This document shows positions 1-40,656 of a stretch of DNA of 40,656 nucleotides, piece by piece. The stretch covers positions 1 to 40,656 of the IMG/VR virus record IMGVR_UViG_3300025668_000792; one strand, written 5' to 3'. Under the pieces are notes generated by a model. The model was not told the origin of the DNA. It made no database searches and was given only the letters and a program-made list of their open reading frames with translations. This DNA comes from a virus. The first letter of the stretch is position 1. Every line of letters starts with the position of its first letter. Made by a program: the position numbers and the translations under genes.

Positions 1-1
1 G

Positions 2-499
2 GGCCGCGGCATTAAGCAACTTACAGGTAGAAACAATTATACTGCGTTTGGAAAGTCAGTCGGCATGTCAGCGGAAGAAGCAGCAGACTATGTCGCAACC
101 GAACGAGGAGCTCTCGAGTCAGCCTGCTGGTTCTGGGCAACAAACAAACTTGACAAGTGGGCCGACAACGGCGACATTAAAGGGTTGACAAAAAAGATTA
201 ATGGTGGTACTATTGGTTTAGAAGATCGTACTCGTCGTTGGGAAGAAGCATTAGCTATCCTTGGCGGTGAAGTACCGGCTCCTAAGACTACCAAGAAAAC
301 CACGTCTTCTGCTGTACGTACATTACGTAAAGGTATGAATGGCGATGATGTTGCTAAAATGCAAAAGGCTATTGGCGTAGGTGCTGATGGTGATTTTGGT
401 TTTGGAACCCTTACTGCTGTAAAGAAATGGCAAAAACTAAATGGCTTAACTGCTGACGGTATTGTAGGCCCAGCTACTCAAGCTAAAATGTTTAATTAA
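2..499 (+). CDS. GH19 endolysin with C-terminal peptidoglycan-binding domain (5' partial)
   Basis: The reading frame is open to the left edge, so the true start and the catalytic glutamates lie outside the window. The first visible residues, GRGIKQLTGRNNY, match the conserved GRG-x-QLTGR-NY segment of glycoside hydrolase 19 (chitinase-like lysozymes). After a Lys/Thr-rich linker, the last ~60 residues (LRKGMNGDDVAKMQKAIGV to GIVGPATQAKM) form a PG_binding_1 repeat. GH19 phage enzymes cleave the peptidoglycan glycan backbone at lysis. The spanin genes just downstream fit a lysis cassette. The ATG at 65 is internal, not the start. Confidence 0.9.
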   Translation, partial: GRGIKQLTGRNNYTAFGKSVGMSAEEAADYVATERGALESACWFWATNKLDKWADNGDIKGLTKKINGGTIGLEDRTRRWEEALAILGGEVPAPKTTKKTTSSAVRTLRKGMNGDDVAKMQKAIGVGADGDFGFGTLTAVKKWQKLNGLTADGIVGPATQAKMFN

Positions 500-507
500 T
501 ATAAATA
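500..507 (+). promoter_or_regulatory. T4-type late promoter TATAAATA
   Basis: Exact TATAAATA, the T4 late -10 box read by the gp55 sigma factor, lies 34 nt before the gp67-like prohead core gene. A start near 513 leaves room for the AGGAG at 531-535. A late capsid-assembly gene is the expected client. This is the best late-promoter match in the window. Confidence 0.6.
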
Positions 508-540
508 GAGTATGAATAATTAAATTAAAAGGAGACTACA

Positions 541-747
541 ATGTCACTAGAAAACATTATTAAAAACGCAATGGAAAACAAGCCTTTAGATATGAAAGAG
601 GCCTTCCAAGAAGAAATGCAAACTCGTATCGCCGCCGCTTTGGAAGAAAAGTACAAAAAAGCGATGAAAGAGGAAGACGACGAAGATAAAGACGACGATG
701 AAGACGAAGATGAAGATGATGACGACGAAGACGAAGACGAGAAATAA
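541..747 (+). CDS. 67: gp67-like prohead core protein
   Basis: This 68-residue protein has an amphipathic helical N-terminal half (MSLENIIKNAMENKPLDMKE onward) and a C-terminal third made almost only of Asp and Glu. T4 gp67 (PIP), an 80-residue prohead core component, has the same design: short helix plus acidic tail, cut by the prohead protease during head maturation. A good AAAAGGAG RBS precedes the ATG, and a TATAAATA late promoter lies upstream. The assignment rests on size, architecture and T4 context, because acidic tails align poorly. It sits between lysis genes, not directly next to gp21/22/23. Confidence 0.7.
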   Translation: MSLENIIKNAMENKPLDMKEAFQEEMQTRIAAALEEKYKKAMKEEDDEDKDDDEDEDEDDDDEDEDEK

Positions 748-760
748 GTCTTCTTAAAGT

Positions 761-1210
761 ATGGCTAAATTATATCTTCTTCTTATCATAGCAGGTATAT
801 TGGGCGGTGGCTACTATGCGGGCAAATCTTATTATGATTGGTCGCAGGAAACCATCGCCACTTTGCGTACTAATAACGTACAGTTAAAAGACGCAGCAGA
901 AACTCTACAGAATACAGTAGATGAAATGGTTGCAAATGCAGCACGTAATGAAGAGCTAAACAATAACCTTACACGACAATTGCAGGAATCTCGCGAATAT
1001 TTGAATACACTGCAAAGTAAATTTGCAAGGATTGATTTAGACATGGAAGCTTTACAGGATCCCAAGGACCTAGAAGAAAGAGTACAGAATGCAGTTAATA
1101 GACTTATCGAAGACATCGGTAAAGACACCTCTCCTCCTACTAATGGCGATGACACTACTGACGGGGTGCCTGGGCAGGACACCGGAACCGACAGTAGTAG
1201 TACAGACTGA
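761..1210 (+). CDS. Inner-membrane spanin (i-spanin, Rz-like)
   Basis: The 149-residue protein has one N-terminal transmembrane segment (residues ~4-21, LYLLLIIAGILGGGYYAG), a long Gln/Asn/Glu-rich periplasmic coiled coil (~30-120), and a low-complexity Asp/Thr/Ser tail. This N-in, C-out architecture is typical of Rz-type i-spanins, which join the inner and outer membranes in the last step of lysis. A lipoprotein gene starts inside its 3' part in another frame, as in Rz/Rz1 pairs. The RBS is weak, so coupling to the gp67-like gene is possible. The low-complexity tail is the region that must also encode the o-spanin signal peptide. Confidence 0.8.
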   Translation: MAKLYLLLIIAGILGGGYYAGKSYYDWSQETIATLRTNNVQLKDAAETLQNTVDEMVANAARNEELNNNLTRQLQESREYLNTLQSKFARIDLDMEALQDPKDLEERVQNAVNRLIEDIGKDTSPPTNGDDTTDGVPGQDTGTDSSSTD

Positions 1211-1466
1211 GTATCAAAGACAAAGTGTGCCTATCCAGGGAAGGCCGGCCGCGGTTAACTTTCCTCCAACTGAATGGCTGGTTATTACTGAGGAAAATCT
1301 TGATGAACAGATAGCTAAGTTAAAAGATAAAACTGGAAATTTTGTTGTTTTCGGTATAGACTCAAAGAGTTATGAAAACCTTGCAGTAGGAATCGGAGAC
1401 CTTAGAAGATATATTAACGAGCAAAAAGCTATAATTGTTTATTATGAAGATGCACTTTCTGAATAA
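1089..1466 (+). CDS. Outer-membrane lipoprotein spanin (o-spanin, Rz1-like)
   Basis: This gene starts within the i-spanin gene in a different frame, overlapping it by 122 nt. The 125-residue product has a signal peptide ending in the lipobox LLTGC (Cys27), giving a lipoprotein that would be anchored in the outer membrane. After processing it carries short Pro-containing segments and a mixed C-terminal region ending IIVYYEDALSE. The pair should form the spanin complex. It is longer than lambda Rz1 (60 residues) and about 85 residues extend past the i-spanin stop, so the arrangement is overlapping, not fully embedded. Confidence 0.8.
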   Translation: MQLIDLSKTSVKTPLLLLMAMTLLTGCLGRTPEPTVVVQTEYQRQSVPIQGRPAAVNFPPTEWLVITEENLDEQIAKLKDKTGNFVVFGIDSKSYENLAVGIGDLRRYINEQKAIIVYYEDALSE

Positions 1467-1472
1467 ATAGTA

Positions 1473-1500
1473 TTGACATATAATTAAGTTGTGATACAAT
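1473..1500 (+). promoter_or_regulatory. Sigma70-like promoter overlapping the spanin terminator
   Basis: TTGACA (1473-1478), 16-nt spacer, TACAAT (1495-1500). A GANTC site (TGATTC) is at 1511-1516. It is the only strong promoter here with a 16-nt spacer and without the GGTTGACAT context. It would drive the coiled-coil membrane gene at 1593. Confidence 0.55.
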
Positions 1501-1530
1501 AAAGGGGTAGTGATTCATGCCCCTTTTTTT
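1501..1530 (+). terminator. Intrinsic terminator after the spanin genes
   Basis: AAAGGGG (1501-1507) pairs with CCCCTTT (1520-1526) around a 12-nt loop, followed by T1524-1530. It ends the endolysin-spanin transcript. Its left arm touches the -10 box of the next promoter. Confidence 0.75.
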
Positions 1531-1592
1531 AATTTAATTACGGAGTTCGCCACCCAGCCTCCGTTATCAAAAGGCATAAAAGGAAAAAGACG

Positions 1593-2087
1593 TTGTCAAA
1601 TACAAAGTCAAATTGGGAAACAGATATCGCCCTAATTAAGTCAGATATCAAACAGATACAAAAATTCTTCAACAAAGTTGAGGACTCAATGGACATGATG
1701 GTTGACTTGTCCAAAAACGTTGCTGTGCAAAATGAAGTCTTAGAGTTTACTAAAGAAAAGCTCGACGACGTAGAAAAGCTCTGCGAAGAAACAAAACGTA
1801 CTGACGAGTTGCGTATGAATGTTTTAAGCGATAGACTTGAAGAATATAGAAGATCAAGTAAAGATGATCACCAAAGGCTGGCAGATCATAACGCAGCTAA
1901 AAGAAGCGATAACGTTAAAGAAATACTTGAAAGTTTAGATAGAATGGAAAGAGCTGTTCACCAAAGAATTAATGAACAACAGAAAAAAATTAATCATCTT
2001 GAAAACTGGCGTTATTATATCATGGGCGTGAGTGCCGTTATAATGGTATTCATTGCAAAATGGTCTTGGCCAGATATGTTTGGCTAA
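1593..2087 (+). CDS. Coiled-coil protein with a C-terminal membrane anchor, function unknown
   Basis: The product has 164 residues from a TTG start, chosen because AGGA at 1581-1584 is well spaced and no better ATG lies nearby. Residues ~10-135 are charged and heptad-like, predicting a long coiled coil. A basic helix follows, then one transmembrane segment (~142-158, YYIMGVSAVIMVFIAKW). It has its own promoter after the lysis-cassette terminator. A tail-anchored coiled coil beside lysis genes could suggest a lysis or membrane-remodelling role, but nothing in the sequence proves it and no holin signature is seen. Confidence 0.7.
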   Translation: MSNTKSNWETDIALIKSDIKQIQKFFNKVEDSMDMMVDLSKNVAVQNEVLEFTKEKLDDVEKLCEETKRTDELRMNVLSDRLEEYRRSSKDDHQRLADHNAAKRSDNVKEILESLDRMERAVHQRINEQQKKINHLENWRYYIMGVSAVIMVFIAKWSWPDMFG

Positions 2088-2103
2088 TATATTTAATTAA
2101 CGG

Positions 2104-2132
2104 TTGACATTTGGGCTTGATCCAATTATAAT
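2104..2132 (+). promoter_or_regulatory. Early promoter for primase and thyX
   Basis: CGGTTGACAT with TTGACA at 2104-2109, a 17-nt spacer, and the consensus TATAAT at 2127-2132. TGATTC (GANTC class) lies at 2148-2153, just before the primase start. Confidence 0.85.
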
Positions 2133-2162
2133 ATAACTAATACATAATGATTCCGGTGAGAA

Positions 2163-3170
2163 ATGGTAGATTTTACAGATTTAAAGTATGCACAAATGAT
2201 GTCTGGCAGGCTAGACAACTTTCGCATACGAAATACTAATCCCTATAAAATTAATTTTAGGTGTCCTATCTGCGGCGACTCTCAAAAGTCTCGCAGTAAG
2301 GCCCGTGGTTGGCTTCTAGAAAGGGAGAATAAGTTTTCCTTTTATTGCCACAACTGTGGTGCTAGCCAAGGTTTCTCGTTCTTCCTAAAGGGCCAGGACC
2401 AACAGCTATACAACGATTATATAGCAGAAAAATTTGTTGCAAATACGACCACTAAAGATACAAAAGAAGATAGTGTAGAACAGTTTAAAACCAAAGCACC
2501 AAAGTTTAATAAAACCTGCCCTCTTAAAAAAATCAAAAAGATTAGTCAACTTAAGCATGATCATCCTGTAAAAAAATATATTCAAACTCGGAAAATACCT
2601 ACTCAACATCACTATAGATTATATTACGCTCGCCACTTTAAAACCTGGATCAATAGTATTATTCCAAATAAGTTTGAGCATGTCGGTAAAGATGAGCCTC
2701 GTCTCATTATACCATTTATAGATGAGAATGGAAAATGTTTTGGCGTCTCGGCTCGTGGGTTTGATCCTAAAGGAATTAGATATATAACTATAATGTTTGA
2801 AGAAAGACCAAAAATATTTGGCCTTGATAAAGTTGACTTCTCACAACCTTACTATATTACCGAAGGTGCCATTGATAGTATGTTCCTTGAGAATGCTATT
2901 GCTATGAATGGTGCAGAAGGTAACGGTAACTCGGCATCTGAAAGTGCAATATATGTATTTGATGCTGAACCAAGAAATAAAGAAATACATTCTCGTATGG
3001 AGAAGGTTATTAAAGCAGGTTACAAAATTTGCATATGGCCTGACGATGTTCCGGGTAAAGATATTAACGAAATCTATTTAGCAGGATTTGATCCTGAAAA
3101 GTTGATTGAAGATAACACCTATCATGGATTACAAGCAGAATTAAAACTCAGCGCATGGCGCAAATCATAA
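2163..3170 (+). CDS. 61: DNA primase (T4 gp61-type)
   Basis: The 335-residue primase synthesises RNA primers for lagging-strand replication with the gp41 helicase in T4. The N-terminal zinc ribbon is clear: CPIC (Cys34, Cys37) and CHNC (Cys62, Cys65). A TOPRIM-like region follows, with YYITEGAIDSMFL near residues 227-239 and the acidic IYVFDAEPRN near 260-269; a WPDD element follows about 25 residues later. Length matches T4 gp61 (342 residues). It is the first gene after a consensus early promoter and is followed 9 nt later by thyX, so both are probably co-transcribed with the nucleotide-synthesis genes. Confidence 0.9.
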   Translation: MVDFTDLKYAQMMSGRLDNFRIRNTNPYKINFRCPICGDSQKSRSKARGWLLERENKFSFYCHNCGASQGFSFFLKGQDQQLYNDYIAEKFVANTTTKDTKEDSVEQFKTKAPKFNKTCPLKKIKKISQLKHDHPVKKYIQTRKIPTQHHYRLYYARHFKTWINSIIPNKFEHVGKDEPRLIIPFIDENGKCFGVSARGFDPKGIRYITIMFEERPKIFGLDKVDFSQPYYITEGAIDSMFLENAIAMNGAEGNGNSASESAIYVFDAEPRNKEIHSRMEKVIKAGYKICIWPDDVPGKDINEIYLAGFDPEKLIEDNTYHGLQAELKLSAWRKS

Positions 3171-3179
3171 GGATATAAA

Positions 3180-3845
3180 ATGAAAGTAAGATTAATCGGA
3201 TATACACAACCCGTTGGTGGTGAGTTTATTGGTTTAGACGATGTACAAGATTTGATTGCATATTGTGCTCGTGTTTCAAACCCAACAAATCAGTTGAACC
3301 AAGAGACAGCACCTAAGCTATTAAGTTACTTAGCAAAACATGCTCATTGGTCTCCATTTGAAATGGCAAACGCTACTATGGAAGTAGAAACTACACGAGA
3401 CATAGCACGTCAAATGCTACGTCACCGTTCGTTTGCGTTCCAAGAGTTTAGTCAACGATATGCAGATCCTGCACTAATGGGTGAGCAGTTTGTATTACGT
3501 GAAGCGCGTTTACAAGATACTAAAAACCGTCAAAATAGTATTGCTAACTCTGACGAACGTTTGCAGATGATGTGGGACTCAAAACAAGGTGAAGTTATTC
3601 GTGCGGCGGAAGAAGCTTATAAGTGGGCTATTGAAAATGGTATTGCTAAAGAACAAGCTCGTGCTGTACTACCCGAAGGTAATACTATTAGTCGTTTGTA
3701 TATGCAAGGATCTATTCGTTCTTGGATCCATTATATTGAGCTGCGAGCGGCCAATGGAACACAAAAAGAACACATGGATATTGCCAAAGAAATTGCTTGT
3801 GCTATTGCAAAAATATTTCCTACAATGAGTGATTTTATTGAGTAA
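3180..3845 (+). CDS. thyX: Flavin-dependent thymidylate synthase ThyX
   Basis: ThyX converts dUMP to dTMP using methylene-tetrahydrofolate, FAD and NADPH. The 221-residue protein carries the ThyX signature as RHRSFAFQEFSQRY (residues 81-94), matching the RHR(x)nSxR motif that binds FAD and dUMP, and the upstream HWSPFEMANATMEVE helix region. Length is typical. RBS AAGGA precedes the ATG. It sits between primase and ribonucleotide reductase, giving a local dNTP-supply module. Phages with T4 ancestry often carry ThyX in place of T4's classical Td. Confidence 0.95.
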   Translation: MKVRLIGYTQPVGGEFIGLDDVQDLIAYCARVSNPTNQLNQETAPKLLSYLAKHAHWSPFEMANATMEVETTRDIARQMLRHRSFAFQEFSQRYADPALMGEQFVLREARLQDTKNRQNSIANSDERLQMMWDSKQGEVIRAAEEAYKWAIENGIAKEQARAVLPEGNTISRLYMQGSIRSWIHYIELRAANGTQKEHMDIAKEIACAIAKIFPTMSDFIE

Positions 3846-3870
3846 TTACCACATATGGCCGAAGCTAGAA

Positions 3871-3878
3871 GATAAATA
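3871..3878 (+). promoter_or_regulatory. Possible late-type promoter upstream of nrdB
   Basis: GATAAATACTACAT closely resembles the T4 late consensus TATAAATACTATT, with one mismatch in the octamer. A start near 3884 would give an ~80-nt leader before nrdB. RNR is not a typical T4 late gene, so the role is uncertain. Confidence 0.35.
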
Positions 3879-3911
3879 CTACATATTGAAATTCACTAAA
3901 AATTAAAACTA

Positions 3912-3949
3912 AACAGTACAGGTTATTCGGATCTGTGCCACAAACTGTT
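3912..3949 (+). promoter_or_regulatory. Structured leader upstream of nrdB
   Basis: The outer stem AACAGT (3912-3917) / ACTGTT (3944-3949) stacks directly on an inner stem ACAGGT (3918-3923) / ATCTGT (3931-3936, one G-U pair). The inner loop is 7 nt and a 7-nt bulge GCCACAA lies on the 3' side. It sits in a 121-nt non-coding gap, just before the AAAGGAAAGG RBS region of nrdB. It matches no riboswitch class I recognise. Confidence 0.35.
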
Positions 3950-3966
3950 CTCTAAAGGAAAGGCCT

Positions 3967-5247
3967 ATGATGCTTCAACAAACTCCTCCAGAAATTCTAA
4001 GAAAAGTTAATTACGTTACTAAACGCGATGGTACTACTGAATCTTATGATGAAAATAAAATCAGTACTGCCGTTGCTAAAGCTATGAAATCGGTTGGGAT
4101 GAGAAGCAAAATGCTTCCAGGTGAAGTAGCTCTAGAAGTTACTGACAAGCTAAATACAGATGCAGAAGATTCAATTGTTGAAATTGATTTTGTACATCGT
4201 GCAGTTGAAAATGTTATTATGGATATGGGCTTGCATGACTTAGCCCGTGATTATATTCTTTTTCGTTATAACAATCAACCAGATATTTTCCGTAAGCGTA
4301 CAAACCTTAAGCCATATGAGTATCCACAGCTAGTAGAGTTTACAGATGCTATTCGCCATTCATATTGGGTACATACAGAGTTTAATTACTCTTCTGATAT
4401 TCAAGATATGAAAGTGCGCATGGCACCAGAAGAAGTTGAAATCGTAAAGAAAGCCATGTTGGCTATCTCGCAAATTGAGGTAGCTGTTAAAACTTTCTGG
4501 GCCAAAATTGGTGATCGTTTTCCTAAGCCAGAAGTAGCAGCTGTTGGTATTACGTTTGGTGAATCAGAAGTACGTCATGCTGACGCTTATTCAAACCTTA
4601 TTGAAATTATGGGACTTAATAACGAGTTTGAAAAAGTAGTCGAAGTACCTGCTATGAAAAAACGTATTGCTTATCTTGAGCAATCAATTGGTACTCCGGC
4701 AGATGATAAAGATTATTTCCACAAAATTATTTTGTTCTCAATGTTTGTGGAAAACGTTTCGTTATTCAGCCAGTTCTTAATTATGATGGCGTTTAATAAA
4801 CACAAAAATGTTCTCAAAGGTATTTCAAACGCCGTTGAAGCAACATCAAAAGAAGAAGATATTCATGCACGTTTTGGTTTTGAACTAGTAAACATTATTA
4901 GAGAAGAAAACCCAGAATGGTTTGATAAAGATAGTATTAATGAAGTGAATAGACTTTGCCGAGATGCTTTTAAAGCAGAGTCTGCAATCGTCGATTGGAT
5001 CTATGGTGAAACAGACCTAGACTTCCTACCAAAAGCAACAGTTAAAGAATTCCTTAAGCATCGTTTTAATCAATCGCTCAAAGCTATTGACATGAAACCA
5101 TTGTATGATGTTGACGAGGAAGCAGTACGCAGTACAGATTGGTTTGTTGAGGAAATCCTTAGCACCAAAAATGTTGACTTCTTTGTCAAGCGTTCTACTG
5201 CTTATTCAAAGAAAACTAAAGCTTTTACCGAAGACGATTTATTTTAG
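3967..5247 (+). CDS. nrdB: Ribonucleotide reductase class I beta subunit with N-terminal ATP-cone
   Basis: This 426-residue beta subunit makes the radical used by NrdA to reduce ribonucleotides. Residues ~13-105 are an ATP-cone (VTKRDGTTESYDENKI), a nucleotide-sensing domain usually found on NrdA. The ferritin-like core follows, with likely metal ligands Glu171, Glu201, His204, Glu262, Glu297 and His300, and the radical tyrosine at Tyr208 (H-x3-Y). The C-terminal tail TEDDLF should dock into NrdA. The first ligand appears to be Glu, not the Asp of E. coli NrdB. The core wording (QIEVAVKTFW, GESEVRHADAY) resembles Bacteroidetes-type NrdB from memory. Start could be ATG 3967 or 3970. Confidence 0.93.
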   Translation: MMLQQTPPEILRKVNYVTKRDGTTESYDENKISTAVAKAMKSVGMRSKMLPGEVALEVTDKLNTDAEDSIVEIDFVHRAVENVIMDMGLHDLARDYILFRYNNQPDIFRKRTNLKPYEYPQLVEFTDAIRHSYWVHTEFNYSSDIQDMKVRMAPEEVEIVKKAMLAISQIEVAVKTFWAKIGDRFPKPEVAAVGITFGESEVRHADAYSNLIEIMGLNNEFEKVVEVPAMKKRIAYLEQSIGTPADDKDYFHKIILFSMFVENVSLFSQFLIMMAFNKHKNVLKGISNAVEATSKEEDIHARFGFELVNIIREENPEWFDKDSINEVNRLCRDAFKAESAIVDWIYGETDLDFLPKATVKEFLKHRFNQSLKAIDMKPLYDVDEEAVRSTDWFVEEILSTKNVDFFVKRSTAYSKKTKAFTEDDLF

Positions 5248-5260
5248 AATAGAGGAAAAC

Positions 5261-6916
5261 ATGAAGAAATTTTATTGGTTAAACGAGGACTCTCGTACTT
5301 TTTTGTCACGCGGCTATTTAAGCAAAGGTGAAACACCTGAGAGTCGTATTCGTGACATTGCAAATAAAGCAGAAGAATATTTAAATGAGCCAGGATTTGC
5401 TGACAAATTCTATGATTATATGTCTCGTGGCTTTTATTCATTAGCAAGTCCTGTATGGGCTAACTATGGTAAAGAGCGTGGACTACCTGTGTCATGTTTT
5501 GGATCTTATATTGACGATAGTATGCAAGCTATTTTATTTAGCCATGCAGAAAATGGTATGTTAATGAAAAACGGTGGTGGTACATCAGGTTACTTTGGCG
5601 CTGTTCGTGGTCGAGGTGCAGGCATTACTGATCAAGGCGAGTCTTCAGGTTCCGTACACTTTATGCAAATGTATGATACGCTTGCACAAGTTGTTTCACA
5701 AGGCTCAGTTCGTCGTGGTTTCTTTGCAGCTTATCAAGATATTGAGCATCCTGATGCTGATGAGTTTCTTGATATTGCTACCGAAGGTAATCCTATCCAA
5801 GGTTTAACAACTGGTATTACAGTATCTGATAAGTTTATTGAAGATATGAAAGGTGGAGATAGTCAAAAACGTGCACTTTGGGCAAAGGTTTTACAACGCC
5901 GAGCTGAAGTTGGCTTTCCGTATATTCTTTTTTCTGACAACGTAAATAACGGAAGACCGCAAGTTTATAAAGACAAAGATATGCGAGTACATGCTTCTAA
6001 TATGTGTGCTGAAATCGCGTTACCATCCAGTCATGAAGAAACATTTACATGTGTACTTTCTTCTATTAACGTATTGCATTGGGATCAAATTAAAGATACT
6101 GACGCAATTGAAACAATGACAAAATTCCTTGATACTGTTTGCGAAGAATTTATTATTAAAACAGAAGGCCAGATCTATTTAAAACGATCTCGTGACTTTG
6201 CTGTAAACCACCGCGCACTTGGTGTTGGTATTCTTGGATGGCATTCGTTACTTCAATCAAAAATGATGGCGTTTGAAGGCTCAGCAGCAGCTAAATTAAA
6301 TTTAGAGATTGCACAAACATTACGTGAAAGATCACATGCAGCGTCTGCTGAGTTAGCAAAAACGCTTGGCGAGCCACCTTTACTAAAAGGTTATGGAATG
6401 CGTAATACCACGACTATGGCTATTGCACCAACTAAATCATCAAGCTTTATTCTTGGCCAAGTATCACAGTCTATTGAGCCTGAGTTTAGTAATTGCTACG
6501 TTAAAGACTTAGCTAAAATGAAAGTAACAATTAAAAATCCATATTTACAAAAAATCCTTGAGTCATATGGTAAAGATGATTTAGAAACGTGGGATCAAAT
6601 TAAAGCTGCAGATGGTTCAGTACAACAACTTGAGTTCTTGACTGAAGATGAGCGCGCTGTGTTTAAAACATTTTCTGAAATTAATCCAGAAAGAATTATT
6701 GACCAAGCAGCTGTTCGCCAAGAATATATAGATCAGAGCCAAAGTTTAAATCTTATGTTGGATCCTGATATGACAGTAAAAGAAATCAATCAACTCTATT
6801 TGTATGCGTGGGAAATGGGTGTAAAAAGCTTGTATTATAGTTATTCTATGTCAGCTGCACAGTCACTTACACGTAAAAGAGTTGCTTTGGAAGGGTGTGC
6901 AGCCTGCGAAGCATAA
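5261..6916 (+). CDS. nrdA: Ribonucleotide reductase class I alpha subunit lacking an ATP-cone
   Basis: The catalytic subunit reduces NDPs to dNDPs. Start is ATG 5261 with AGAGGAAA upstream; the frame is open further 5' but that overlaps nrdB. The 551-residue protein is much shorter than E. coli NrdA (761) because it starts directly in the barrel region, with no ATP-cone. Catalytic residues are visible: Cys79 (LPVSCFGSY), Asn247-Cys249-Glu251 (NMCAEIALP), Cys264 (TFTCVLSS) and the C-terminal CxxC pair Cys546/Cys549 for re-reduction. It lies 13 nt after nrdB. Overall activity control probably resides on NrdB. Confidence 0.95.
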
Positions 6917-6917
6917 T

Positions 6918-8111
6918 ATGAAGCATTTACATTATTTTGAAAACATAGTAAAAGATTTTAGAGACGACGGCAGATATAGAGTCTTTAACGATATACTTAG
7001 AGAACGAGGGTCTTTCCCTCGTTCAATATGGTATGGTAAATACGCGCCAAAAAACATTATCAACTGGTGCTCTAATGATTATCTTGGTATGGGTCAAAAT
7101 CAATATGTAATTGATGCAATGCATACTGCGCTTGATCAAACAGGTGCTGGATCTGGTGGTACTCGTAATATTGGTGGCACATCACATTACCATGTTACAC
7201 TAGAGCGAGAGCTAGCATTATTACATAAAAAAGAATCTGCCCTTTTGTTTTCAAGTGCTTATGTCGCTAATGAATGGGCTCTCGTAGCATTAAGTCGTAT
7301 TATAGATAACGTTTGTTTTATTTCAGACAATAAAAATCATGCATCTCTTATTATGGGTATGAAACACAGTCGTGCAAGTAAAATTGTTTTTGAACATAAT
7401 GATATGGAAGATCTAGAAAAATCGTTAAAGGCTGCAACAAAAGCTAAGCAAGTACCTATAATCGTATTTGAGTCCGTCTATTCTATGGATGGTGATGTAT
7501 CTCCAATAGAAAAAATATGTGATCTTGCAGATAAATACAATGCTATTACTTATATTGATGAAGTTCATGCAGTAGGTCTTTATGGAAAAACCGGTGCAGG
7601 TTATTGCGAAAAATTAGGATTAACAGAGAGAATAGATATTATAAATGGCACGTTGGGAAAAGCATTTGGAGTTCAAGGAGGGTATATTGCTGGTAATAGC
7701 GTTGTTATTGATAGTATTCGTTCTGTGGCTAGTGGATTTATTTTCACAACAAGCATATCCCCAGTCATCTGTGCCGGCGCCCTTGCCTCGATCAAATATC
7801 TCCGTGACCATACTTCCGCCCGTGAACGACATCAAGAGCGCGCAACCCAAGTAAAGAAACTATTAGTTGAGGCTGATATTCCAATTCATCCCAACGCATG
7901 TACGCATATCGTTCCTGTAATGGTTAACGATGCGTTCAAATGTAAAGCAGCGAGCGATACATTACTTAATGATTACGGAATTTATATCCAACCCATTAAT
8001 AGTCCAACTGTAAAAGCTGGAACTGAAAGATTAAGAATAGCGCCTACACCATTCCATACAGATATAATGATAGTGGAATTAGTAGAAGCGTTAAAAACTG
8101 TATTAAAATAA
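6918..8111 (+). CDS. hemA: 5-aminolevulinate synthase (Shemin pathway)
   Basis: The PLP enzyme condenses glycine and succinyl-CoA to 5-aminolevulinate, the first step of tetrapyrrole synthesis in alphaproteobacteria and mitochondria. The 397-residue product is full length. ALAS hallmarks are WCSNDYLGM (50-58), [10 protein letters not shown] (77-86), [10 protein letters not shown] (136-145), [10 protein letters not shown] (184-193), YIDEVHAVG with Asp214 and His217, and the PLP lysine Lys248 in GTLGKAFG. The [12 protein letters not shown] block and overall match favour ALAS over the related KBL, BioF and SPT enzymes. Start ATG 6918 lies 1 nt after nrdA with little SD, suggesting coupling. All active-site elements look intact. 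Confidence 0.93.
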
Positions 8112-8113
8112 AG

Positions 8114-8128
8114 GATTCATAATGAATC
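8114..8128. repeat. Perfect 15-bp palindrome over the ybaN-like start codon
   Basis: GATTCATAATGAATC has 7-bp arms around one central A and covers the RBS-start region of the YbaN-like gene. It contains two GANTC sites. The 1-nt spacer rules out an RNA hairpin of this form, so any function would be at the DNA level. It may be chance. Confidence 0.4.
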
Positions 8129-8604
8129 AACTTGAACATGCGTTTTTTAAGCGCAGGAAAGAGAGTAATAATATGAGTAAGATTAAAAAAGCCTTTTGGT
8201 TGACATTAGGTATTCTATTAGTAGGTGTAGCATATCTCGGAGTTCTTCTTCCAGGTTTGCCTTGGTCTACACCTATCCTTGGTGCAACATTTTGTTTTGC
8301 AAAATCAAGCCCAAGATTCCACAACTGGATTATGAACCATAAACGTTTTGGACCGTTTGTAAAAAACTGGTCAAAACTAAGAGTTTATCCACAGAAAGCA
8401 AAATATCTAATGGTTGCAGTAATGTCAACATCATTAGGATTTATGTTCTTTGGAACTGGAAACGTAAAAGCTACAATTTACATGGCTATCACGTTTGCAT
8501 TAATTGTTATTTGGGCATGGCGTTATCCAGGTAGTAAAGCAGAAGCAGAACGCAGAATTGCGGCCGGTGAACGTATCGGTTGGTTGAAAAGTAAAAAGGA
8601 TTAA
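8122..8604 (+). CDS. YbaN-like DUF454 membrane protein
   Basis: An inner-membrane protein of 160 residues. The DUF454/YbaN core is recognised by GVLLPGLPWSTPILGATF followed by CFAKSSPRFHNWIMNHKRFG and a downstream KLRVYPQKAK. Hydrophobic segments lie near residues 25-50, 93-111 and 116-133. Start ATG 8122 has the better RBS (AAGGA 8111-8115); ATG 8173 would remove a 17-residue basic N-terminus not expected in the family. The biochemical role of DUF454 is unknown. Its position between ALAS and a porin suggests co-acquisition from a bacterial chromosome, but I cannot link it to heme. Confidence 0.82.
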   Translation: MNQLEHAFFKRRKESNNMSKIKKAFWLTLGILLVGVAYLGVLLPGLPWSTPILGATFCFAKSSPRFHNWIMNHKRFGPFVKNWSKLRVYPQKAKYLMVAVMSTSLGFMFFGTGNVKATIYMAITFALIVIWAWRYPGSKAEAERRIAAGERIGWLKSKKD

Positions 8605-8608
8605 AGAA

Positions 8609-9547
8609 ATGAAAATGTTAACAGGCGCTAGTATCCTAGCCATGATGGCAACTGGCGCATTCGCAGGTGGGCATGAAGTAGTAGAAGACAAGAACGGAAT
8701 GTACTTGAATGGTAATGTAGAAGTCTATATTGATGAAACATATCCTGAAGGTACAATCAATCCACGTGCAGAAGCATTCTTTGGATATGAAACAACGATT
8801 GATCATCCGTTTGCAAATTGGGTAGGTGCTGGTGCACGATTTGATACTAACTATTCGTTAGATCGTACTCAAGATAACCGAGTTCAAGAGATTCAAATGG
8901 GTGCAGAGATTGGTTACAATACTCGCATTTGGATGGGTGATACTGATGTGCAACGCTTAGGTTTTGCAAAAACATCTAAAACCGGTGCTCCTGTTATCAT
9001 TACAAACGACAACTCACGTATTGATCATAATACAAAAGTTGCTGTAACGTTTGGTGGTTGGGATTACAACGACGAATTTAAGTTCAACACATATAAGCTA
9101 AACAAAGAAATGCCATATGGTGGTGTTTTAGCATATGATCTAGAAACCAACGCGTTGTACGCGTCAGCTACTGCTCGTATCGCAATTGTTGATGTTTCGT
9201 ATATGGTTATTGAAAATGACGTAGAAACACAAACTGGTATGTCAGCTGGTGTTAACTTGCGTCCATTCGGTATTGCCGGTGGCATTGGTATTGAACAATG
9301 GGAAGATGCTGGTAATACACGTACAGATTATGGTGCAATGTATAGCCTAAACAGAAACGTGATGCTTGCAGCTCACCGTGTTGAAAGCGATGATATTGGT
9401 ATGACTCATAACTATTTCAGCGCATTGCATACGAAAAATGACGTTGAGCTAGGCTTGCATTATCACCAAGGCAAATCAATGTCTGTTCACGGCCGTACTA
9501 TCGATATCGATGATAGTCTAAAGGCTACAATCAAATATAAATTCTAA
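8609..9547 (+). CDS. Porin-like outer-membrane beta-barrel protein
   Basis: The 312-residue protein has a Sec signal peptide (MKMLTGASILAMMATGAFAG, cleavage likely after AFA), then alternating polar/hydrophobic strands rich in Gly, Tyr and Asn with no Cys. The last residues, LKATIKYKF, end in Phe, the BAM signature of outer-membrane barrels. The style resembles alphaproteobacterial porins. RBS AAGGA lies before ATG 8609. A phage porin could alter nutrient uptake, block superinfection by hiding a receptor, or act with the adjacent ALAS; the sequence does not decide. The exact family is not identified. Confidence 0.7.
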   Translation: MKMLTGASILAMMATGAFAGGHEVVEDKNGMYLNGNVEVYIDETYPEGTINPRAEAFFGYETTIDHPFANWVGAGARFDTNYSLDRTQDNRVQEIQMGAEIGYNTRIWMGDTDVQRLGFAKTSKTGAPVIITNDNSRIDHNTKVAVTFGGWDYNDEFKFNTYKLNKEMPYGGVLAYDLETNALYASATARIAIVDVSYMVIENDVETQTGMSAGVNLRPFGIAGGIGIEQWEDAGNTRTDYGAMYSLNRNVMLAAHRVESDDIGMTHNYFSALHTKNDVELGLHYHQGKSMSVHGRTIDIDDSLKATIKYKF

Positions 9548-9564
9548 TTATGGGTGGCTAGATA

Positions 9565-10131
9565 ATGCATTGGACAGCTGAACAACACAATCAATGGTAC
9601 GGTAAGAATTTTAATGATGGTATGAATAGGTGGGTAGTAGAAACACTTAAACCAAAAACTGTTTTAGAATTTGGATGTGGTGTTGGATGGTATTGTGAGT
9701 TTTTTTCTAAAAATGGAGTAGAAACAGTTCATGGTATAGAACCTGCTCCTATGGAAGCTGAAAGGTTTTCAGAAGATAATTGTCGGCAGTTTATGTGGGA
9801 TGCTACTACTCAACCAGAACCAGAAGGTATCTTATCAAATTATGATATGATATTCTCTGTAGAGGTTATGGAACATGTCCACAAAAGTTATCATCCAAAA
9901 GTTTTTGATATTCTTGCTTCCAAAAAACCTAGAGTTGTTGTATTTTCTGCAGCAACTCCAGGCCAAGGCGGCCACGGTCATATAGCTGAACGATATGAAA
10001 TAGAATGGATTGGCGAATGGGGAAAACGAGGTTACGCAGTAGATAAAAATCTTACAGACGGTATTAAAAAATCTTGTAACAAAAGAAACATTAATCACGT
10101 AAAGAATTTACACGTCTACAGACCCTTATAA
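9565..10131 (+). CDS. Class I SAM-dependent methyltransferase
   Basis: The 188-residue protein has the Rossmann SAM-binding motif I as VLEFGCGVGWYCEFF (residues ~34-48), motif II acidic region VHGIEPAPMEAERF, and a post-motif segment YDMIFSVEVMEHVHKSYHP typical of Methyltransf_11/23-type small-molecule methyltransferases. Substrate is unknown. It directly precedes sugar-nucleotide genes, so methylation of a surface glycan or its precursor is plausible. It follows the porin-like gene after 17 nt. Confidence 0.82.
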   Translation: MHWTAEQHNQWYGKNFNDGMNRWVVETLKPKTVLEFGCGVGWYCEFFSKNGVETVHGIEPAPMEAERFSEDNCRQFMWDATTQPEPEGILSNYDMIFSVEVMEHVHKSYHPKVFDILASKKPRVVVFSAATPGQGGHGHIAERYEIEWIGEWGKRGYAVDKNLTDGIKKSCNKRNINHVKNLHVYRPL

Positions 10132-10134
10132 ATA
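10127..10134 (+). promoter_or_regulatory. Late-type promoter TATAAATA upstream of the RmlB-like gene
   Basis: Exact TATAAATA overlaps the end of the methyltransferase gene, 33 nt before ATG 10167. A start near 10140 would leave the GAAAGG RBS intact. The octamer matches the T4 late box; nothing else supports it. Confidence 0.45.
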
Positions 10135-10166
10135 AAGCATATAATGAATATGATGAAAGGTACATT

Positions 10167-11189
10167 ATGACAAAACGCATCCTAATCACCGGTGGCGGAG
10201 GCTTTATTGCCCACCACTTGATTAATCAAATACTTATTCGTACAGATTGGGAAGTAGTAACGCTTGATCGTTTAGACTATAGCGGAAATCTCAATCGTCT
10301 ACACGACTTGTTGCTTGATAGAACACCTGCTGAGCGCAAAAGAGTACGAACAATATATCACGACCTTAAAGCAGAAATTAATCAAATGCTTGAGTCAGAT
10401 ATTGGTCCAGTTAACATCGTTGCCCACTTAGCTGCAGGATCCCACGTTGATCGATCTATAGAACGTCCTATGGAATTCGTAATGGATAACGTTGTTGGTA
10501 CTTGTAATATTTTAGAATATGCTCGTAAACAAGACAACCTTGAAAAGTTTTTGTATTTCTCAACAGACGAAGTATTTGGGCCAGCACCAGAAGGTGTAAA
10601 TTACGATGAGTATGATCGTTATAACTGCACTAACCCATATTCTGCTTCAAAGGCAGGTGGAGAAGAACTTGCAGTAGCATTCCAAAACAGTTATAATATG
10701 CCAATATACATTACGCATACTATGAACGTATTTGGTCAGCGCCAACATCCTGAGAAATTTATTCCTATGACTATCCGTAATGTACGAGATGGTGGTACTG
10801 TTACAATTCATTCAGACTCAACAAAAACTATTCCAGGATCTCGTCATTATATCCATGCCGAGGATGTAGCTGATGCTACTATGTTCTTGCTTGAAAATGA
10901 ACATACATTAACACCTCAAAGCAACGGAGTCAAGTGTCCTAAGTTTAATATCGTAGGTGCAACTGAATTAAATAATTTAGAACTTGCTAACTTGATTGCT
11001 GATGTGCAAGGAAAAGAACTGAATTATCAGTTTCAGGATTTCCACTCTAGTCGTCCTGGTCATGATCTTCGCTATGCTCTTTCAGGTAAGCGCATGGCTA
11101 ATATGGGTTGGACTCCAAAGCCAGTTGAACAGAGACTTGAAGAAGTGGTTAAATGGACTTTGGATAATACAAGATGGCTTGATATATGA
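10167..11189 (+). CDS. dTDP-glucose 4,6-dehydratase-like (RmlB family SDR)
   Basis: An extended short-chain dehydrogenase of 340 residues. The NAD-binding loop is TGGGGFIAHH (8-17). FSTDEVFG (131-138) carries the Asp-Glu pair diagnostic of sugar-nucleotide 4,6-dehydratases, and Tyr158-x3-Lys162 (YSASK) is the catalytic pair. Further family segments are THTMNVFGQRQHPEKFIP and SRHYIHAEDVADA. It would convert a dTDP- or other NDP-hexose to the 4-keto-6-deoxy sugar. With the neighbouring dehydrogenase, cytidylyltransferase and PMM-like genes it suggests a glycan-modifying pathway. The exact nucleotide substrate cannot be read from the sequence. Confidence 0.88.
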   Translation: MTKRILITGGGGFIAHHLINQILIRTDWEVVTLDRLDYSGNLNRLHDLLLDRTPAERKRVRTIYHDLKAEINQMLESDIGPVNIVAHLAAGSHVDRSIERPMEFVMDNVVGTCNILEYARKQDNLEKFLYFSTDEVFGPAPEGVNYDEYDRYNCTNPYSASKAGGEELAVAFQNSYNMPIYITHTMNVFGQRQHPEKFIPMTIRNVRDGGTVTIHSDSTKTIPGSRHYIHAEDVADATMFLLENEHTLTPQSNGVKCPKFNIVGATELNNLELANLIADVQGKELNYQFQDFHSSRPGHDLRYALSGKRMANMGWTPKPVEQRLEEVVKWTLDNTRWLDI

Positions 11190-11196
11190 GGTTTAA

Positions 11197-11808
11197 ATGT
11201 TTAAAGAATGCAAATGCTTTTGGTGCGAAAAACTTAAATGGCCTTTACTTCGCGATTTAAATAATAATCAAAATCAGTATTGGTTTGAAATACCACGTAG
11301 TGGCTCAGTAACTATTAAAGAATCTTTTAAACAATCAGTTATAATTAACAGAGGCACAAAAGAATTTGAGATAGCAAAAACTAAATCTCCTATCGTCATT
11401 GTTTCAGATCCAGTGAATAGATTTATTTCATGTATTAATGCTTATCTAGCAGAAAACCAACGATACTATGCGTATGGTAAAAATATCTTTAGCTCGTTCG
11501 GTGTCGACTTAGACCTGTGCGAGCGAAAAGAAAAAATAGATATGTTCTTTGATAACATTGATAAGATCAATTCTCATCATCAAGTACATCACTTTCATCC
11601 CCAAATAAGATTTATAGACACCGAGAATTTTAGTAATTTTACGGTACTAAGGCGTTATCAAATTAATCAATATTTTGGTATAGGAGCACATTTAAATCAC
11701 ACTCGTAAAGAAATTACACCTGAAGATCTAAGCTATTCCCAAATTGAAATAATAAAGAATATTTACGAAGATGATTATAAATTTTTAAGAGACAATGGTA
11801 AAACGTAA
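11197..11808 (+). CDS. Sulfotransferase-like protein
   Basis: The 203-residue protein has EIPRSGSVTIKESF near residue 31, resembling the 5'-phosphosulfate-binding loop of sulfotransferases (IPK/R-x-GS/T), and IVIVSDPVNRFISCINAYL near residue 67, matching the 3'-phosphate-binding R-DP-x-R-x-S segment of Sulfotransfer_2-type enzymes. Two Cys-rich turns lie at the N-terminus (CKCFWCEK). If active it would move sulfate from PAPS to a glycan or other acceptor. A CysC-like kinase at 38825 might supply PAPS. It lies 7 nt after the RmlB-like gene. Activity is inferred, not shown. Confidence 0.6.
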   Translation: MFKECKCFWCEKLKWPLLRDLNNNQNQYWFEIPRSGSVTIKESFKQSVIINRGTKEFEIAKTKSPIVIVSDPVNRFISCINAYLAENQRYYAYGKNIFSSFGVDLDLCERKEKIDMFFDNIDKINSHHQVHHFHPQIRFIDTENFSNFTVLRRYQINQYFGIGAHLNHTRKEITPEDLSYSQIEIIKNIYEDDYKFLRDNGKT

Positions 11809-12025
11809 AGAAGCAACATTAAATCAGTTACAGTTTCAGGTTAACGAGCTTAAAAAAGAAAACTCAAGTTTAAGACAAGAAAACCAAGGCATACGAAACG
11901 AAAGTATGATGGTTACAGAAACCTTATCAGCTTTAGTAGAAGACGAGACATATTGGTCAGAAGAAGCTATTAAATCAGGAATTGTTTGGCGATTAAAAAA
12001 TGTATTAAGTCAAATTAACAGTTGA
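11795..12025 (+). CDS. Small coiled-coil protein, function unknown
   Basis: The 76-residue product starts 14 nt inside the preceding gene in another frame. Residues ~7-45 (TLNQLQFQVNELKKENSSLR onward) form a heptad coiled coil. The C-terminus, WSEEAIKSGIVWRLKNVL, may be an amphipathic helix. No family recognised. It ends just before the promoter of the SleB-like gene. Confidence 0.6.
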   Translation: MVKRKEATLNQLQFQVNELKKENSSLRQENQGIRNESMMVTETLSALVEDETYWSEEAIKSGIVWRLKNVLSQINS

Positions 12026-12050
12026 CATTGCGATAGAATCAGTTTATATT
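12022..12050 (+). promoter_or_regulatory. Early promoter for the SleB-like gene
   Basis: AGTTGACATT with TTGACA 12022-12027, 17-nt spacer, TATATT 12045-12050. GAATCA (GANTC class) is in the spacer at 12036-12041, the same offset as in the promoter at 37376. Confidence 0.85.
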
Positions 12051-12081
12051 AGTTACATAAACAATATATAATGAGGCAGCA

Positions 12082-12582
12082 ATGAAAAAAACTATTATCA
12101 ATATGGCGCTAATGGCGGCAGTTTCCTTCGCTAATCCAGCGATGTCAACAGAGTCACAGGTAAGTGGTTTCGACAAACATACATGGCCAGAAGAGCATTG
12201 TTTAGCTCTTAACATTTACTACGAAGCTCGTGGTAGTAATTTAGCAGATAAGGTTGCAGTAGGAGATGTTGTTCTTAACCGAGTAAATGATACTCGTTAT
12301 CCAGACACTATTTGCGGCGTCGTTCAAGACGGATATGTTAAAGGCCGTAGAGATTGCCAATTTAGTTGGTATTGTGATGGAAAATCAGATGATCCACAAG
12401 ATGCAGACGCTTGGGCAGAAGCTCAGCTGTTAGCTTGGGGTTTGGTTATGTGGGATAAATACCGTGGCATTACAGAAGGTGCTACTAATTATCACGCAAC
12501 ATATGTAAATCCTCGTTGGGCTTCAGGTTTACAGTTTGTTGGAACGATTGGAGCTCACAAATATTATAGATGGGAAAAATAA
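12082..12582 (+). CDS. Secreted SleB-type cell-wall hydrolase
   Basis: The 166-residue protein begins with a Sec signal peptide (KKTIINMALMAAVSFANPAM). The rest matches the Hydrolase_2/SleB family: IYYEARG (Glu48 likely catalytic), DVVLNRV, RYPDTICGVVQ, CQFSWYCDGK, ATNYHATYVNPRWA and IGAHKYYRW. SleB enzymes are lytic transglycosylases that cut peptidoglycan. This is a second wall hydrolase besides the GH19 endolysin. Early-type promoter control and a signal peptide suggest action from the periplasm during infection, for instance wall remodelling or superinfection control, more than final lysis. Confidence 0.85.
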   Translation: MKKTIINMALMAAVSFANPAMSTESQVSGFDKHTWPEEHCLALNIYYEARGSNLADKVAVGDVVLNRVNDTRYPDTICGVVQDGYVKGRRDCQFSWYCDGKSDDPQDADAWAEAQLLAWGLVMWDKYRGITEGATNYHATYVNPRWASGLQFVGTIGAHKYYRWEK

Positions 12583-12938
12583 TGAGTGAAGAACGATATG
12601 TAATGGTAACTTGCGTTGATACATTTAGAACACGATATTGTATTCCCGCCAGTGCATTAAAAACAAATGATCTCAAAGAAATGATAGAATACGCTAAGGA
12701 CTCGGTGACATGTCATGATGTTACTGAGTTTTCTCAAAAGCATTTAGGTGAGCAAATTTCTGATGTGTTTATTCTTGATGAAGAACGAATGCTACAAATG
12801 TTTGATCGTGACAACGATTATTTAGCAGGGTGGAGCAAAGAAAAAAAATTAGAACACGTTTCTCGTTGGGAAGAAGATAGATCTCAGGCAGGGATTATAA
12901 GTCCATTTCCTATTGAGGTTGATGACGATGGCGCATAG
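12582..12938 (+). CDS. Conserved-looking hypothetical protein
   Basis: The 118-residue product starts at ATG 12582, overlapping the preceding stop by one base (TAATG). An in-frame ATG at 12570 lies inside the hydrolase gene and is less likely. The protein is mixed alpha/beta and acidic, with a C-terminal IEVDDDGA. No motif recognised. Tight coupling to its neighbours marks it as a real operon gene. Confidence 0.7.
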   Translation: MSEERYVMVTCVDTFRTRYCIPASALKTNDLKEMIEYAKDSVTCHDVTEFSQKHLGEQISDVFILDEERMLQMFDRDNDYLAGWSKEKKLEHVSRWEEDRSQAGIISPFPIEVDDDGA

Positions 12939-13125
12939 TGTAGAAGAACTATATGAAAAAATTAAAGTACTCCACGATAAAGGTATTACGCTCCATCGAG
13001 AACGATATAGAGTACAAAATTGGTACGATAAGGAAACGTGTCAGTATATGGTAGACGATATCAAAGCGTTAGCTCGAGATATTGATCGAGGCTTAGTTGA
13101 TTTAGATAGGGATTTTAGTAAGTGA
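12928..13125 (+). CDS. Small helical hypothetical protein
   Basis: The 65-residue product starts at ATG 12928, overlapping the previous gene by 11 nt; GAGG at 12915-12918 supports this start over ATG 12913 or 12922. It is charged and probably helical throughout (SVEELYEKIKVLHDKGI, DDIKALARDIDRGL). Function unknown. Confidence 0.65.
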   Translation: MAHSVEELYEKIKVLHDKGITLHRERYRVQNWYDKETCQYMVDDIKALARDIDRGLVDLDRDFSK

Positions 13126-13871
13126 TAATTCAGGTTGTTGGTTACGGTTTTGTCGGTCAAGCTCATGCTTGGTCTTTGGCAGAAGGCGATACTAAGGTAA
13201 GCGTTTATGATCCAGCAAAAGGTTATAATAACTGGAATGTTGACGCTGATTGTTATATAATAGCCGTAAGCACACCACAATCTAAAGACGGAACTTGTGA
13301 CATGAATAATGTTTATGAGACTGTCGAAAAAATTATGAACCAGAATTCTAAAGCGCCTATTCTAATTAAATCAACTATTAGTCTTGAAGGTTGGCGGCTA
13401 ATGAATAGATCTTATGATGAACCTAGGATCACGTTTTCACCAGAGTTTTTAAGAGCCGAGCATGCATTTGAAGACTTTAAAAATCAAAAAGAAATTATGA
13501 TTGGTGGAGGGAATACTAATTTTTGGTATGACTTATTTAAAAATGAAATCGAAGTTACTATACACGATCCAGAGGTTTTGATTTTGACTAAATATATGCG
13601 TAATAGCTTTTTAGCTCTTAAGGTTGGGTTCTTCAATCAGATGTATGATTTATGTAAAGCTTCTAATGTAGAAGCAACACAAGTTTTATTTTTAACTTCT
13701 GAAGACGAAAGAATTGGCGCGAGCCATACTAAGATTACGCCAGAGCGTGGTTTTGGCGGACACTGTTTTCCTAAAGACACATCAGCTTTACTTGCAACAA
13801 GTGATCAGTTTAAAAGCGATTTTAGTATACTTCGTGAAGCTGTTCAATATAATGAAAGGTTAAGAAAATGA
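13122..13871 (+). CDS. UDP-glucose/GDP-mannose dehydrogenase-like protein lacking the C-terminal domain
   Basis: The 249-residue product starts at GTG 13122, overlapping the previous stop (GTGA). An N-terminal Rossmann motif, VVGYGFVGQAHA (5-16), is followed by AVSTPQ, KSTI and SPEFLRAEHAF segments and the catalytic GGHCFPKD (Cys215). UGD-family enzymes oxidise NDP-hexose to NDP-uronic acid with NAD and usually run to ~390-450 residues. This one ends 34 residues after the catalytic Cys, so the C-terminal nucleotide-sugar-binding domain is missing. The frame is clean, so this looks like a compact phage form; its substrate may differ. It is coupled to the cytidylyltransferase gene. Confidence 0.85.
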   Translation: MIIQVVGYGFVGQAHAWSLAEGDTKVSVYDPAKGYNNWNVDADCYIIAVSTPQSKDGTCDMNNVYETVEKIMNQNSKAPILIKSTISLEGWRLMNRSYDEPRITFSPEFLRAEHAFEDFKNQKEIMIGGGNTNFWYDLFKNEIEVTIHDPEVLILTKYMRNSFLALKVGFFNQMYDLCKASNVEATQVLFLTSEDERIGASHTKITPERGFGGHCFPKDTSALLATSDQFKSDFSILREAVQYNERLRK

Positions 13872-14290
13872 AAACAGGTTTTACATGTAGTGCGTTTGAT
13901 TTGCTTCACGCCGGACATATTCAAATGCTTAGAGATGCTAAGACTCAGTGTGATTATCTTATTTGTGGATTACAAACAGATCCTACTATTGATAGGCCAG
14001 AAAAAAATAGACCGGTTCAAACTGTAGTTGAAAGATATGCTCAACTTAAAGCAGTAAAATATGTAGATGAAATTATTCCATATAGTACTGAAGATGATCT
14101 AAAAGATATATTGACAATGTACAATATTAATGTTAGAATATTAGGAGTAGAGTATAAAGACAAAAACTTTACTGGATATGAAATTTGTAAGAAACGAAGT
14201 ATTGATCTGTATTATAATAAAAGAGATCATCGTTTTAGTACAAGTGATTTAAGAAAAAGAGTTTGTGAACCTATAGAAGGAAAGAAGTAA
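13868..14290 (+). CDS. TagD-like cytidylyltransferase
   Basis: A 140-residue nucleotidyltransferase of the HxGH superfamily. FDLLHAGHIQML gives His14 and His17, and the C-terminal RFSTSDLRKR corresponds to the ISTTxLRKR motif that binds the CTP triphosphate. Length and the GLQTDPTID segment resemble glycerol-3-phosphate cytidylyltransferase (TagD), which makes CDP-glycerol. It starts inside the stop of the dehydrogenase gene (ATGA). It probably activates a polyol- or sugar-phosphate for surface decoration. Substrate is not determined. Confidence 0.85.
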   Translation: MKTGFTCSAFDLLHAGHIQMLRDAKTQCDYLICGLQTDPTIDRPEKNRPVQTVVERYAQLKAVKYVDEIIPYSTEDDLKDILTMYNINVRILGVEYKDKNFTGYEICKKRSIDLYYNKRDHRFSTSDLRKRVCEPIEGKK

Positions 14291-14469
14291 TGACAGATGG
14301 ACCGTTTAAAAGTGCATTTGACGCTGACACTGTCGGTGTAATTCGTCGTGAAATTATAACCTATCGTATGAAAAATGATATAATGGTTAAAGAAACCGCG
14401 TGCCGTGATTATTATCAATCTGGTGATTACCATGATAGCGTATCAACACAACCGTTGGTGCAGCGATGA
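14290..14469 (+). CDS. Short hypothetical protein (59 aa)
   Basis: A small gene in a TAATG overlap with the cytidylyltransferase stop (RBS GGAAAGAAG). It begins MTDGPFKSAFDADTVGVIRR and ends STQPLVQR. Its stop overlaps the next ATG (ATGA), so both ends are coupled to neighbours. No motif recognised. Confidence 0.6.
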   Translation: MTDGPFKSAFDADTVGVIRREIITYRMKNDIMVKETACRDYYQSGDYHDSVSTQPLVQR

Positions 14470-14648
14470 GTGATAAGCAATGGGAAATGGATTCAGAAAT
14501 GCTGAACCAACTACATAACACTGCACGTATTATGGAACAACATGATAATAACGCTGGTCCTGAAGTTAGACGAATTGCAGATCGTTTTAGTGAACTAATT
14601 AAGAACGCTCATAATAGGAGACATTGGTGCAATGGAAACGAAAGATAG
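14466..14648 (+). CDS. Short helical hypothetical protein (60 aa)
   Basis: Starts in an ATGA overlap with the preceding 59-codon gene. The product (MSDKQWEMDSEMLNQLHNTA onward) is likely helical and ends with His/Asn/Cys residues. Unknown function. It lies in a chain of four short overlapping frames. Confidence 0.6.
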   Translation: MSDKQWEMDSEMLNQLHNTARIMEQHDNNAGPEVRRIADRFSELIKNAHNRRHWCNGNER

Positions 14649-14748
14649 TAAACATCTAATTTTTGAACGCGTAGGTAATATTGTTTACGCTCGCTATTTT
14701 GGTGACCCTCCCCTAAGTCGTTGGGTCTATAAGGAATTAGAAGAATGA
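14632..14748 (+). CDS. Very short hypothetical protein (38 aa)
   Basis: METKDSKHLIFERVGNIVYA then RYFGDPPLSRWVYKELEE. ATG 14632 follows AGGAG (14616-14620) and overlaps the previous gene by 17 nt; the stop overlaps the next ATG. KHLIFERV-x-N-x-VYAR resembles, from memory, a short conserved protein of T4-like cyanophages. Confidence 0.6.
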   Translation: METKDSKHLIFERVGNIVYARYFGDPPLSRWVYKELEE

Positions 14749-14930
14749 GCATTTTTAATTTTCTAAGAAAAGACATTGATGATACTATGGATTTTGATGC
14801 TGATGTTCCACCAACGTTTTATTCATCAAGCGACGTAGAACCAACTGTAAATGACATGCTTCAATTAGTTCTGCAGCGTTTAGATAAAATAGAATTAAAA
14901 ATTGATGAAATGCTTGACGCAGATGAATAA
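14745..14930 (+). CDS. Short acidic hypothetical protein (61 aa)
   Basis: Starts in an ATGA overlap and ends overlapping the PMM-like gene. An N-terminal FNFLRK segment precedes an acidic body and a C-terminal helix, LQLVLQRLDKIELKIDEML, that may form a coiled coil. Function unknown. Confidence 0.6.
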   Translation: MSIFNFLRKDIDDTMDFDADVPPTFYSSSDVEPTVNDMLQLVLQRLDKIELKIDEMLDADE

Positions 14931-15627
14931 ATTTATTTTTGATGTAGATGGAACGCTTACACCCAGTCGTGGTAAAATGGACTACAATTTTCAAGCTTGG
15001 TTTAACACGTTTTGTTTAACAAACGACGTGTATATTGTGACCGGTAGTGATAAAGATAAAACTGTCGAACAAATTGGTAAAACTTACGATTTAGCAAAGG
15101 TAGCCTATAATTGTAGTGGAAACGACGTTTATAGCGCTGGAGTAAGAATTCGTAAATCTGATTGGGTAACTCCAGAAAAAGTTAAAAAGTGGTTATCCGA
15201 TGAACTTATTCGTAGCCCATATCCTGTAAGGACCGGTAATCATTTAGAAGAAAGACCTGGCACAGCAAACTTTAGTGTTGTTGGAAGAAATGCAAATAAA
15301 GAACAACGTGCACAATATGTAAAATACGACACCATAAACAATGAAAGAAACGAAATCGTTGAGTCTTTTAATTACAACTTTGGAGAAAAAACACTAGGTT
15401 TAATGGCAACATCAGGCGGTGACACTGGAATAGATCTATATCCCATTGGTTTTGATAAATCACAAGTTATTCTTGATTTTCCTGATCATGATACTGTACA
15501 TTTCTTTGGTGACAAAATGGATCCAGGTGGTAATGATTATCCTCTCGCTCAGGTTAACAAAAACGGAGTAAACCATCACGTAAGAAACTGGCAGCATACG
15601 TGGGAGATACTCAAATGTTTACAATAG
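14923..15627 (+). CDS. Phosphomannomutase-like HAD enzyme (eukaryotic PMM type)
   Basis: A 234-residue HAD-IIB protein. The phospho-acceptor motif FDVDGTLTPSR sits at the N-terminus, which favours ATG 14923. Cap-domain and C-terminal segments match eukaryotic-type PMM: RPGTANFSVVGRNA, GGDTGIDLYPIGFDKSQ and HFFGDKMDPGGNDYPL. That family interconverts mannose-6-P and mannose-1-P, feeding GDP-mannose. Length is close to eukaryotic PMM (~245). A phosphatase function is the alternative. It follows sugar-nucleotide genes and overlaps both neighbours, fitting a glycan pathway. Confidence 0.8.
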   Translation: MNKFIFDVDGTLTPSRGKMDYNFQAWFNTFCLTNDVYIVTGSDKDKTVEQIGKTYDLAKVAYNCSGNDVYSAGVRIRKSDWVTPEKVKKWLSDELIRSPYPVRTGNHLEERPGTANFSVVGRNANKEQRAQYVKYDTINNERNEIVESFNYNFGEKTLGLMATSGGDTGIDLYPIGFDKSQVILDFPDHDTVHFFGDKMDPGGNDYPLAQVNKNGVNHHVRNWQHTWEILKCLQ

Positions 15628-15845
15628 AAATGGATTGGGATGAAACTGCGTTAACAATTTTAGACGACACTGGCACGGTTGAAGATGTTCAAGTTTTTAT
15701 GTACGACGATGTAGTGTACATCAGACAATGGGTTGAAAAAGAAGGTAGTTTTCAAATAATTCAAATGACTCCTTTAATGTTAGAAGAGTTTAGAAGATCG
15801 TTTAAATATCCCGAAGGAGCTTACCTTGTCGATGTTGGACAATAA
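15615..15845 (+). CDS. Small acidic hypothetical protein
   Basis: The 76-residue product starts at ATG 15615 with GGGAGA upstream; GTG 15600 is a less likely start. It is beta-rich (MFTIEMDWDETALTILDD, VVYIRQWVEKEGSF). It overlaps the PMM-like gene and the following gene. I recall similar short proteins in marine T4-like phages. Function unknown. Confidence 0.65.
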   Translation: MFTIEMDWDETALTILDDTGTVEDVQVFMYDDVVYIRQWVEKEGSFQIIQMTPLMLEEFRRSFKYPEGAYLVDVGQ

Positions 15846-16110
15846 AGCTGAAGAAGTAATATCAAAGAATAAAAATATGATGGTGCCTTGGTATCTTATG
15901 GGCGCATATGCTTATTATGTAGAAGACGATCCAGTTTTATCTGACTCTTATTTTGATAATTTAGCAAAAAGAATGATGGACGATTGGGATAATATAGAAC
16001 ACTTTCATAAACATCTATTAGGTCCTATGGATTTATTAGCAGGCACATATCTTGGTGAATATCCTGAAAGAGTCAAAGGTGGCGTAGAAGCTTTAAGAAA
16101 AATGAAATAA
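15826..16110 (+). CDS. Small protein resembling the N-terminal (Ia) motif of NAD-dependent DNA ligase
   Basis: The 94-residue product starts at TTG 15826, best spaced from GGAG 15816-15819; ATG 15832 is possible. The segment AYYVEDDPVLSDSYFDNLAK resembles the YY-x(n)-D-P-x-ISDxxYDxL motif of the LigA Ia domain, which binds NMN. No adenylation, OB or BRCT domain follows, so it is not a ligase itself. The resemblance may reflect a free-standing NMN-binding-like fold or chance. Confidence 0.55.
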   Translation: MSMLDNKAEEVISKNKNMMVPWYLMGAYAYYVEDDPVLSDSYFDNLAKRMMDDWDNIEHFHKHLLGPMDLLAGTYLGEYPERVKGGVEALRKMK

Positions 16111-16124
16111 AAGCAAATTAACGG

Positions 16125-16153
16125 TTGACATTACCGTAAGAATAGTATAGATT
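16125..16153 (+). promoter_or_regulatory. Early promoter of the 16188 gene
   Basis: ACGGTTGACATT with TTGACA 16125-16130, 17-nt spacer, TAGATT 16148-16153. TGATTC begins on the last base of the -10 (16153-16158), and GAATCA is at 16177-16182. Confidence 0.85.
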
Positions 16154-16186
16154 GATTCTATAAGGTAAAACAAAAGGAATCAATCT
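16149..16186. promoter_or_regulatory. Operator-like 10-bp dyad spanning -10 to RBS
   Basis: AGATTGATTC (16149-16158) and GAATCAATCT (16177-16186) are perfect inverted repeats separated by 18 nt. The expected transcription start (~16160) lies after the left arm, so the RNA cannot form this hairpin. A DNA-binding site is more likely. The right arm adjoins the start codon at 16188. Confidence 0.5.
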
Positions 16187-16187
16187 T

Positions 16188-16568
16188 ATGAAATACGCAA
16201 TTTATCAAATCCGTCTTACTGATGCTCAAATTGATCTTATCAACGAAACTCAAAGCTTCGAGTCAGTTCCTGCTAAAAAAGCAAAGATTGATATGGATAT
16301 GGATTTTGCAGGTCATAAGATTGGTGGATTAGCATACGATGCTTTCGTAGAAAAAAACTATTACACTCACGTTGCTAATATTGAAGCTGCTTCAGCAAAT
16401 GAAGTATTTCATATTGGCAACATGGGACCCGAAGAAAACATTGAGCGCTTAGAACGTATGCACTCAATTTCAGTTGGCGATGTTCTCGTTGACGAAGAAG
16501 GTCAATGTATTGTAGTTGCTCCAATTGGTTTTGTAGCATTCTCACATGATTGGCGTCTAGCAGCATAA
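16188..16568 (+). CDS. Conserved phage hypothetical protein (early)
   Basis: 126 residues: MKYAIYQIRLTDAQIDLINE, then YYTHVANIEA, NMGPEENIERLERMHSISVG, DVLVDEEGQ and APIGFVAF. From memory this pattern recurs in T4-like and other marine phages without a known function. RBS AAGGAAT lies within the right arm of the dyad. It is first in a short early operon with the next gene and glutaredoxin. Confidence 0.75.
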   Translation: MKYAIYQIRLTDAQIDLINETQSFESVPAKKAKIDMDMDFAGHKIGGLAYDAFVEKNYYTHVANIEAASANEVFHIGNMGPEENIERLERMHSISVGDVLVDEEGQCIVVAPIGFVAFSHDWRLAA

Positions 16569-16576
16569 GGAATATT

Positions 16577-16807
16577 ATGAATTTAAATGACTTTTCAAAT
16601 AAACAATTAAACGACATTATAGATTGTTTAAACCCAGATTGGGTCCCTATTACAGACGAGTACATGGTCCGCGACGATAGGACAAGCGGATTGTTTACTC
16701 GTGCTTTTAAAACAACGTCTGGAACTTCAAGCCTATTTTGGCGAGTTCATTTTGGAACACCTAAGACAGTTAAAACTGTTTTTGAAAATATACAAAGGAT
16801 GCAATGA
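16577..16807 (+). CDS. Hypothetical protein
   Basis: 76 residues from ATG 16577 (RBS AAGGAA); an upstream in-frame ATG (16550) lies inside the preceding gene. Begins MNLNDFSNKQLNDIIDCLNP and ends FGTPKTVKTVFENIQRMQ. Its stop overlaps the glutaredoxin start. No motif recognised. Confidence 0.65.
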   Translation: MNLNDFSNKQLNDIIDCLNPDWVPITDEYMVRDDRTSGLFTRAFKTTSGTSSLFWRVHFGTPKTVKTVFENIQRMQ

Positions 16808-17061
16808 TGATAGAAATCTATGGAACACCAACGTGTGGTTTTTGTATTCGTGCCAAGAAATTAGCAGAGCGACATCAGATTGCGTATGAATATAAAGACA
16901 TTAGTGCAAATCAAACTAATCGAGATGAGCTTACAGAACGTATGGGTTCTGAGCCAAGACAGGTCCCGCAAATTTTTTGGAACAACAAATACGTTGGTGG
17001 TTATGAGCAACTCAATGCCGAAATTGAAAACACACGAAACTTTGGAGATGGTGCATTTTAA
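16804..17061 (+). CDS. Glutaredoxin
   Basis: 85 residues with a thioredoxin fold: IEIYGTPTCGFCIRAKKL, active site CGFC (Cys11, Cys14), the cis-proline segment RQVPQIFWNNKYVGG and C-terminal GGYEQL. It probably donates electrons to the phage ribonucleotide reductase, whose NrdA has a C-terminal CxxC. The TPTCGFC site is not the usual CPYC but occurs in dithiol glutaredoxins. Starts at ATG 16804 or 16807 in an ATGATGA overlap with the previous stop. Confidence 0.9.
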   Translation: MMIEIYGTPTCGFCIRAKKLAERHQIAYEYKDISANQTNRDELTERMGSEPRQVPQIFWNNKYVGGYEQLNAEIENTRNFGDGAF

Positions 17062-17064
17062 CGG

Positions 17065-17093
17065 TTGACATTCCTGTTAAACTAGTTTATATT
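17065..17093 (+). promoter_or_regulatory. Early promoter of the 17119 operon
   Basis: ACGGTTGACATT starts at the glutaredoxin stop codon. TTGACA 17065-17070, 17-nt spacer, TATATT 17088-17093. TGATTC (17093-17098) overlaps the end of the -10, and GAATCA is at 17110-17115. Confidence 0.87.
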
Positions 17094-17115
17094 GATTCTA
17101 TAATAAGGAGAATCA
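17093..17115. promoter_or_regulatory. Dyad after the -10 box
   Basis: TGATTCT (17093-17099) and AGAATCA (17109-17115) are perfect 7-bp inverted repeats with a 9-nt gap that contains the RBS AAGG. Related to the longer dyads at 16149 and 35769, with a shorter gap. Confidence 0.4.
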
Positions 17116-17118
17116 CTA

Positions 17119-17349
17119 ATGTATACTGCACAGCTTGACGTTTCATCAGAACCAACTCACTCTGAAGTCCAACAATTCGCCAAAGAACACGGATGTACGG
17201 CTAACCTCTTAATAATCAACGGCCCAGCCGGTGGCAATCCACTTTACCAATTCTCATCTAATAACTATGACCACCTCGAAGAATTGGTCGGACAAATACT
17301 TGGGCGCCTAGATCCTGAGCATATCAAAACAATCATAAACGAAATTTAA
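17119..17349 (+). CDS. Small hypothetical protein (early)
   Basis: 76 residues; starts MYTAQLDVSSEPTHSEVQQF, with a small-residue turn INGPAGGNPLYQFSSNNY and a C-terminal helix. First gene after its promoter. Predicted mixed alpha/beta; no family recognised. Confidence 0.7.
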   Translation: MYTAQLDVSSEPTHSEVQQFAKEHGCTANLLIINGPAGGNPLYQFSSNNYDHLEELVGQILGRLDPEHIKTIINEI

Positions 17350-17353
17350 AAAA

Positions 17354-17563
17354 ATGAAAATCTTTGAGTCATATGGTATTAACACTGCTCAACACTGGGC
17401 ATTAGGTACAAAATGGGTTTATGGAAAAGGCGTTGTTGAGATGCATCCAGAAGGCTTTTCATGTACGTGTAAGAAGCGCCCACAGAGACCGTGTAGCCAC
17501 ATACAAAATGTTAAACACCGCATGTACGGTGTATTTGATGAACACTATAAGGAGGCATCTTAA
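17354..17563 (+). CDS. Small SWIM-type zinc-finger protein
   Basis: 69 residues. Residues ~34-46 (FSCTCKKRPQRPCSHIQN) fit the SWIM motif C-x-C-x(n)-C-x-H, preceded by the typical beta hairpin WVYGKGVVEMHPEG. SWIM domains bind zinc and often mediate DNA or protein contacts. It could be a host-takeover or regulatory protein. It lies 4 nt after the previous gene and its stop overlaps the next start (TAATG). Confidence 0.72.
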   Translation: MKIFESYGINTAQHWALGTKWVYGKGVVEMHPEGFSCTCKKRPQRPCSHIQNVKHRMYGVFDEHYKEAS

Positions 17564-17892
17564 TGTCTATGCACATGATACGTGGAGTTCAAGTCCACGG
17601 AAAATCAAAAAAGAAACTAACACCAAAGGATCGCCTAGCTGCTATTGAGCATGAGAAATGGTTGGCAAAGATAGGTGTTGGTAAAACAAAAGCACGTAAC
17701 ACTAATACTATTCCTGATTATGACACAGGCCCACGCATGACCTCTGATAAGATTGCTGGAAATGGTGCTAAAAAGGAAGCAACACAATATACTGGCGATT
17801 ACATCATTGGCATTGGTCAAATGCACAAGTCTAATGGTGTTCCTATTACACGTAAAGAAGATGCTGTTGCTATAGCAAACATGAGGCGCTAA
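17563..17892 (+). CDS. Basic hypothetical protein
   Basis: 109 residues, Lys-rich N-terminus (HGKSKKKLTPKDRLAAIEHE, KWLAKIGVGKTKA) and a Gly-rich second half (YTGDYIIGIGQMHKSNGVPI). No catalytic motif. Coupled on both sides by one-base overlaps. RBS AAGGAGG is strong. Nucleic-acid binding is possible but unproven. Confidence 0.7.
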   Translation: MSMHMIRGVQVHGKSKKKLTPKDRLAAIEHEKWLAKIGVGKTKARNTNTIPDYDTGPRMTSDKIAGNGAKKEATQYTGDYIIGIGQMHKSNGVPITRKEDAVAIANMRR

Positions 17893-18095
17893 TGAAACTT
17901 ACAACTGATATGATTATTGATGATGAGTACATTATGTTTGGTGACAAAGTTACTCGTTTTGAGGTTGTGGATAATAAAGGCCGCGCCTATGCAAAGTACG
18001 GAGTACAAGAGCTAAAGTTTCAACTACAAGATGATGGTAGAACACTTAAAGCATTTGTGCGATTTGAAGAAGAAGAGGAGATTTCTATTGACTAA
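17892..18095 (+). CDS. Small hypothetical protein with acidic tail
   Basis: 67 residues, beta-rich (MFGDKVTRFEVVDNKGRAYA, VQELKFQLQDDGRTLKAFVR) with a Glu run at the C-terminus. Overlaps the preceding stop (TAATG) and the next TTG start. Unknown. Confidence 0.65.
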   Translation: MKLTTDMIIDDEYIMFGDKVTRFEVVDNKGRAYAKYGVQELKFQLQDDGRTLKAFVRFEEEEEISID

Positions 18096-18252
18096 TGTAA
18101 TTGAACCACAACAACGAAACGCGAAGCCAGATTTAATGCTGACTGAAGATGGAAAAGTATGGGTCCAAGACTCATCAGATCCCGAAGGTTTTGATTTATT
18201 GGAAACAATTCGTGATTTGCAAGAAAGAGTTAAGGCTTTAGAAAACAAATAA
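18088..18252 (+). CDS. Small hypothetical protein, TTG start
   Basis: 54 residues from TTG 18088, with AGAGGAG (18074-18080) ideally placed upstream; the in-frame ATG 18031 is buried in the preceding gene. MTNVIEPQQRNAKPDLMLTE then a C-terminal coiled coil, LLETIRDLQERVKALENK. The 8-nt overlap suggests coupling. Confidence 0.6.
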   Translation: MTNVIEPQQRNAKPDLMLTEDGKVWVQDSSDPEGFDLLETIRDLQERVKALENK

Positions 18253-18258
18253 AGAATG

Positions 18259-18266
18259 AATAAATA
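18259..18266 (+). promoter_or_regulatory. Weak late-promoter-like AATAAATA
   Basis: AATAAATA differs from the T4 late box TATAAATA at one position and lies 23 nt before the GIY-YIG-type gene in a short gap. Such AT-rich octamers are common here; low weight. Confidence 0.2.
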
Positions 18267-18288
18267 ATCCTATTACAATGGGGTTATT

Positions 18289-18723
18289 ATGTGGCTATAT
18301 AATGATAAAGAATTTACTTCTGAAATGATTGAAGATAATGTTGGATTTGTTTACGTACTAACAGACAAGTCCAATAATAAAAAATATGTTGGTAAAAAAA
18401 TATTTGTTTCTAAACGCCGCTTACCTCCCCTCAAAGGGAAAAAAAGAAAGCGTACTAAGATTGTCGAGTCTGATTGGCAAACTTATTATGGATCTTCAGA
18501 GGAAGTAAAACAAATAGTAGAAGATTTAGGCGCAGAAAACTTCCACAGAGAAATACTACACTTATGTAAATCTAAAGGCGAGCTGTCTTACCTTGAGCTT
18601 AGGGAACAGATGGAGCGCGAAGTGTTGTTAAGCGATGAATATTATAATGGAATAGTTCAAGTAAAAATTCACCGGTCCCATGTCAAAAGATTAAAGCTTC
18701 TTGCCGAAGGAACAATAAAATGA
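18289..18723 (+). CDS. GIY-YIG-like putative endonuclease
   Basis: 144 residues. GFVYVLTDKSNNKKYVGKK (~19-37) aligns with the GIY-x(10-11)-YIG core (here FVY and YVG). A basic stretch, KGKKKRKRTKI, follows, then WQTYYGSSEEVK and ENFHREILHLCKSKGELSYL, a pattern I recall from a putative endonuclease widespread in T4-like marine phages. Its job may be host DNA breakdown or genome competition. ATG 18289 is supported by the GGGGT-TATTATG context; the 3' end overlaps the next methyltransferase gene. Confidence 0.75.
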   Translation: MWLYNDKEFTSEMIEDNVGFVYVLTDKSNNKKYVGKKIFVSKRRLPPLKGKKRKRTKIVESDWQTYYGSSEEVKQIVEDLGAENFHREILHLCKSKGELSYLELREQMEREVLLSDEYYNGIVQVKIHRSHVKRLKLLAEGTIK

Positions 18724-19373
18724 AATATTATGAAAATGAAATAAAATCTTTAGGTGCTAGACAATATGTTGGTGGACTATTCGAGGAAATAGGAAAATGG
18801 CAATTTGATCTTATAACACAAAATCAAACCTTAAGTAAACAAACTCGTTTTCTCGATATAGCCTGTGGATGTTTTCGATTAGGAAAGCATATGATAGACT
18901 ACTTAGACGATAATCATTATTATGGACTTGATATTGCTGAGGACGTTGTTAATCATGGAATTAATCAAGAACTGCGCGAAGATCAAAGACCCGGTTCTCA
19001 AAAAAATCCAACAGTGTGGATTACTGACACCTTTGATTTTAGTAAGGTTTCAGAAGGATATGACTTAGCTTGGGCTAATAGTCTTTTTTCTCATTTAGAT
19101 GTCGAAGATATACAAAATTGTTTTGAAGGTTTGAATAAAGTTTCAGAAAAAAACAATACATTCATGTTTACGTATTTTAATCATCATAATCCAGAGGTGG
19201 TTAATGGTAATCAACGCAACTGGCAAGGTAAAAGCCATTCAAATAGAATGTTTGTATACAGTCTTAAAGAAATGCAAGAAATTGCAGGTGGCTATGGTTG
19301 GGAAGTTAATCCACTTCAAACTCAAACACATCCAAGAGCACAATTGGTCGTAAAAAGTGTAAAAATCAGTTGA
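18720..19373 (+). CDS. Class I SAM-dependent methyltransferase
   Basis: 217 residues. RFLDIACGCFRLGKHMIDYL carries motif I (DIACGCFRLG), followed by the acidic motif II YYGLDIAEDVV and motif IV-like YDLAWANSLFSHL. The C-terminus has HNPEVVNGNQRNW and SLKEMQEIAGGYGW, as in small-molecule or sugar methyltransferases. Starts in an ATGA overlap with the nuclease gene. It is separated from the glycan cluster by ~3 kb, so the target is uncertain. Confidence 0.82.
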   Translation: MKYYENEIKSLGARQYVGGLFEEIGKWQFDLITQNQTLSKQTRFLDIACGCFRLGKHMIDYLDDNHYYGLDIAEDVVNHGINQELREDQRPGSQKNPTVWITDTFDFSKVSEGYDLAWANSLFSHLDVEDIQNCFEGLNKVSEKNNTFMFTYFNHHNPEVVNGNQRNWQGKSHSNRMFVYSLKEMQEIAGGYGWEVNPLQTQTHPRAQLVVKSVKIS

Positions 19374-19379
19374 CAACGG

Positions 19380-19408
19380 TTGACATTTGGTTTAATATAG
19401 TTTATATT
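19380..19408 (+). promoter_or_regulatory. Early promoter with tandem -35 boxes
   Basis: CGGTTGACAT with TTGACA 19380-19385, 17-nt spacer, TATATT 19403-19408. A second TTGACA lies 10 bp upstream (19370-19375) and overlaps the stop of the methyltransferase gene. GAATCA is at 19421-19426. Confidence 0.85.
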
Positions 19409-19440
19409 AGATCTTATATAGAATCAGTCTGGAGAATATT

Positions 19441-19671
19441 ATGCTTATCAAACGTAAAAGTGTATTGAGTGGAATCGAACGTACCAAAGATATACCCATC
19501 GATCCCGAAAATTATATCGAATGGCAACGCGGCTATGCTTCAATCGATGAAGCAATGCCTTACCTCACTTCTGAAGACCGTGAGTTTATTTTGTCAGGTA
19601 TGACACCTACAGAATGGAAATCTGCATTCTCTAAAGAGATTATGAATATAGTATCGGATACTTTTGCATGA
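19441..19671 (+). CDS. Conserved phage hypothetical protein
   Basis: 76 residues: MLIKRKSVLSGIERTKDIPI, WQRGYASIDEAMPYLTSEDR, EFILSGMTPTEWKSAF. This pattern (MLIKRKSV-SG-ERT-DIP, then a helix ending in REFI-SG-T-EEW) is familiar from many unrelated phages, always short and of unknown function. RBS GGAGA. Its stop overlaps the next ATG. Confidence 0.8.
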   Translation: MLIKRKSVLSGIERTKDIPIDPENYIEWQRGYASIDEAMPYLTSEDREFILSGMTPTEWKSAFSKEIMNIVSDTFA

Positions 19672-20300
19672 TATTTTTATTCAATGGCCCTCCTCGCTCG
19701 GGTAAAGATGCAGCTGCTGACTACTTTAAAGATCAAGGTTATAAACACCTTTCATTTAAGTATCAGCTATATAAAGAAACTGCAAAATACTTTGGCATCA
19801 ATTATGATTGGTTTATGGAACGCTATGATGATCGCACTGTAAAAGAAGTTCCTCACGTGGATCTTGGACATATGTCATGTCGTGAAGCTATGATATATGT
19901 ATCAGAAAAAGTAGTTAAGCCTAAGCGAGGCCTTGACTACTTTGGACGGCAAGTCGCTGATGAAATTGATTTAAACAAAGACTACGCTATTTCAGATGGT
20001 GGCTTTGTAGATGAATTGATTCCTGTTATAAATAAAGTTGGTTCCAATAATTTTGTTTTGGTTCAATTAACGCGAGAAGGTGAGGATTACTCTACAGACT
20101 CTCGTCGTTATTTTGATGGAAATGTGGTACACGAATACGTGAATTCTCACAAAACCTTAATTAACAAAAAATATGTTTTAAATCACAAATTTAATGTAAA
20201 AACATATCGTATCCATAACAACGGAACCTTAACAGATTTTCATTCAGTTTTAGAAGACTTGTATTTGAAAGAAGGTAATGTCAGAGCAGAAGCACAATAA
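19668..20300 (+). CDS. P-loop nucleotide kinase-like protein (possible T4 gp1-type dNMP kinase)
   Basis: 210 residues. N-terminal Walker A is FNGPPRSGKDAAADYF (Lys13), followed by a helix and HLSFKYQLYKETAKYFG, the organisation of small NMP kinases including T4 gp1. DYFGRQVADEIDLNKDYAIS followed by DGGF resembles the central region of such kinases. It would phosphorylate dNMPs for DNA synthesis. Sequence divergence from T4 gp1 is large, so substrate is uncertain. It begins in an ATGA overlap. Confidence 0.7.
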   Translation: MIFLFNGPPRSGKDAAADYFKDQGYKHLSFKYQLYKETAKYFGINYDWFMERYDDRTVKEVPHVDLGHMSCREAMIYVSEKVVKPKRGLDYFGRQVADEIDLNKDYAISDGGFVDELIPVINKVGSNNFVLVQLTREGEDYSTDSRRYFDGNVVHEYVNSHKTLINKKYVLNHKFNVKTYRIHNNGTLTDFHSVLEDLYLKEGNVRAEAQ

Positions 20301-20508
20301 TAAAAAAACCAGTGCCAAACAACTATTTTTTGATAATCCCTATGATGTTGAAACATTCTTTGAAGGCATGACAATTGCGAAAAATCACGGTATGGAACTT
20401 CAATATATAGATAGGTTAGTAGCTTATATACGTTTGGACCCAACTGGAGAATTAACAACGCTTGTATATAGTTGTCTAAGAGATTTAAAAATAATTACTA
20501 TGGAATAA
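20278..20508 (+). CDS. Small hypothetical protein
   Basis: 76 residues from ATG 20278, overlapping the kinase gene by 23 nt (RBS GAAGG). Lys/Asn-rich N-terminus, then FDNPYDVETFFEGMTIAKNH and TTLVYSCLRDLKIITME. Possibly helical. I recall comparable short proteins in T4-like marine phages; no function known. Confidence 0.65.
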   Translation: MSEQKHNNKKTSAKQLFFDNPYDVETFFEGMTIAKNHGMELQYIDRLVAYIRLDPTGELTTLVYSCLRDLKIITME

Positions 20509-20523
20509 AAGGAATATTAGATT

Positions 20524-21477
20524 ATGAGTTGTATTTACAAAGGTAAAATCGTCGAAAGTGAGCTGAGTACAAACTCAAACGGCGGTACAGAAATGATGCG
20601 AAAAAGGTTGTTAGACTCAGTCTCTACGCGTCTTTTAGAAAAATATGCAATCCATTTTTCTCGCAGTAGAGAAATGTATACAGACGTAAAGAACATCTTT
20701 TACTGTCACGATTTAGCACAAGATCCAGAAAACAATATGCTGGCAAACGGCGGATGGAAACATTGGGATCACTTTGTGTTTGTATCAGCATGGCAACGAG
20801 ATCAATACGTTTTGCTTTATCAAATCCCATACTCAAAATGTACAGTAATTTATAACGCCGTAGAAAAAGAGTATGCTGTTCGGCAAAAAGATCAAGAAAC
20901 AATTAGGTTTATTTACCACACCACCCCACATCGTGGATTGGAATTGTTGGTTCCTATTTTTGATGCACTCGCTGAGCAATATAAAAATATCCATCTTGAT
21001 GTGTATTCAAGCTTTGGAATTTATGGTTGGGAAAATAGAGATGAACCATACTCTGGTTTATTTAAACGTATTGAAGCCCATCCTAAAATGACTTATCATG
21101 GTCATAAGAGTAATGAAGAAGTACTTGAAGCTTTAGATAAAGCTCATGTCTTTTTGTATCCAAATATTTGGCAAGAAACCTCTTGTATCGCGTTAATTGA
21201 AGCTATTAAATCTGGCGTAATTTGCGTTCATCCAAATTATGGGGCTCTTCCAGAAACAGCATGTAATGCTAGTATTATGTACGATTATCACGAAGACATT
21301 AATCGTCATGCCAGCTTTGTGTTTTCTATAGCAAAACAACTAATGGATTCTATAAATGGAAATCCAGAGTTTTTTGATAAGTGGACTCAGTCTGATAGAT
21401 TTTACTTAGGTAGAAATAGTATGCCTACATTCGAAGCATCTTGGCAAAAGCTTTTAAAGGACTTAGACAGTGTCTAA
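20524..21477 (+). CDS. Glycosyltransferase (GT-B fold, GT4-like)
   Basis: 317 residues. N-terminal half: NIFYCHDLAQDP, HFVFVSAWQRDQYV and VIYNAVEKEY, as in GT4-type acceptor domains. C-terminal half: FIYHTTPHRGLELLVPIFDA, YHGHKSNEEVLEAL, and the donor-binding ETSCIALIEAIKSG (E-x7-E) with PNYGALPETA. It transfers a sugar from an NDP donor to an unknown acceptor: host LPS, virion protein or DNA. The other sugar-nucleotide genes in the window could supply donors. N-terminal domain is short. Confidence 0.85.
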   Translation: MSCIYKGKIVESELSTNSNGGTEMMRKRLLDSVSTRLLEKYAIHFSRSREMYTDVKNIFYCHDLAQDPENNMLANGGWKHWDHFVFVSAWQRDQYVLLYQIPYSKCTVIYNAVEKEYAVRQKDQETIRFIYHTTPHRGLELLVPIFDALAEQYKNIHLDVYSSFGIYGWENRDEPYSGLFKRIEAHPKMTYHGHKSNEEVLEALDKAHVFLYPNIWQETSCIALIEAIKSGVICVHPNYGALPETACNASIMYDYHEDINRHASFVFSIAKQLMDSINGNPEFFDKWTQSDRFYLGRNSMPTFEASWQKLLKDLDSV

Positions 21478-21817
21478 AGATAACATTATAGAATTTCCAA
21501 AATTTAAAACTGATGGTCCACCTCAATCAAGAGCTGAGGTGGACGATAAAGTGATGGAATATAAACTTAGCTATAGTGAAGAGATTTCTGAATTTCTATG
21601 GAGACAATGCATCGCTGAACTTAGCAGATCTGGCTGTGATTTATCCAAAAATATGGAAAAATATTTTCCGAGCATGATACTCGTTTTAGAAGCAATCAGA
21701 TCTTTACACTTACAAACACAAGATGTAGACCATCCATTGCAAGATTTTGCAAAAGATTCTTTAAATATTGCAGATTTTGAGAAAAAAATGGTTGACATTG
21801 ATGAAGATATAGATTAG
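21470..21817 (+). CDS. Hypothetical protein, GTG start
   Basis: 115 residues from GTG 21470, overlapping the glycosyltransferase stop by 8 nt. It begins MSKDNIIEFPKFKTDGPP, then is largely helical (MEYKLSYSEEISEFLWRQCI) with an acidic end. The last codons contain the -35 and most of the spacer of the next promoter, so coding and promoter sequence are shared. Function unknown. Confidence 0.68.
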   Translation: MSKDNIIEFPKFKTDGPPQSRAEVDDKVMEYKLSYSEEISEFLWRQCIAELSRSGCDLSKNMEKYFPSMILVLEAIRSLHLQTQDVDHPLQDFAKDSLNIADFEKKMVDIDEDID

Positions 21818-21820
21818 AAT
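21792..21820 (+). promoter_or_regulatory. Early promoter for RNase H, inside the end of the preceding gene
   Basis: TGGTTGACATTG with TTGACA 21792-21797, 17-nt spacer, TAGAAT 21815-21820. The stop codon of the upstream gene (21815-21817) lies in the -10. GAATCA is at 21847-21852, next to the RNase H start. Confidence 0.78.
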
Positions 21821-21854
21821 AGATCTATAAATTAAATTATAACAGAGAATCAAA

Positions 21855-22715
21855 ATGGCTATACTCGTAGACTACAATCAGGTTATCCTAGCTTCGCTAT
21901 TCGCAAGCATTGGTAACCACCACAACGTGGAAATTGACGAAAATCTAGTTCGTCACATGTTCCTAAACTCCCTTCGTCTTAATCGTAAAAAGTTCGTAAA
22001 AGATTATGGTGAGATCGTAATTTGTGCTGACGGCAAAAACACATGGCGCCGTGAAGCATATCCTTACTATAAAGCAAATCGTAAAAAGTCTCGTGATGAG
22101 TCTGAGCTTGATTGGAATAACTTATTCGAAGTTATGAATACTATTCGCAATGAGCTTAAGGAATACTTTCCTTACAAAGTTATTCATATGGACCATCTCG
22201 AGGCTGACGACATTATTGGTACAATCATTAATGAAGAAGGTACTGAATTGAATACTGGTGGAGAACGCTTCCTCGTTCTTTCCGGTGACAAAGATTATAT
22301 TCAATTACAGCGCTTTGCTAATGTAGATCAATACGATCCAGTACGTAAGCGCTGGGTACGTAACGATAACCCTGAACAATATATCCTTGAGCATATCTTA
22401 AAGGGTGACACTGGTGACGGTGTACCTAATATCTTATCTCCTGATAATTGTTTGGCAATTGGCCAACGCCAAAAACCTATGACTAAAAAGCGTTTAGAAC
22501 AATTTTCAAAAGGTACAAGTGAGATGGATGAAGAAACTCTTCGTCGTTATCACCGTAATAAAATGATGATTGACTTGACACAAATTCCTCAGAATTATCA
22601 AGAAAACATTTCTAAAGAATACGCTCAAGAAAAAGAAGTTGGCAGGGAACAACTGTTTAATTTCTTTGTCAAAAGAAAACTAAAAAACCTTATCACAGAT
22701 ATACAGGATTTCTAA
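21855..22715 (+). CDS. rnh: T4-type RNase H (5'-3' exonuclease, FEN family)
   Basis: 286 residues. Removes RNA primers and flaps at the lagging strand. Acidic metal-binding positions of the FEN/5'-exonuclease family are visible: Asp6 (ILVDYNQV), ICADGKNTWRREAYPYYKAN, HLEADDIIGTI, LSGDKDYIQL and the helix-hairpin-helix segment GDTGDGVPNIL. T4 Rnh has 305 residues, so length agrees. It works with primase (2163) in primer turnover. The stop overlaps the next start by one base. Confidence 0.92.
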   Translation: MAILVDYNQVILASLFASIGNHHNVEIDENLVRHMFLNSLRLNRKKFVKDYGEIVICADGKNTWRREAYPYYKANRKKSRDESELDWNNLFEVMNTIRNELKEYFPYKVIHMDHLEADDIIGTIINEEGTELNTGGERFLVLSGDKDYIQLQRFANVDQYDPVRKRWVRNDNPEQYILEHILKGDTGDGVPNILSPDNCLAIGQRQKPMTKKRLEQFSKGTSEMDEETLRRYHRNKMMIDLTQIPQNYQENISKEYAQEKEVGREQLFNFFVKRKLKNLITDIQDF

Positions 22716-23137
22716 TGAAACTATCAATTTCAGAAATTATCGAAAAAACATCTAAACTAACTAAGGTAGATGAAAAAGTAGATTATCTTAAAAAGAACGA
22801 CAACCAAGCTTTACGCATGGTGCTACAAGCAACTTACGATAAACGTGTTGAATGGCTAATTCCAGATAGTGCTCCACCCTGGAATAAAAACGAGTTTGAA
22901 GATCAAGCTAAAACTTTGCTTTACACAGAAGCTCGCCGTTTAAAGATTTTTATTAAAGGTGGCGGATACGATGATTTAAAACAATCAAAACGCGAAACTT
23001 TGTTTATCCAATTACTTCAAGATATAGATAATCAAGATGCAGATATGCTAGCAAATCATAGTATACAGAAAAAGCCTTTTAAAGGTATAACATCTAAAAC
23101 AATTAACAAAGCATTTTCAGGCCTAATAGCGGAGTAA
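22715..23137 (+). CDS. Conserved T4-like hypothetical protein (DUF6433-like)
   Basis: 140 residues: ISEIIEKTSKLTKVDEKVDY, NDNQALRMVLQATYDKRVEW, LLYTEARRLKIFIKGGGYDD and KRETLFIQLLQDIDNQDADM. This arrangement is one I associate with DUF6433 of T4-like marine phages, often found after RNase H. Mainly helical. Function unknown. Starts in a TAATG overlap with RNase H. Confidence 0.75.
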   Translation: MKLSISEIIEKTSKLTKVDEKVDYLKKNDNQALRMVLQATYDKRVEWLIPDSAPPWNKNEFEDQAKTLLYTEARRLKIFIKGGGYDDLKQSKRETLFIQLLQDIDNQDADMLANHSIQKKPFKGITSKTINKAFSGLIAE

Positions 23138-23142
23138 GTAAA

Positions 23143-23310
23143 TTGGCTAAAAGTTTCAAAGAATATCGTGAATCGTGGGAAGACGATGAATGGGGTGCTG
23201 ATGAAGATCGTCAATCTCGTAGTAAAGAAAAGCGTATGAAATCACGCAGAGATAAACGCAAATTAAAACACGAAGAAAAATATTCTAATTTAGATCAAAA
23301 TGAAAAATAG
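23143..23310 (+). CDS. Small, highly basic/acidic hypothetical protein, TTG start
   Basis: 55 residues from TTG 23143; GGAG at 23131-23134 supports this start. MAKSFKEYRESWEDDEWGAD then a Lys/Arg-rich helix (SKEKRMKSRRDKRKLKHEEK). About half of all residues are charged. Similar short charged proteins occur next to RNase H-type genes in T4-like marine phages, as I recall. Perhaps nucleic-acid binding. Confidence 0.6.
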   Translation: MAKSFKEYRESWEDDEWGADEDRQSRSKEKRMKSRRDKRKLKHEEKYSNLDQNEK

Positions 23311-23313
23311 GGG

Positions 23314-23342
23314 TTGACATTCCTTGTAAAATAGTTTATACT
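23314..23342 (+). promoter_or_regulatory. Early promoter of the HAD phosphatase
   Basis: GGGTTGACATT with TTGACA 23314-23319, 17-nt spacer, TATACT 23337-23342. GAATCA lies 2 nt after the -10 (23344-23349). Confidence 0.85.
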
Positions 23343-23371
23343 AGAATCAGAAAATATATAAGGATTACATT

Positions 23372-23953
23372 ATGAAACTAAATGAAAAACTGATTCTCGT
23401 TGACTGTGATGGCGTATTGCTTGACTGGCAATATTCATTCTATAAATGGATGGCGGCTCGAGGCCATTATCCAATAGCAGAAAATGAGTATGATATGGGA
23501 AAGACATTTGACATGTCATACGATCAAGCTAAACAAATGTGTGAATATTTTAATTGTTCAGCAGCAATAGGCTGGCTTACTCCCTTCCGTGATGCGGTGA
23601 AATATGTTAAGAAACTCCATGAAGATCATGGTTTTATATTTCATTGCATCACTTCTTTGTCAACTGACAAATATGCCGGCAAACTTCGTCGGAAAAACCT
23701 AGAAGCTATTTTTGGTAAAAAAGTTTTTGAAGAAGTTATCTGCCTTGAATGTGGCGGCGATAAAGACGAAGCTTTATTGCCATACAAAGACACTGGATGT
23801 GTTTGGGTTGAAGATAAACCTGAAAATGCAGTACTCGGAATGTCTTTAGGACTTGACTCTTTTTTAATCGAGCACGATCATAACAAAGATTTTAACGATC
23901 ACGACATTAAAAAAGTTGCAAATTGGAAGGAAATTTACGAATACATCGTATAA
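23372..23953 (+). CDS. HAD-superfamily hydrolase (nucleotidase-like)
   Basis: 193 residues. Motif I is ILVDCDGVLLDW (nucleophile Asp11, Asp13), motif II FHCITSLS, and the motif III/IV region has KDEALLPYKDTGCVWVEDKP. The size and small cap (FDMSYDQAKQMCEYFN) resemble 5'(3')-deoxyribonucleotidase-type HAD proteins found in phages. It may tune nucleotide pools or repair polynucleotide ends. Substrate not readable. It is monocistronic, flanked by its own promoter and a terminator. Confidence 0.8.
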   Translation: MKLNEKLILVDCDGVLLDWQYSFYKWMAARGHYPIAENEYDMGKTFDMSYDQAKQMCEYFNCSAAIGWLTPFRDAVKYVKKLHEDHGFIFHCITSLSTDKYAGKLRRKNLEAIFGKKVFEEVICLECGGDKDEALLPYKDTGCVWVEDKPENAVLGMSLGLDSFLIEHDHNKDFNDHDIKKVANWKEIYEYIV

Positions 23954-23956
23954 ATA
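23949..23956 (+). promoter_or_regulatory. Late-type TATAAATA before a terminator
   Basis: TATAAATA overlaps the stop codon of the HAD gene. A transcript starting near 23962 would meet the hairpin at 23985-24015 before the FmdB-like gene, so either the box is chance or read-through occurs. Confidence 0.3.
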
Positions 23957-23984
23957 CATGTAACAGGTTTTTAGATTATGTTTA

Positions 23985-24015
23985 AGAGGTGACCTGAGCG
24001 TCGCCTCTTTTTTTT
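23985..24015 (+). terminator. Intrinsic terminator after the HAD gene
   Basis: AGAGGTGAC (23985-23993) pairs with GTCGCCTCT (24000-24008, one G-U) around CTGAGC, followed by a run of T. It separates the early HAD gene from the FmdB-like, PhoH and virion genes. Confidence 0.8.
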
Positions 24016-24029
24016 ATTAAGGAGAATGA

Positions 24030-24281
24030 ATGCCCTCTTATAGTTTTGAGAATACAGAAACAAATGAACAATTTGACCTAACTATGCGTATGGCCGAACG
24101 CGAGCCATACCTACAAGCTAATCCTCACATCAAACAAATTCTTACTCAGTTTCCGGGGATCGTTGACCCGATTCGTCTTGGCATACGTAAGCCAGATGAT
24201 AATTTTCGTGATGTTTTGAAAAACGTAAAGGCCCATCATCCGGGCTCTAGAAAAACTAAATCAACAATCAATGACTTCTAA
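24030..24281 (+). CDS. FmdB-like small protein without zinc cysteines
   Basis: 83 residues: MPSYSFENTETNEQFDLTMR, MAEREPYLQANPHIKQILTQ, then DNFRDVLKNVKAHHPGS. The start matches FmdB-type regulatory proteins (MPxYxFxC...) and the whole matches, as I recall, a short protein common in T4-like marine phages just before structural genes. The CxxC zinc-ribbon pairs of bacterial FmdB are absent: there is no Cys at all. Strong RBS AAGGAGAA. Function unknown. Confidence 0.72.
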   Translation: MPSYSFENTETNEQFDLTMRMAEREPYLQANPHIKQILTQFPGIVDPIRLGIRKPDDNFRDVLKNVKAHHPGSRKTKSTINDF

Positions 24282-24308
24282 CTCCGTTGGGAGTCAACAG
24301 GAGGTTTC

Positions 24309-25061
24309 ATGGCACAAAAACAGCGTAGACTATCTCGTAAAGAAAAGCGCAGACAACAAAGAGAAATGGATCACATGGTAGGCATTTTAAACACTAAGTT
24401 TTCAATGCGTCAAATAAAACCATTAACACCGACTCAATCTCATATGTTTGACTCTTATCAACAAGGATACAACCTCGCGGCCATCGGAACAGCAGGTACA
24501 GGAAAAACAATGTGTGCTACATACTTGGCACTCAATGATGTACTACAGAAAGGAGAGTATGAAAAGGTCGTCATAATTAGATCTGCAGTTCAGACGCGCG
24601 AACAAGGCTTTATGCCTGGATCGAAGGCTCAAAAAGAAGAAGTCTTTGAAGGTCCATATAATGATATAACAAACGATCTCTTCGGAAGAGGAGATGCGTA
24701 TAAAATACTAAAAACGAAAGGTATGTTAGAGTTTATGACCTCATCATTTGTACGAGGTTTAACATTCGACAATTCAATTATTATTGTAGACGAATGCCAA
24801 TCAATGACATACCACGAACTTGATACGATTATTACACGCGTAGGAGAGTCTTCAAAGATTATTTTCTGTGGAGACACAAAGCAAGACGACTTACAACAAT
24901 CACGAAATAGAGCTGATATATCAGGCTTATACGATTTTGTAAGAGTATTAAATAATATTCCATCTTTTGATGTTGTTAACTTTACTGTTAATGATATTGT
25001 AAGATCAGGATTGGTAAAAGAATATATATTAGCAAAGGAACAACTATTAGAGGCAGCTTGA
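24309..25061 (+). CDS. phoH: PhoH-like P-loop ATPase
   Basis: 250 residues. Walker A GTAGTGKT (60-67), Walker B IIIVDECQ (157-164), and the PhoH-typical segments VVIIRSAVQTREQGFMPG, FVRGLTFDNS and FCGDTKQDDL. PhoH belongs to helicase superfamily I-like ATPases and is a common marker in marine phages; its cellular job is unclear (RNA metabolism or phosphate stress are proposed). A basic N-terminal tail (QRRLSRKEKRRQQRE) is present. RBS AGGAGG. The stop almost abuts the GTG of the PAAR gene. Confidence 0.93.
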   Translation: MAQKQRRLSRKEKRRQQREMDHMVGILNTKFSMRQIKPLTPTQSHMFDSYQQGYNLAAIGTAGTGKTMCATYLALNDVLQKGEYEKVVIIRSAVQTREQGFMPGSKAQKEEVFEGPYNDITNDLFGRGDAYKILKTKGMLEFMTSSFVRGLTFDNSIIIVDECQSMTYHELDTIITRVGESSKIIFCGDTKQDDLQQSRNRADISGLYDFVRVLNNIPSFDVVNFTVNDIVRSGLVKEYILAKEQLLEAA

Positions 25062-25062
25062 T

Positions 25063-25362
25063 GTGCCAGCAGTAATAAGAGCTGGGATTGATAGTCATAT
25101 TGGACATTTCAGTACGACTCCAAACCCTTCACATAAAACTAAATACGTAGTCGCAGGACAAGGCAAGGTTACCGCAGAAGGTGGCCTTGCCGTTACTACT
25201 GGAGGATCCACAGCTTGTGGCGATGATGCAGTAGGTGGATCCTCAAAAGTAACTGCAGGTGGATACGCTGTTCATAGAACTGGTGATGCCACGAGCGGGC
25301 ATGGAAGTTGGTTTGCAAATGCTGCAGATACTGGCTCTACCAAGGTTACTGCCGGCGGATAA
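25063..25362 (+). CDS. PAAR-domain baseplate spike tip (T4 gp5.4-like)
   Basis: 99 residues from GTG 25063; the overlapping ATG at 25061 closes after four codons. PAAR features are MPAVIRAGIDSHIGHFSTTP with the metal-binding His residues, GGSTACGDDAVGGSS, and YAVHRTGDATSGHGSW. The conserved His and Cys residues bind the metal at the point of the cone that caps the gp5 spike and pierces the outer membrane. Glycine-turn repeats (KVTAEGG, KVTAGGY, KVTAGG) replace the usual NVFVNG. Repeated Gly turns fit the PAAR cone. Confidence 0.88.
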   Translation: MPAVIRAGIDSHIGHFSTTPNPSHKTKYVVAGQGKVTAEGGLAVTTGGSTACGDDAVGGSSKVTAGGYAVHRTGDATSGHGSWFANAADTGSTKVTAGG

Positions 25363-25370
25363 ATAGGATT

Positions 25371-25604
25371 ATGGCAAATCCTGATTACGCAACACTCTTA
25401 GCCCAATATGCTGCTGAAACTGATCCAGCGGCCAAAGCAGCTTTGCTTGCACAAATAGAAGTTATCAACGAGCCATTAACAGAAGCAGAAAGAGAATTGT
25501 TTGAATACACAGCCTTTGACTATATAGAATATAACCCAGGCTATAACAACGAATTTAAATCATATGTTGGAGTGTATTATAACGACGATGGAGACAATAC
25601 CTAA
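25371..25604 (+). CDS. Small virion-region protein, function unknown
   Basis: 77 residues from ATG 25371 (RBS AGGA). MANPDYATLLAQYAAETDPA then helical KAALLAQIEVINEPLTEAER, and an aromatic acidic C-terminus. It overlaps the fiber gene by one base. The position between PAAR and fiber suggests a small structural or assembly protein, with no family recognised. Confidence 0.65.
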   Translation: MANPDYATLLAQYAAETDPAAKAALLAQIEVINEPLTEAERELFEYTAFDYIEYNPGYNNEFKSYVGVYYNDDGDNT

Positions 25605-28531
25605 TGGCTATCACGACAAGAAGATCTAAAGGTTCGTCGTTAACATATAACGAAATGGACGATAACTTTGACGCTATTGCTCCGCGTACAAGTAATACTG
25701 GGGCTGTTCAAGTTCCAGCCGGTACTACAACAGAAAGAACGTCGTCACCCATACTAGGTGAATTTAGATATAACACATCATTAAATATTTTTGAAGGTTA
25801 TCAGAATGGAGCTTGGCAAGCTTTTGCTTCAGGAGCTGGTGGTGAAGTAAATCAAAACGCCTTTTCAGAATTTACTGTTTCTGGCCAAACAACTATCTCG
25901 GCGTCTTCGGCAACTGACAGCTTTGAGATAATAGCCGGAACTGGAATTACTCTTACTACTGACGCAGTAGCTGGATCGGTAACGATAACTGGAACAGCTG
26001 GAAACACAGACTTTAATTCTCTTACAAACATACCTACAACCATAGCAGATTATGGAATTACTGATGCGTTTGACGGAGATTATTCAAACCTTGCCAATAC
26101 ACCGTTTATTCCAGCAAATACATCTAATCTTGTTAATGACTCTGGATTTATAACTAGTTATACTGAAACAGATCCAACTGTTCCTTCCCACGTAAAATCA
26201 ATTACAGTATTAGAAAAAAGCCAATGGAATACAGCTTACGGGTGGGGTAACCACGCAGACGCCGGATATGCTACTCAAGTAAATGCAGAAACTGATCCTG
26301 TGTTCTCGGCATCAGCTGCATCTGCAATCGCCATCGCTGACATAACAAATTGGAATGAAGCTTATGGTTGGGGCGACCATGCTAATGCCGGGTATTTGAC
26401 CACGGCTCCTTCAGAGTCGAATGACTTATCTGCAACCGTAACTTGGGTCACAGTCCCAGATCAATATATTTCAAACACGTCAGTTTTACAACACCTCGGA
26501 GACTTATCAATTACCGAGTCCCAAATTAGCGATTTTGGTGTTTATTTAACGGCAAATTCAATACCTCAAGAAACCGATCCAGTTTTTATTGCACACACTG
26601 CTTATAATATTGCAGATAGCCAAGGCTTTCTTTATAATGATGGATCTGGCAATTGGTCTTATGGAAATCCTGGCGGAACAGGTGAAGTTAACGATTTATC
26701 TTCAGTTGTTACTTGGGATATTGTTCCAGATGAATATATTTCATCAACTTCGGTCACTCAGTACCAAGCTAATTTAACAATAACAGAATCTCAAATTTCT
26801 GACTTAGGTACTTACATATCTTCTGAGTCTGATCCAATATTTTTAGCATCTCCGGTTGGTAGCGTTACTGCAAATACAGTATTAGAATGGAACCAAGCTT
26901 ATGCGTGGGGCGATCATGCAAATGCTGGTTATGTAGAAATAGAACTTGATCCAGTTTTTAGTGCTCACACTACATCTAGCATAGTAAATGGCGTAGGCTT
27001 TTTACGCAACGATGGTAATGGATCCTGGTCTTACGCAGCTTCAGCAGAATTAAATGACTTATCGCTTGCTGTTACTTGGGTCGTAGTTCCGGATGCATAT
27101 ATTTCAGCATCATCAATTCAACAGCATCAGGCGAATTTAACTTTTTCTACAAACCAAATATCTGATTTTGGAACTTATCTTGAAAATGAACTTGATCCTA
27201 TATTTTCAAACTCAGCAGCATTTGGTATTTCAAGCACAGACGTATCAAACTGGGACGCCGCGTATGCATGGGGCGATCATGCAAATGCTGGTTATGTTAC
27301 GAGCTTTCTCGAACAAGATCCATTTTTTACAGCACATACTTCTTCGTCAATTACTGACGGAACAGGATTTTTAACAAATGATGGGTCAGGTAATTGGTCT
27401 TATGATACTAACTCGTACATAACGAGCGAAACATCACATGCTGATGTAGTAGTTGACGGTGACTTTACGGCAGCCGGGCTTATGAAAACCGATGGCAGTG
27501 GCACCTATAGCACAGTTACTGATAACTCAAGTAATTGGAATACTGCGTATGGCTGGGGCGATCATAGTATACAAGGATATGCTGCTAGTGGTGATGTATT
27601 ATTAGACACAGACTTTGCAACAGCTGGGTTTATGAAAACTGACGGTAGCGGTACTTACTCGGTCGACAGTAATACGTATTTAACGAGTTATACAGAAACT
27701 GACACTCTTGATACCGTTACAGGTCGAGGCGCTACTACAACGAATGATATTGGTGTTGGTGATGTTACGATATCCTCTACTAGGCCTTATATCATATTAG
27801 ATGAAACTGATCAAACGCTCGATACTCTCATCGATCAATCTACTAATAAATTTAGAATGGGTTCGTTAAATGGACAGGTATTTGCACCATATTTAGAATT
27901 TGATTACACTAATCAACTTACACTGCTTCGCGGTATTGGTGCAAATGTAGGATTTAATTACAATAAAACAGATGGCACACTAATAGTGGGTTACGATGTT
28001 GGAAGCCGTGAGACTGCAGCGTTGATTGAAACATTCGACGATAGAACTAATCAATCCGTATTTACATTACATAGAAAAATGAGTAATGGAACCGGTTGGG
28101 CAGAAGAGCATTTAGTTAGTGGCCAAGATCAGACAACCGATGCAGGGGCATGCGTAATTACAATTGAGTTTGATAAAACCGGGGCCGCTGCTATCGATGA
28201 TATTATTCAAATAGGCGTAGACTTTCAAATAACAATGTCAAGAATTACTTCCGGAGGAACTACTTTTCTCGAAGGCGATTACATAACAGGAACTGCGACT
28301 GGTTATTTAAACCAAGCGAACGGTGACACCGGCAGGCTTGGAGAATTTAGCATTGTCGGTGTAGGTCTTTGTAATGATGTTACTGTAACAAACTTAGGAA
28401 CAGGTCTATATGGAATTACAATAACTGTAGATTACGATGCAGACGGCAGATATAAAGATTTTACAGCAAGACTTAATATGGTATCTTCGACAAATGCGAA
28501 GTCTCCAGATGTATCAATGACATTTACATAG
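25604..28531 (+). CDS. Tail fiber protein with GWGDHANAGY repeats
   Basis: 975 residues. The N-terminus has the phage-fiber SSLTYNEMDDNFDAI segment, then a receptor-like GEFRYNTSLNIFEGYQNGAW module. The middle (~200-660) carries five W-N-x-AYGWGDHANAGY repeats alternating with at least three copies of NDLS-x-VTW-x-VPD-x-YIS ... ESQISD(F/L)G-x-YL. Such repeats form trimeric beta-rich shafts in long tail fibers. The last ~250 residues are beta-rich and may be the host-binding tip. It may be the proximal fiber joined to the propeller protein downstream, or a separate fiber. No chaperone gene lies next to it. Confidence 0.8.
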   Translation: MAITTRRSKGSSLTYNEMDDNFDAIAPRTSNTGAVQVPAGTTTERTSSPILGEFRYNTSLNIFEGYQNGAWQAFASGAGGEVNQNAFSEFTVSGQTTISASSATDSFEIIAGTGITLTTDAVAGSVTITGTAGNTDFNSLTNIPTTIADYGITDAFDGDYSNLANTPFIPANTSNLVNDSGFITSYTETDPTVPSHVKSITVLEKSQWNTAYGWGNHADAGYATQVNAETDPVFSASAASAIAIADITNWNEAYGWGDHANAGYLTTAPSESNDLSATVTWVTVPDQYISNTSVLQHLGDLSITESQISDFGVYLTANSIPQETDPVFIAHTAYNIADSQGFLYNDGSGNWSYGNPGGTGEVNDLSSVVTWDIVPDEYISSTSVTQYQANLTITESQISDLGTYISSESDPIFLASPVGSVTANTVLEWNQAYAWGDHANAGYVEIELDPVFSAHTTSSIVNGVGFLRNDGNGSWSYAASAELNDLSLAVTWVVVPDAYISASSIQQHQANLTFSTNQISDFGTYLENELDPIFSNSAAFGISSTDVSNWDAAYAWGDHANAGYVTSFLEQDPFFTAHTSSSITDGTGFLTNDGSGNWSYDTNSYITSETSHADVVVDGDFTAAGLMKTDGSGTYSTVTDNSSNWNTAYGWGDHSIQGYAASGDVLLDTDFATAGFMKTDGSGTYSVDSNTYLTSYTETDTLDTVTGRGATTTNDIGVGDVTISSTRPYIILDETDQTLDTLIDQSTNKFRMGSLNGQVFAPYLEFDYTNQLTLLRGIGANVGFNYNKTDGTLIVGYDVGSRETAALIETFDDRTNQSVFTLHRKMSNGTGWAEEHLVSGQDQTTDAGACVITIEFDKTGAAAIDDIIQIGVDFQITMSRITSGGTTFLEGDYITGTATGYLNQANGDTGRLGEFSIVGVGLCNDVTVTNLGTGLYGITITVDYDADGRYKDFTARLNMVSSTNAKSPDVSMTFT
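26220..27600 (+). repeat. In-gene GWGDHANAGY repeat array
   Basis: Five copies of the W(N/D)-x-AY(G/A)WG(D/N)H(A/S) unit start near 26223, 26352, 26889, 27250 and 27537. Between them are 'NDLS ... ITESQISD' units near 26420, 26692 and 27050. Nucleotide identity among copies is high at gcttatg-tggggcgatcatgcaaatgctgg, which may allow recombination. Confidence 0.7.
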
Positions 28532-28543
28532 TAGGATTTAAAA

Positions 28544-31500
28544 ATGGCAATGAAAAGAAAAATAGACGGTAACGTTGAGATTACTGGCACATTAAATGAT
28601 CACACTATTCCAGCCGGAACAGGTACATTAGCACTTACAAGTGATATTACCACGACCGGCATAGAACTAGATGTTACTAATAGCGGTGATCAATTGATTA
28701 TCCAATCTAATGATACTGGATACCCAGAGCTTCTTTTAACGCAACCAGAACTTGTAAATTCTAACGCAAACGGACCAAAGATTACTCTTGAAAAGATTTC
28801 TTATGATAGTATTAACTCAACGCGAAATGGCGATGAACTCGGAAGAATAGATTTTAAAGGACACAGAAATGGTAACGTAGATCAGGTTTACGGAAGTATC
28901 ATTGGCATAAGTGCTGTTGATAATAACCCAGGACCTGGTGGCTGGATAGAATTTGAAGTTTCTGATATGAATGAAAATTCAAATGAAAAAATGGTAACTA
29001 TTTTTGGCGGAACTTCATCTAATCAATTTGCCCAAGGCCTTAGGATTGATCGTGGTAACTTGTGGTTAGCACCTTATTCAACATACACCGGCTCAATAAT
29101 TTTAGAAGGAAGTACACACGACCTAACAATAAGACCTACCGGTACAGAAACTTCAGGTGCTAACTTATTGATACCTCGTGAAGGTGGTACTGTAATAACA
29201 ACTAATAGTATAAATGATTACACTTCTGATTTGGCTTCTCCGGTTACTATACAACTTGATGCAGATGCAGTTAGTGGTGCTACATTAAATCTTTATCATA
29301 ATAGTGCTACACCTGCTGATGAAGATATTCTCGGTAGAATTAATTTTAACGGAGAAAACTCTGCTTCGGGTGAAGAGACTTTTGCGTATATACAAGCGCA
29401 CTCTAGTGACGTAACAAACACGAATGAAGATGGATATATTAAAATTGGTGGTCAGAAAGATGGCACTTTCAAGGTTTGGACAAATACTGGTTCTTTTACT
29501 AATGGTAGTGGTTTAGAGATTGTAACCGGAAATTTATACTTAAATGATATAACAGATGGAAATATTATTTTTGAAGGAAGCACCGACAACGGGTTTGAAA
29601 CTACGTTAACCGTTGAAGATCCGACTGCTGCACGAACAATTACATTGCCAGACAAAACAGGTACAGTTGCCTTAACATCAGATATTGGTGGATTGGTTAA
29701 CGTTTTATCATCAATAAATGTTGAAAATCCAACGCCTAAAGCCAGCGACGTTTTTGGGAATTCTGTTGATATATCTGGTGATTATATGATTGTAGGGGCA
29801 TACTTAGCAGACGGCTCTGGTAACGATAATGCAGGAAAAGCGTATATTTTTGATGTCCACACAGGCCATTTAATCCATACCTTAGATAATCCAAATGCTT
29901 TTAACACGTCAACTAGTGATAATTTTGGCCGAGCTGTAGGAATATCAGGCAATTATGCTGTTGTTGGTGCGCCGGGTGAAGATTCTTCTGGAAGCCTCGG
30001 CGCCGGTGTAGGTTATATTTTTAATGTAACAACTGGTGCCCTTATTCATACTGTTCAAAATCCAAACGCTTATAGTACTCCTGCTGCAGATAATTTTGGT
30101 AATTATATTGGAGTACATGGTAAATATTCTATATTTGGTTGTCCAAATGAAGACGATGCTGGCGGCTCTGGGTCAGGTAAAGCATATGTTATTAATAACG
30201 CAACCGGCGGGTTAGTCTATACATTTGATAACCCAAACGCGTTTGGTACTTCATTAAACGATAATTTTGGATCTAGTGTTGATATATCAGATAATTACGC
30301 TATCGTAGGCGCGCAATACGAAGACTTTGCATCAGCTGACAATAGTGGGCATGTATACGTGTTTGATCTAAGCACTGGATCGTTAGTTCACTCTAAAGCA
30401 AATCCAAACGCTTACGGTACAGTAACAAGTGATTATTTTGGATACGATGTCGCCATAGATGGTAATTATTTTGTAGTAGGCGCGGAAGGTGAATCCGACG
30501 TGAGCGGCACCGGATCAGGTAAAGCTTATGTGTTTGACACACAAAGTGGTGCATTACTTCACACCTTAGACAATCCAACTCCTTTTCCTGGTGATGCCTT
30601 CGGCCGACAGGTTGACATCTCTGGTAATTACACTATTGTATCAGCATATGGAGATAATACAACTAACAATTCAGGTGGCGCCGCTTATATCTTTAATTTA
30701 TCTACTGGCACATTAGCTGCAACTTTATTAAATCCAAATGTTGATCCAACTACTAATGCAGATGGGTTTGGTAATGCTCTTGCAATGTCAGGTGATAATA
30801 TTGTTGTAGGTTGTGAACAAGAAGATTCATCTGGGGCTACTAACAGCGGTTACGCTTTTCTGTATAACATAAGTGTTAATCCATATACCTACACACCTTA
30901 CGAAATTTCTACTTTTGCTACGGGCAGCGGCGGTAGCACTTATACTAATAGTGATGTCGACTCGCATTTAAACGCAGGTAGTGCAGGAACAAATGAAGTT
31001 TTAAGCTGGGATGGAGCAGATTATGATTGGGTAGCTCAGAGTACCGGCGGCGGAGCCCCAAGTGTTACTGCTACATTACTTCGAACTATAGATAACCCAA
31101 GCGCTGGCGGAAGTACTGATGACTTTGATGAGTTTGGCACGACTATAGCTATAAACGGCAATATAATCGCTGTTAGTGCGTACGGAGAGGAAGATCCGGA
31201 AACTGGTGAAACCCAGGCCGGCGTAGTTTATCTTTATGACGCAACTACTCACGAGTTACTTCATATAGTATTAAATCCTACGTGGTCAGGCATTACGACT
31301 GGAACACGAAACTTAGATAATGATGATACTAGGTTTGGTGGATTAGGTGAAAACGCAATGGATATATCTGGTAATTATATGATTGCCGGTGCTAAAAGCG
31401 CTGATGCGCCGATAAATGCTTCCGGTGTAGCCTATATTTTTGACATAACATCTGGTAAATTATTGCACGTTTTAACAAACAATACCGGCGCGGCATCAAA

Positions 31501-34500
31501 CGAGCTGATGGGTCATACGACTGTTATTGACGATAATCTCGCAGCTGTAAGTGTTTCGCAAGATGGCACTGGCGGATCTGTAATGGTTTATGAAGTTTCT
31601 ACGGGAACAAGAATTCGTAACATCCCAAATCCAAATCCTCAATCTGGTATTGGAGGTTTATTTGGTGAAGGGATGACACTTTCAAAAGGTCGCCTTGCGA
31701 TTTGGGCAAATTGGTACGATGGCAACAGCGATCCTCAAGGTAGAGTTTACATATATGATCCTATAACTGGTGAATTACTTCACACACTTGAAAATCCAGT
31801 GCAATCTTCTGCGAATGATAGGTTTGGTGAATGGATGCACATGGATGGAAACTACTTAGCAGTAGGTGTTCCAGAATATCTAGCACCTGCCGATAGAGGT
31901 AGAGTTTATATTTACAATGTTAACTCTGGAGCTCTTATACACACTTTAGAAAATCCTACAGGTATTGATGGCGATCATTTTGGAATGGGTATTAGTGTAT
32001 CTGGTAGTTTTGTTGCAGTTGGCGCTTATGCTTCTGATACTTCCGGCAGTAACGCTGGTTCAGCCTATATTTTTGATTTAGTCAGCGGTGATTTAGTTGA
32101 AACTATTGAAAATCCAAACGCGTTTAACACGTCTAGTAGTGATCTATTTGGTAGCCGGGTTTCTTTATCTGGAAATAGATTAATAGTAAATGCTAATGGA
32201 GAAGATACTGATAGTTCAACCGGGCGCAATTCGGGTAAAGTTTATTCATTTTATTTGGCAGGTGTACCTCCTTATGTGCCTAGCGGAGAACAAACTAAAC
32301 AATTAACTGCAGCAGCAACTACAAGAGGTTATTCAAGATTTGATTTAGAGCACGCTGTGGCAAATCCAAACCCGCTGGGCGATTCAACTGTCCCGGGATT
32401 TAACAATTTTGGTAAGGTCGTAGATATATCAGGTGATTATTTTGTAGCTGGCGCCATGTCCGAAAGTCGAGCATATATTGGTAGTGCTAAAACAGGTAAA
32501 ATTTTACACATTTTAAATAATCCAAATATTAATGATACCTCGCTTTCTGCGACTGGTGATCAATTTGGAAGTAGCGTAGCAATTTCTGGCAACTATTGTG
32601 CAATATCGGCAATGGCGGAAGATCCAAACGTAAATAACGTTGCTAGTGACGCTGGGGCAATTTATATTTTCAACGTTATTACTGGAGCATTAGTCCATAC
32701 TTTAGTTCCGAGAGTAATTTTTGAAGCAGGTAATAATACTGATTTAAGTTTAGGTGGTGAAGGACATGGTCTTGCAATGGACGGAAGATATTTAGTCGCA
32801 GGTTCATATAATATCACTAGCGGAACTAATGGAAGAGTTTTTGTATATGACGTATTTACTGGAACCCTGCTTTATACTGTTGAAGATCCTAAGGTGAATG
32901 GCTTTGGCTTAACGCAAAATCACTTTGGATATAGTGTCGACATTCAAGGTAATCATTTTATTGTTGGTGCATATACAGATGATCTTGGAACTGGGTATTC
33001 AGAAGGTGTAGCTCATGTTTATGACTTGGATAGTGGTAGGTTATTGCATACATATTCTCATCCATCAAGTACATCAACAGGCGAATTCGGCGTAGAGGTA
33101 GCAATTTCTGGCGACTACGCAGTTGTTAGTAACCCAACATCAACCGTATTCCAAGATAGCACCATTATTGCTAAAGGTCTACTTCGTGTTTATAGCATAA
33201 AAACTGGAAAATTGCTGCGTGAGATTGGTAACCCTCTTGTGTTTAATCCTCGAGGTGGTTATGCAAATCCTACTTTTACATCTTCAACATACGGCGGGGC
33301 ACCAGTGTTTGATGGCGAAACAGGAAATAGTAGTAAATACGACAACCCTTCTGAAATCAATTTTGGTTATAATCTAAAAATGGATGGTGACTATTTAATT
33401 GTCGGTGCCGATGAAGAAGATTCGGGCCGTGATCTCGGAGGTGGCGCAGCATACGTTTATGATGTAAGAAGTGGAGACCTTGTTTATAAACTTAAAAATC
33501 CAAGTTTTGCACTTAGCTCAGACGACACCGACAGCGAAGTCGATAAGTTCGGCGAAACATGCGCAATAAGCGGAAATCGTATTATAATTGGTGCAACTGG
33601 TGCTGTAGTTGGTGATGAAAGTGGTGCCGGTGCAGTTTACATATTTAAGCATGGAGGTATGCCAAATTATTCATATAATGCTCAGGAAACCGCTTCTTTT
33701 ACTGCAGGCTCATCTACTAATGGCCACGTTGTTATGGGAAATCAAGTTATTCGTAAAGAAAGCTTTGCTGGCGTTACGACTGAATTATCTAAGAAATATG
33801 GGCCTATGTATCTCGCGAATGTTCAGCTTCAAATTACCGTTAATACTATAAGACCAGATTTTGACGGCCTGTTGCAAACTATAAATCCTAACTCAGGTAA
33901 CCCTGGATATGGTATGACGCCGTTTTTTGCAAAAGCTTTGTCGTTCAGTCCAAGAACTAATAGACGCTATCTTCACGCTAAAGCCAATTGGCCGTCAGGC
34001 GATACTAGCAGTGAAATGAATAACACAGATACAGATAGAGGTATTCAAGATATTAAAATAGGATATGATGGAGTCAATGGAACAGAAAATACCGTAGTAG
34101 TTCATTGTAAAAATCACGGTTTTACGAGTGCCGAGATTGTTATAATATCAAACCCTGGATCAGTAAGCAATTTAAAAGGTATCTCGTATTATGCCGGATT
34201 GATAGACGATGATACTTTTATACTATATACAGACTCTGGCTTAACTACACAATTAAATGGTCAATTTTTGCCTCTTTTTTCTTCCTATTCAGGATCTGAA
34301 TATTGTAGAGGTAACAGTACTAATGCTTGGGCTTCAGCCTCTGGTGCGATTGATTGGCTTGATTTTCAAAATGATTTTAATGATGGTAATTATGACAAAG
34401 ACGATAGGGTTTACGCAGATAATGATGGAACATATGATGCGTTTTATGAACTTCAAGCAGAAGTACAAAAGGATTTTCATTTATACGCTGATCATATAAT

Positions 34501-34771
34501 AGATAGTTTACAGTCTGGCAGCACAACTTATTCTGATCGTTCTTTGTTTGAAAATAATCCAGGATTAGGTGATTATACTGGTGCAGGCGATATTACTGTT
34601 GGTAATGGAAATGATGAACAAAATATAACTATAAAAAGTCCTGTAATATTTCCGCCTTTTACTACAGCGGAAAGAGATGCAATACGCAATAAACAAAATG
34701 GCATGGTAGTTTTTAATACTTCAACTGTCAAATTACAATTATATAATGCAGGAGCTTGGACTGATTTATAA
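28544..34771 (+). CDS. Giant fiber/adhesin with three seven-bladed FG-GAP-like propellers
   Basis: 2075 residues. Residues 1-380 are fiber-like beta repeats (GTLALTSDI, GTVITTN, GTVALTSDI). About 385-1711 hold 21 repeats of the pattern DxFGxxVxISGxYxIVGAxxED...GxAYIFDxxTGxLxHTLxNPN, an FG-GAP/integrin-like beta-propeller blade. They fall into three sets of seven, each ending in a Pro/Tyr-rich linker (VNPYTYTPYE, VPPYVPSGEQ, MPNYSYNAQE). The C-terminus has a helix-poor globular part, a probable coiled section (FYELQAEVQKDFHLYADHII) and the fiber-tip ending TTAERDAIRNKQNG...W. Likely a host-surface adhesin at the fiber tip. RBS AGGA before ATG 28544. Confidence 0.82.
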   Translation: MAMKRKIDGNVEITGTLNDHTIPAGTGTLALTSDITTTGIELDVTNSGDQLIIQSNDTGYPELLLTQPELVNSNANGPKITLEKISYDSINSTRNGDELGRIDFKGHRNGNVDQVYGSIIGISAVDNNPGPGGWIEFEVSDMNENSNEKMVTIFGGTSSNQFAQGLRIDRGNLWLAPYSTYTGSIILEGSTHDLTIRPTGTETSGANLLIPREGGTVITTNSINDYTSDLASPVTIQLDADAVSGATLNLYHNSATPADEDILGRINFNGENSASGEETFAYIQAHSSDVTNTNEDGYIKIGGQKDGTFKVWTNTGSFTNGSGLEIVTGNLYLNDITDGNIIFEGSTDNGFETTLTVEDPTAARTITLPDKTGTVALTSDIGGLVNVLSSINVENPTPKASDVFGNSVDISGDYMIVGAYLADGSGNDNAGKAYIFDVHTGHLIHTLDNPNAFNTSTSDNFGRAVGISGNYAVVGAPGEDSSGSLGAGVGYIFNVTTGALIHTVQNPNAYSTPAADNFGNYIGVHGKYSIFGCPNEDDAGGSGSGKAYVINNATGGLVYTFDNPNAFGTSLNDNFGSSVDISDNYAIVGAQYEDFASADNSGHVYVFDLSTGSLVHSKANPNAYGTVTSDYFGYDVAIDGNYFVVGAEGESDVSGTGSGKAYVFDTQSGALLHTLDNPTPFPGDAFGRQVDISGNYTIVSAYGDNTTNNSGGAAYIFNLSTGTLAATLLNPNVDPTTNADGFGNALAMSGDNIVVGCEQEDSSGATNSGYAFLYNISVNPYTYTPYEISTFATGSGGSTYTNSDVDSHLNAGSAGTNEVLSWDGADYDWVAQSTGGGAPSVTATLLRTIDNPSAGGSTDDFDEFGTTIAINGNIIAVSAYGEEDPETGETQAGVVYLYDATTHELLHIVLNPTWSGITTGTRNLDNDDTRFGGLGENAMDISGNYMIAGAKSADAPINASGVAYIFDITSGKLLHVLTNNTGAASNELMGHTTVIDDNLAAVSVSQDGTGGSVMVYEVSTGTRIRNIPNPNPQSGIGGLFGEGMTLSKGRLAIWANWYDGNSDPQGRVYIYDPITGELLHTLENPVQSSANDRFGEWMHMDGNYLAVGVPEYLAPADRGRVYIYNVNSGALIHTLENPTGIDGDHFGMGISVSGSFVAVGAYASDTSGSNAGSAYIFDLVSGDLVETIENPNAFNTSSSDLFGSRVSLSGNRLIVNANGEDTDSSTGRNSGKVYSFYLAGVPPYVPSGEQTKQLTAAATTRGYSRFDLEHAVANPNPLGDSTVPGFNNFGKVVDISGDYFVAGAMSESRAYIGSAKTGKILHILNNPNINDTSLSATGDQFGSSVAISGNYCAISAMAEDPNVNNVASDAGAIYIFNVITGALVHTLVPRVIFEAGNNTDLSLGGEGHGLAMDGRYLVAGSYNITSGTNGRVFVYDVFTGTLLYTVEDPKVNGFGLTQNHFGYSVDIQGNHFIVGAYTDDLGTGYSEGVAHVYDLDSGRLLHTYSHPSSTSTGEFGVEVAISGDYAVVSNPTSTVFQDSTIIAKGLLRVYSIKTGKLLREIGNPLVFNPRGGYANPTFTSSTYGGAPVFDGETGNSSKYDNPSEINFGYNLKMDGDYLIVGADEEDSGRDLGGGAAYVYDVRSGDLVYKLKNPSFALSSDDTDSEVDKFGETCAISGNRIIIGATGAVVGDESGAGAVYIFKHGGMPNYSYNAQETASFTAGSSTNGHVVMGNQVIRKESFAGVTTELSKKYGPMYLANVQLQITVNTIRPDFDGLLQTINPNSGNPGYGMTPFFAKALSFSPRTNRRYLHAKANWPSGDTSSEMNNTDTDRGIQDIKIGYDGVNGTENTVVVHCKNHGFTSAEIVIISNPGSVSNLKGISYYAGLIDDDTFILYTDSGLTTQLNGQFLPLFSSYSGSEYCRGNSTNAWASASGAIDWLDFQNDFNDGNYDKDDRVYADNDGTYDAFYELQAEVQKDFHLYADHIIDSLQSGSTTYSDRSLFENNPGLGDYTGAGDITVGNGNDEQNITIKSPVIFPPFTTAERDAIRNKQNGMVVFNTSTVKLQLYNAGAWTDL
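29698..30906 (+). repeat. Propeller 1 (seven FG-GAP-like blades)
   Basis: Seven blades by hand count, beginning at DVFGNSVDISGDYMIVGA and ending at DGFGNALAMSGDNIVVGC. Each blade is ~52-60 residues. Repeat wording is closest to the consensus here, and the NPNAFNTS unit recurs in propeller 2. Confidence 0.7.
31061..32280 (+). repeat. Propeller 2 (seven FG-GAP-like blades)
   Basis: Seven blades, from DEFGTTIAINGNIIAVSA to DLFGSRVSLSGNRLIVNA. Spacing of blades and the closing linker mirror propeller 1. One blade (ELMGHTTVIDDNLAAVSV) has lost the FG pair. Confidence 0.65.
32330..33676 (+). repeat. Propeller 3 (seven FG-GAP-like blades)
   Basis: Seven blades, from NNFGKVVDISGDYFVAGA to DKFGETCAISGNRIIIGA. 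It has two longer inserted loops and the blade with GEGHGLAMDGRYLVAGS lacks the FG pair. The most diverged of the three. Confidence 0.62.
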
Positions 34772-34774
34772 TAG

Positions 34775-34803
34775 TTGACATTCAACTAAATGTGTGTTAC
34801 TAT
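34775..34803 (+). promoter_or_regulatory. Early promoter of the exonuclease operon
   Basis: AGTTGACATT with TTGACA 34775-34780, 17-nt spacer, TACTAT 34798-34803. GAATCA is at 34810-34815. It restarts transcription directly after the giant fiber gene, with no visible terminator between. Confidence 0.8.
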
Positions 34804-34828
34804 AAGATAGAATCAAAAGGACTATATA

Positions 34829-35497
34829 ATGTTTAATCATGTAGAGCATGGCGTCGTGCTTCCAAAATTAACGCGTAATACAACAGAATCTGGCCGTAAG
34901 TATTTTACTCCCGAAGGTAATGCTTATCCATCAATTACAACTGTTCTTGGTGTGCTTAGCAAAGAAGGTATTATTGCTTGGCGAAAACGAGTTGGAGAAG
35001 AGGAAGCTAACAAGATTTCTCGTCAAGCTGCAACCCGTGGAACAGCAGTGCACAAACTTGCTGAAGATTATTTAGATAATGTTGAAGGCTGGAATAAAAA
35101 TGCAATGCCAGCTAATATTGCGTCGTTTAATGATCTTAAAACAATTTTAGATGAACGCTTAGATAATGTTTGGTTTCAAGAAGAATTCCTATATAGCGAT
35201 AGACTAAAGACTGCTGGCCAAGTTGACTGTATTGCAGAGTTTGATGGTCAGCTTTCTATTGTTGATTTTAAAACAAGCCGGAAACCAAAGAAAGCTGAAT
35301 GGATTACAAGCTACTTTATTCAAGCATCTTTTTATGCTGCAGCGTTTCTTGAGCGTACAGGAATTCCTATTAAGCAAGGAGTTATTCTTATTACTGTTGA
35401 TGGCTCAGAGCCTCAAGTTTTTAAAGTTAATACGTATGATTATCTCGAACACTTCCTGTCAGTTCGTAATAAATATGCGGAATTGAACGAAAAGTGA
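34829..35497 (+). CDS. PD-(D/E)XK exonuclease (RecB/MGME1-like)
   Basis: 222 residues. The nuclease core is recognised by ATRGTAVHKLAEDYL (conserved His), EEFLYSDRLKTAGQVDCIAE and LSIVDFKTSRKPKK, which contains the D-x(n)-(D)FK active site, then the helix FIQASFYAAAFLERTGI. This resembles the single-strand or RecB-type exonucleases found in marine T4-like phages. It may degrade host DNA or process recombination ends. RBS AAAAGGA. Strong family match, exact polarity unknown. Confidence 0.87.
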   Translation: MFNHVEHGVVLPKLTRNTTESGRKYFTPEGNAYPSITTVLGVLSKEGIIAWRKRVGEEEANKISRQAATRGTAVHKLAEDYLDNVEGWNKNAMPANIASFNDLKTILDERLDNVWFQEEFLYSDRLKTAGQVDCIAEFDGQLSIVDFKTSRKPKKAEWITSYFIQASFYAAAFLERTGIPIKQGVILITVDGSEPQVFKVNTYDYLEHFLSVRNKYAELNEK

Positions 35498-35508
35498 AAG
35501 GTACGTGA

Positions 35509-35724
35509 ATGTATATTCTTGAATTAAAAGTTGACTTAAAAGAAACAGAAATAGAAAATTTAGATGAGCTTGTAGAAAACTTAGATTGTGAAATGGAGCT
35601 AGTCGATGAAGACGACGAGGTTTATCAATTTTCATCAGTTAGCTTTGCTGGATTACAAGAACTTGGCGAGCAAATTATACAAGACGACCCTACTACTCTA
35701 ATAGAATGGGTGACTGATTTGTAA
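35509..35724 (+). CDS. Small acidic hypothetical protein
   Basis: 71 residues, about a third Asp or Glu (ENLDELVENLDCEMELVDED). MYILELKVDLKETEIENLDE at the N-terminus could form a beta-alpha unit; the C-terminus is LQELGEQIIQDDPTTLIEW. Co-transcribed with the exonuclease, 11 nt downstream. Such small acidic early proteins often inhibit or mimic DNA-binding targets, but this is only a possibility. Confidence 0.65.
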   Translation: MYILELKVDLKETEIENLDELVENLDCEMELVDEDDEVYQFSSVSFAGLQELGEQIIQDDPTTLIEWVTDL

Positions 35725-35741
35725 TTAAATCAAATTAACGG

Positions 35742-35770
35742 TTGACATTGCTACTCAAATAGTTTATATT
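35742..35770 (+). promoter_or_regulatory. Early promoter of the 35802 operon
   Basis: AACGGTTGACATTG with TTGACA 35742-35747, 17-nt spacer, TATATT 35765-35770. TGATTC (35770-35775) starts on the last -10 base, and GAATCA is at 35794-35799. Confidence 0.88.
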
Positions 35771-35800
35771 GATTCTATAAGGTAAACCAAAAGGAATCAA
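35769..35800. promoter_or_regulatory. Operator-like dyad after the -10 box
   Basis: TTGATTC (35769-35775) and GAATCAA (35794-35800) are perfect inverted repeats with an 18-nt gap, the same gap as the dyad at 16149. The gap sequence TATAAGGTAAA-C-AAAAG is nearly identical too. The left arm precedes the expected transcript start. Confidence 0.5.
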
Positions 35801-35801
35801 A

Positions 35802-36101
35802 ATGACAAAGTTCAACAAAACAGACTTCAACTACCACGGTGGATATCTTATGTACACCGGCGATTACGAAGGTCGTCCAGTATACGAAGACAGTGAACGG
35901 GTTCACCCTTCAAATGTTGGTCGTGGCATTGATCTTTTTATTGCTCGGTTCAAGTACCGCGGAAGCCCTATCAAAATGGGAGCTTTCAAAAAGTTCCTTA
36001 TTAACAACTTCACAGTTGAAGAGTATGCTGCAGCTCGTAAGGTTGAAGGAATTGAAGGTTCACCACTCAACATCTTACAATCAAAAGGATTTGCCGTATG
36101 A
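35802..36101 (+). CDS. Hypothetical protein (early)
   Basis: 99 residues, first gene after its promoter: MTKFNKTDFNYHGGYLMYTG, DYEGRPVYEDSERVHPSN, then a helix with KFLINNFTVEEYAAARKVEG. Basic and aromatic-rich. No family recognised. Its stop overlaps the next ATG (ATGA). Confidence 0.72.
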   Translation: MTKFNKTDFNYHGGYLMYTGDYEGRPVYEDSERVHPSNVGRGIDLFIARFKYRGSPIKMGAFKKFLINNFTVEEYAAARKVEGIEGSPLNILQSKGFAV

Positions 36102-36667
36102 ATATATTTGTATTATCTGAAGAGCCGCGAGAAGCGGCTCAGATGGTTTGCGACAAACACTGTAGTAAAATGATTATTGAAGCAGCTCAAATGCTGTCTA
36201 CCGCGCATCGTATGCTCGATGGGTGGACTGAAAAACGTCCATCTAAATCTGGTAAACGTATGATTAATTATTGGGTTCATCCTAATAATAACCTTGAAGA
36301 AACGCTTTATAAAGCGGTACACCATGGCCATCCTTGTACAGTATGGACTATGAAATCAAGAGATAATTATCTATGGCATTACGAGCACTTTCTAGGGCTT
36401 TCTGATGAATTCCAGTTACGGTATAATAAGACTCATATGACAACGGATAAGCTTAAAGAAGTACTATCAGCGACTCCTGCTTCAATTCCAGATACTGGTT
36501 TAACTGAGTTTCCTCAAGCTATGAATCATTTTCCAAACTGTAAAGTACCTGGCGATCCAATACAAGCTTATCGTAATTATTATCATGCTGCTAAAGACTT
36601 TGCTAAGTGGCAAAAAGGCAGAACTGCTCCACATTGGTGGAAAGGATTTCAAGGTTACGCTGCATGA
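36098..36667 (+). CDS. Conserved T4-like hypothetical protein
   Basis: 189 residues. MNIFVLSEEPREAAQMVCDK, HCSKMIIEAAQMLSTAHRML, AVHHGHPCTVWTMKSRDNYL and CKVPGDPIQAYRNYYHAAKD define a protein I recall from many T4-like marine and other phages, with conserved Cys/His positions and an aromatic end (WQKGRTAPHWW). Function unknown; the pattern of conserved His, Cys and Trp suggests an enzyme. Starts in an ATGA overlap and ends in an ATGA overlap. Confidence 0.78.
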   Translation: MNIFVLSEEPREAAQMVCDKHCSKMIIEAAQMLSTAHRMLDGWTEKRPSKSGKRMINYWVHPNNNLEETLYKAVHHGHPCTVWTMKSRDNYLWHYEHFLGLSDEFQLRYNKTHMTTDKLKEVLSATPASIPDTGLTEFPQAMNHFPNCKVPGDPIQAYRNYYHAAKDFAKWQKGRTAPHWWKGFQGYAA

Positions 36668-36990
36668 GATATATCATATTAGATTATGATTATGGAATTT
36701 TTCTGGGAACACACACTAACAAGGGGTTTGTAGATAACCCTAGAGGTGCTGTTGCTTTATGGTCAAGCGAAAATTATTTTAGTTTAACTAGAGCTTTTTC
36801 TTTTGGTACTAAAACAGAAGCTCATTTGTTTATAGAAAGTTTTTTGCATGATTTTCCCGGTGCATTTGTTACTGGTGTACACACTGATGAACAATACATT
36901 GATGTAGTAGACTTAATCAAAGCAGGTTTACATAATTTTACCTTTGACATGATAGATGGAATACATATGCCAAATGAAACAATTCACTAA
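36664..36990 (+). CDS. Hypothetical protein
   Basis: 108 residues from ATG 36664, in an ATGA overlap with the previous stop; the in-frame upstream ATG (36607) lies inside that gene. MRYIILDYDYGIFLGTHTNK, then LTRAFSFGTKTEAHLFIESF and a C-terminal GIHMPNETIH. Beta-rich start, then helices. No known motif. Confidence 0.68.
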   Translation: MRYIILDYDYGIFLGTHTNKGFVDNPRGAVALWSSENYFSLTRAFSFGTKTEAHLFIESFLHDFPGAFVTGVHTDEQYIDVVDLIKAGLHNFTFDMIDGIHMPNETIH

Positions 36991-37018
36991 TTAATTTGTT
37001 TTAATTTCAAATTAACGG

Positions 37019-37047
37019 TTGACATTTGCTTTAAAATGGTTTATATT
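37019..37047 (+). promoter_or_regulatory. Early promoter of the 37079 gene
   Basis: AACGGTTGACATTT with TTGACA 37019-37024, 17-nt spacer, TATATT 37042-37047. TGATTC (37047-37052) follows directly, as in the 16125, 17065 and 35742 promoters, but the right arm GAATCA is absent here. Confidence 0.88.
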
Positions 37048-37078
37048 GATTCTATAAGGTAAATAAGGAAACTATATC

Positions 37079-37372
37079 ATGACTAATCAAGCTGTAGCAT
37101 ATTGGATCGAAACTCCTCTTACAAAAGTAAACGAGCTGATTGCTCAATACCACTCATTTGCTAAAGAAAATGATGATCTTGCTGAAATGTATGATGAAGA
37201 TGCAAATGACTTTATGCAAGCACTTTCTTACTTCCGTCAATCAGATACCGAAACACTTGCACAACATGTTCAATTCATGGATACTTCACCTCGCGAAGAA
37301 TTAGTTCAAGCATTTTACTCTGACTGTGGCAATGATTTTGTTGAGTCAGTTCTTGGCTATACAGTGAAATAA
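37079..37372 (+). CDS. Hypothetical acidic helical protein
   Basis: 97 residues: MTNQAVAYWIETPLTKVNEL, a long acidic helical body (FAKENDDLAEMYDEDANDFM), and SDCGNDFVESVLGYTVK. No family recognised. Single-gene transcription unit between two strong promoters, typical of host-takeover accessory genes. Confidence 0.7.
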   Translation: MTNQAVAYWIETPLTKVNELIAQYHSFAKENDDLAEMYDEDANDFMQALSYFRQSDTETLAQHVQFMDTSPREELVQAFYSDCGNDFVESVLGYTVK

Positions 37373-37375
37373 CGG

Positions 37376-37404
37376 TTGACATTCCAATAGAATCAGTATA
37401 TATT
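37376..37404 (+). promoter_or_regulatory. Early promoter of the DUF932 operon
   Basis: AACGGTTGACATT with TTGACA 37376-37381, 17-nt spacer, TATATT 37399-37404. GAATCA lies in the spacer (37390-37395), at the same offset as in the 12022 promoter. Confidence 0.88.
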
Positions 37405-37439
37405 AGTTATATCAAATCAAATCAAATAGGAAATATATC

Positions 37440-38393
37440 ATGGCACATGAATTAGAAATTGTAAACGGTCAAGCTCAAATGGCATACCGCGCTTCACAAG
37501 GCAAACCTTGGCATGGTCTCGGTGTACCAGTTGGAGATGATATGACTCCCCAACAAATGATGGAAGTTGCAGGCCTTGATTGGCAAGTAGAAAAAGTTGA
37601 TAACTTTATTCGCTATAAAGGTGACAACATAGCTACAGGCCAACAGTCGTTAGTACGTTCAACTGACGGTAAAATCCTTACTAATGTTGGTAAAGATTGG
37701 AACCCTGTTCAAAACAAAGAAGCTTTTGATTTTTTTACTGACTTTGTAAGTGCTGGCGATATGGTTATGGATACGGCAGGATCGCTCAGAGATGGTCAAA
37801 TTGTATGGGCTTTAGCCGATGTAAAAGACGGTTTCTCACTTTTTAATGGTGACGAAGTTCGTGGTTACATGCTTTTCTCAAATCCACATCAATATGGTAA
37901 AGCAATAGATGTTAAGTTCGTAATGGAACGTGTCGTATGCAACAACACTTTGGCTGTGGCTCTCAACGAAAAGCACCAACCATCTGTACGTGTAAGCCAC
38001 CGTTCAGTATTCGATCCAGAAACTGTAAAACAAGCACTAGGCTTAGCACACAATAAAGTTGAAATCTTTAAAGAAGCTGCTGAGTTTCTTGGTTCAAAGC
38101 GTTACACCGATGAAAAACTTACTGAGTTCTTTGGTGTTGTTTTTGGAAAATCAACTAAAGAAAAAGAGCAACTAGCTCGCACTGCTAAACAAGCAATGGA
38201 TATTGTAGAAACACAACCAGGTAATGAATTTGCACCTGGTACTTGGTGGAATGCTTACAACGCTGTTACTTATATGACTAACCACGAGTTAGGTCGTTCT
38301 AAAGATAGCCGCATGTCTTCTGCTTGGTTTGGCGGAAACGCAACACGTAACGTCAAAGCACTTGACTTAGCATTGGAGATGGCTAATGGTTAA
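37440..38393 (+). CDS. DUF932 phage/plasmid-like protein
   Basis: 317 residues. The family pattern is clear: ASQGKPWHGLGVPVGDDMTP, DWQVEKV, SLVRSTDGKILTNVGKDWNP, VQNKEAFDFFTDFV, GRI-like RDGQIVWALADV, VVCNNTLAVAL and the C-terminal GTWWNAYNAVTYMTNHELGR. DUF932 proteins occur on phages and plasmids; their role is unknown. Strong RBS and own promoter suggest high early expression. Its end overlaps the short membrane peptide gene. Confidence 0.88.
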   Translation: MAHELEIVNGQAQMAYRASQGKPWHGLGVPVGDDMTPQQMMEVAGLDWQVEKVDNFIRYKGDNIATGQQSLVRSTDGKILTNVGKDWNPVQNKEAFDFFTDFVSAGDMVMDTAGSLRDGQIVWALADVKDGFSLFNGDEVRGYMLFSNPHQYGKAIDVKFVMERVVCNNTLAVALNEKHQPSVRVSHRSVFDPETVKQALGLAHNKVEIFKEAAEFLGSKRYTDEKLTEFFGVVFGKSTKEKEQLARTAKQAMDIVETQPGNEFAPGTWWNAYNAVTYMTNHELGRSKDSRMSSAWFGGNATRNVKALDLALEMANG

Positions 38394-38469
38394 AATTAAA
38401 GAAGTAATTTTCTGGGGAGTATGGCTTGGCCTGCTCCTCATTCTAGTCGATCCATTAGGGATTATTTAA
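38386..38469 (+). CDS. 27-residue membrane peptide
   Basis: MVKIKEVIFWGVWLGLLLIL then VDPLGII: three Lys or basic residues followed by one transmembrane helix. ATG 38386 overlaps the DUF932 end by 8 nt and the stop overlaps the next ATG by one base (TAATG). GGAGATGG upstream can serve as RBS. Too short for most gene callers; the tight coupling on both sides argues that it is real. Confidence 0.55.
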   Translation: MVKIKEVIFWGVWLGLLLILVDPLGII

Positions 38470-38828
38470 TGATAAATCAGTATTTACTTGTTTCTTGTTT
38501 ACACCTTGGAAGTGTAATTGGTTTTCAATATACTACAAATTCATATTTTTTGTTAATCAGCATGGCACTGTTAGCCTTTAATTCTTTAACATTTTTAAAT
38601 GCAGTATCAATGATTTTAAGTCCAGGTGATATTGAAATCCAGTTTGATGATGATCCTACTCGTCTTAAATTAGTGCAACAAGCTACAGCGTGGATGGCGA
38701 TGTACTTTATATATAATGAGGGTTACGAAATGTTTGTAGGGGCAGCGCTAACTGTTTCTTTAATCACAACATTTGCTGTAATCAGAACATGGTTATATTT
38801 TTATCAAGAAGGAGATGAAGAAGAATGA
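38469..38828 (+). CDS. Multi-span membrane protein
   Basis: 119 residues from ATG 38469. Transmembrane segments lie near residues 4-22 (QYLLVSCLHLGSVIGFQ), 25-48 (YFLLISMALLAFNSLTFL), 70-85 and 88-110 (MFVGAALTVSLITTFAV). The acidic C-terminus (YQEGDEEE) overlaps the next gene (ATGA). A frame extension to 38421 exists but falls inside the peptide gene and lacks RBS. Function unknown; an inner-membrane modifier is possible. Confidence 0.65.
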   Translation: MINQYLLVSCLHLGSVIGFQYTTNSYFLLISMALLAFNSLTFLNAVSMILSPGDIEIQFDDDPTRLKLVQQATAWMAMYFIYNEGYEMFVGAALTVSLITTFAVIRTWLYFYQEGDEEE

Positions 38829-39253
38829 AAATCTTGATATTTGGCTTACCTGGATCGGGCAAAACCTGGTTAGCCGAAGCACTACAAAAGCGCTTAAATT
38901 GCGCTTGGTTTAATGCAGATAAAATTCGTGAAATGGCAAACGACTGGGAATTCAGTGAGGCTGCTCGGTTACGTCAAGCTTATCGTATGAAAGGAATTGC
39001 TGATTACGAAAAGGAAATGAACCGAACTGTTATTTGCGATTTTGTTTGTCCACTTGAAGAAACTCGTGATATCTTTGATGCTGACTATACAGTATGGATG
39101 GATACCATTAAAGAAGGTCGCTTTGGTGATACAAATAAAATGTTTGAGAAACCTTCAATAGTAAATTATCACGTATCTAAATGGTATGATGATACAGATG
39201 AATCTCTAGCCAATGCGGTAGAACGGCACATAAGGATGGAACATAATGTTTGA
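38825..39253 (+). CDS. Adenylylsulfate kinase-like P-loop kinase
   Basis: 142 residues. Walker A GLPGSGKTWLAEAL (Lys13), then the acceptor-type WFNADKIREMANDW, the strand TVICDFVCPLEETRDIFD, and YTVWMDTIKEGRFGDTNKMF, a layout like APS kinase (CysC) trimmed to the minimal fold. CysC converts APS to PAPS with ATP. It is shorter than CysC (~200) and may use another substrate. It overlaps the nucleotidyltransferase by 8 nt, so the two probably act together. Confidence 0.75.
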   Translation: MKILIFGLPGSGKTWLAEALQKRLNCAWFNADKIREMANDWEFSEAARLRQAYRMKGIADYEKEMNRTVICDFVCPLEETRDIFDADYTVWMDTIKEGRFGDTNKMFEKPSIVNYHVSKWYDDTDESLANAVERHIRMEHNV

Positions 39254-39653
39254 TTATAAAAAGCCAACAGTACAGATGTTGGGAAGATGGCAGCCATGGC
39301 ACGATGGACATACAGAGCTATTTAAACGAGCACATGCTTTCACAGGGCAAGTTGTTATCATGGTACGTGATGTATTTAACTTTGACGGTGATGCAGGTGA
39401 TGGTCGTACCGCTGTGCAAGATGATAACCCTTTTGGTATTATTGATGTAATCGCAAATATTGAAAAGGGATTAGCAGAGCACGGTTTTCAAAACGGACAT
39501 GAATATTTAATTCTTGAAGTGCCAAACATTGTAGACATTAGTTATGGACGGGGTGTAGGATATACATTTACCGAGCACGATTTAGGTAAAGACGTTCATG
39601 ATATTAGTGCAACTAAAATCCGTAAACAAATGAGGGAAGAAGGAAAACTTTAA
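39246..39653 (+). CDS. Nucleotidyltransferase (HxGH family)
   Basis: 135 residues: MLGRWQPWHDGHTELFKRA with the HxGH pair His19 and His22, VVIMVRDVFNF, YGRGVGYTFTEHDL and a C-terminal DISATKIRKQM (IS-x-T-x-IR-type motif). It transfers AMP or CMP from NTP to a phosphate acceptor, in the NMNAT/TagD/CoaD group; ATP-sulfurylase activity is not supported by motif spelling. Coupled to the kinase gene before it and the GapR-like gene after it (TAATG). Confidence 0.8.
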   Translation: MFDYKKPTVQMLGRWQPWHDGHTELFKRAHAFTGQVVIMVRDVFNFDGDAGDGRTAVQDDNPFGIIDVIANIEKGLAEHGFQNGHEYLILEVPNIVDISYGRGVGYTFTEHDLGKDVHDISATKIRKQMREEGKL

Positions 39654-39991
39654 TGCAAAGTCCAGTTTTTGAAAAGGGCTACCCAGATTATGACGCCGTA
39701 AACCGTATGGGCGATTTGAAATTTACAACAGCAGGAGATATGCTAATGCAACAAGAAGCCGACAACACCGCAGCAAATGAAATCCGTTCTTTTATTGAAC
39801 GCCTTGAAACGCTTGAAGCTGAAAAAAGCGAAGTAATGGACCAAATGAAAGATGTATTATCTGAAGCAAAAGGTCGTGGATATGAAACAAAAGTTTTGAA
39901 AAAGATTGTTGCTATCCGTAAACGTAATCGTGATGATGTTGAAAACGAAAATGCAATGACTGAAATGTATATGAATGCTTTAGGAATGTAA
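39653..39991 (+). CDS. gapR: GapR (DUF2312) homologue, nucleoid-associated protein
   Basis: 112 residues. The C-terminal ~75 residues match DUF2312/GapR: NEIRSFIERLETLEAEKSEV then MDQMKDVLSEAKGRGYETKV, LKKIVAIRKRN, and the ending MYMNALGM. GapR is an alphaproteobacterial protein that clamps on over-twisted, AT-rich DNA ahead of replication and transcription forks, aiding topoisomerases. The ~40-residue N-terminus is unusual (MQSPVFEKGYPDYDAVNRMG). It may help the phage manage supercoiling, or compete with host GapR. Strong pointer to an alphaproteobacterial host. Confidence 0.85.
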   Translation: MQSPVFEKGYPDYDAVNRMGDLKFTTAGDMLMQQEADNTAANEIRSFIERLETLEAEKSEVMDQMKDVLSEAKGRGYETKVLKKIVAIRKRNRDDVENENAMTEMYMNALGM

Positions 39992-40149
39992 TGATACGTT
40001 GGTATGATTATCTAGCAGCATTTTTAGCAGCAGACCTTATACTAACTGCTGCATTTTCTATCCCTTGGATAGGTTTTGTCGTAGCTTATGCTATGTATGA
40101 ATACGGTTGGGAAGCATACTGCCAATACAGATTAAAAATGGAAAGATAA
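39991..40149 (+). CDS. Small membrane protein (52 aa)
   Basis: MIRWYDYLAAFLAADLILTA, then AFSIPWIGFVVAYAMYEYGW: two hydrophobic stretches with aromatic caps, suggesting two transmembrane helices. A basic end (QYRLKMER) follows. ATG 39991 overlaps the previous stop (TAATG). The MIRWYDWLAAFLAAD-like pattern is familiar from T4-like marine phages. The stop is followed by the terminator at 40147. Confidence 0.65.
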   Translation: MIRWYDYLAAFLAADLILTAAFSIPWIGFVVAYAMYEYGWEAYCQYRLKMER

Positions 40150-40174
40150 AAAAAGGGGAGCAATTAAGCTCCCC
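40147..40174. terminator. Terminator between convergent genes
   Basis: GGGGAGC (40155-40161) and GCTCCCC (40168-40174) form a 7-bp stem with a 6-nt loop. Upstream TAAAAAAA gives a T-tract on the minus strand, so it is a strong intrinsic terminator for the capsid gene. In the plus direction the tail AGTTTATTT is weaker. Confidence 0.85.
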
Positions 40175-40220
40175 AGTTTATTTGTATGGAACGGTTAACC
40201 CGTCCTTCTTGTTATTCGTA

Positions 40221-40656
40221 TTAGAACAAGTTAGATACACGAACTCGTCTGTAATACTCGTTAACGTCTCTAGTAAGAGCACCATTACCTTGGGCAGAAC
40301 CCTCAGCAAATGGGTTAGCAACCATGCCGTAACGAGTTTTGAACCCGATTTTTGGCTGGAAGCTGTTCTCACCAACTGCACGAACCATTTGTAATGGTAC
40401 ATATGGGCAGTAGAAGAGGCCTGCATCGAATGCGCTAGAACCTTTATAGCCTACAACTAAGTAGTTGCTTCCGGCATATGGATCAATGTACACTCTGTAG
40501 CGACCGTTAAGCACACCAGCGAAGGTGTTGCCTGTGTCGTCTACTTGCAAGTTGTTGGAGTTAAGAGCTGGTGTGTAATCAAGTACACCGGCCATTTGCA
40601 ATGCTGATGCAACGTCAGAAGAACAGATAACCATGTTACCTTTACCACGACGTGTA
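40221..40656 (-). CDS. 23: Major capsid protein gp23, C-terminal part (5' partial)
   Basis: The gene reads from the right edge to a stop at 40221-40223, so about 144 residues of its C-terminus are present. TRRGKGNMVICSSDVASALQ at the edge, then YLVVGYKGSSAFDAGLFYCP, YVPLQMVRAVGENSFQPKIG and FKTRYGMVANPF are near the T4 gp23 C-terminal wording. This forms the hexameric lattice of the head. It is the only clear minus-strand gene; transcription therefore converges with the 37-40 kb early block. Confidence 0.95.
   Translation of the reverse strand, partial: TRRGKGNMVICSSDVASALQMAGVLDYTPALNSNNLQVDDTGNTFAGVLNGRYRVYIDPYAGSNYLVVGYKGSSAFDAGLFYCPYVPLQMVRAVGENSFQPKIGFKTRYGMVANPFAEGSAQGNGALTRDVNEYYRRVRVSNLF

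Follow-up and report, generated by a model that had tools for sequence, protein, structure and literature searches.

A near-constant pairing of 5-aminolevulinate synthase with a DUF454/YbaN protein in phages, and its possible role in heme supply

We have found that the 5-aminolevulinate synthase (ALAS) gene carried by many uncultured phages has a near-constant partner, which encodes a small membrane protein of the DUF454/YbaN family. This ALAS-DUF454 pair is the conserved unit, and a porin gene that may follow it is an optional neighbor. What is new is the near-constancy of the pair, its absence from the hosts sampled, and the heme-related neighborhoods of the nearest bacterial DUF454 genes; the main text of the earlier report on phage ALAS (PMC11480375) makes no mention of DUF454, ribonucleotide reductase (RNR) or porin. 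We hypothesize, with a probability of roughly 0.55, that the genes form a phage heme-supply module in which ALAS works with a membrane heme-handling protein and the porin is a mobile neighbor. Phages were only recently found to carry ALAS, and why they do so is debated; a membrane partner that is nearly always present leaves fewer possibilities. The pair also gives experiments a starting point on the DUF454 family, which occurs in E. coli and many other bacteria and has no assigned function.

Gene order and identity of the ALAS

The window, meaning the whole stretch of DNA that was analyzed, is a linear virus record of 40,656 bp from a marine phage (IMGVR_UViG_3300025668_000792) and represents a fragment. 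It carries phage genes for a primase, ThyX, RNR, PhoH, an exonuclease and a tail fibre. The genes of interest lie in a same-strand block with the order ThyX-nrdB-nrdA-ALAS-DUF454-porin-methyltransferase-epimerase, in which a single nucleotide separates the nrdA stop codon (6914-6916) from the ALAS start:

3967..5247, + strand: nrdB, RNR small subunit with an N-terminal ATP-cone (Ribonuc_red_sm 191 bits, ATP-cone 54.8 bits)
5252..6916, + strand: nrdA, RNR large subunit of the NrdE-prime type (TIGR02510 768 bits, cut-off 602)
6918..8111, + strand: predicted ALAS, a viral AlaS (TIGR01821 567.7 bits, catalytic residues, phage clade)
8122..8604, + strand: DUF454/YbaN protein, small, predicted at the inner membrane (PF04304 99.1 bits, partner of viral ALAS)
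8609..9547, + strand: predicted outer-membrane porin, optional third gene (AlphaFold model matches trimeric porins)

Much of the block from ThyX to the epimerase is common to many related phages, so the label of "insert" given to the three genes in the first-pass annotation is unsupported, and an insert peculiar to this genome was rejected. Low dN/dS values (0.07-0.12 for ALAS and DUF454, 0.07-0.28 for the porin) indicate that all three genes are under purifying selection and are thus selected to work. Elsewhere in the window, the regulatory ATP-cone resides on nrdB (3967-5247) and no ATP-cone model hits the large subunit; a 2075-aa ORF at 28544-34771, 3' of the tail fibre gene, is without a match in PHROG.

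Judged by its sequence, the ORF at 6918-8111 is a complete, genuine ALAS that is predicted to produce 5-aminolevulinate. It scores 567.7 bits against the TIGR01821 equivalog model (cut-off 338.6) and falls under the respective cut-offs of the models for glycine C-acetyltransferase (KBL), BioF and serine palmitoyltransferase. Equivalents of R. capsulatus R21, N54, T83, N85, H142, D214, H217, K248 and R374 are all kept, and nearly every one of the 153 phage ALAS sequences has the same nine catalytic or substrate residues. The first-pass annotation, which had described a complete ALAS with its active-site residues directly behind nrdA, was thus correct on this point, and a KBL or BioF identity was rejected on the basis of model scores and active-site residues. 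It had also mentioned phage-encoded ALAS from aquatic environments; phage-borne ALAS (valaS) has indeed been published (Wegner et al. 2024, Nat Commun, PMC11480375), and one phage homologue was active in E. coli (PMC11480375). The enzymatic step is therefore well supported, with identity predicted from sequence and activity by analogy with this active phage relative.

The residues linked to heme feedback were also compared. The equivalent of R. capsulatus His342 is a lysine in the window ALAS, and the C-terminal cysteine (Cys400) is absent; many of the viral AlaS proteins of PMC11480375 lack His342 and Cys400. Since 34 of 39 bacterial ALAS sequences also lack the His342 equivalent, its loss does not discriminate phage ALAS, and lost heme feedback makes a weak case as a special phage trait.

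The ALAS-DUF454 pair in phages and bacteria

A pattern-seeded scan of viral contigs returned 152 ALAS relatives and 276 DUF454 relatives, counts that are not estimates of abundance. The pair was counted among the 80 best ALAS loci of the 152 relatives, five of which end too early for the presence of DUF454 to be judged. In 68 of the 75 judgeable loci ALAS is followed by DUF454, and the two reading frames often overlap by 4 nt. The other seven belong to one phage type (L050-L056) whose stored records have no DUF454; there, a small, apparently membrane-bound protein of ~121 aa takes its place. About 48 distinct types of the pair remain when ALAS is collapsed at 95% identity, and the pair sits behind two different RNR types. 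The order is reversed (DUF454, then ALAS) in L150, L151, L154 and L155. In L150 a ferredoxin-dependent bilin reductase gene (PF05996) follows ALAS directly with overlapping frames, and the order DUF454-ALAS-bilin reductase is shared by relatives of this locus. In one 201-kb phage record the two genes lie ~35 kb apart. When L082 is compared with the window, the DUF454 proteins are 92% identical and the ALAS proteins only 76%, and this unequal divergence suggests exchange of single genes with the pairing retained.

Three of the retrieved ALAS loci have an alternative oxidase gene adjoining or near ALAS (L073:5860-6441, L077:9182-9745 and L079:9183-9746; PF01786, ~238 bits for L077 and L079). This is a heme-free terminal oxidase and therefore a striking neighbor for a heme gene.

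Phylogenetic trees separate the phage forms of both genes from those of bacteria. The ALAS tree, which covers 52 phage and 39 bacterial sequences other than those of PMC11480375, divides the two sets at a single split with support of 100. The phage DUF454 proteins form one clade (support 99) on a long branch apart from bacterial DUF454, and the bacterial branches nearest to it are placed with support of 83-87. Potential hosts were sampled as 96 Alphaproteobacteria, of which 67 have ALAS and 25 have DUF454. None of the 26 DUF454 genes in these 96 genomes adjoins ALAS, and no DUF454 lies within 1.5 kb of ALAS at 29 bacterial ALAS loci; the comparison with host hemA neighborhoods proposed in the first-pass annotation thus revealed no DUF454 there in the Alphaproteobacteria sample. 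A host origin of the pair was rejected because the pair was not found in the 96 Alphaproteobacteria. Since the two genes are never adjacent in this sample, the pairing looks phage-made; the two genes seem to have come together in phages, or in some host outside the sample. The pair does appear at five loci (L161-L165) in public bacterial metagenome-assembled genomes, with L163 in Rhodobacteraceae Water_Bin34. These are probably phage contigs mis-binned into bacterial genomes.

Features and neighborhoods of DUF454 and the porin

The window DUF454 scores 99.1 bits against PF04304 (cut-off 35.1). The phage proteins keep the family-invariant residues G30, G40, P44, P47, A55, W69, H73, G77, W83 and K94, together with C58, which is mostly conserved in the family; His73 and Cys58 are candidate ligands. 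The AlphaFold model (pLDDT 88) has helices at 20-42, 91-112 and 115-133, which would be consistent with an inner-membrane location. Compared with solved structures, DUF454 had no sequence match and no clear fold match by Foldseek or VIA. A known fold could therefore not be assigned, from which novelty of the fold does not follow. The few DUF454 matches in GenBank phages (26-35% identity) resemble host sequence in phage-labelled records.

In bacteria, the nearest DUF454s were retrieved by DUF454 similarity alone. A heme gene lies within 6 kb in 35 of these 75 loci, which are clustered by taxon, and it is directly adjacent in 32 of the 35. Four contexts recur: ferrochelatase, heme oxygenase, a heme-uptake type ABC transporter with HmuQ, and HemW. 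On the bacterial branches that lie nearest to the phage clade, DUF454 neighbors ferrochelatase (L166, L167) or HemY_N (L296). The gene directly upstream of the L166 DUF454 was considered as a heme-biosynthesis gene and rejected, as its protein resembles an EamA-type transporter. A 2025 study independently describes DUF454, haem oxygenase and TonB domains as co-occurring near T11SS genes (PMC12282271). The common theme of these neighbors is heme itself rather than 5-aminolevulinate. Of the 26 DUF454 genes in the unbiased Alphaproteobacteria sample, only 3 have a recognized heme gene within 1.5 kb, so the heme link is good for some DUF454 branches and not clearly for all. The frequent position of DUF454 beside heme genes in bacteria suggests that it handles heme, a role we offer as a reasoned guess.

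For the third gene (8609-9547), searches against Pfam, PHROG and NCBIfam came back empty, PDB sequences gave no meaningful match, and GenBank phages gave none. Its AlphaFold model (mean pLDDT 72) matches OmpU, the R. blastica porin and OmpF/C (Foldseek E ~1e-9; VIA Z ~21 over ~260 residues), and the sequence has a signal peptide and a C-terminal Phe. As modeled, it is a trimeric-type general porin barrel. The first-pass annotation of ALAS as joined to a DUF454/YbaN protein and an outer-membrane protein therefore stands.

Gene contexts were counted over 80 retrieved viral porin loci. The porin follows DUF454 in 19, and 18 of these have ALAS on the stored stretch. The refuting condition named in the first-pass annotation, that the three genes never co-occur elsewhere, thus fails, since the trio recurs; that part of the first-pass annotation which treated the trio as the unit holds for ALAS-DUF454 and leaves the porin optional. 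In 11 of the 80 loci the porin follows a hemO-bilin reductase cassette; heme oxygenase, bilin reductase and a porin relative are neighbors at L383:4610-6939 and in ten similar loci (among L375-L386). The commonest context (~26 of 80) is after the major capsid gene. At L337:4700-6996 and ~25 similar loci a porin relative lies directly 3' of a T4-type major capsid gene, identified as Gp23 by Pfam in L337, which is an odd site for an outer-membrane protein. Because it occurs in several gene contexts, the porin appears to be a mobile envelope gene whose tie to tetrapyrrole cassettes is recurring and not exclusive. Its recurrence beside two different tetrapyrrole cassettes would mean that these phages remodel the outer membrane as well.

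Proposed module, rival explanations and known systems

We propose a tetrapyrrole auxiliary module located just behind the RNR genes. In the infected cell, ALAS would condense glycine and succinyl-CoA to 5-aminolevulinate, which would support heme synthesis. An altered TCA flow, raised in the first-pass annotation because the enzyme uses succinyl-CoA, is speculative. The DUF454 gene comes directly next and is probably transcribed together with ALAS; its product may sit in the inner membrane. The pairing is observed, and the function assigned here is that the protein would help to handle heme, be it through binding, transfer, export or buffering, such that respiration could continue during infection. 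A gene for a trimeric-type porin would have settled behind the pair in some phage lineages without being required, and may alter the permeability or receptor properties of the outer membrane. A more specific version, in which DUF454/YbaN is an inner-membrane heme handler and the phages have built a matched pair unlike any in bacteria, with ALAS raising heme synthesis and DUF454 managing the product, is tentative, and we consider its odds to be somewhat below even.

It is possible, although rather unlikely, that ALAS is a source of 5-aminolevulinate while DUF454 has an unrelated role in membrane remodelling, lysis timing or envelope change, the pair being one inherited ancestral cassette. Each gene forms a single phage clade, so the two may have been linked only once; heme neighbors are also rare in the unbiased bacterial sample, and DUF454 occurs in phage records in which ALAS was not detected. 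Against this, the pair has been retained despite the unequal divergence seen in L082, one lineage has it in reversed order together with bilin reductase, and the nearest bacterial DUF454s adjoin heme genes in four different contexts.

Other readings retain a tetrapyrrole role and differ in its product. The cassette might serve the production of bilins and iron instead of heme supply, with 5-aminolevulinate converted to heme and then to bilins and free iron via phage heme oxygenase and bilin reductase. The bilin reductase directly after ALAS in L150, the 11 hemO-bilin reductase-porin loci and the cassette described in PMC11480375 fit this reading, as does heme oxygenase in 11 of 24 related phage records, whereas 13 of the 24, including records of 137 kb and 156 kb, have none, nor does the 40.7-kb window. 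Such absences are weak evidence, since the records are fragments, and we regard bilin or iron production as improbable. In favor of a heme link of DUF454, heme oxygenase is carried by all three large phage records that have DUF454 with no ALAS detected. Its co-occurrence is not specific to DUF454, because 6 of 19 records that bear the porin and lack DUF454 have it as well; an enrichment in DUF454 phages was rejected for want of a clear difference (11/24 vs 6/19), and the comparison is confounded, as the control porin often adjoins heme oxygenase. A joint function of all three genes, with heme, iron or precursors taken up through the porin, would account for porins behind both DUF454 and hemO-bilin reductase (19 and 11 of the 80 porin loci), but the porin mostly follows the major capsid gene or other genes, and it is present in only 12 of the 80 best ALAS loci, so that most ALAS-DUF454 loci do without it. 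We consider this very improbable. Heme supply by ALAS and a membrane heme handler remains our preferred reading.

Four known systems bear comparison with the window. The viral AlaS of PMC11480375 is likewise phage-borne, has complete catalytic residues and falls in a clade apart from bacterial ALAS. It occurs alone or with hemO and pcyA/X, whereas the window has an RNR-ALAS-DUF454-porin block and no heme oxygenase in its 40.7-kb fragment. Bacterial DUF454/YbaN (PF04304) belongs to one family with phage DUF454 and has identical invariant residues; in contrast, the phage protein forms its own long-branch clade and pairs with ALAS, a pairing unseen in the sampled Alphaproteobacteria. The trimeric general porins (OmpU, OmpF/OmpC and the Rhodobacter porin) share the predicted barrel fold, signal peptide and C-terminal Phe with the window porin, which differs in its low identity to them (~10-13%), its lack of a Pfam match and its phage origin. 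Finally, the hemO-pcyA/X cassette of marine phages is also a set of tetrapyrrole auxiliary genes, with a related phage porin behind it in 11 loci. That cassette degrades heme to bilins, whereas the window is predicted to encode the first biosynthetic step.

Follow-up and report, generated by a model that had tools for sequence, protein, structure and literature searches.

Three Predicted FG-GAP_2 Propellers and a Candidate Receptor-Binding Face in a Tail-Fibre-Type Protein of an Uncultured Phage

Introduction

In abundant uncultured phages, the parts that bind receptors can mostly not be read from sequence. Does a 2,075-aa repeat protein encoded in the virus record IMGVR_UViG_3300025668_000792 constitute such a part, and which of its residues would face the host? 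The stretch analyzed here, referred to as the window, comprises 40,656 nucleotides of this record (positions 1 to 40,656). It encodes a T4-type primase related to those of Synechococcus myoviruses (47%) together with ribonucleotide reductase subunits, thymidylate synthase, PhoH, and exonucleases; no close nucleotide relatives of window positions 5000-20000 were found among cultured phages. We propose, with a probability of roughly 0.7, that the repeat protein is a tail-fibre-type protein of an uncultured T4-like phage and that its three FG-GAP_2 rings carry a ligand-binding 4-1/2-3 face for recognition of the host cell. The features of the locus are collected in table 1.

Table 1. Features of the Propeller Gene and of the Two Upstream Tail Genes (Positions in the Window)
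Feature	Position	Strand	Residues and evidence
PAAR-like small protein	25063..25362	+	phrog_281
Upstream tail fibre gene	25604..28531	+	975 aa; phrog_9729, E 3e-68
Whole ORF, fibre-type protein with three FG-GAP_2 propellers	28544..34771	+	2075 aa; open frame
N-terminal fibre-type region	28544..29689	+	aa 1-382; sequence matches
Propeller P1, seven blades	29690..30907	+	aa 383-788; alignment, AlphaFold
P1-P2 linker with fibre motif	30908..31045	+	matches at aa ~796-861; low model confidence
Propeller P2, seven blades	31046..32266	+	aa 835-1241; alignment, AlphaFold
P2-P3 linker, short: Pro/Tyr, then low-confidence predicted helix	32267..32329	+	
Propeller P3, seven blades, long insert behind blade 5	32330..33688	+	aa 1263-1715; alignment, AlphaFold
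C-terminal region without confident model	33689..34768	+	aa 1716-2075

Identification of 21 Blades in Three Rings

The Pfam model FG-GAP_2 (PF14312) matched the ORF with an e value of 4.6e-108 and a score of 353.7 bits (cut-off 23) in 18 separate stretches, and 13 blades exceeded the curated cut-off of this model individually. Three weaker blades that Pfam did not see, near residues 989, 1040, and 1408, were recognized by hand and in a MAFFT repeat alignment, bringing the total to 21, and a blade profile search of the ORF also returned 21 blades. Their FG-type starts lie at residues 404, 461, 518, 575, 632, 686, and 742 in P1, at residues 864, 936, 989, 1040, 1094, 1146, and 1202 in P2, and at residues 1289, 1341, 1408, 1461, 1515, 1607, and 1669 in P3. 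The original prediction, made from the sequence by eye, had counted 21 blades as three groups of seven at a spacing of about 405, 405, and 450 residues, each group closed by a Pro/Tyr linker. The count and its grouping are borne out by the alignment, the blade profile, and AlphaFold, the spacing agrees with ring lengths of 408, 408, and 450 aa, and Pro/Tyr linkers are present at the ends of P1 (NPYTYTPY), P2 (VPPYVPSG), and P3 (MPNYSYNAQ). Ungapped self-comparison (autocorrelation) of residues 380-1720, akin to the self dot-plot that had been suggested as a check on the repeats, peaked at a lag of 57 (z = 10.5).

The one near-identical copy of the protein that is known comes from a second contig (IMGVR_UViG_3300003583_000023, L001), which differs from window positions 29824-40656 at five of 10,833 bases (99.95% DNA identity) and carries the coding sequence of this protein from a point inside the first blade of P1 through to the C-terminus. 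An assembly artefact is therefore unlikely for the array from within that blade onward. The triple propeller of this fibre-type phage protein is thus real, and its blades had been counted correctly.

Predicted Structure and Comparison with Integrins

AlphaFold was run on the protein in two pieces covering residues 375-1262 and 1240-2075. The model of the first piece contains two rings of 28 strands each, corresponding to seven blades of four strands, in which a strand contributed by the ring's N-terminal edge completes the last blade; the model of the second piece contains the third ring, also with 7 x 4 strands. Blade 7 is without an outer strand of its own in every ring. Structure prediction, another check proposed at the outset, thus yields seven blades in all three rings, and each ring is predicted to form a closed seven-bladed propeller. 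The pLDDT is mostly 70-97 in the blades and near 30 in most of the P1-P2 linker, and AlphaFold gave no confident model for the C-terminal 360 residues, over most of which the pLDDT is below 40.

The rings had been described as integrin-like, and for the fold this description stands: in a Foldseek search of the PDB, integrin alpha chains ranked top for both models with a TM score of about 0.65 normalized by ring-only targets. The integrin alpha propeller (e.g., alpha5, PDB 4wk0) shares with the window rings seven blades of four strands each and the FG motif, and it is the best fold match in the PDB; by sequence alone, the PDB matches of note were mainly designed propellers and WD40 proteins. 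However, integrin propellers are only 11-18% identical to the window rings, the integrin alpha model FG-GAP (PF01839) has no match in the ORF at E <= 0.001, and a relaxed motif search detected no calcium motif of the DxDxDGxxD type in the blades. The rings therefore have an integrin-like fold but are not integrin repeats in the strict sense. The protein further differs from integrin alpha chains in having three rings per chain and a viral fibre context. Ligands of integrins bind at the corresponding upper face of the propeller.

Tail-Fibre Context

The propeller gene lies in a tail cassette, directly behind the phrog_9729 fibre gene and with the PAAR-like gene further upstream. The fibre gene is likely to encode the partner of the propeller protein in one tail-tip cassette, and the PAAR-like protein is possibly the tail-spike tip. 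Within the propeller protein, similarity to Pelagibacter phage HTVC008M baseplate/fibre proteins extends over residues 181-379 and similarity to the S-CREM2 and S-B68 tail fibres over residues 234-339, and residues 334-377 match the tail fibre family phrog_38058. The P1-P2 linker matches S-SSM7 gp9 and SIO1 gp6, and the C-terminal ~48 residues weakly match the C-terminus of the tail fibre family phrog_30742 (E 0.0019). Searches of viral contigs with the N- and C-terminus returned no relatives except the duplicate contig L001. The joining of the propellers to a fibre-type base and tip, which was part of the original prediction, is thus borne out by the N-terminus, the linker, and the weak match at the tip.

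Because the N-terminus, linker, and tip are of fibre type and the gene follows a fibre gene and a PAAR-like gene, we place the protein in the tail; by sequence criteria a tail-fibre role is well supported, and the protein would accordingly be located in the virion. These same features speak against a secreted or intracellular protein that modifies the host (e.g., a PQQ-like or lectin-like protein) and is no part of the virion. Such a protein would be in line with the weak PQQ_2 match of the ORF (E 3.6e-11) and with the standalone FG-GAP protein of Vibrio phage nt-1, but PQQ_2 is far outscored by FG-GAP_2, and we regard this explanation as quite improbable.

Distribution of the Ring among Viruses and Bacteria

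When IMG/VR was searched with P1, P2, and P3, 123 matching stretches were obtained, 80 of which were kept. When runs of blades were counted in the untruncated viral ORFs, including that of the window, 54 runs had exactly 7 blades, 6 had 14, 5 had 21, and 6 had another number, so that 65 of the 71 runs consist of 7, 14, or 21 blades. The ring occurs inside baseplate-wedge proteins (L039 and L063), inside tail-fibre proteins (L049 and L061), and in some relatives as a standalone ORF. One contig encodes three-ring proteins in three consecutive genes (L067), and another contig, which is T4-like and also encodes a portal and a sheath protein, bears a 3 x 7 ORF of its own (L033). Three rings per chain are therefore uncommon but not unique to the window protein.

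Only 16 matches to the P1 ring, all at 25-31% identity, were present in 50,697 records of cultured phages. Relatives in cultured phages include gp054 of S-TIM5, a seven-bladed protein annotated as a virion structural protein, and the nt-1 protein; both are phage-encoded FG-GAP_2 propellers, and that of S-TIM5 is one ring. These proteins differ from the window protein in their low identity (27-31%) and in being single rings of ~400 aa without a fibre base and tip. Bacterial FG-GAP_2 proteins, from Bacteroidota, Planctomycetota, and others, match PF14312 by its curated cut-off and mostly have seven blades, some 14. However, in a search of 84,980 genomes the bacterial relatives were more distant (28-38% identity vs. 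up to 56% for viral matches), and far more positions of their scaffold vary. A quick tree separates the majority of viral rings from the bacterial rings (SH-aLRT 100).

In large eukaryotic viruses, among them the prasinovirus MntV1, FG-GAP proteins have been proposed to serve in host attachment, and few viral FG-GAP proteins were known according to the available part of the MntV1 paper (PMC11467894). MntV1 is a virus of algae, unlike the tailed phages considered here, and that part of the paper does not report a variable face (PMC11467894). A literature search of partial coverage returned no study that mentions FG-GAP together with phage tail fibres, or FG-GAP repeats together with receptor binding by phages; two papers in which integrins, FG-GAP, phages, and marine settings all occur proved to be on other subjects.

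A Hypervariable Face in the Viral Ring Family

The blades of the viral family share the consensus DxFGxSVAISGNYAIVGAxxEDDAGGxxSGKAYIFNVTTGALVHTLDNPN. Positions 2, 5, 19, 20, 27, and 28 of the blade have an entropy of 3.05-3.76 bits, the next highest value being 2.47. When the loci were split in half at random 200 times, the same six positions ranked highest every time, and their choice is therefore independent of the data tested. The residues at these positions form 292 distinct hexamers in 293 blades of the viral family and are 17% Tyr; Asn, Ser, and Thr are also frequent. Counted between the blades of one ring in 53 rings, pN/pS is 1.37 (95% bootstrap interval 1.27-1.48) at the hypervariable positions and 0.33 (0.30-0.36) in the scaffold; these ratios are counts from comparisons within rings or between a few close pairs of rings, at high synonymous divergence, rather than estimates from a codon model on a tree. 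Hypervariable pN exceeds scaffold pN in 53 of 53 rings. Between close rings (six pairs, three from different contigs and three paralogous within one contig), 79% of the hypervariable residues differ at equal blade index compared with 10% elsewhere (26 blade pairs). The bacterial control gave 0.89 versus 0.38 from 5 rings, which are too few to judge whether only viral rings show the contrast.

In the DSSP assignment for the model, positions 2 and 5 lie on either side of where strand A begins, in the 4-1 loop, and positions 19-20 and 27-28 lie right behind strand B and right before strand C, respectively, in the 2-3 loop. Since loops 4-1 and 2-3 lie at the same side of an antiparallel four-stranded blade, all six positions map to one face of the ring; the turns of the opposite face (SGN and VTTG) are conserved in viral blades. 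Identity to the viral consensus is 66% in P1, 48% in P2, and 51% in P3 for the scaffold, against 24%, 14%, and 16% for the hypervariable positions. The window rings are consistent with the family pattern, and P2 and P3 are diverged members of the family; P2 and P3 would inherit the signal of a variable face from the viral family, the contrast itself having been measured in their relatives.

Beta-propellers are often rigid platforms, and the rings could accordingly be structural spacers or docking platforms in the tail, that is, protein-protein scaffolds that bind no receptor; their presence within baseplate-wedge proteins and as standalone ORFs fits this explanation. A docking face is, however, expected to be conserved, whereas here one face alone is strongly variable, with a pN/pS above 1, and it differs even among close relatives. 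We therefore consider spacers or docking platforms improbable. The hypervariability could also be thought to stem from a diversity-generating retroelement (DGR) and not from ordinary mutation, recombination, and selection, as tail tips of phages can be diversified by DGRs. Yet A or G is the last base of 29% of the hypervariable codons, where AAY targets would be expected to yield NNY, AAY makes up only 11% of these codons, and the variability extends across all seven blades. On this codon pattern and the absence of a reverse transcriptase from the window record, which is a fragment, we rejected a DGR origin as very improbable.

A Putative Receptor-Binding Cassette

The finding of one hypervariable face in the viral family backs the receptor-binding role put forward in the original prediction, in which binding itself is putative. 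In the mechanism that we favor, three closed seven-bladed propellers would be placed between a fibre-type base and tip, and every ring would offer its 4-1/2-3 loop face toward the host cell as a ligand-binding surface. We infer that contact with the host surface is made by the variable face; its putative ligand may be a glycan, as the original prediction suggested, and three rings may confer multivalency or several specificities. At the level of the family, the cassette combines a nearly fixed scaffold with six hypervariable residues per blade, or ~42 per ring, all on one face, and these six positions would diversify under selection. The cassette, which would be transferable, occurs in different fibre and baseplate proteins and is present in three copies in the window protein.

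The selected face has a counterpart in the HNWD (HET-D/HET-E) WD40 propellers of Podospora anserina, in which positive selection acts on codons of the d-a loop and the b-c turn, on one face (PMC1805685). The two systems have in common a conserved repeat scaffold with selected positions in the same two loops; they differ in that the fungal proteins are WD40 and not FG-GAP propellers, act in allorecognition, and consist of near-identical repeats under concerted evolution (PMC1805685), and we claim no homology. A broader proposal, for which we see the odds as slightly better than even, is that uncultured tailed phages of marine and other aquatic habitats share a transferable receptor-binding cassette, a seven-bladed FG-GAP_2 propeller whose frame is almost invariant and which has ~42 hypervariable, diversifying residues on a single face; this cassette would work in a way similar to antigen receptors and HNWD proteins, be carried in fibres and baseplates, and be multiplied to 2-3 rings per chain. 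If this is true, six nameable variable positions per blade would make specificity readable from metagenomes and comparable across phages, and the cassette would add a further platform of phage diversification to the lectin-fold targets of DGRs and the intertwined tips of fibres and would independently parallel the selected face in HNWD propellers.

Origin of the Three Rings

The matched linkers and group spacing had been taken to indicate tandem duplication of a whole propeller within the gene. Several observations agree with such an origin: the ring-end linkers are similar, none of 49 rotations scores better than the true register when all core columns are used, and a single clade of P1-P3 is not rejected by the AU test (p = 0.705). 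However, the in-register similarity of the rings (p = 0.02 with all blades) is lost without blade 7 (p = 0.21) or without the D strand (p = 0.25). P1 is also closer to rings of other viruses (up to 55% identity) than, by BLAST, to P2 (33%) or P3 (31%), and rings of other viruses outrank both P2 and P3, which are found at ranks 86 and 90 among the matches of P1. A free quick tree scatters P1, P2, and P3, with long branches and a placement of P2 and P3 that is not trusted. The register test, the BLAST ranks, and the AU test thus point in different directions. A recent duplication of the whole ring is unlikely, and an origin of the rings by tandem duplication of one propeller inside this gene appears doubtful; the rings may go back either to an ancient duplication or to separate acquisition. 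Within P1 the blades are 43% alike, more than they are to the blades of P2 or P3.

Arrangement of FG-GAP_2 Rings in Other Viruses

Proteins with three seven-bladed rings are also encoded on two further viral contigs, L067, where glycosyltransferase and methyltransferase genes flank the triple, and L033, which is T4-like (it carries portal gp20 and sheath gp18) and whose three-ring protein begins with MAIKVKGTPVIDNSRN. In L054 (also L056 and L057) the ring-bearing ORFs are consecutive, and the third ring falls with bacterial, not viral, rings. The spaced ring pairs of L041 and L089 are alternative multi-ring layouts. Among cultured phages, blade-like stretches occur in the jumbo phage Phosso of Sinorhizobium and an FG-GAP-like ring in Synechococcus phage S-MbCM6.

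Coordinates of ring-bearing and associated features
Sequence	Positions	Feature
L054	7946-13547	Three ORFs in a row, six to eight blade matches at the end of each
L067	5195-16975	Three genes in a row, 21 blades (3 x 7) in each
L033	8810-12748	1313-aa propeller protein
L041	6443-12178	One protein, two seven-bladed rings several hundred residues apart
L089	8137-14205	As L041
Phosso (L181)	record 57900-68978	Giant hypothetical protein
Phosso (L181)	4884-13987	Portion covered, 38 blade-like stretches
S-MbCM6 (L180)	record 50779-71847	21-kb virion structural gene, one FG-GAP-like ring embedded inside
Window	10167-11189, 13122-14290, 20524-21477	Sugar-nucleotide and glycosyltransferase genes
L001	10834-13780	Extension beyond window end

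The sugar genes of the window (epimerase, UDP-glucose dehydrogenase, HldE-like, and glycosyltransferase) possibly serve sugar modification of the virion or the host surface. The near-identical contig L001 continues the sequence by ~2.9 kb.
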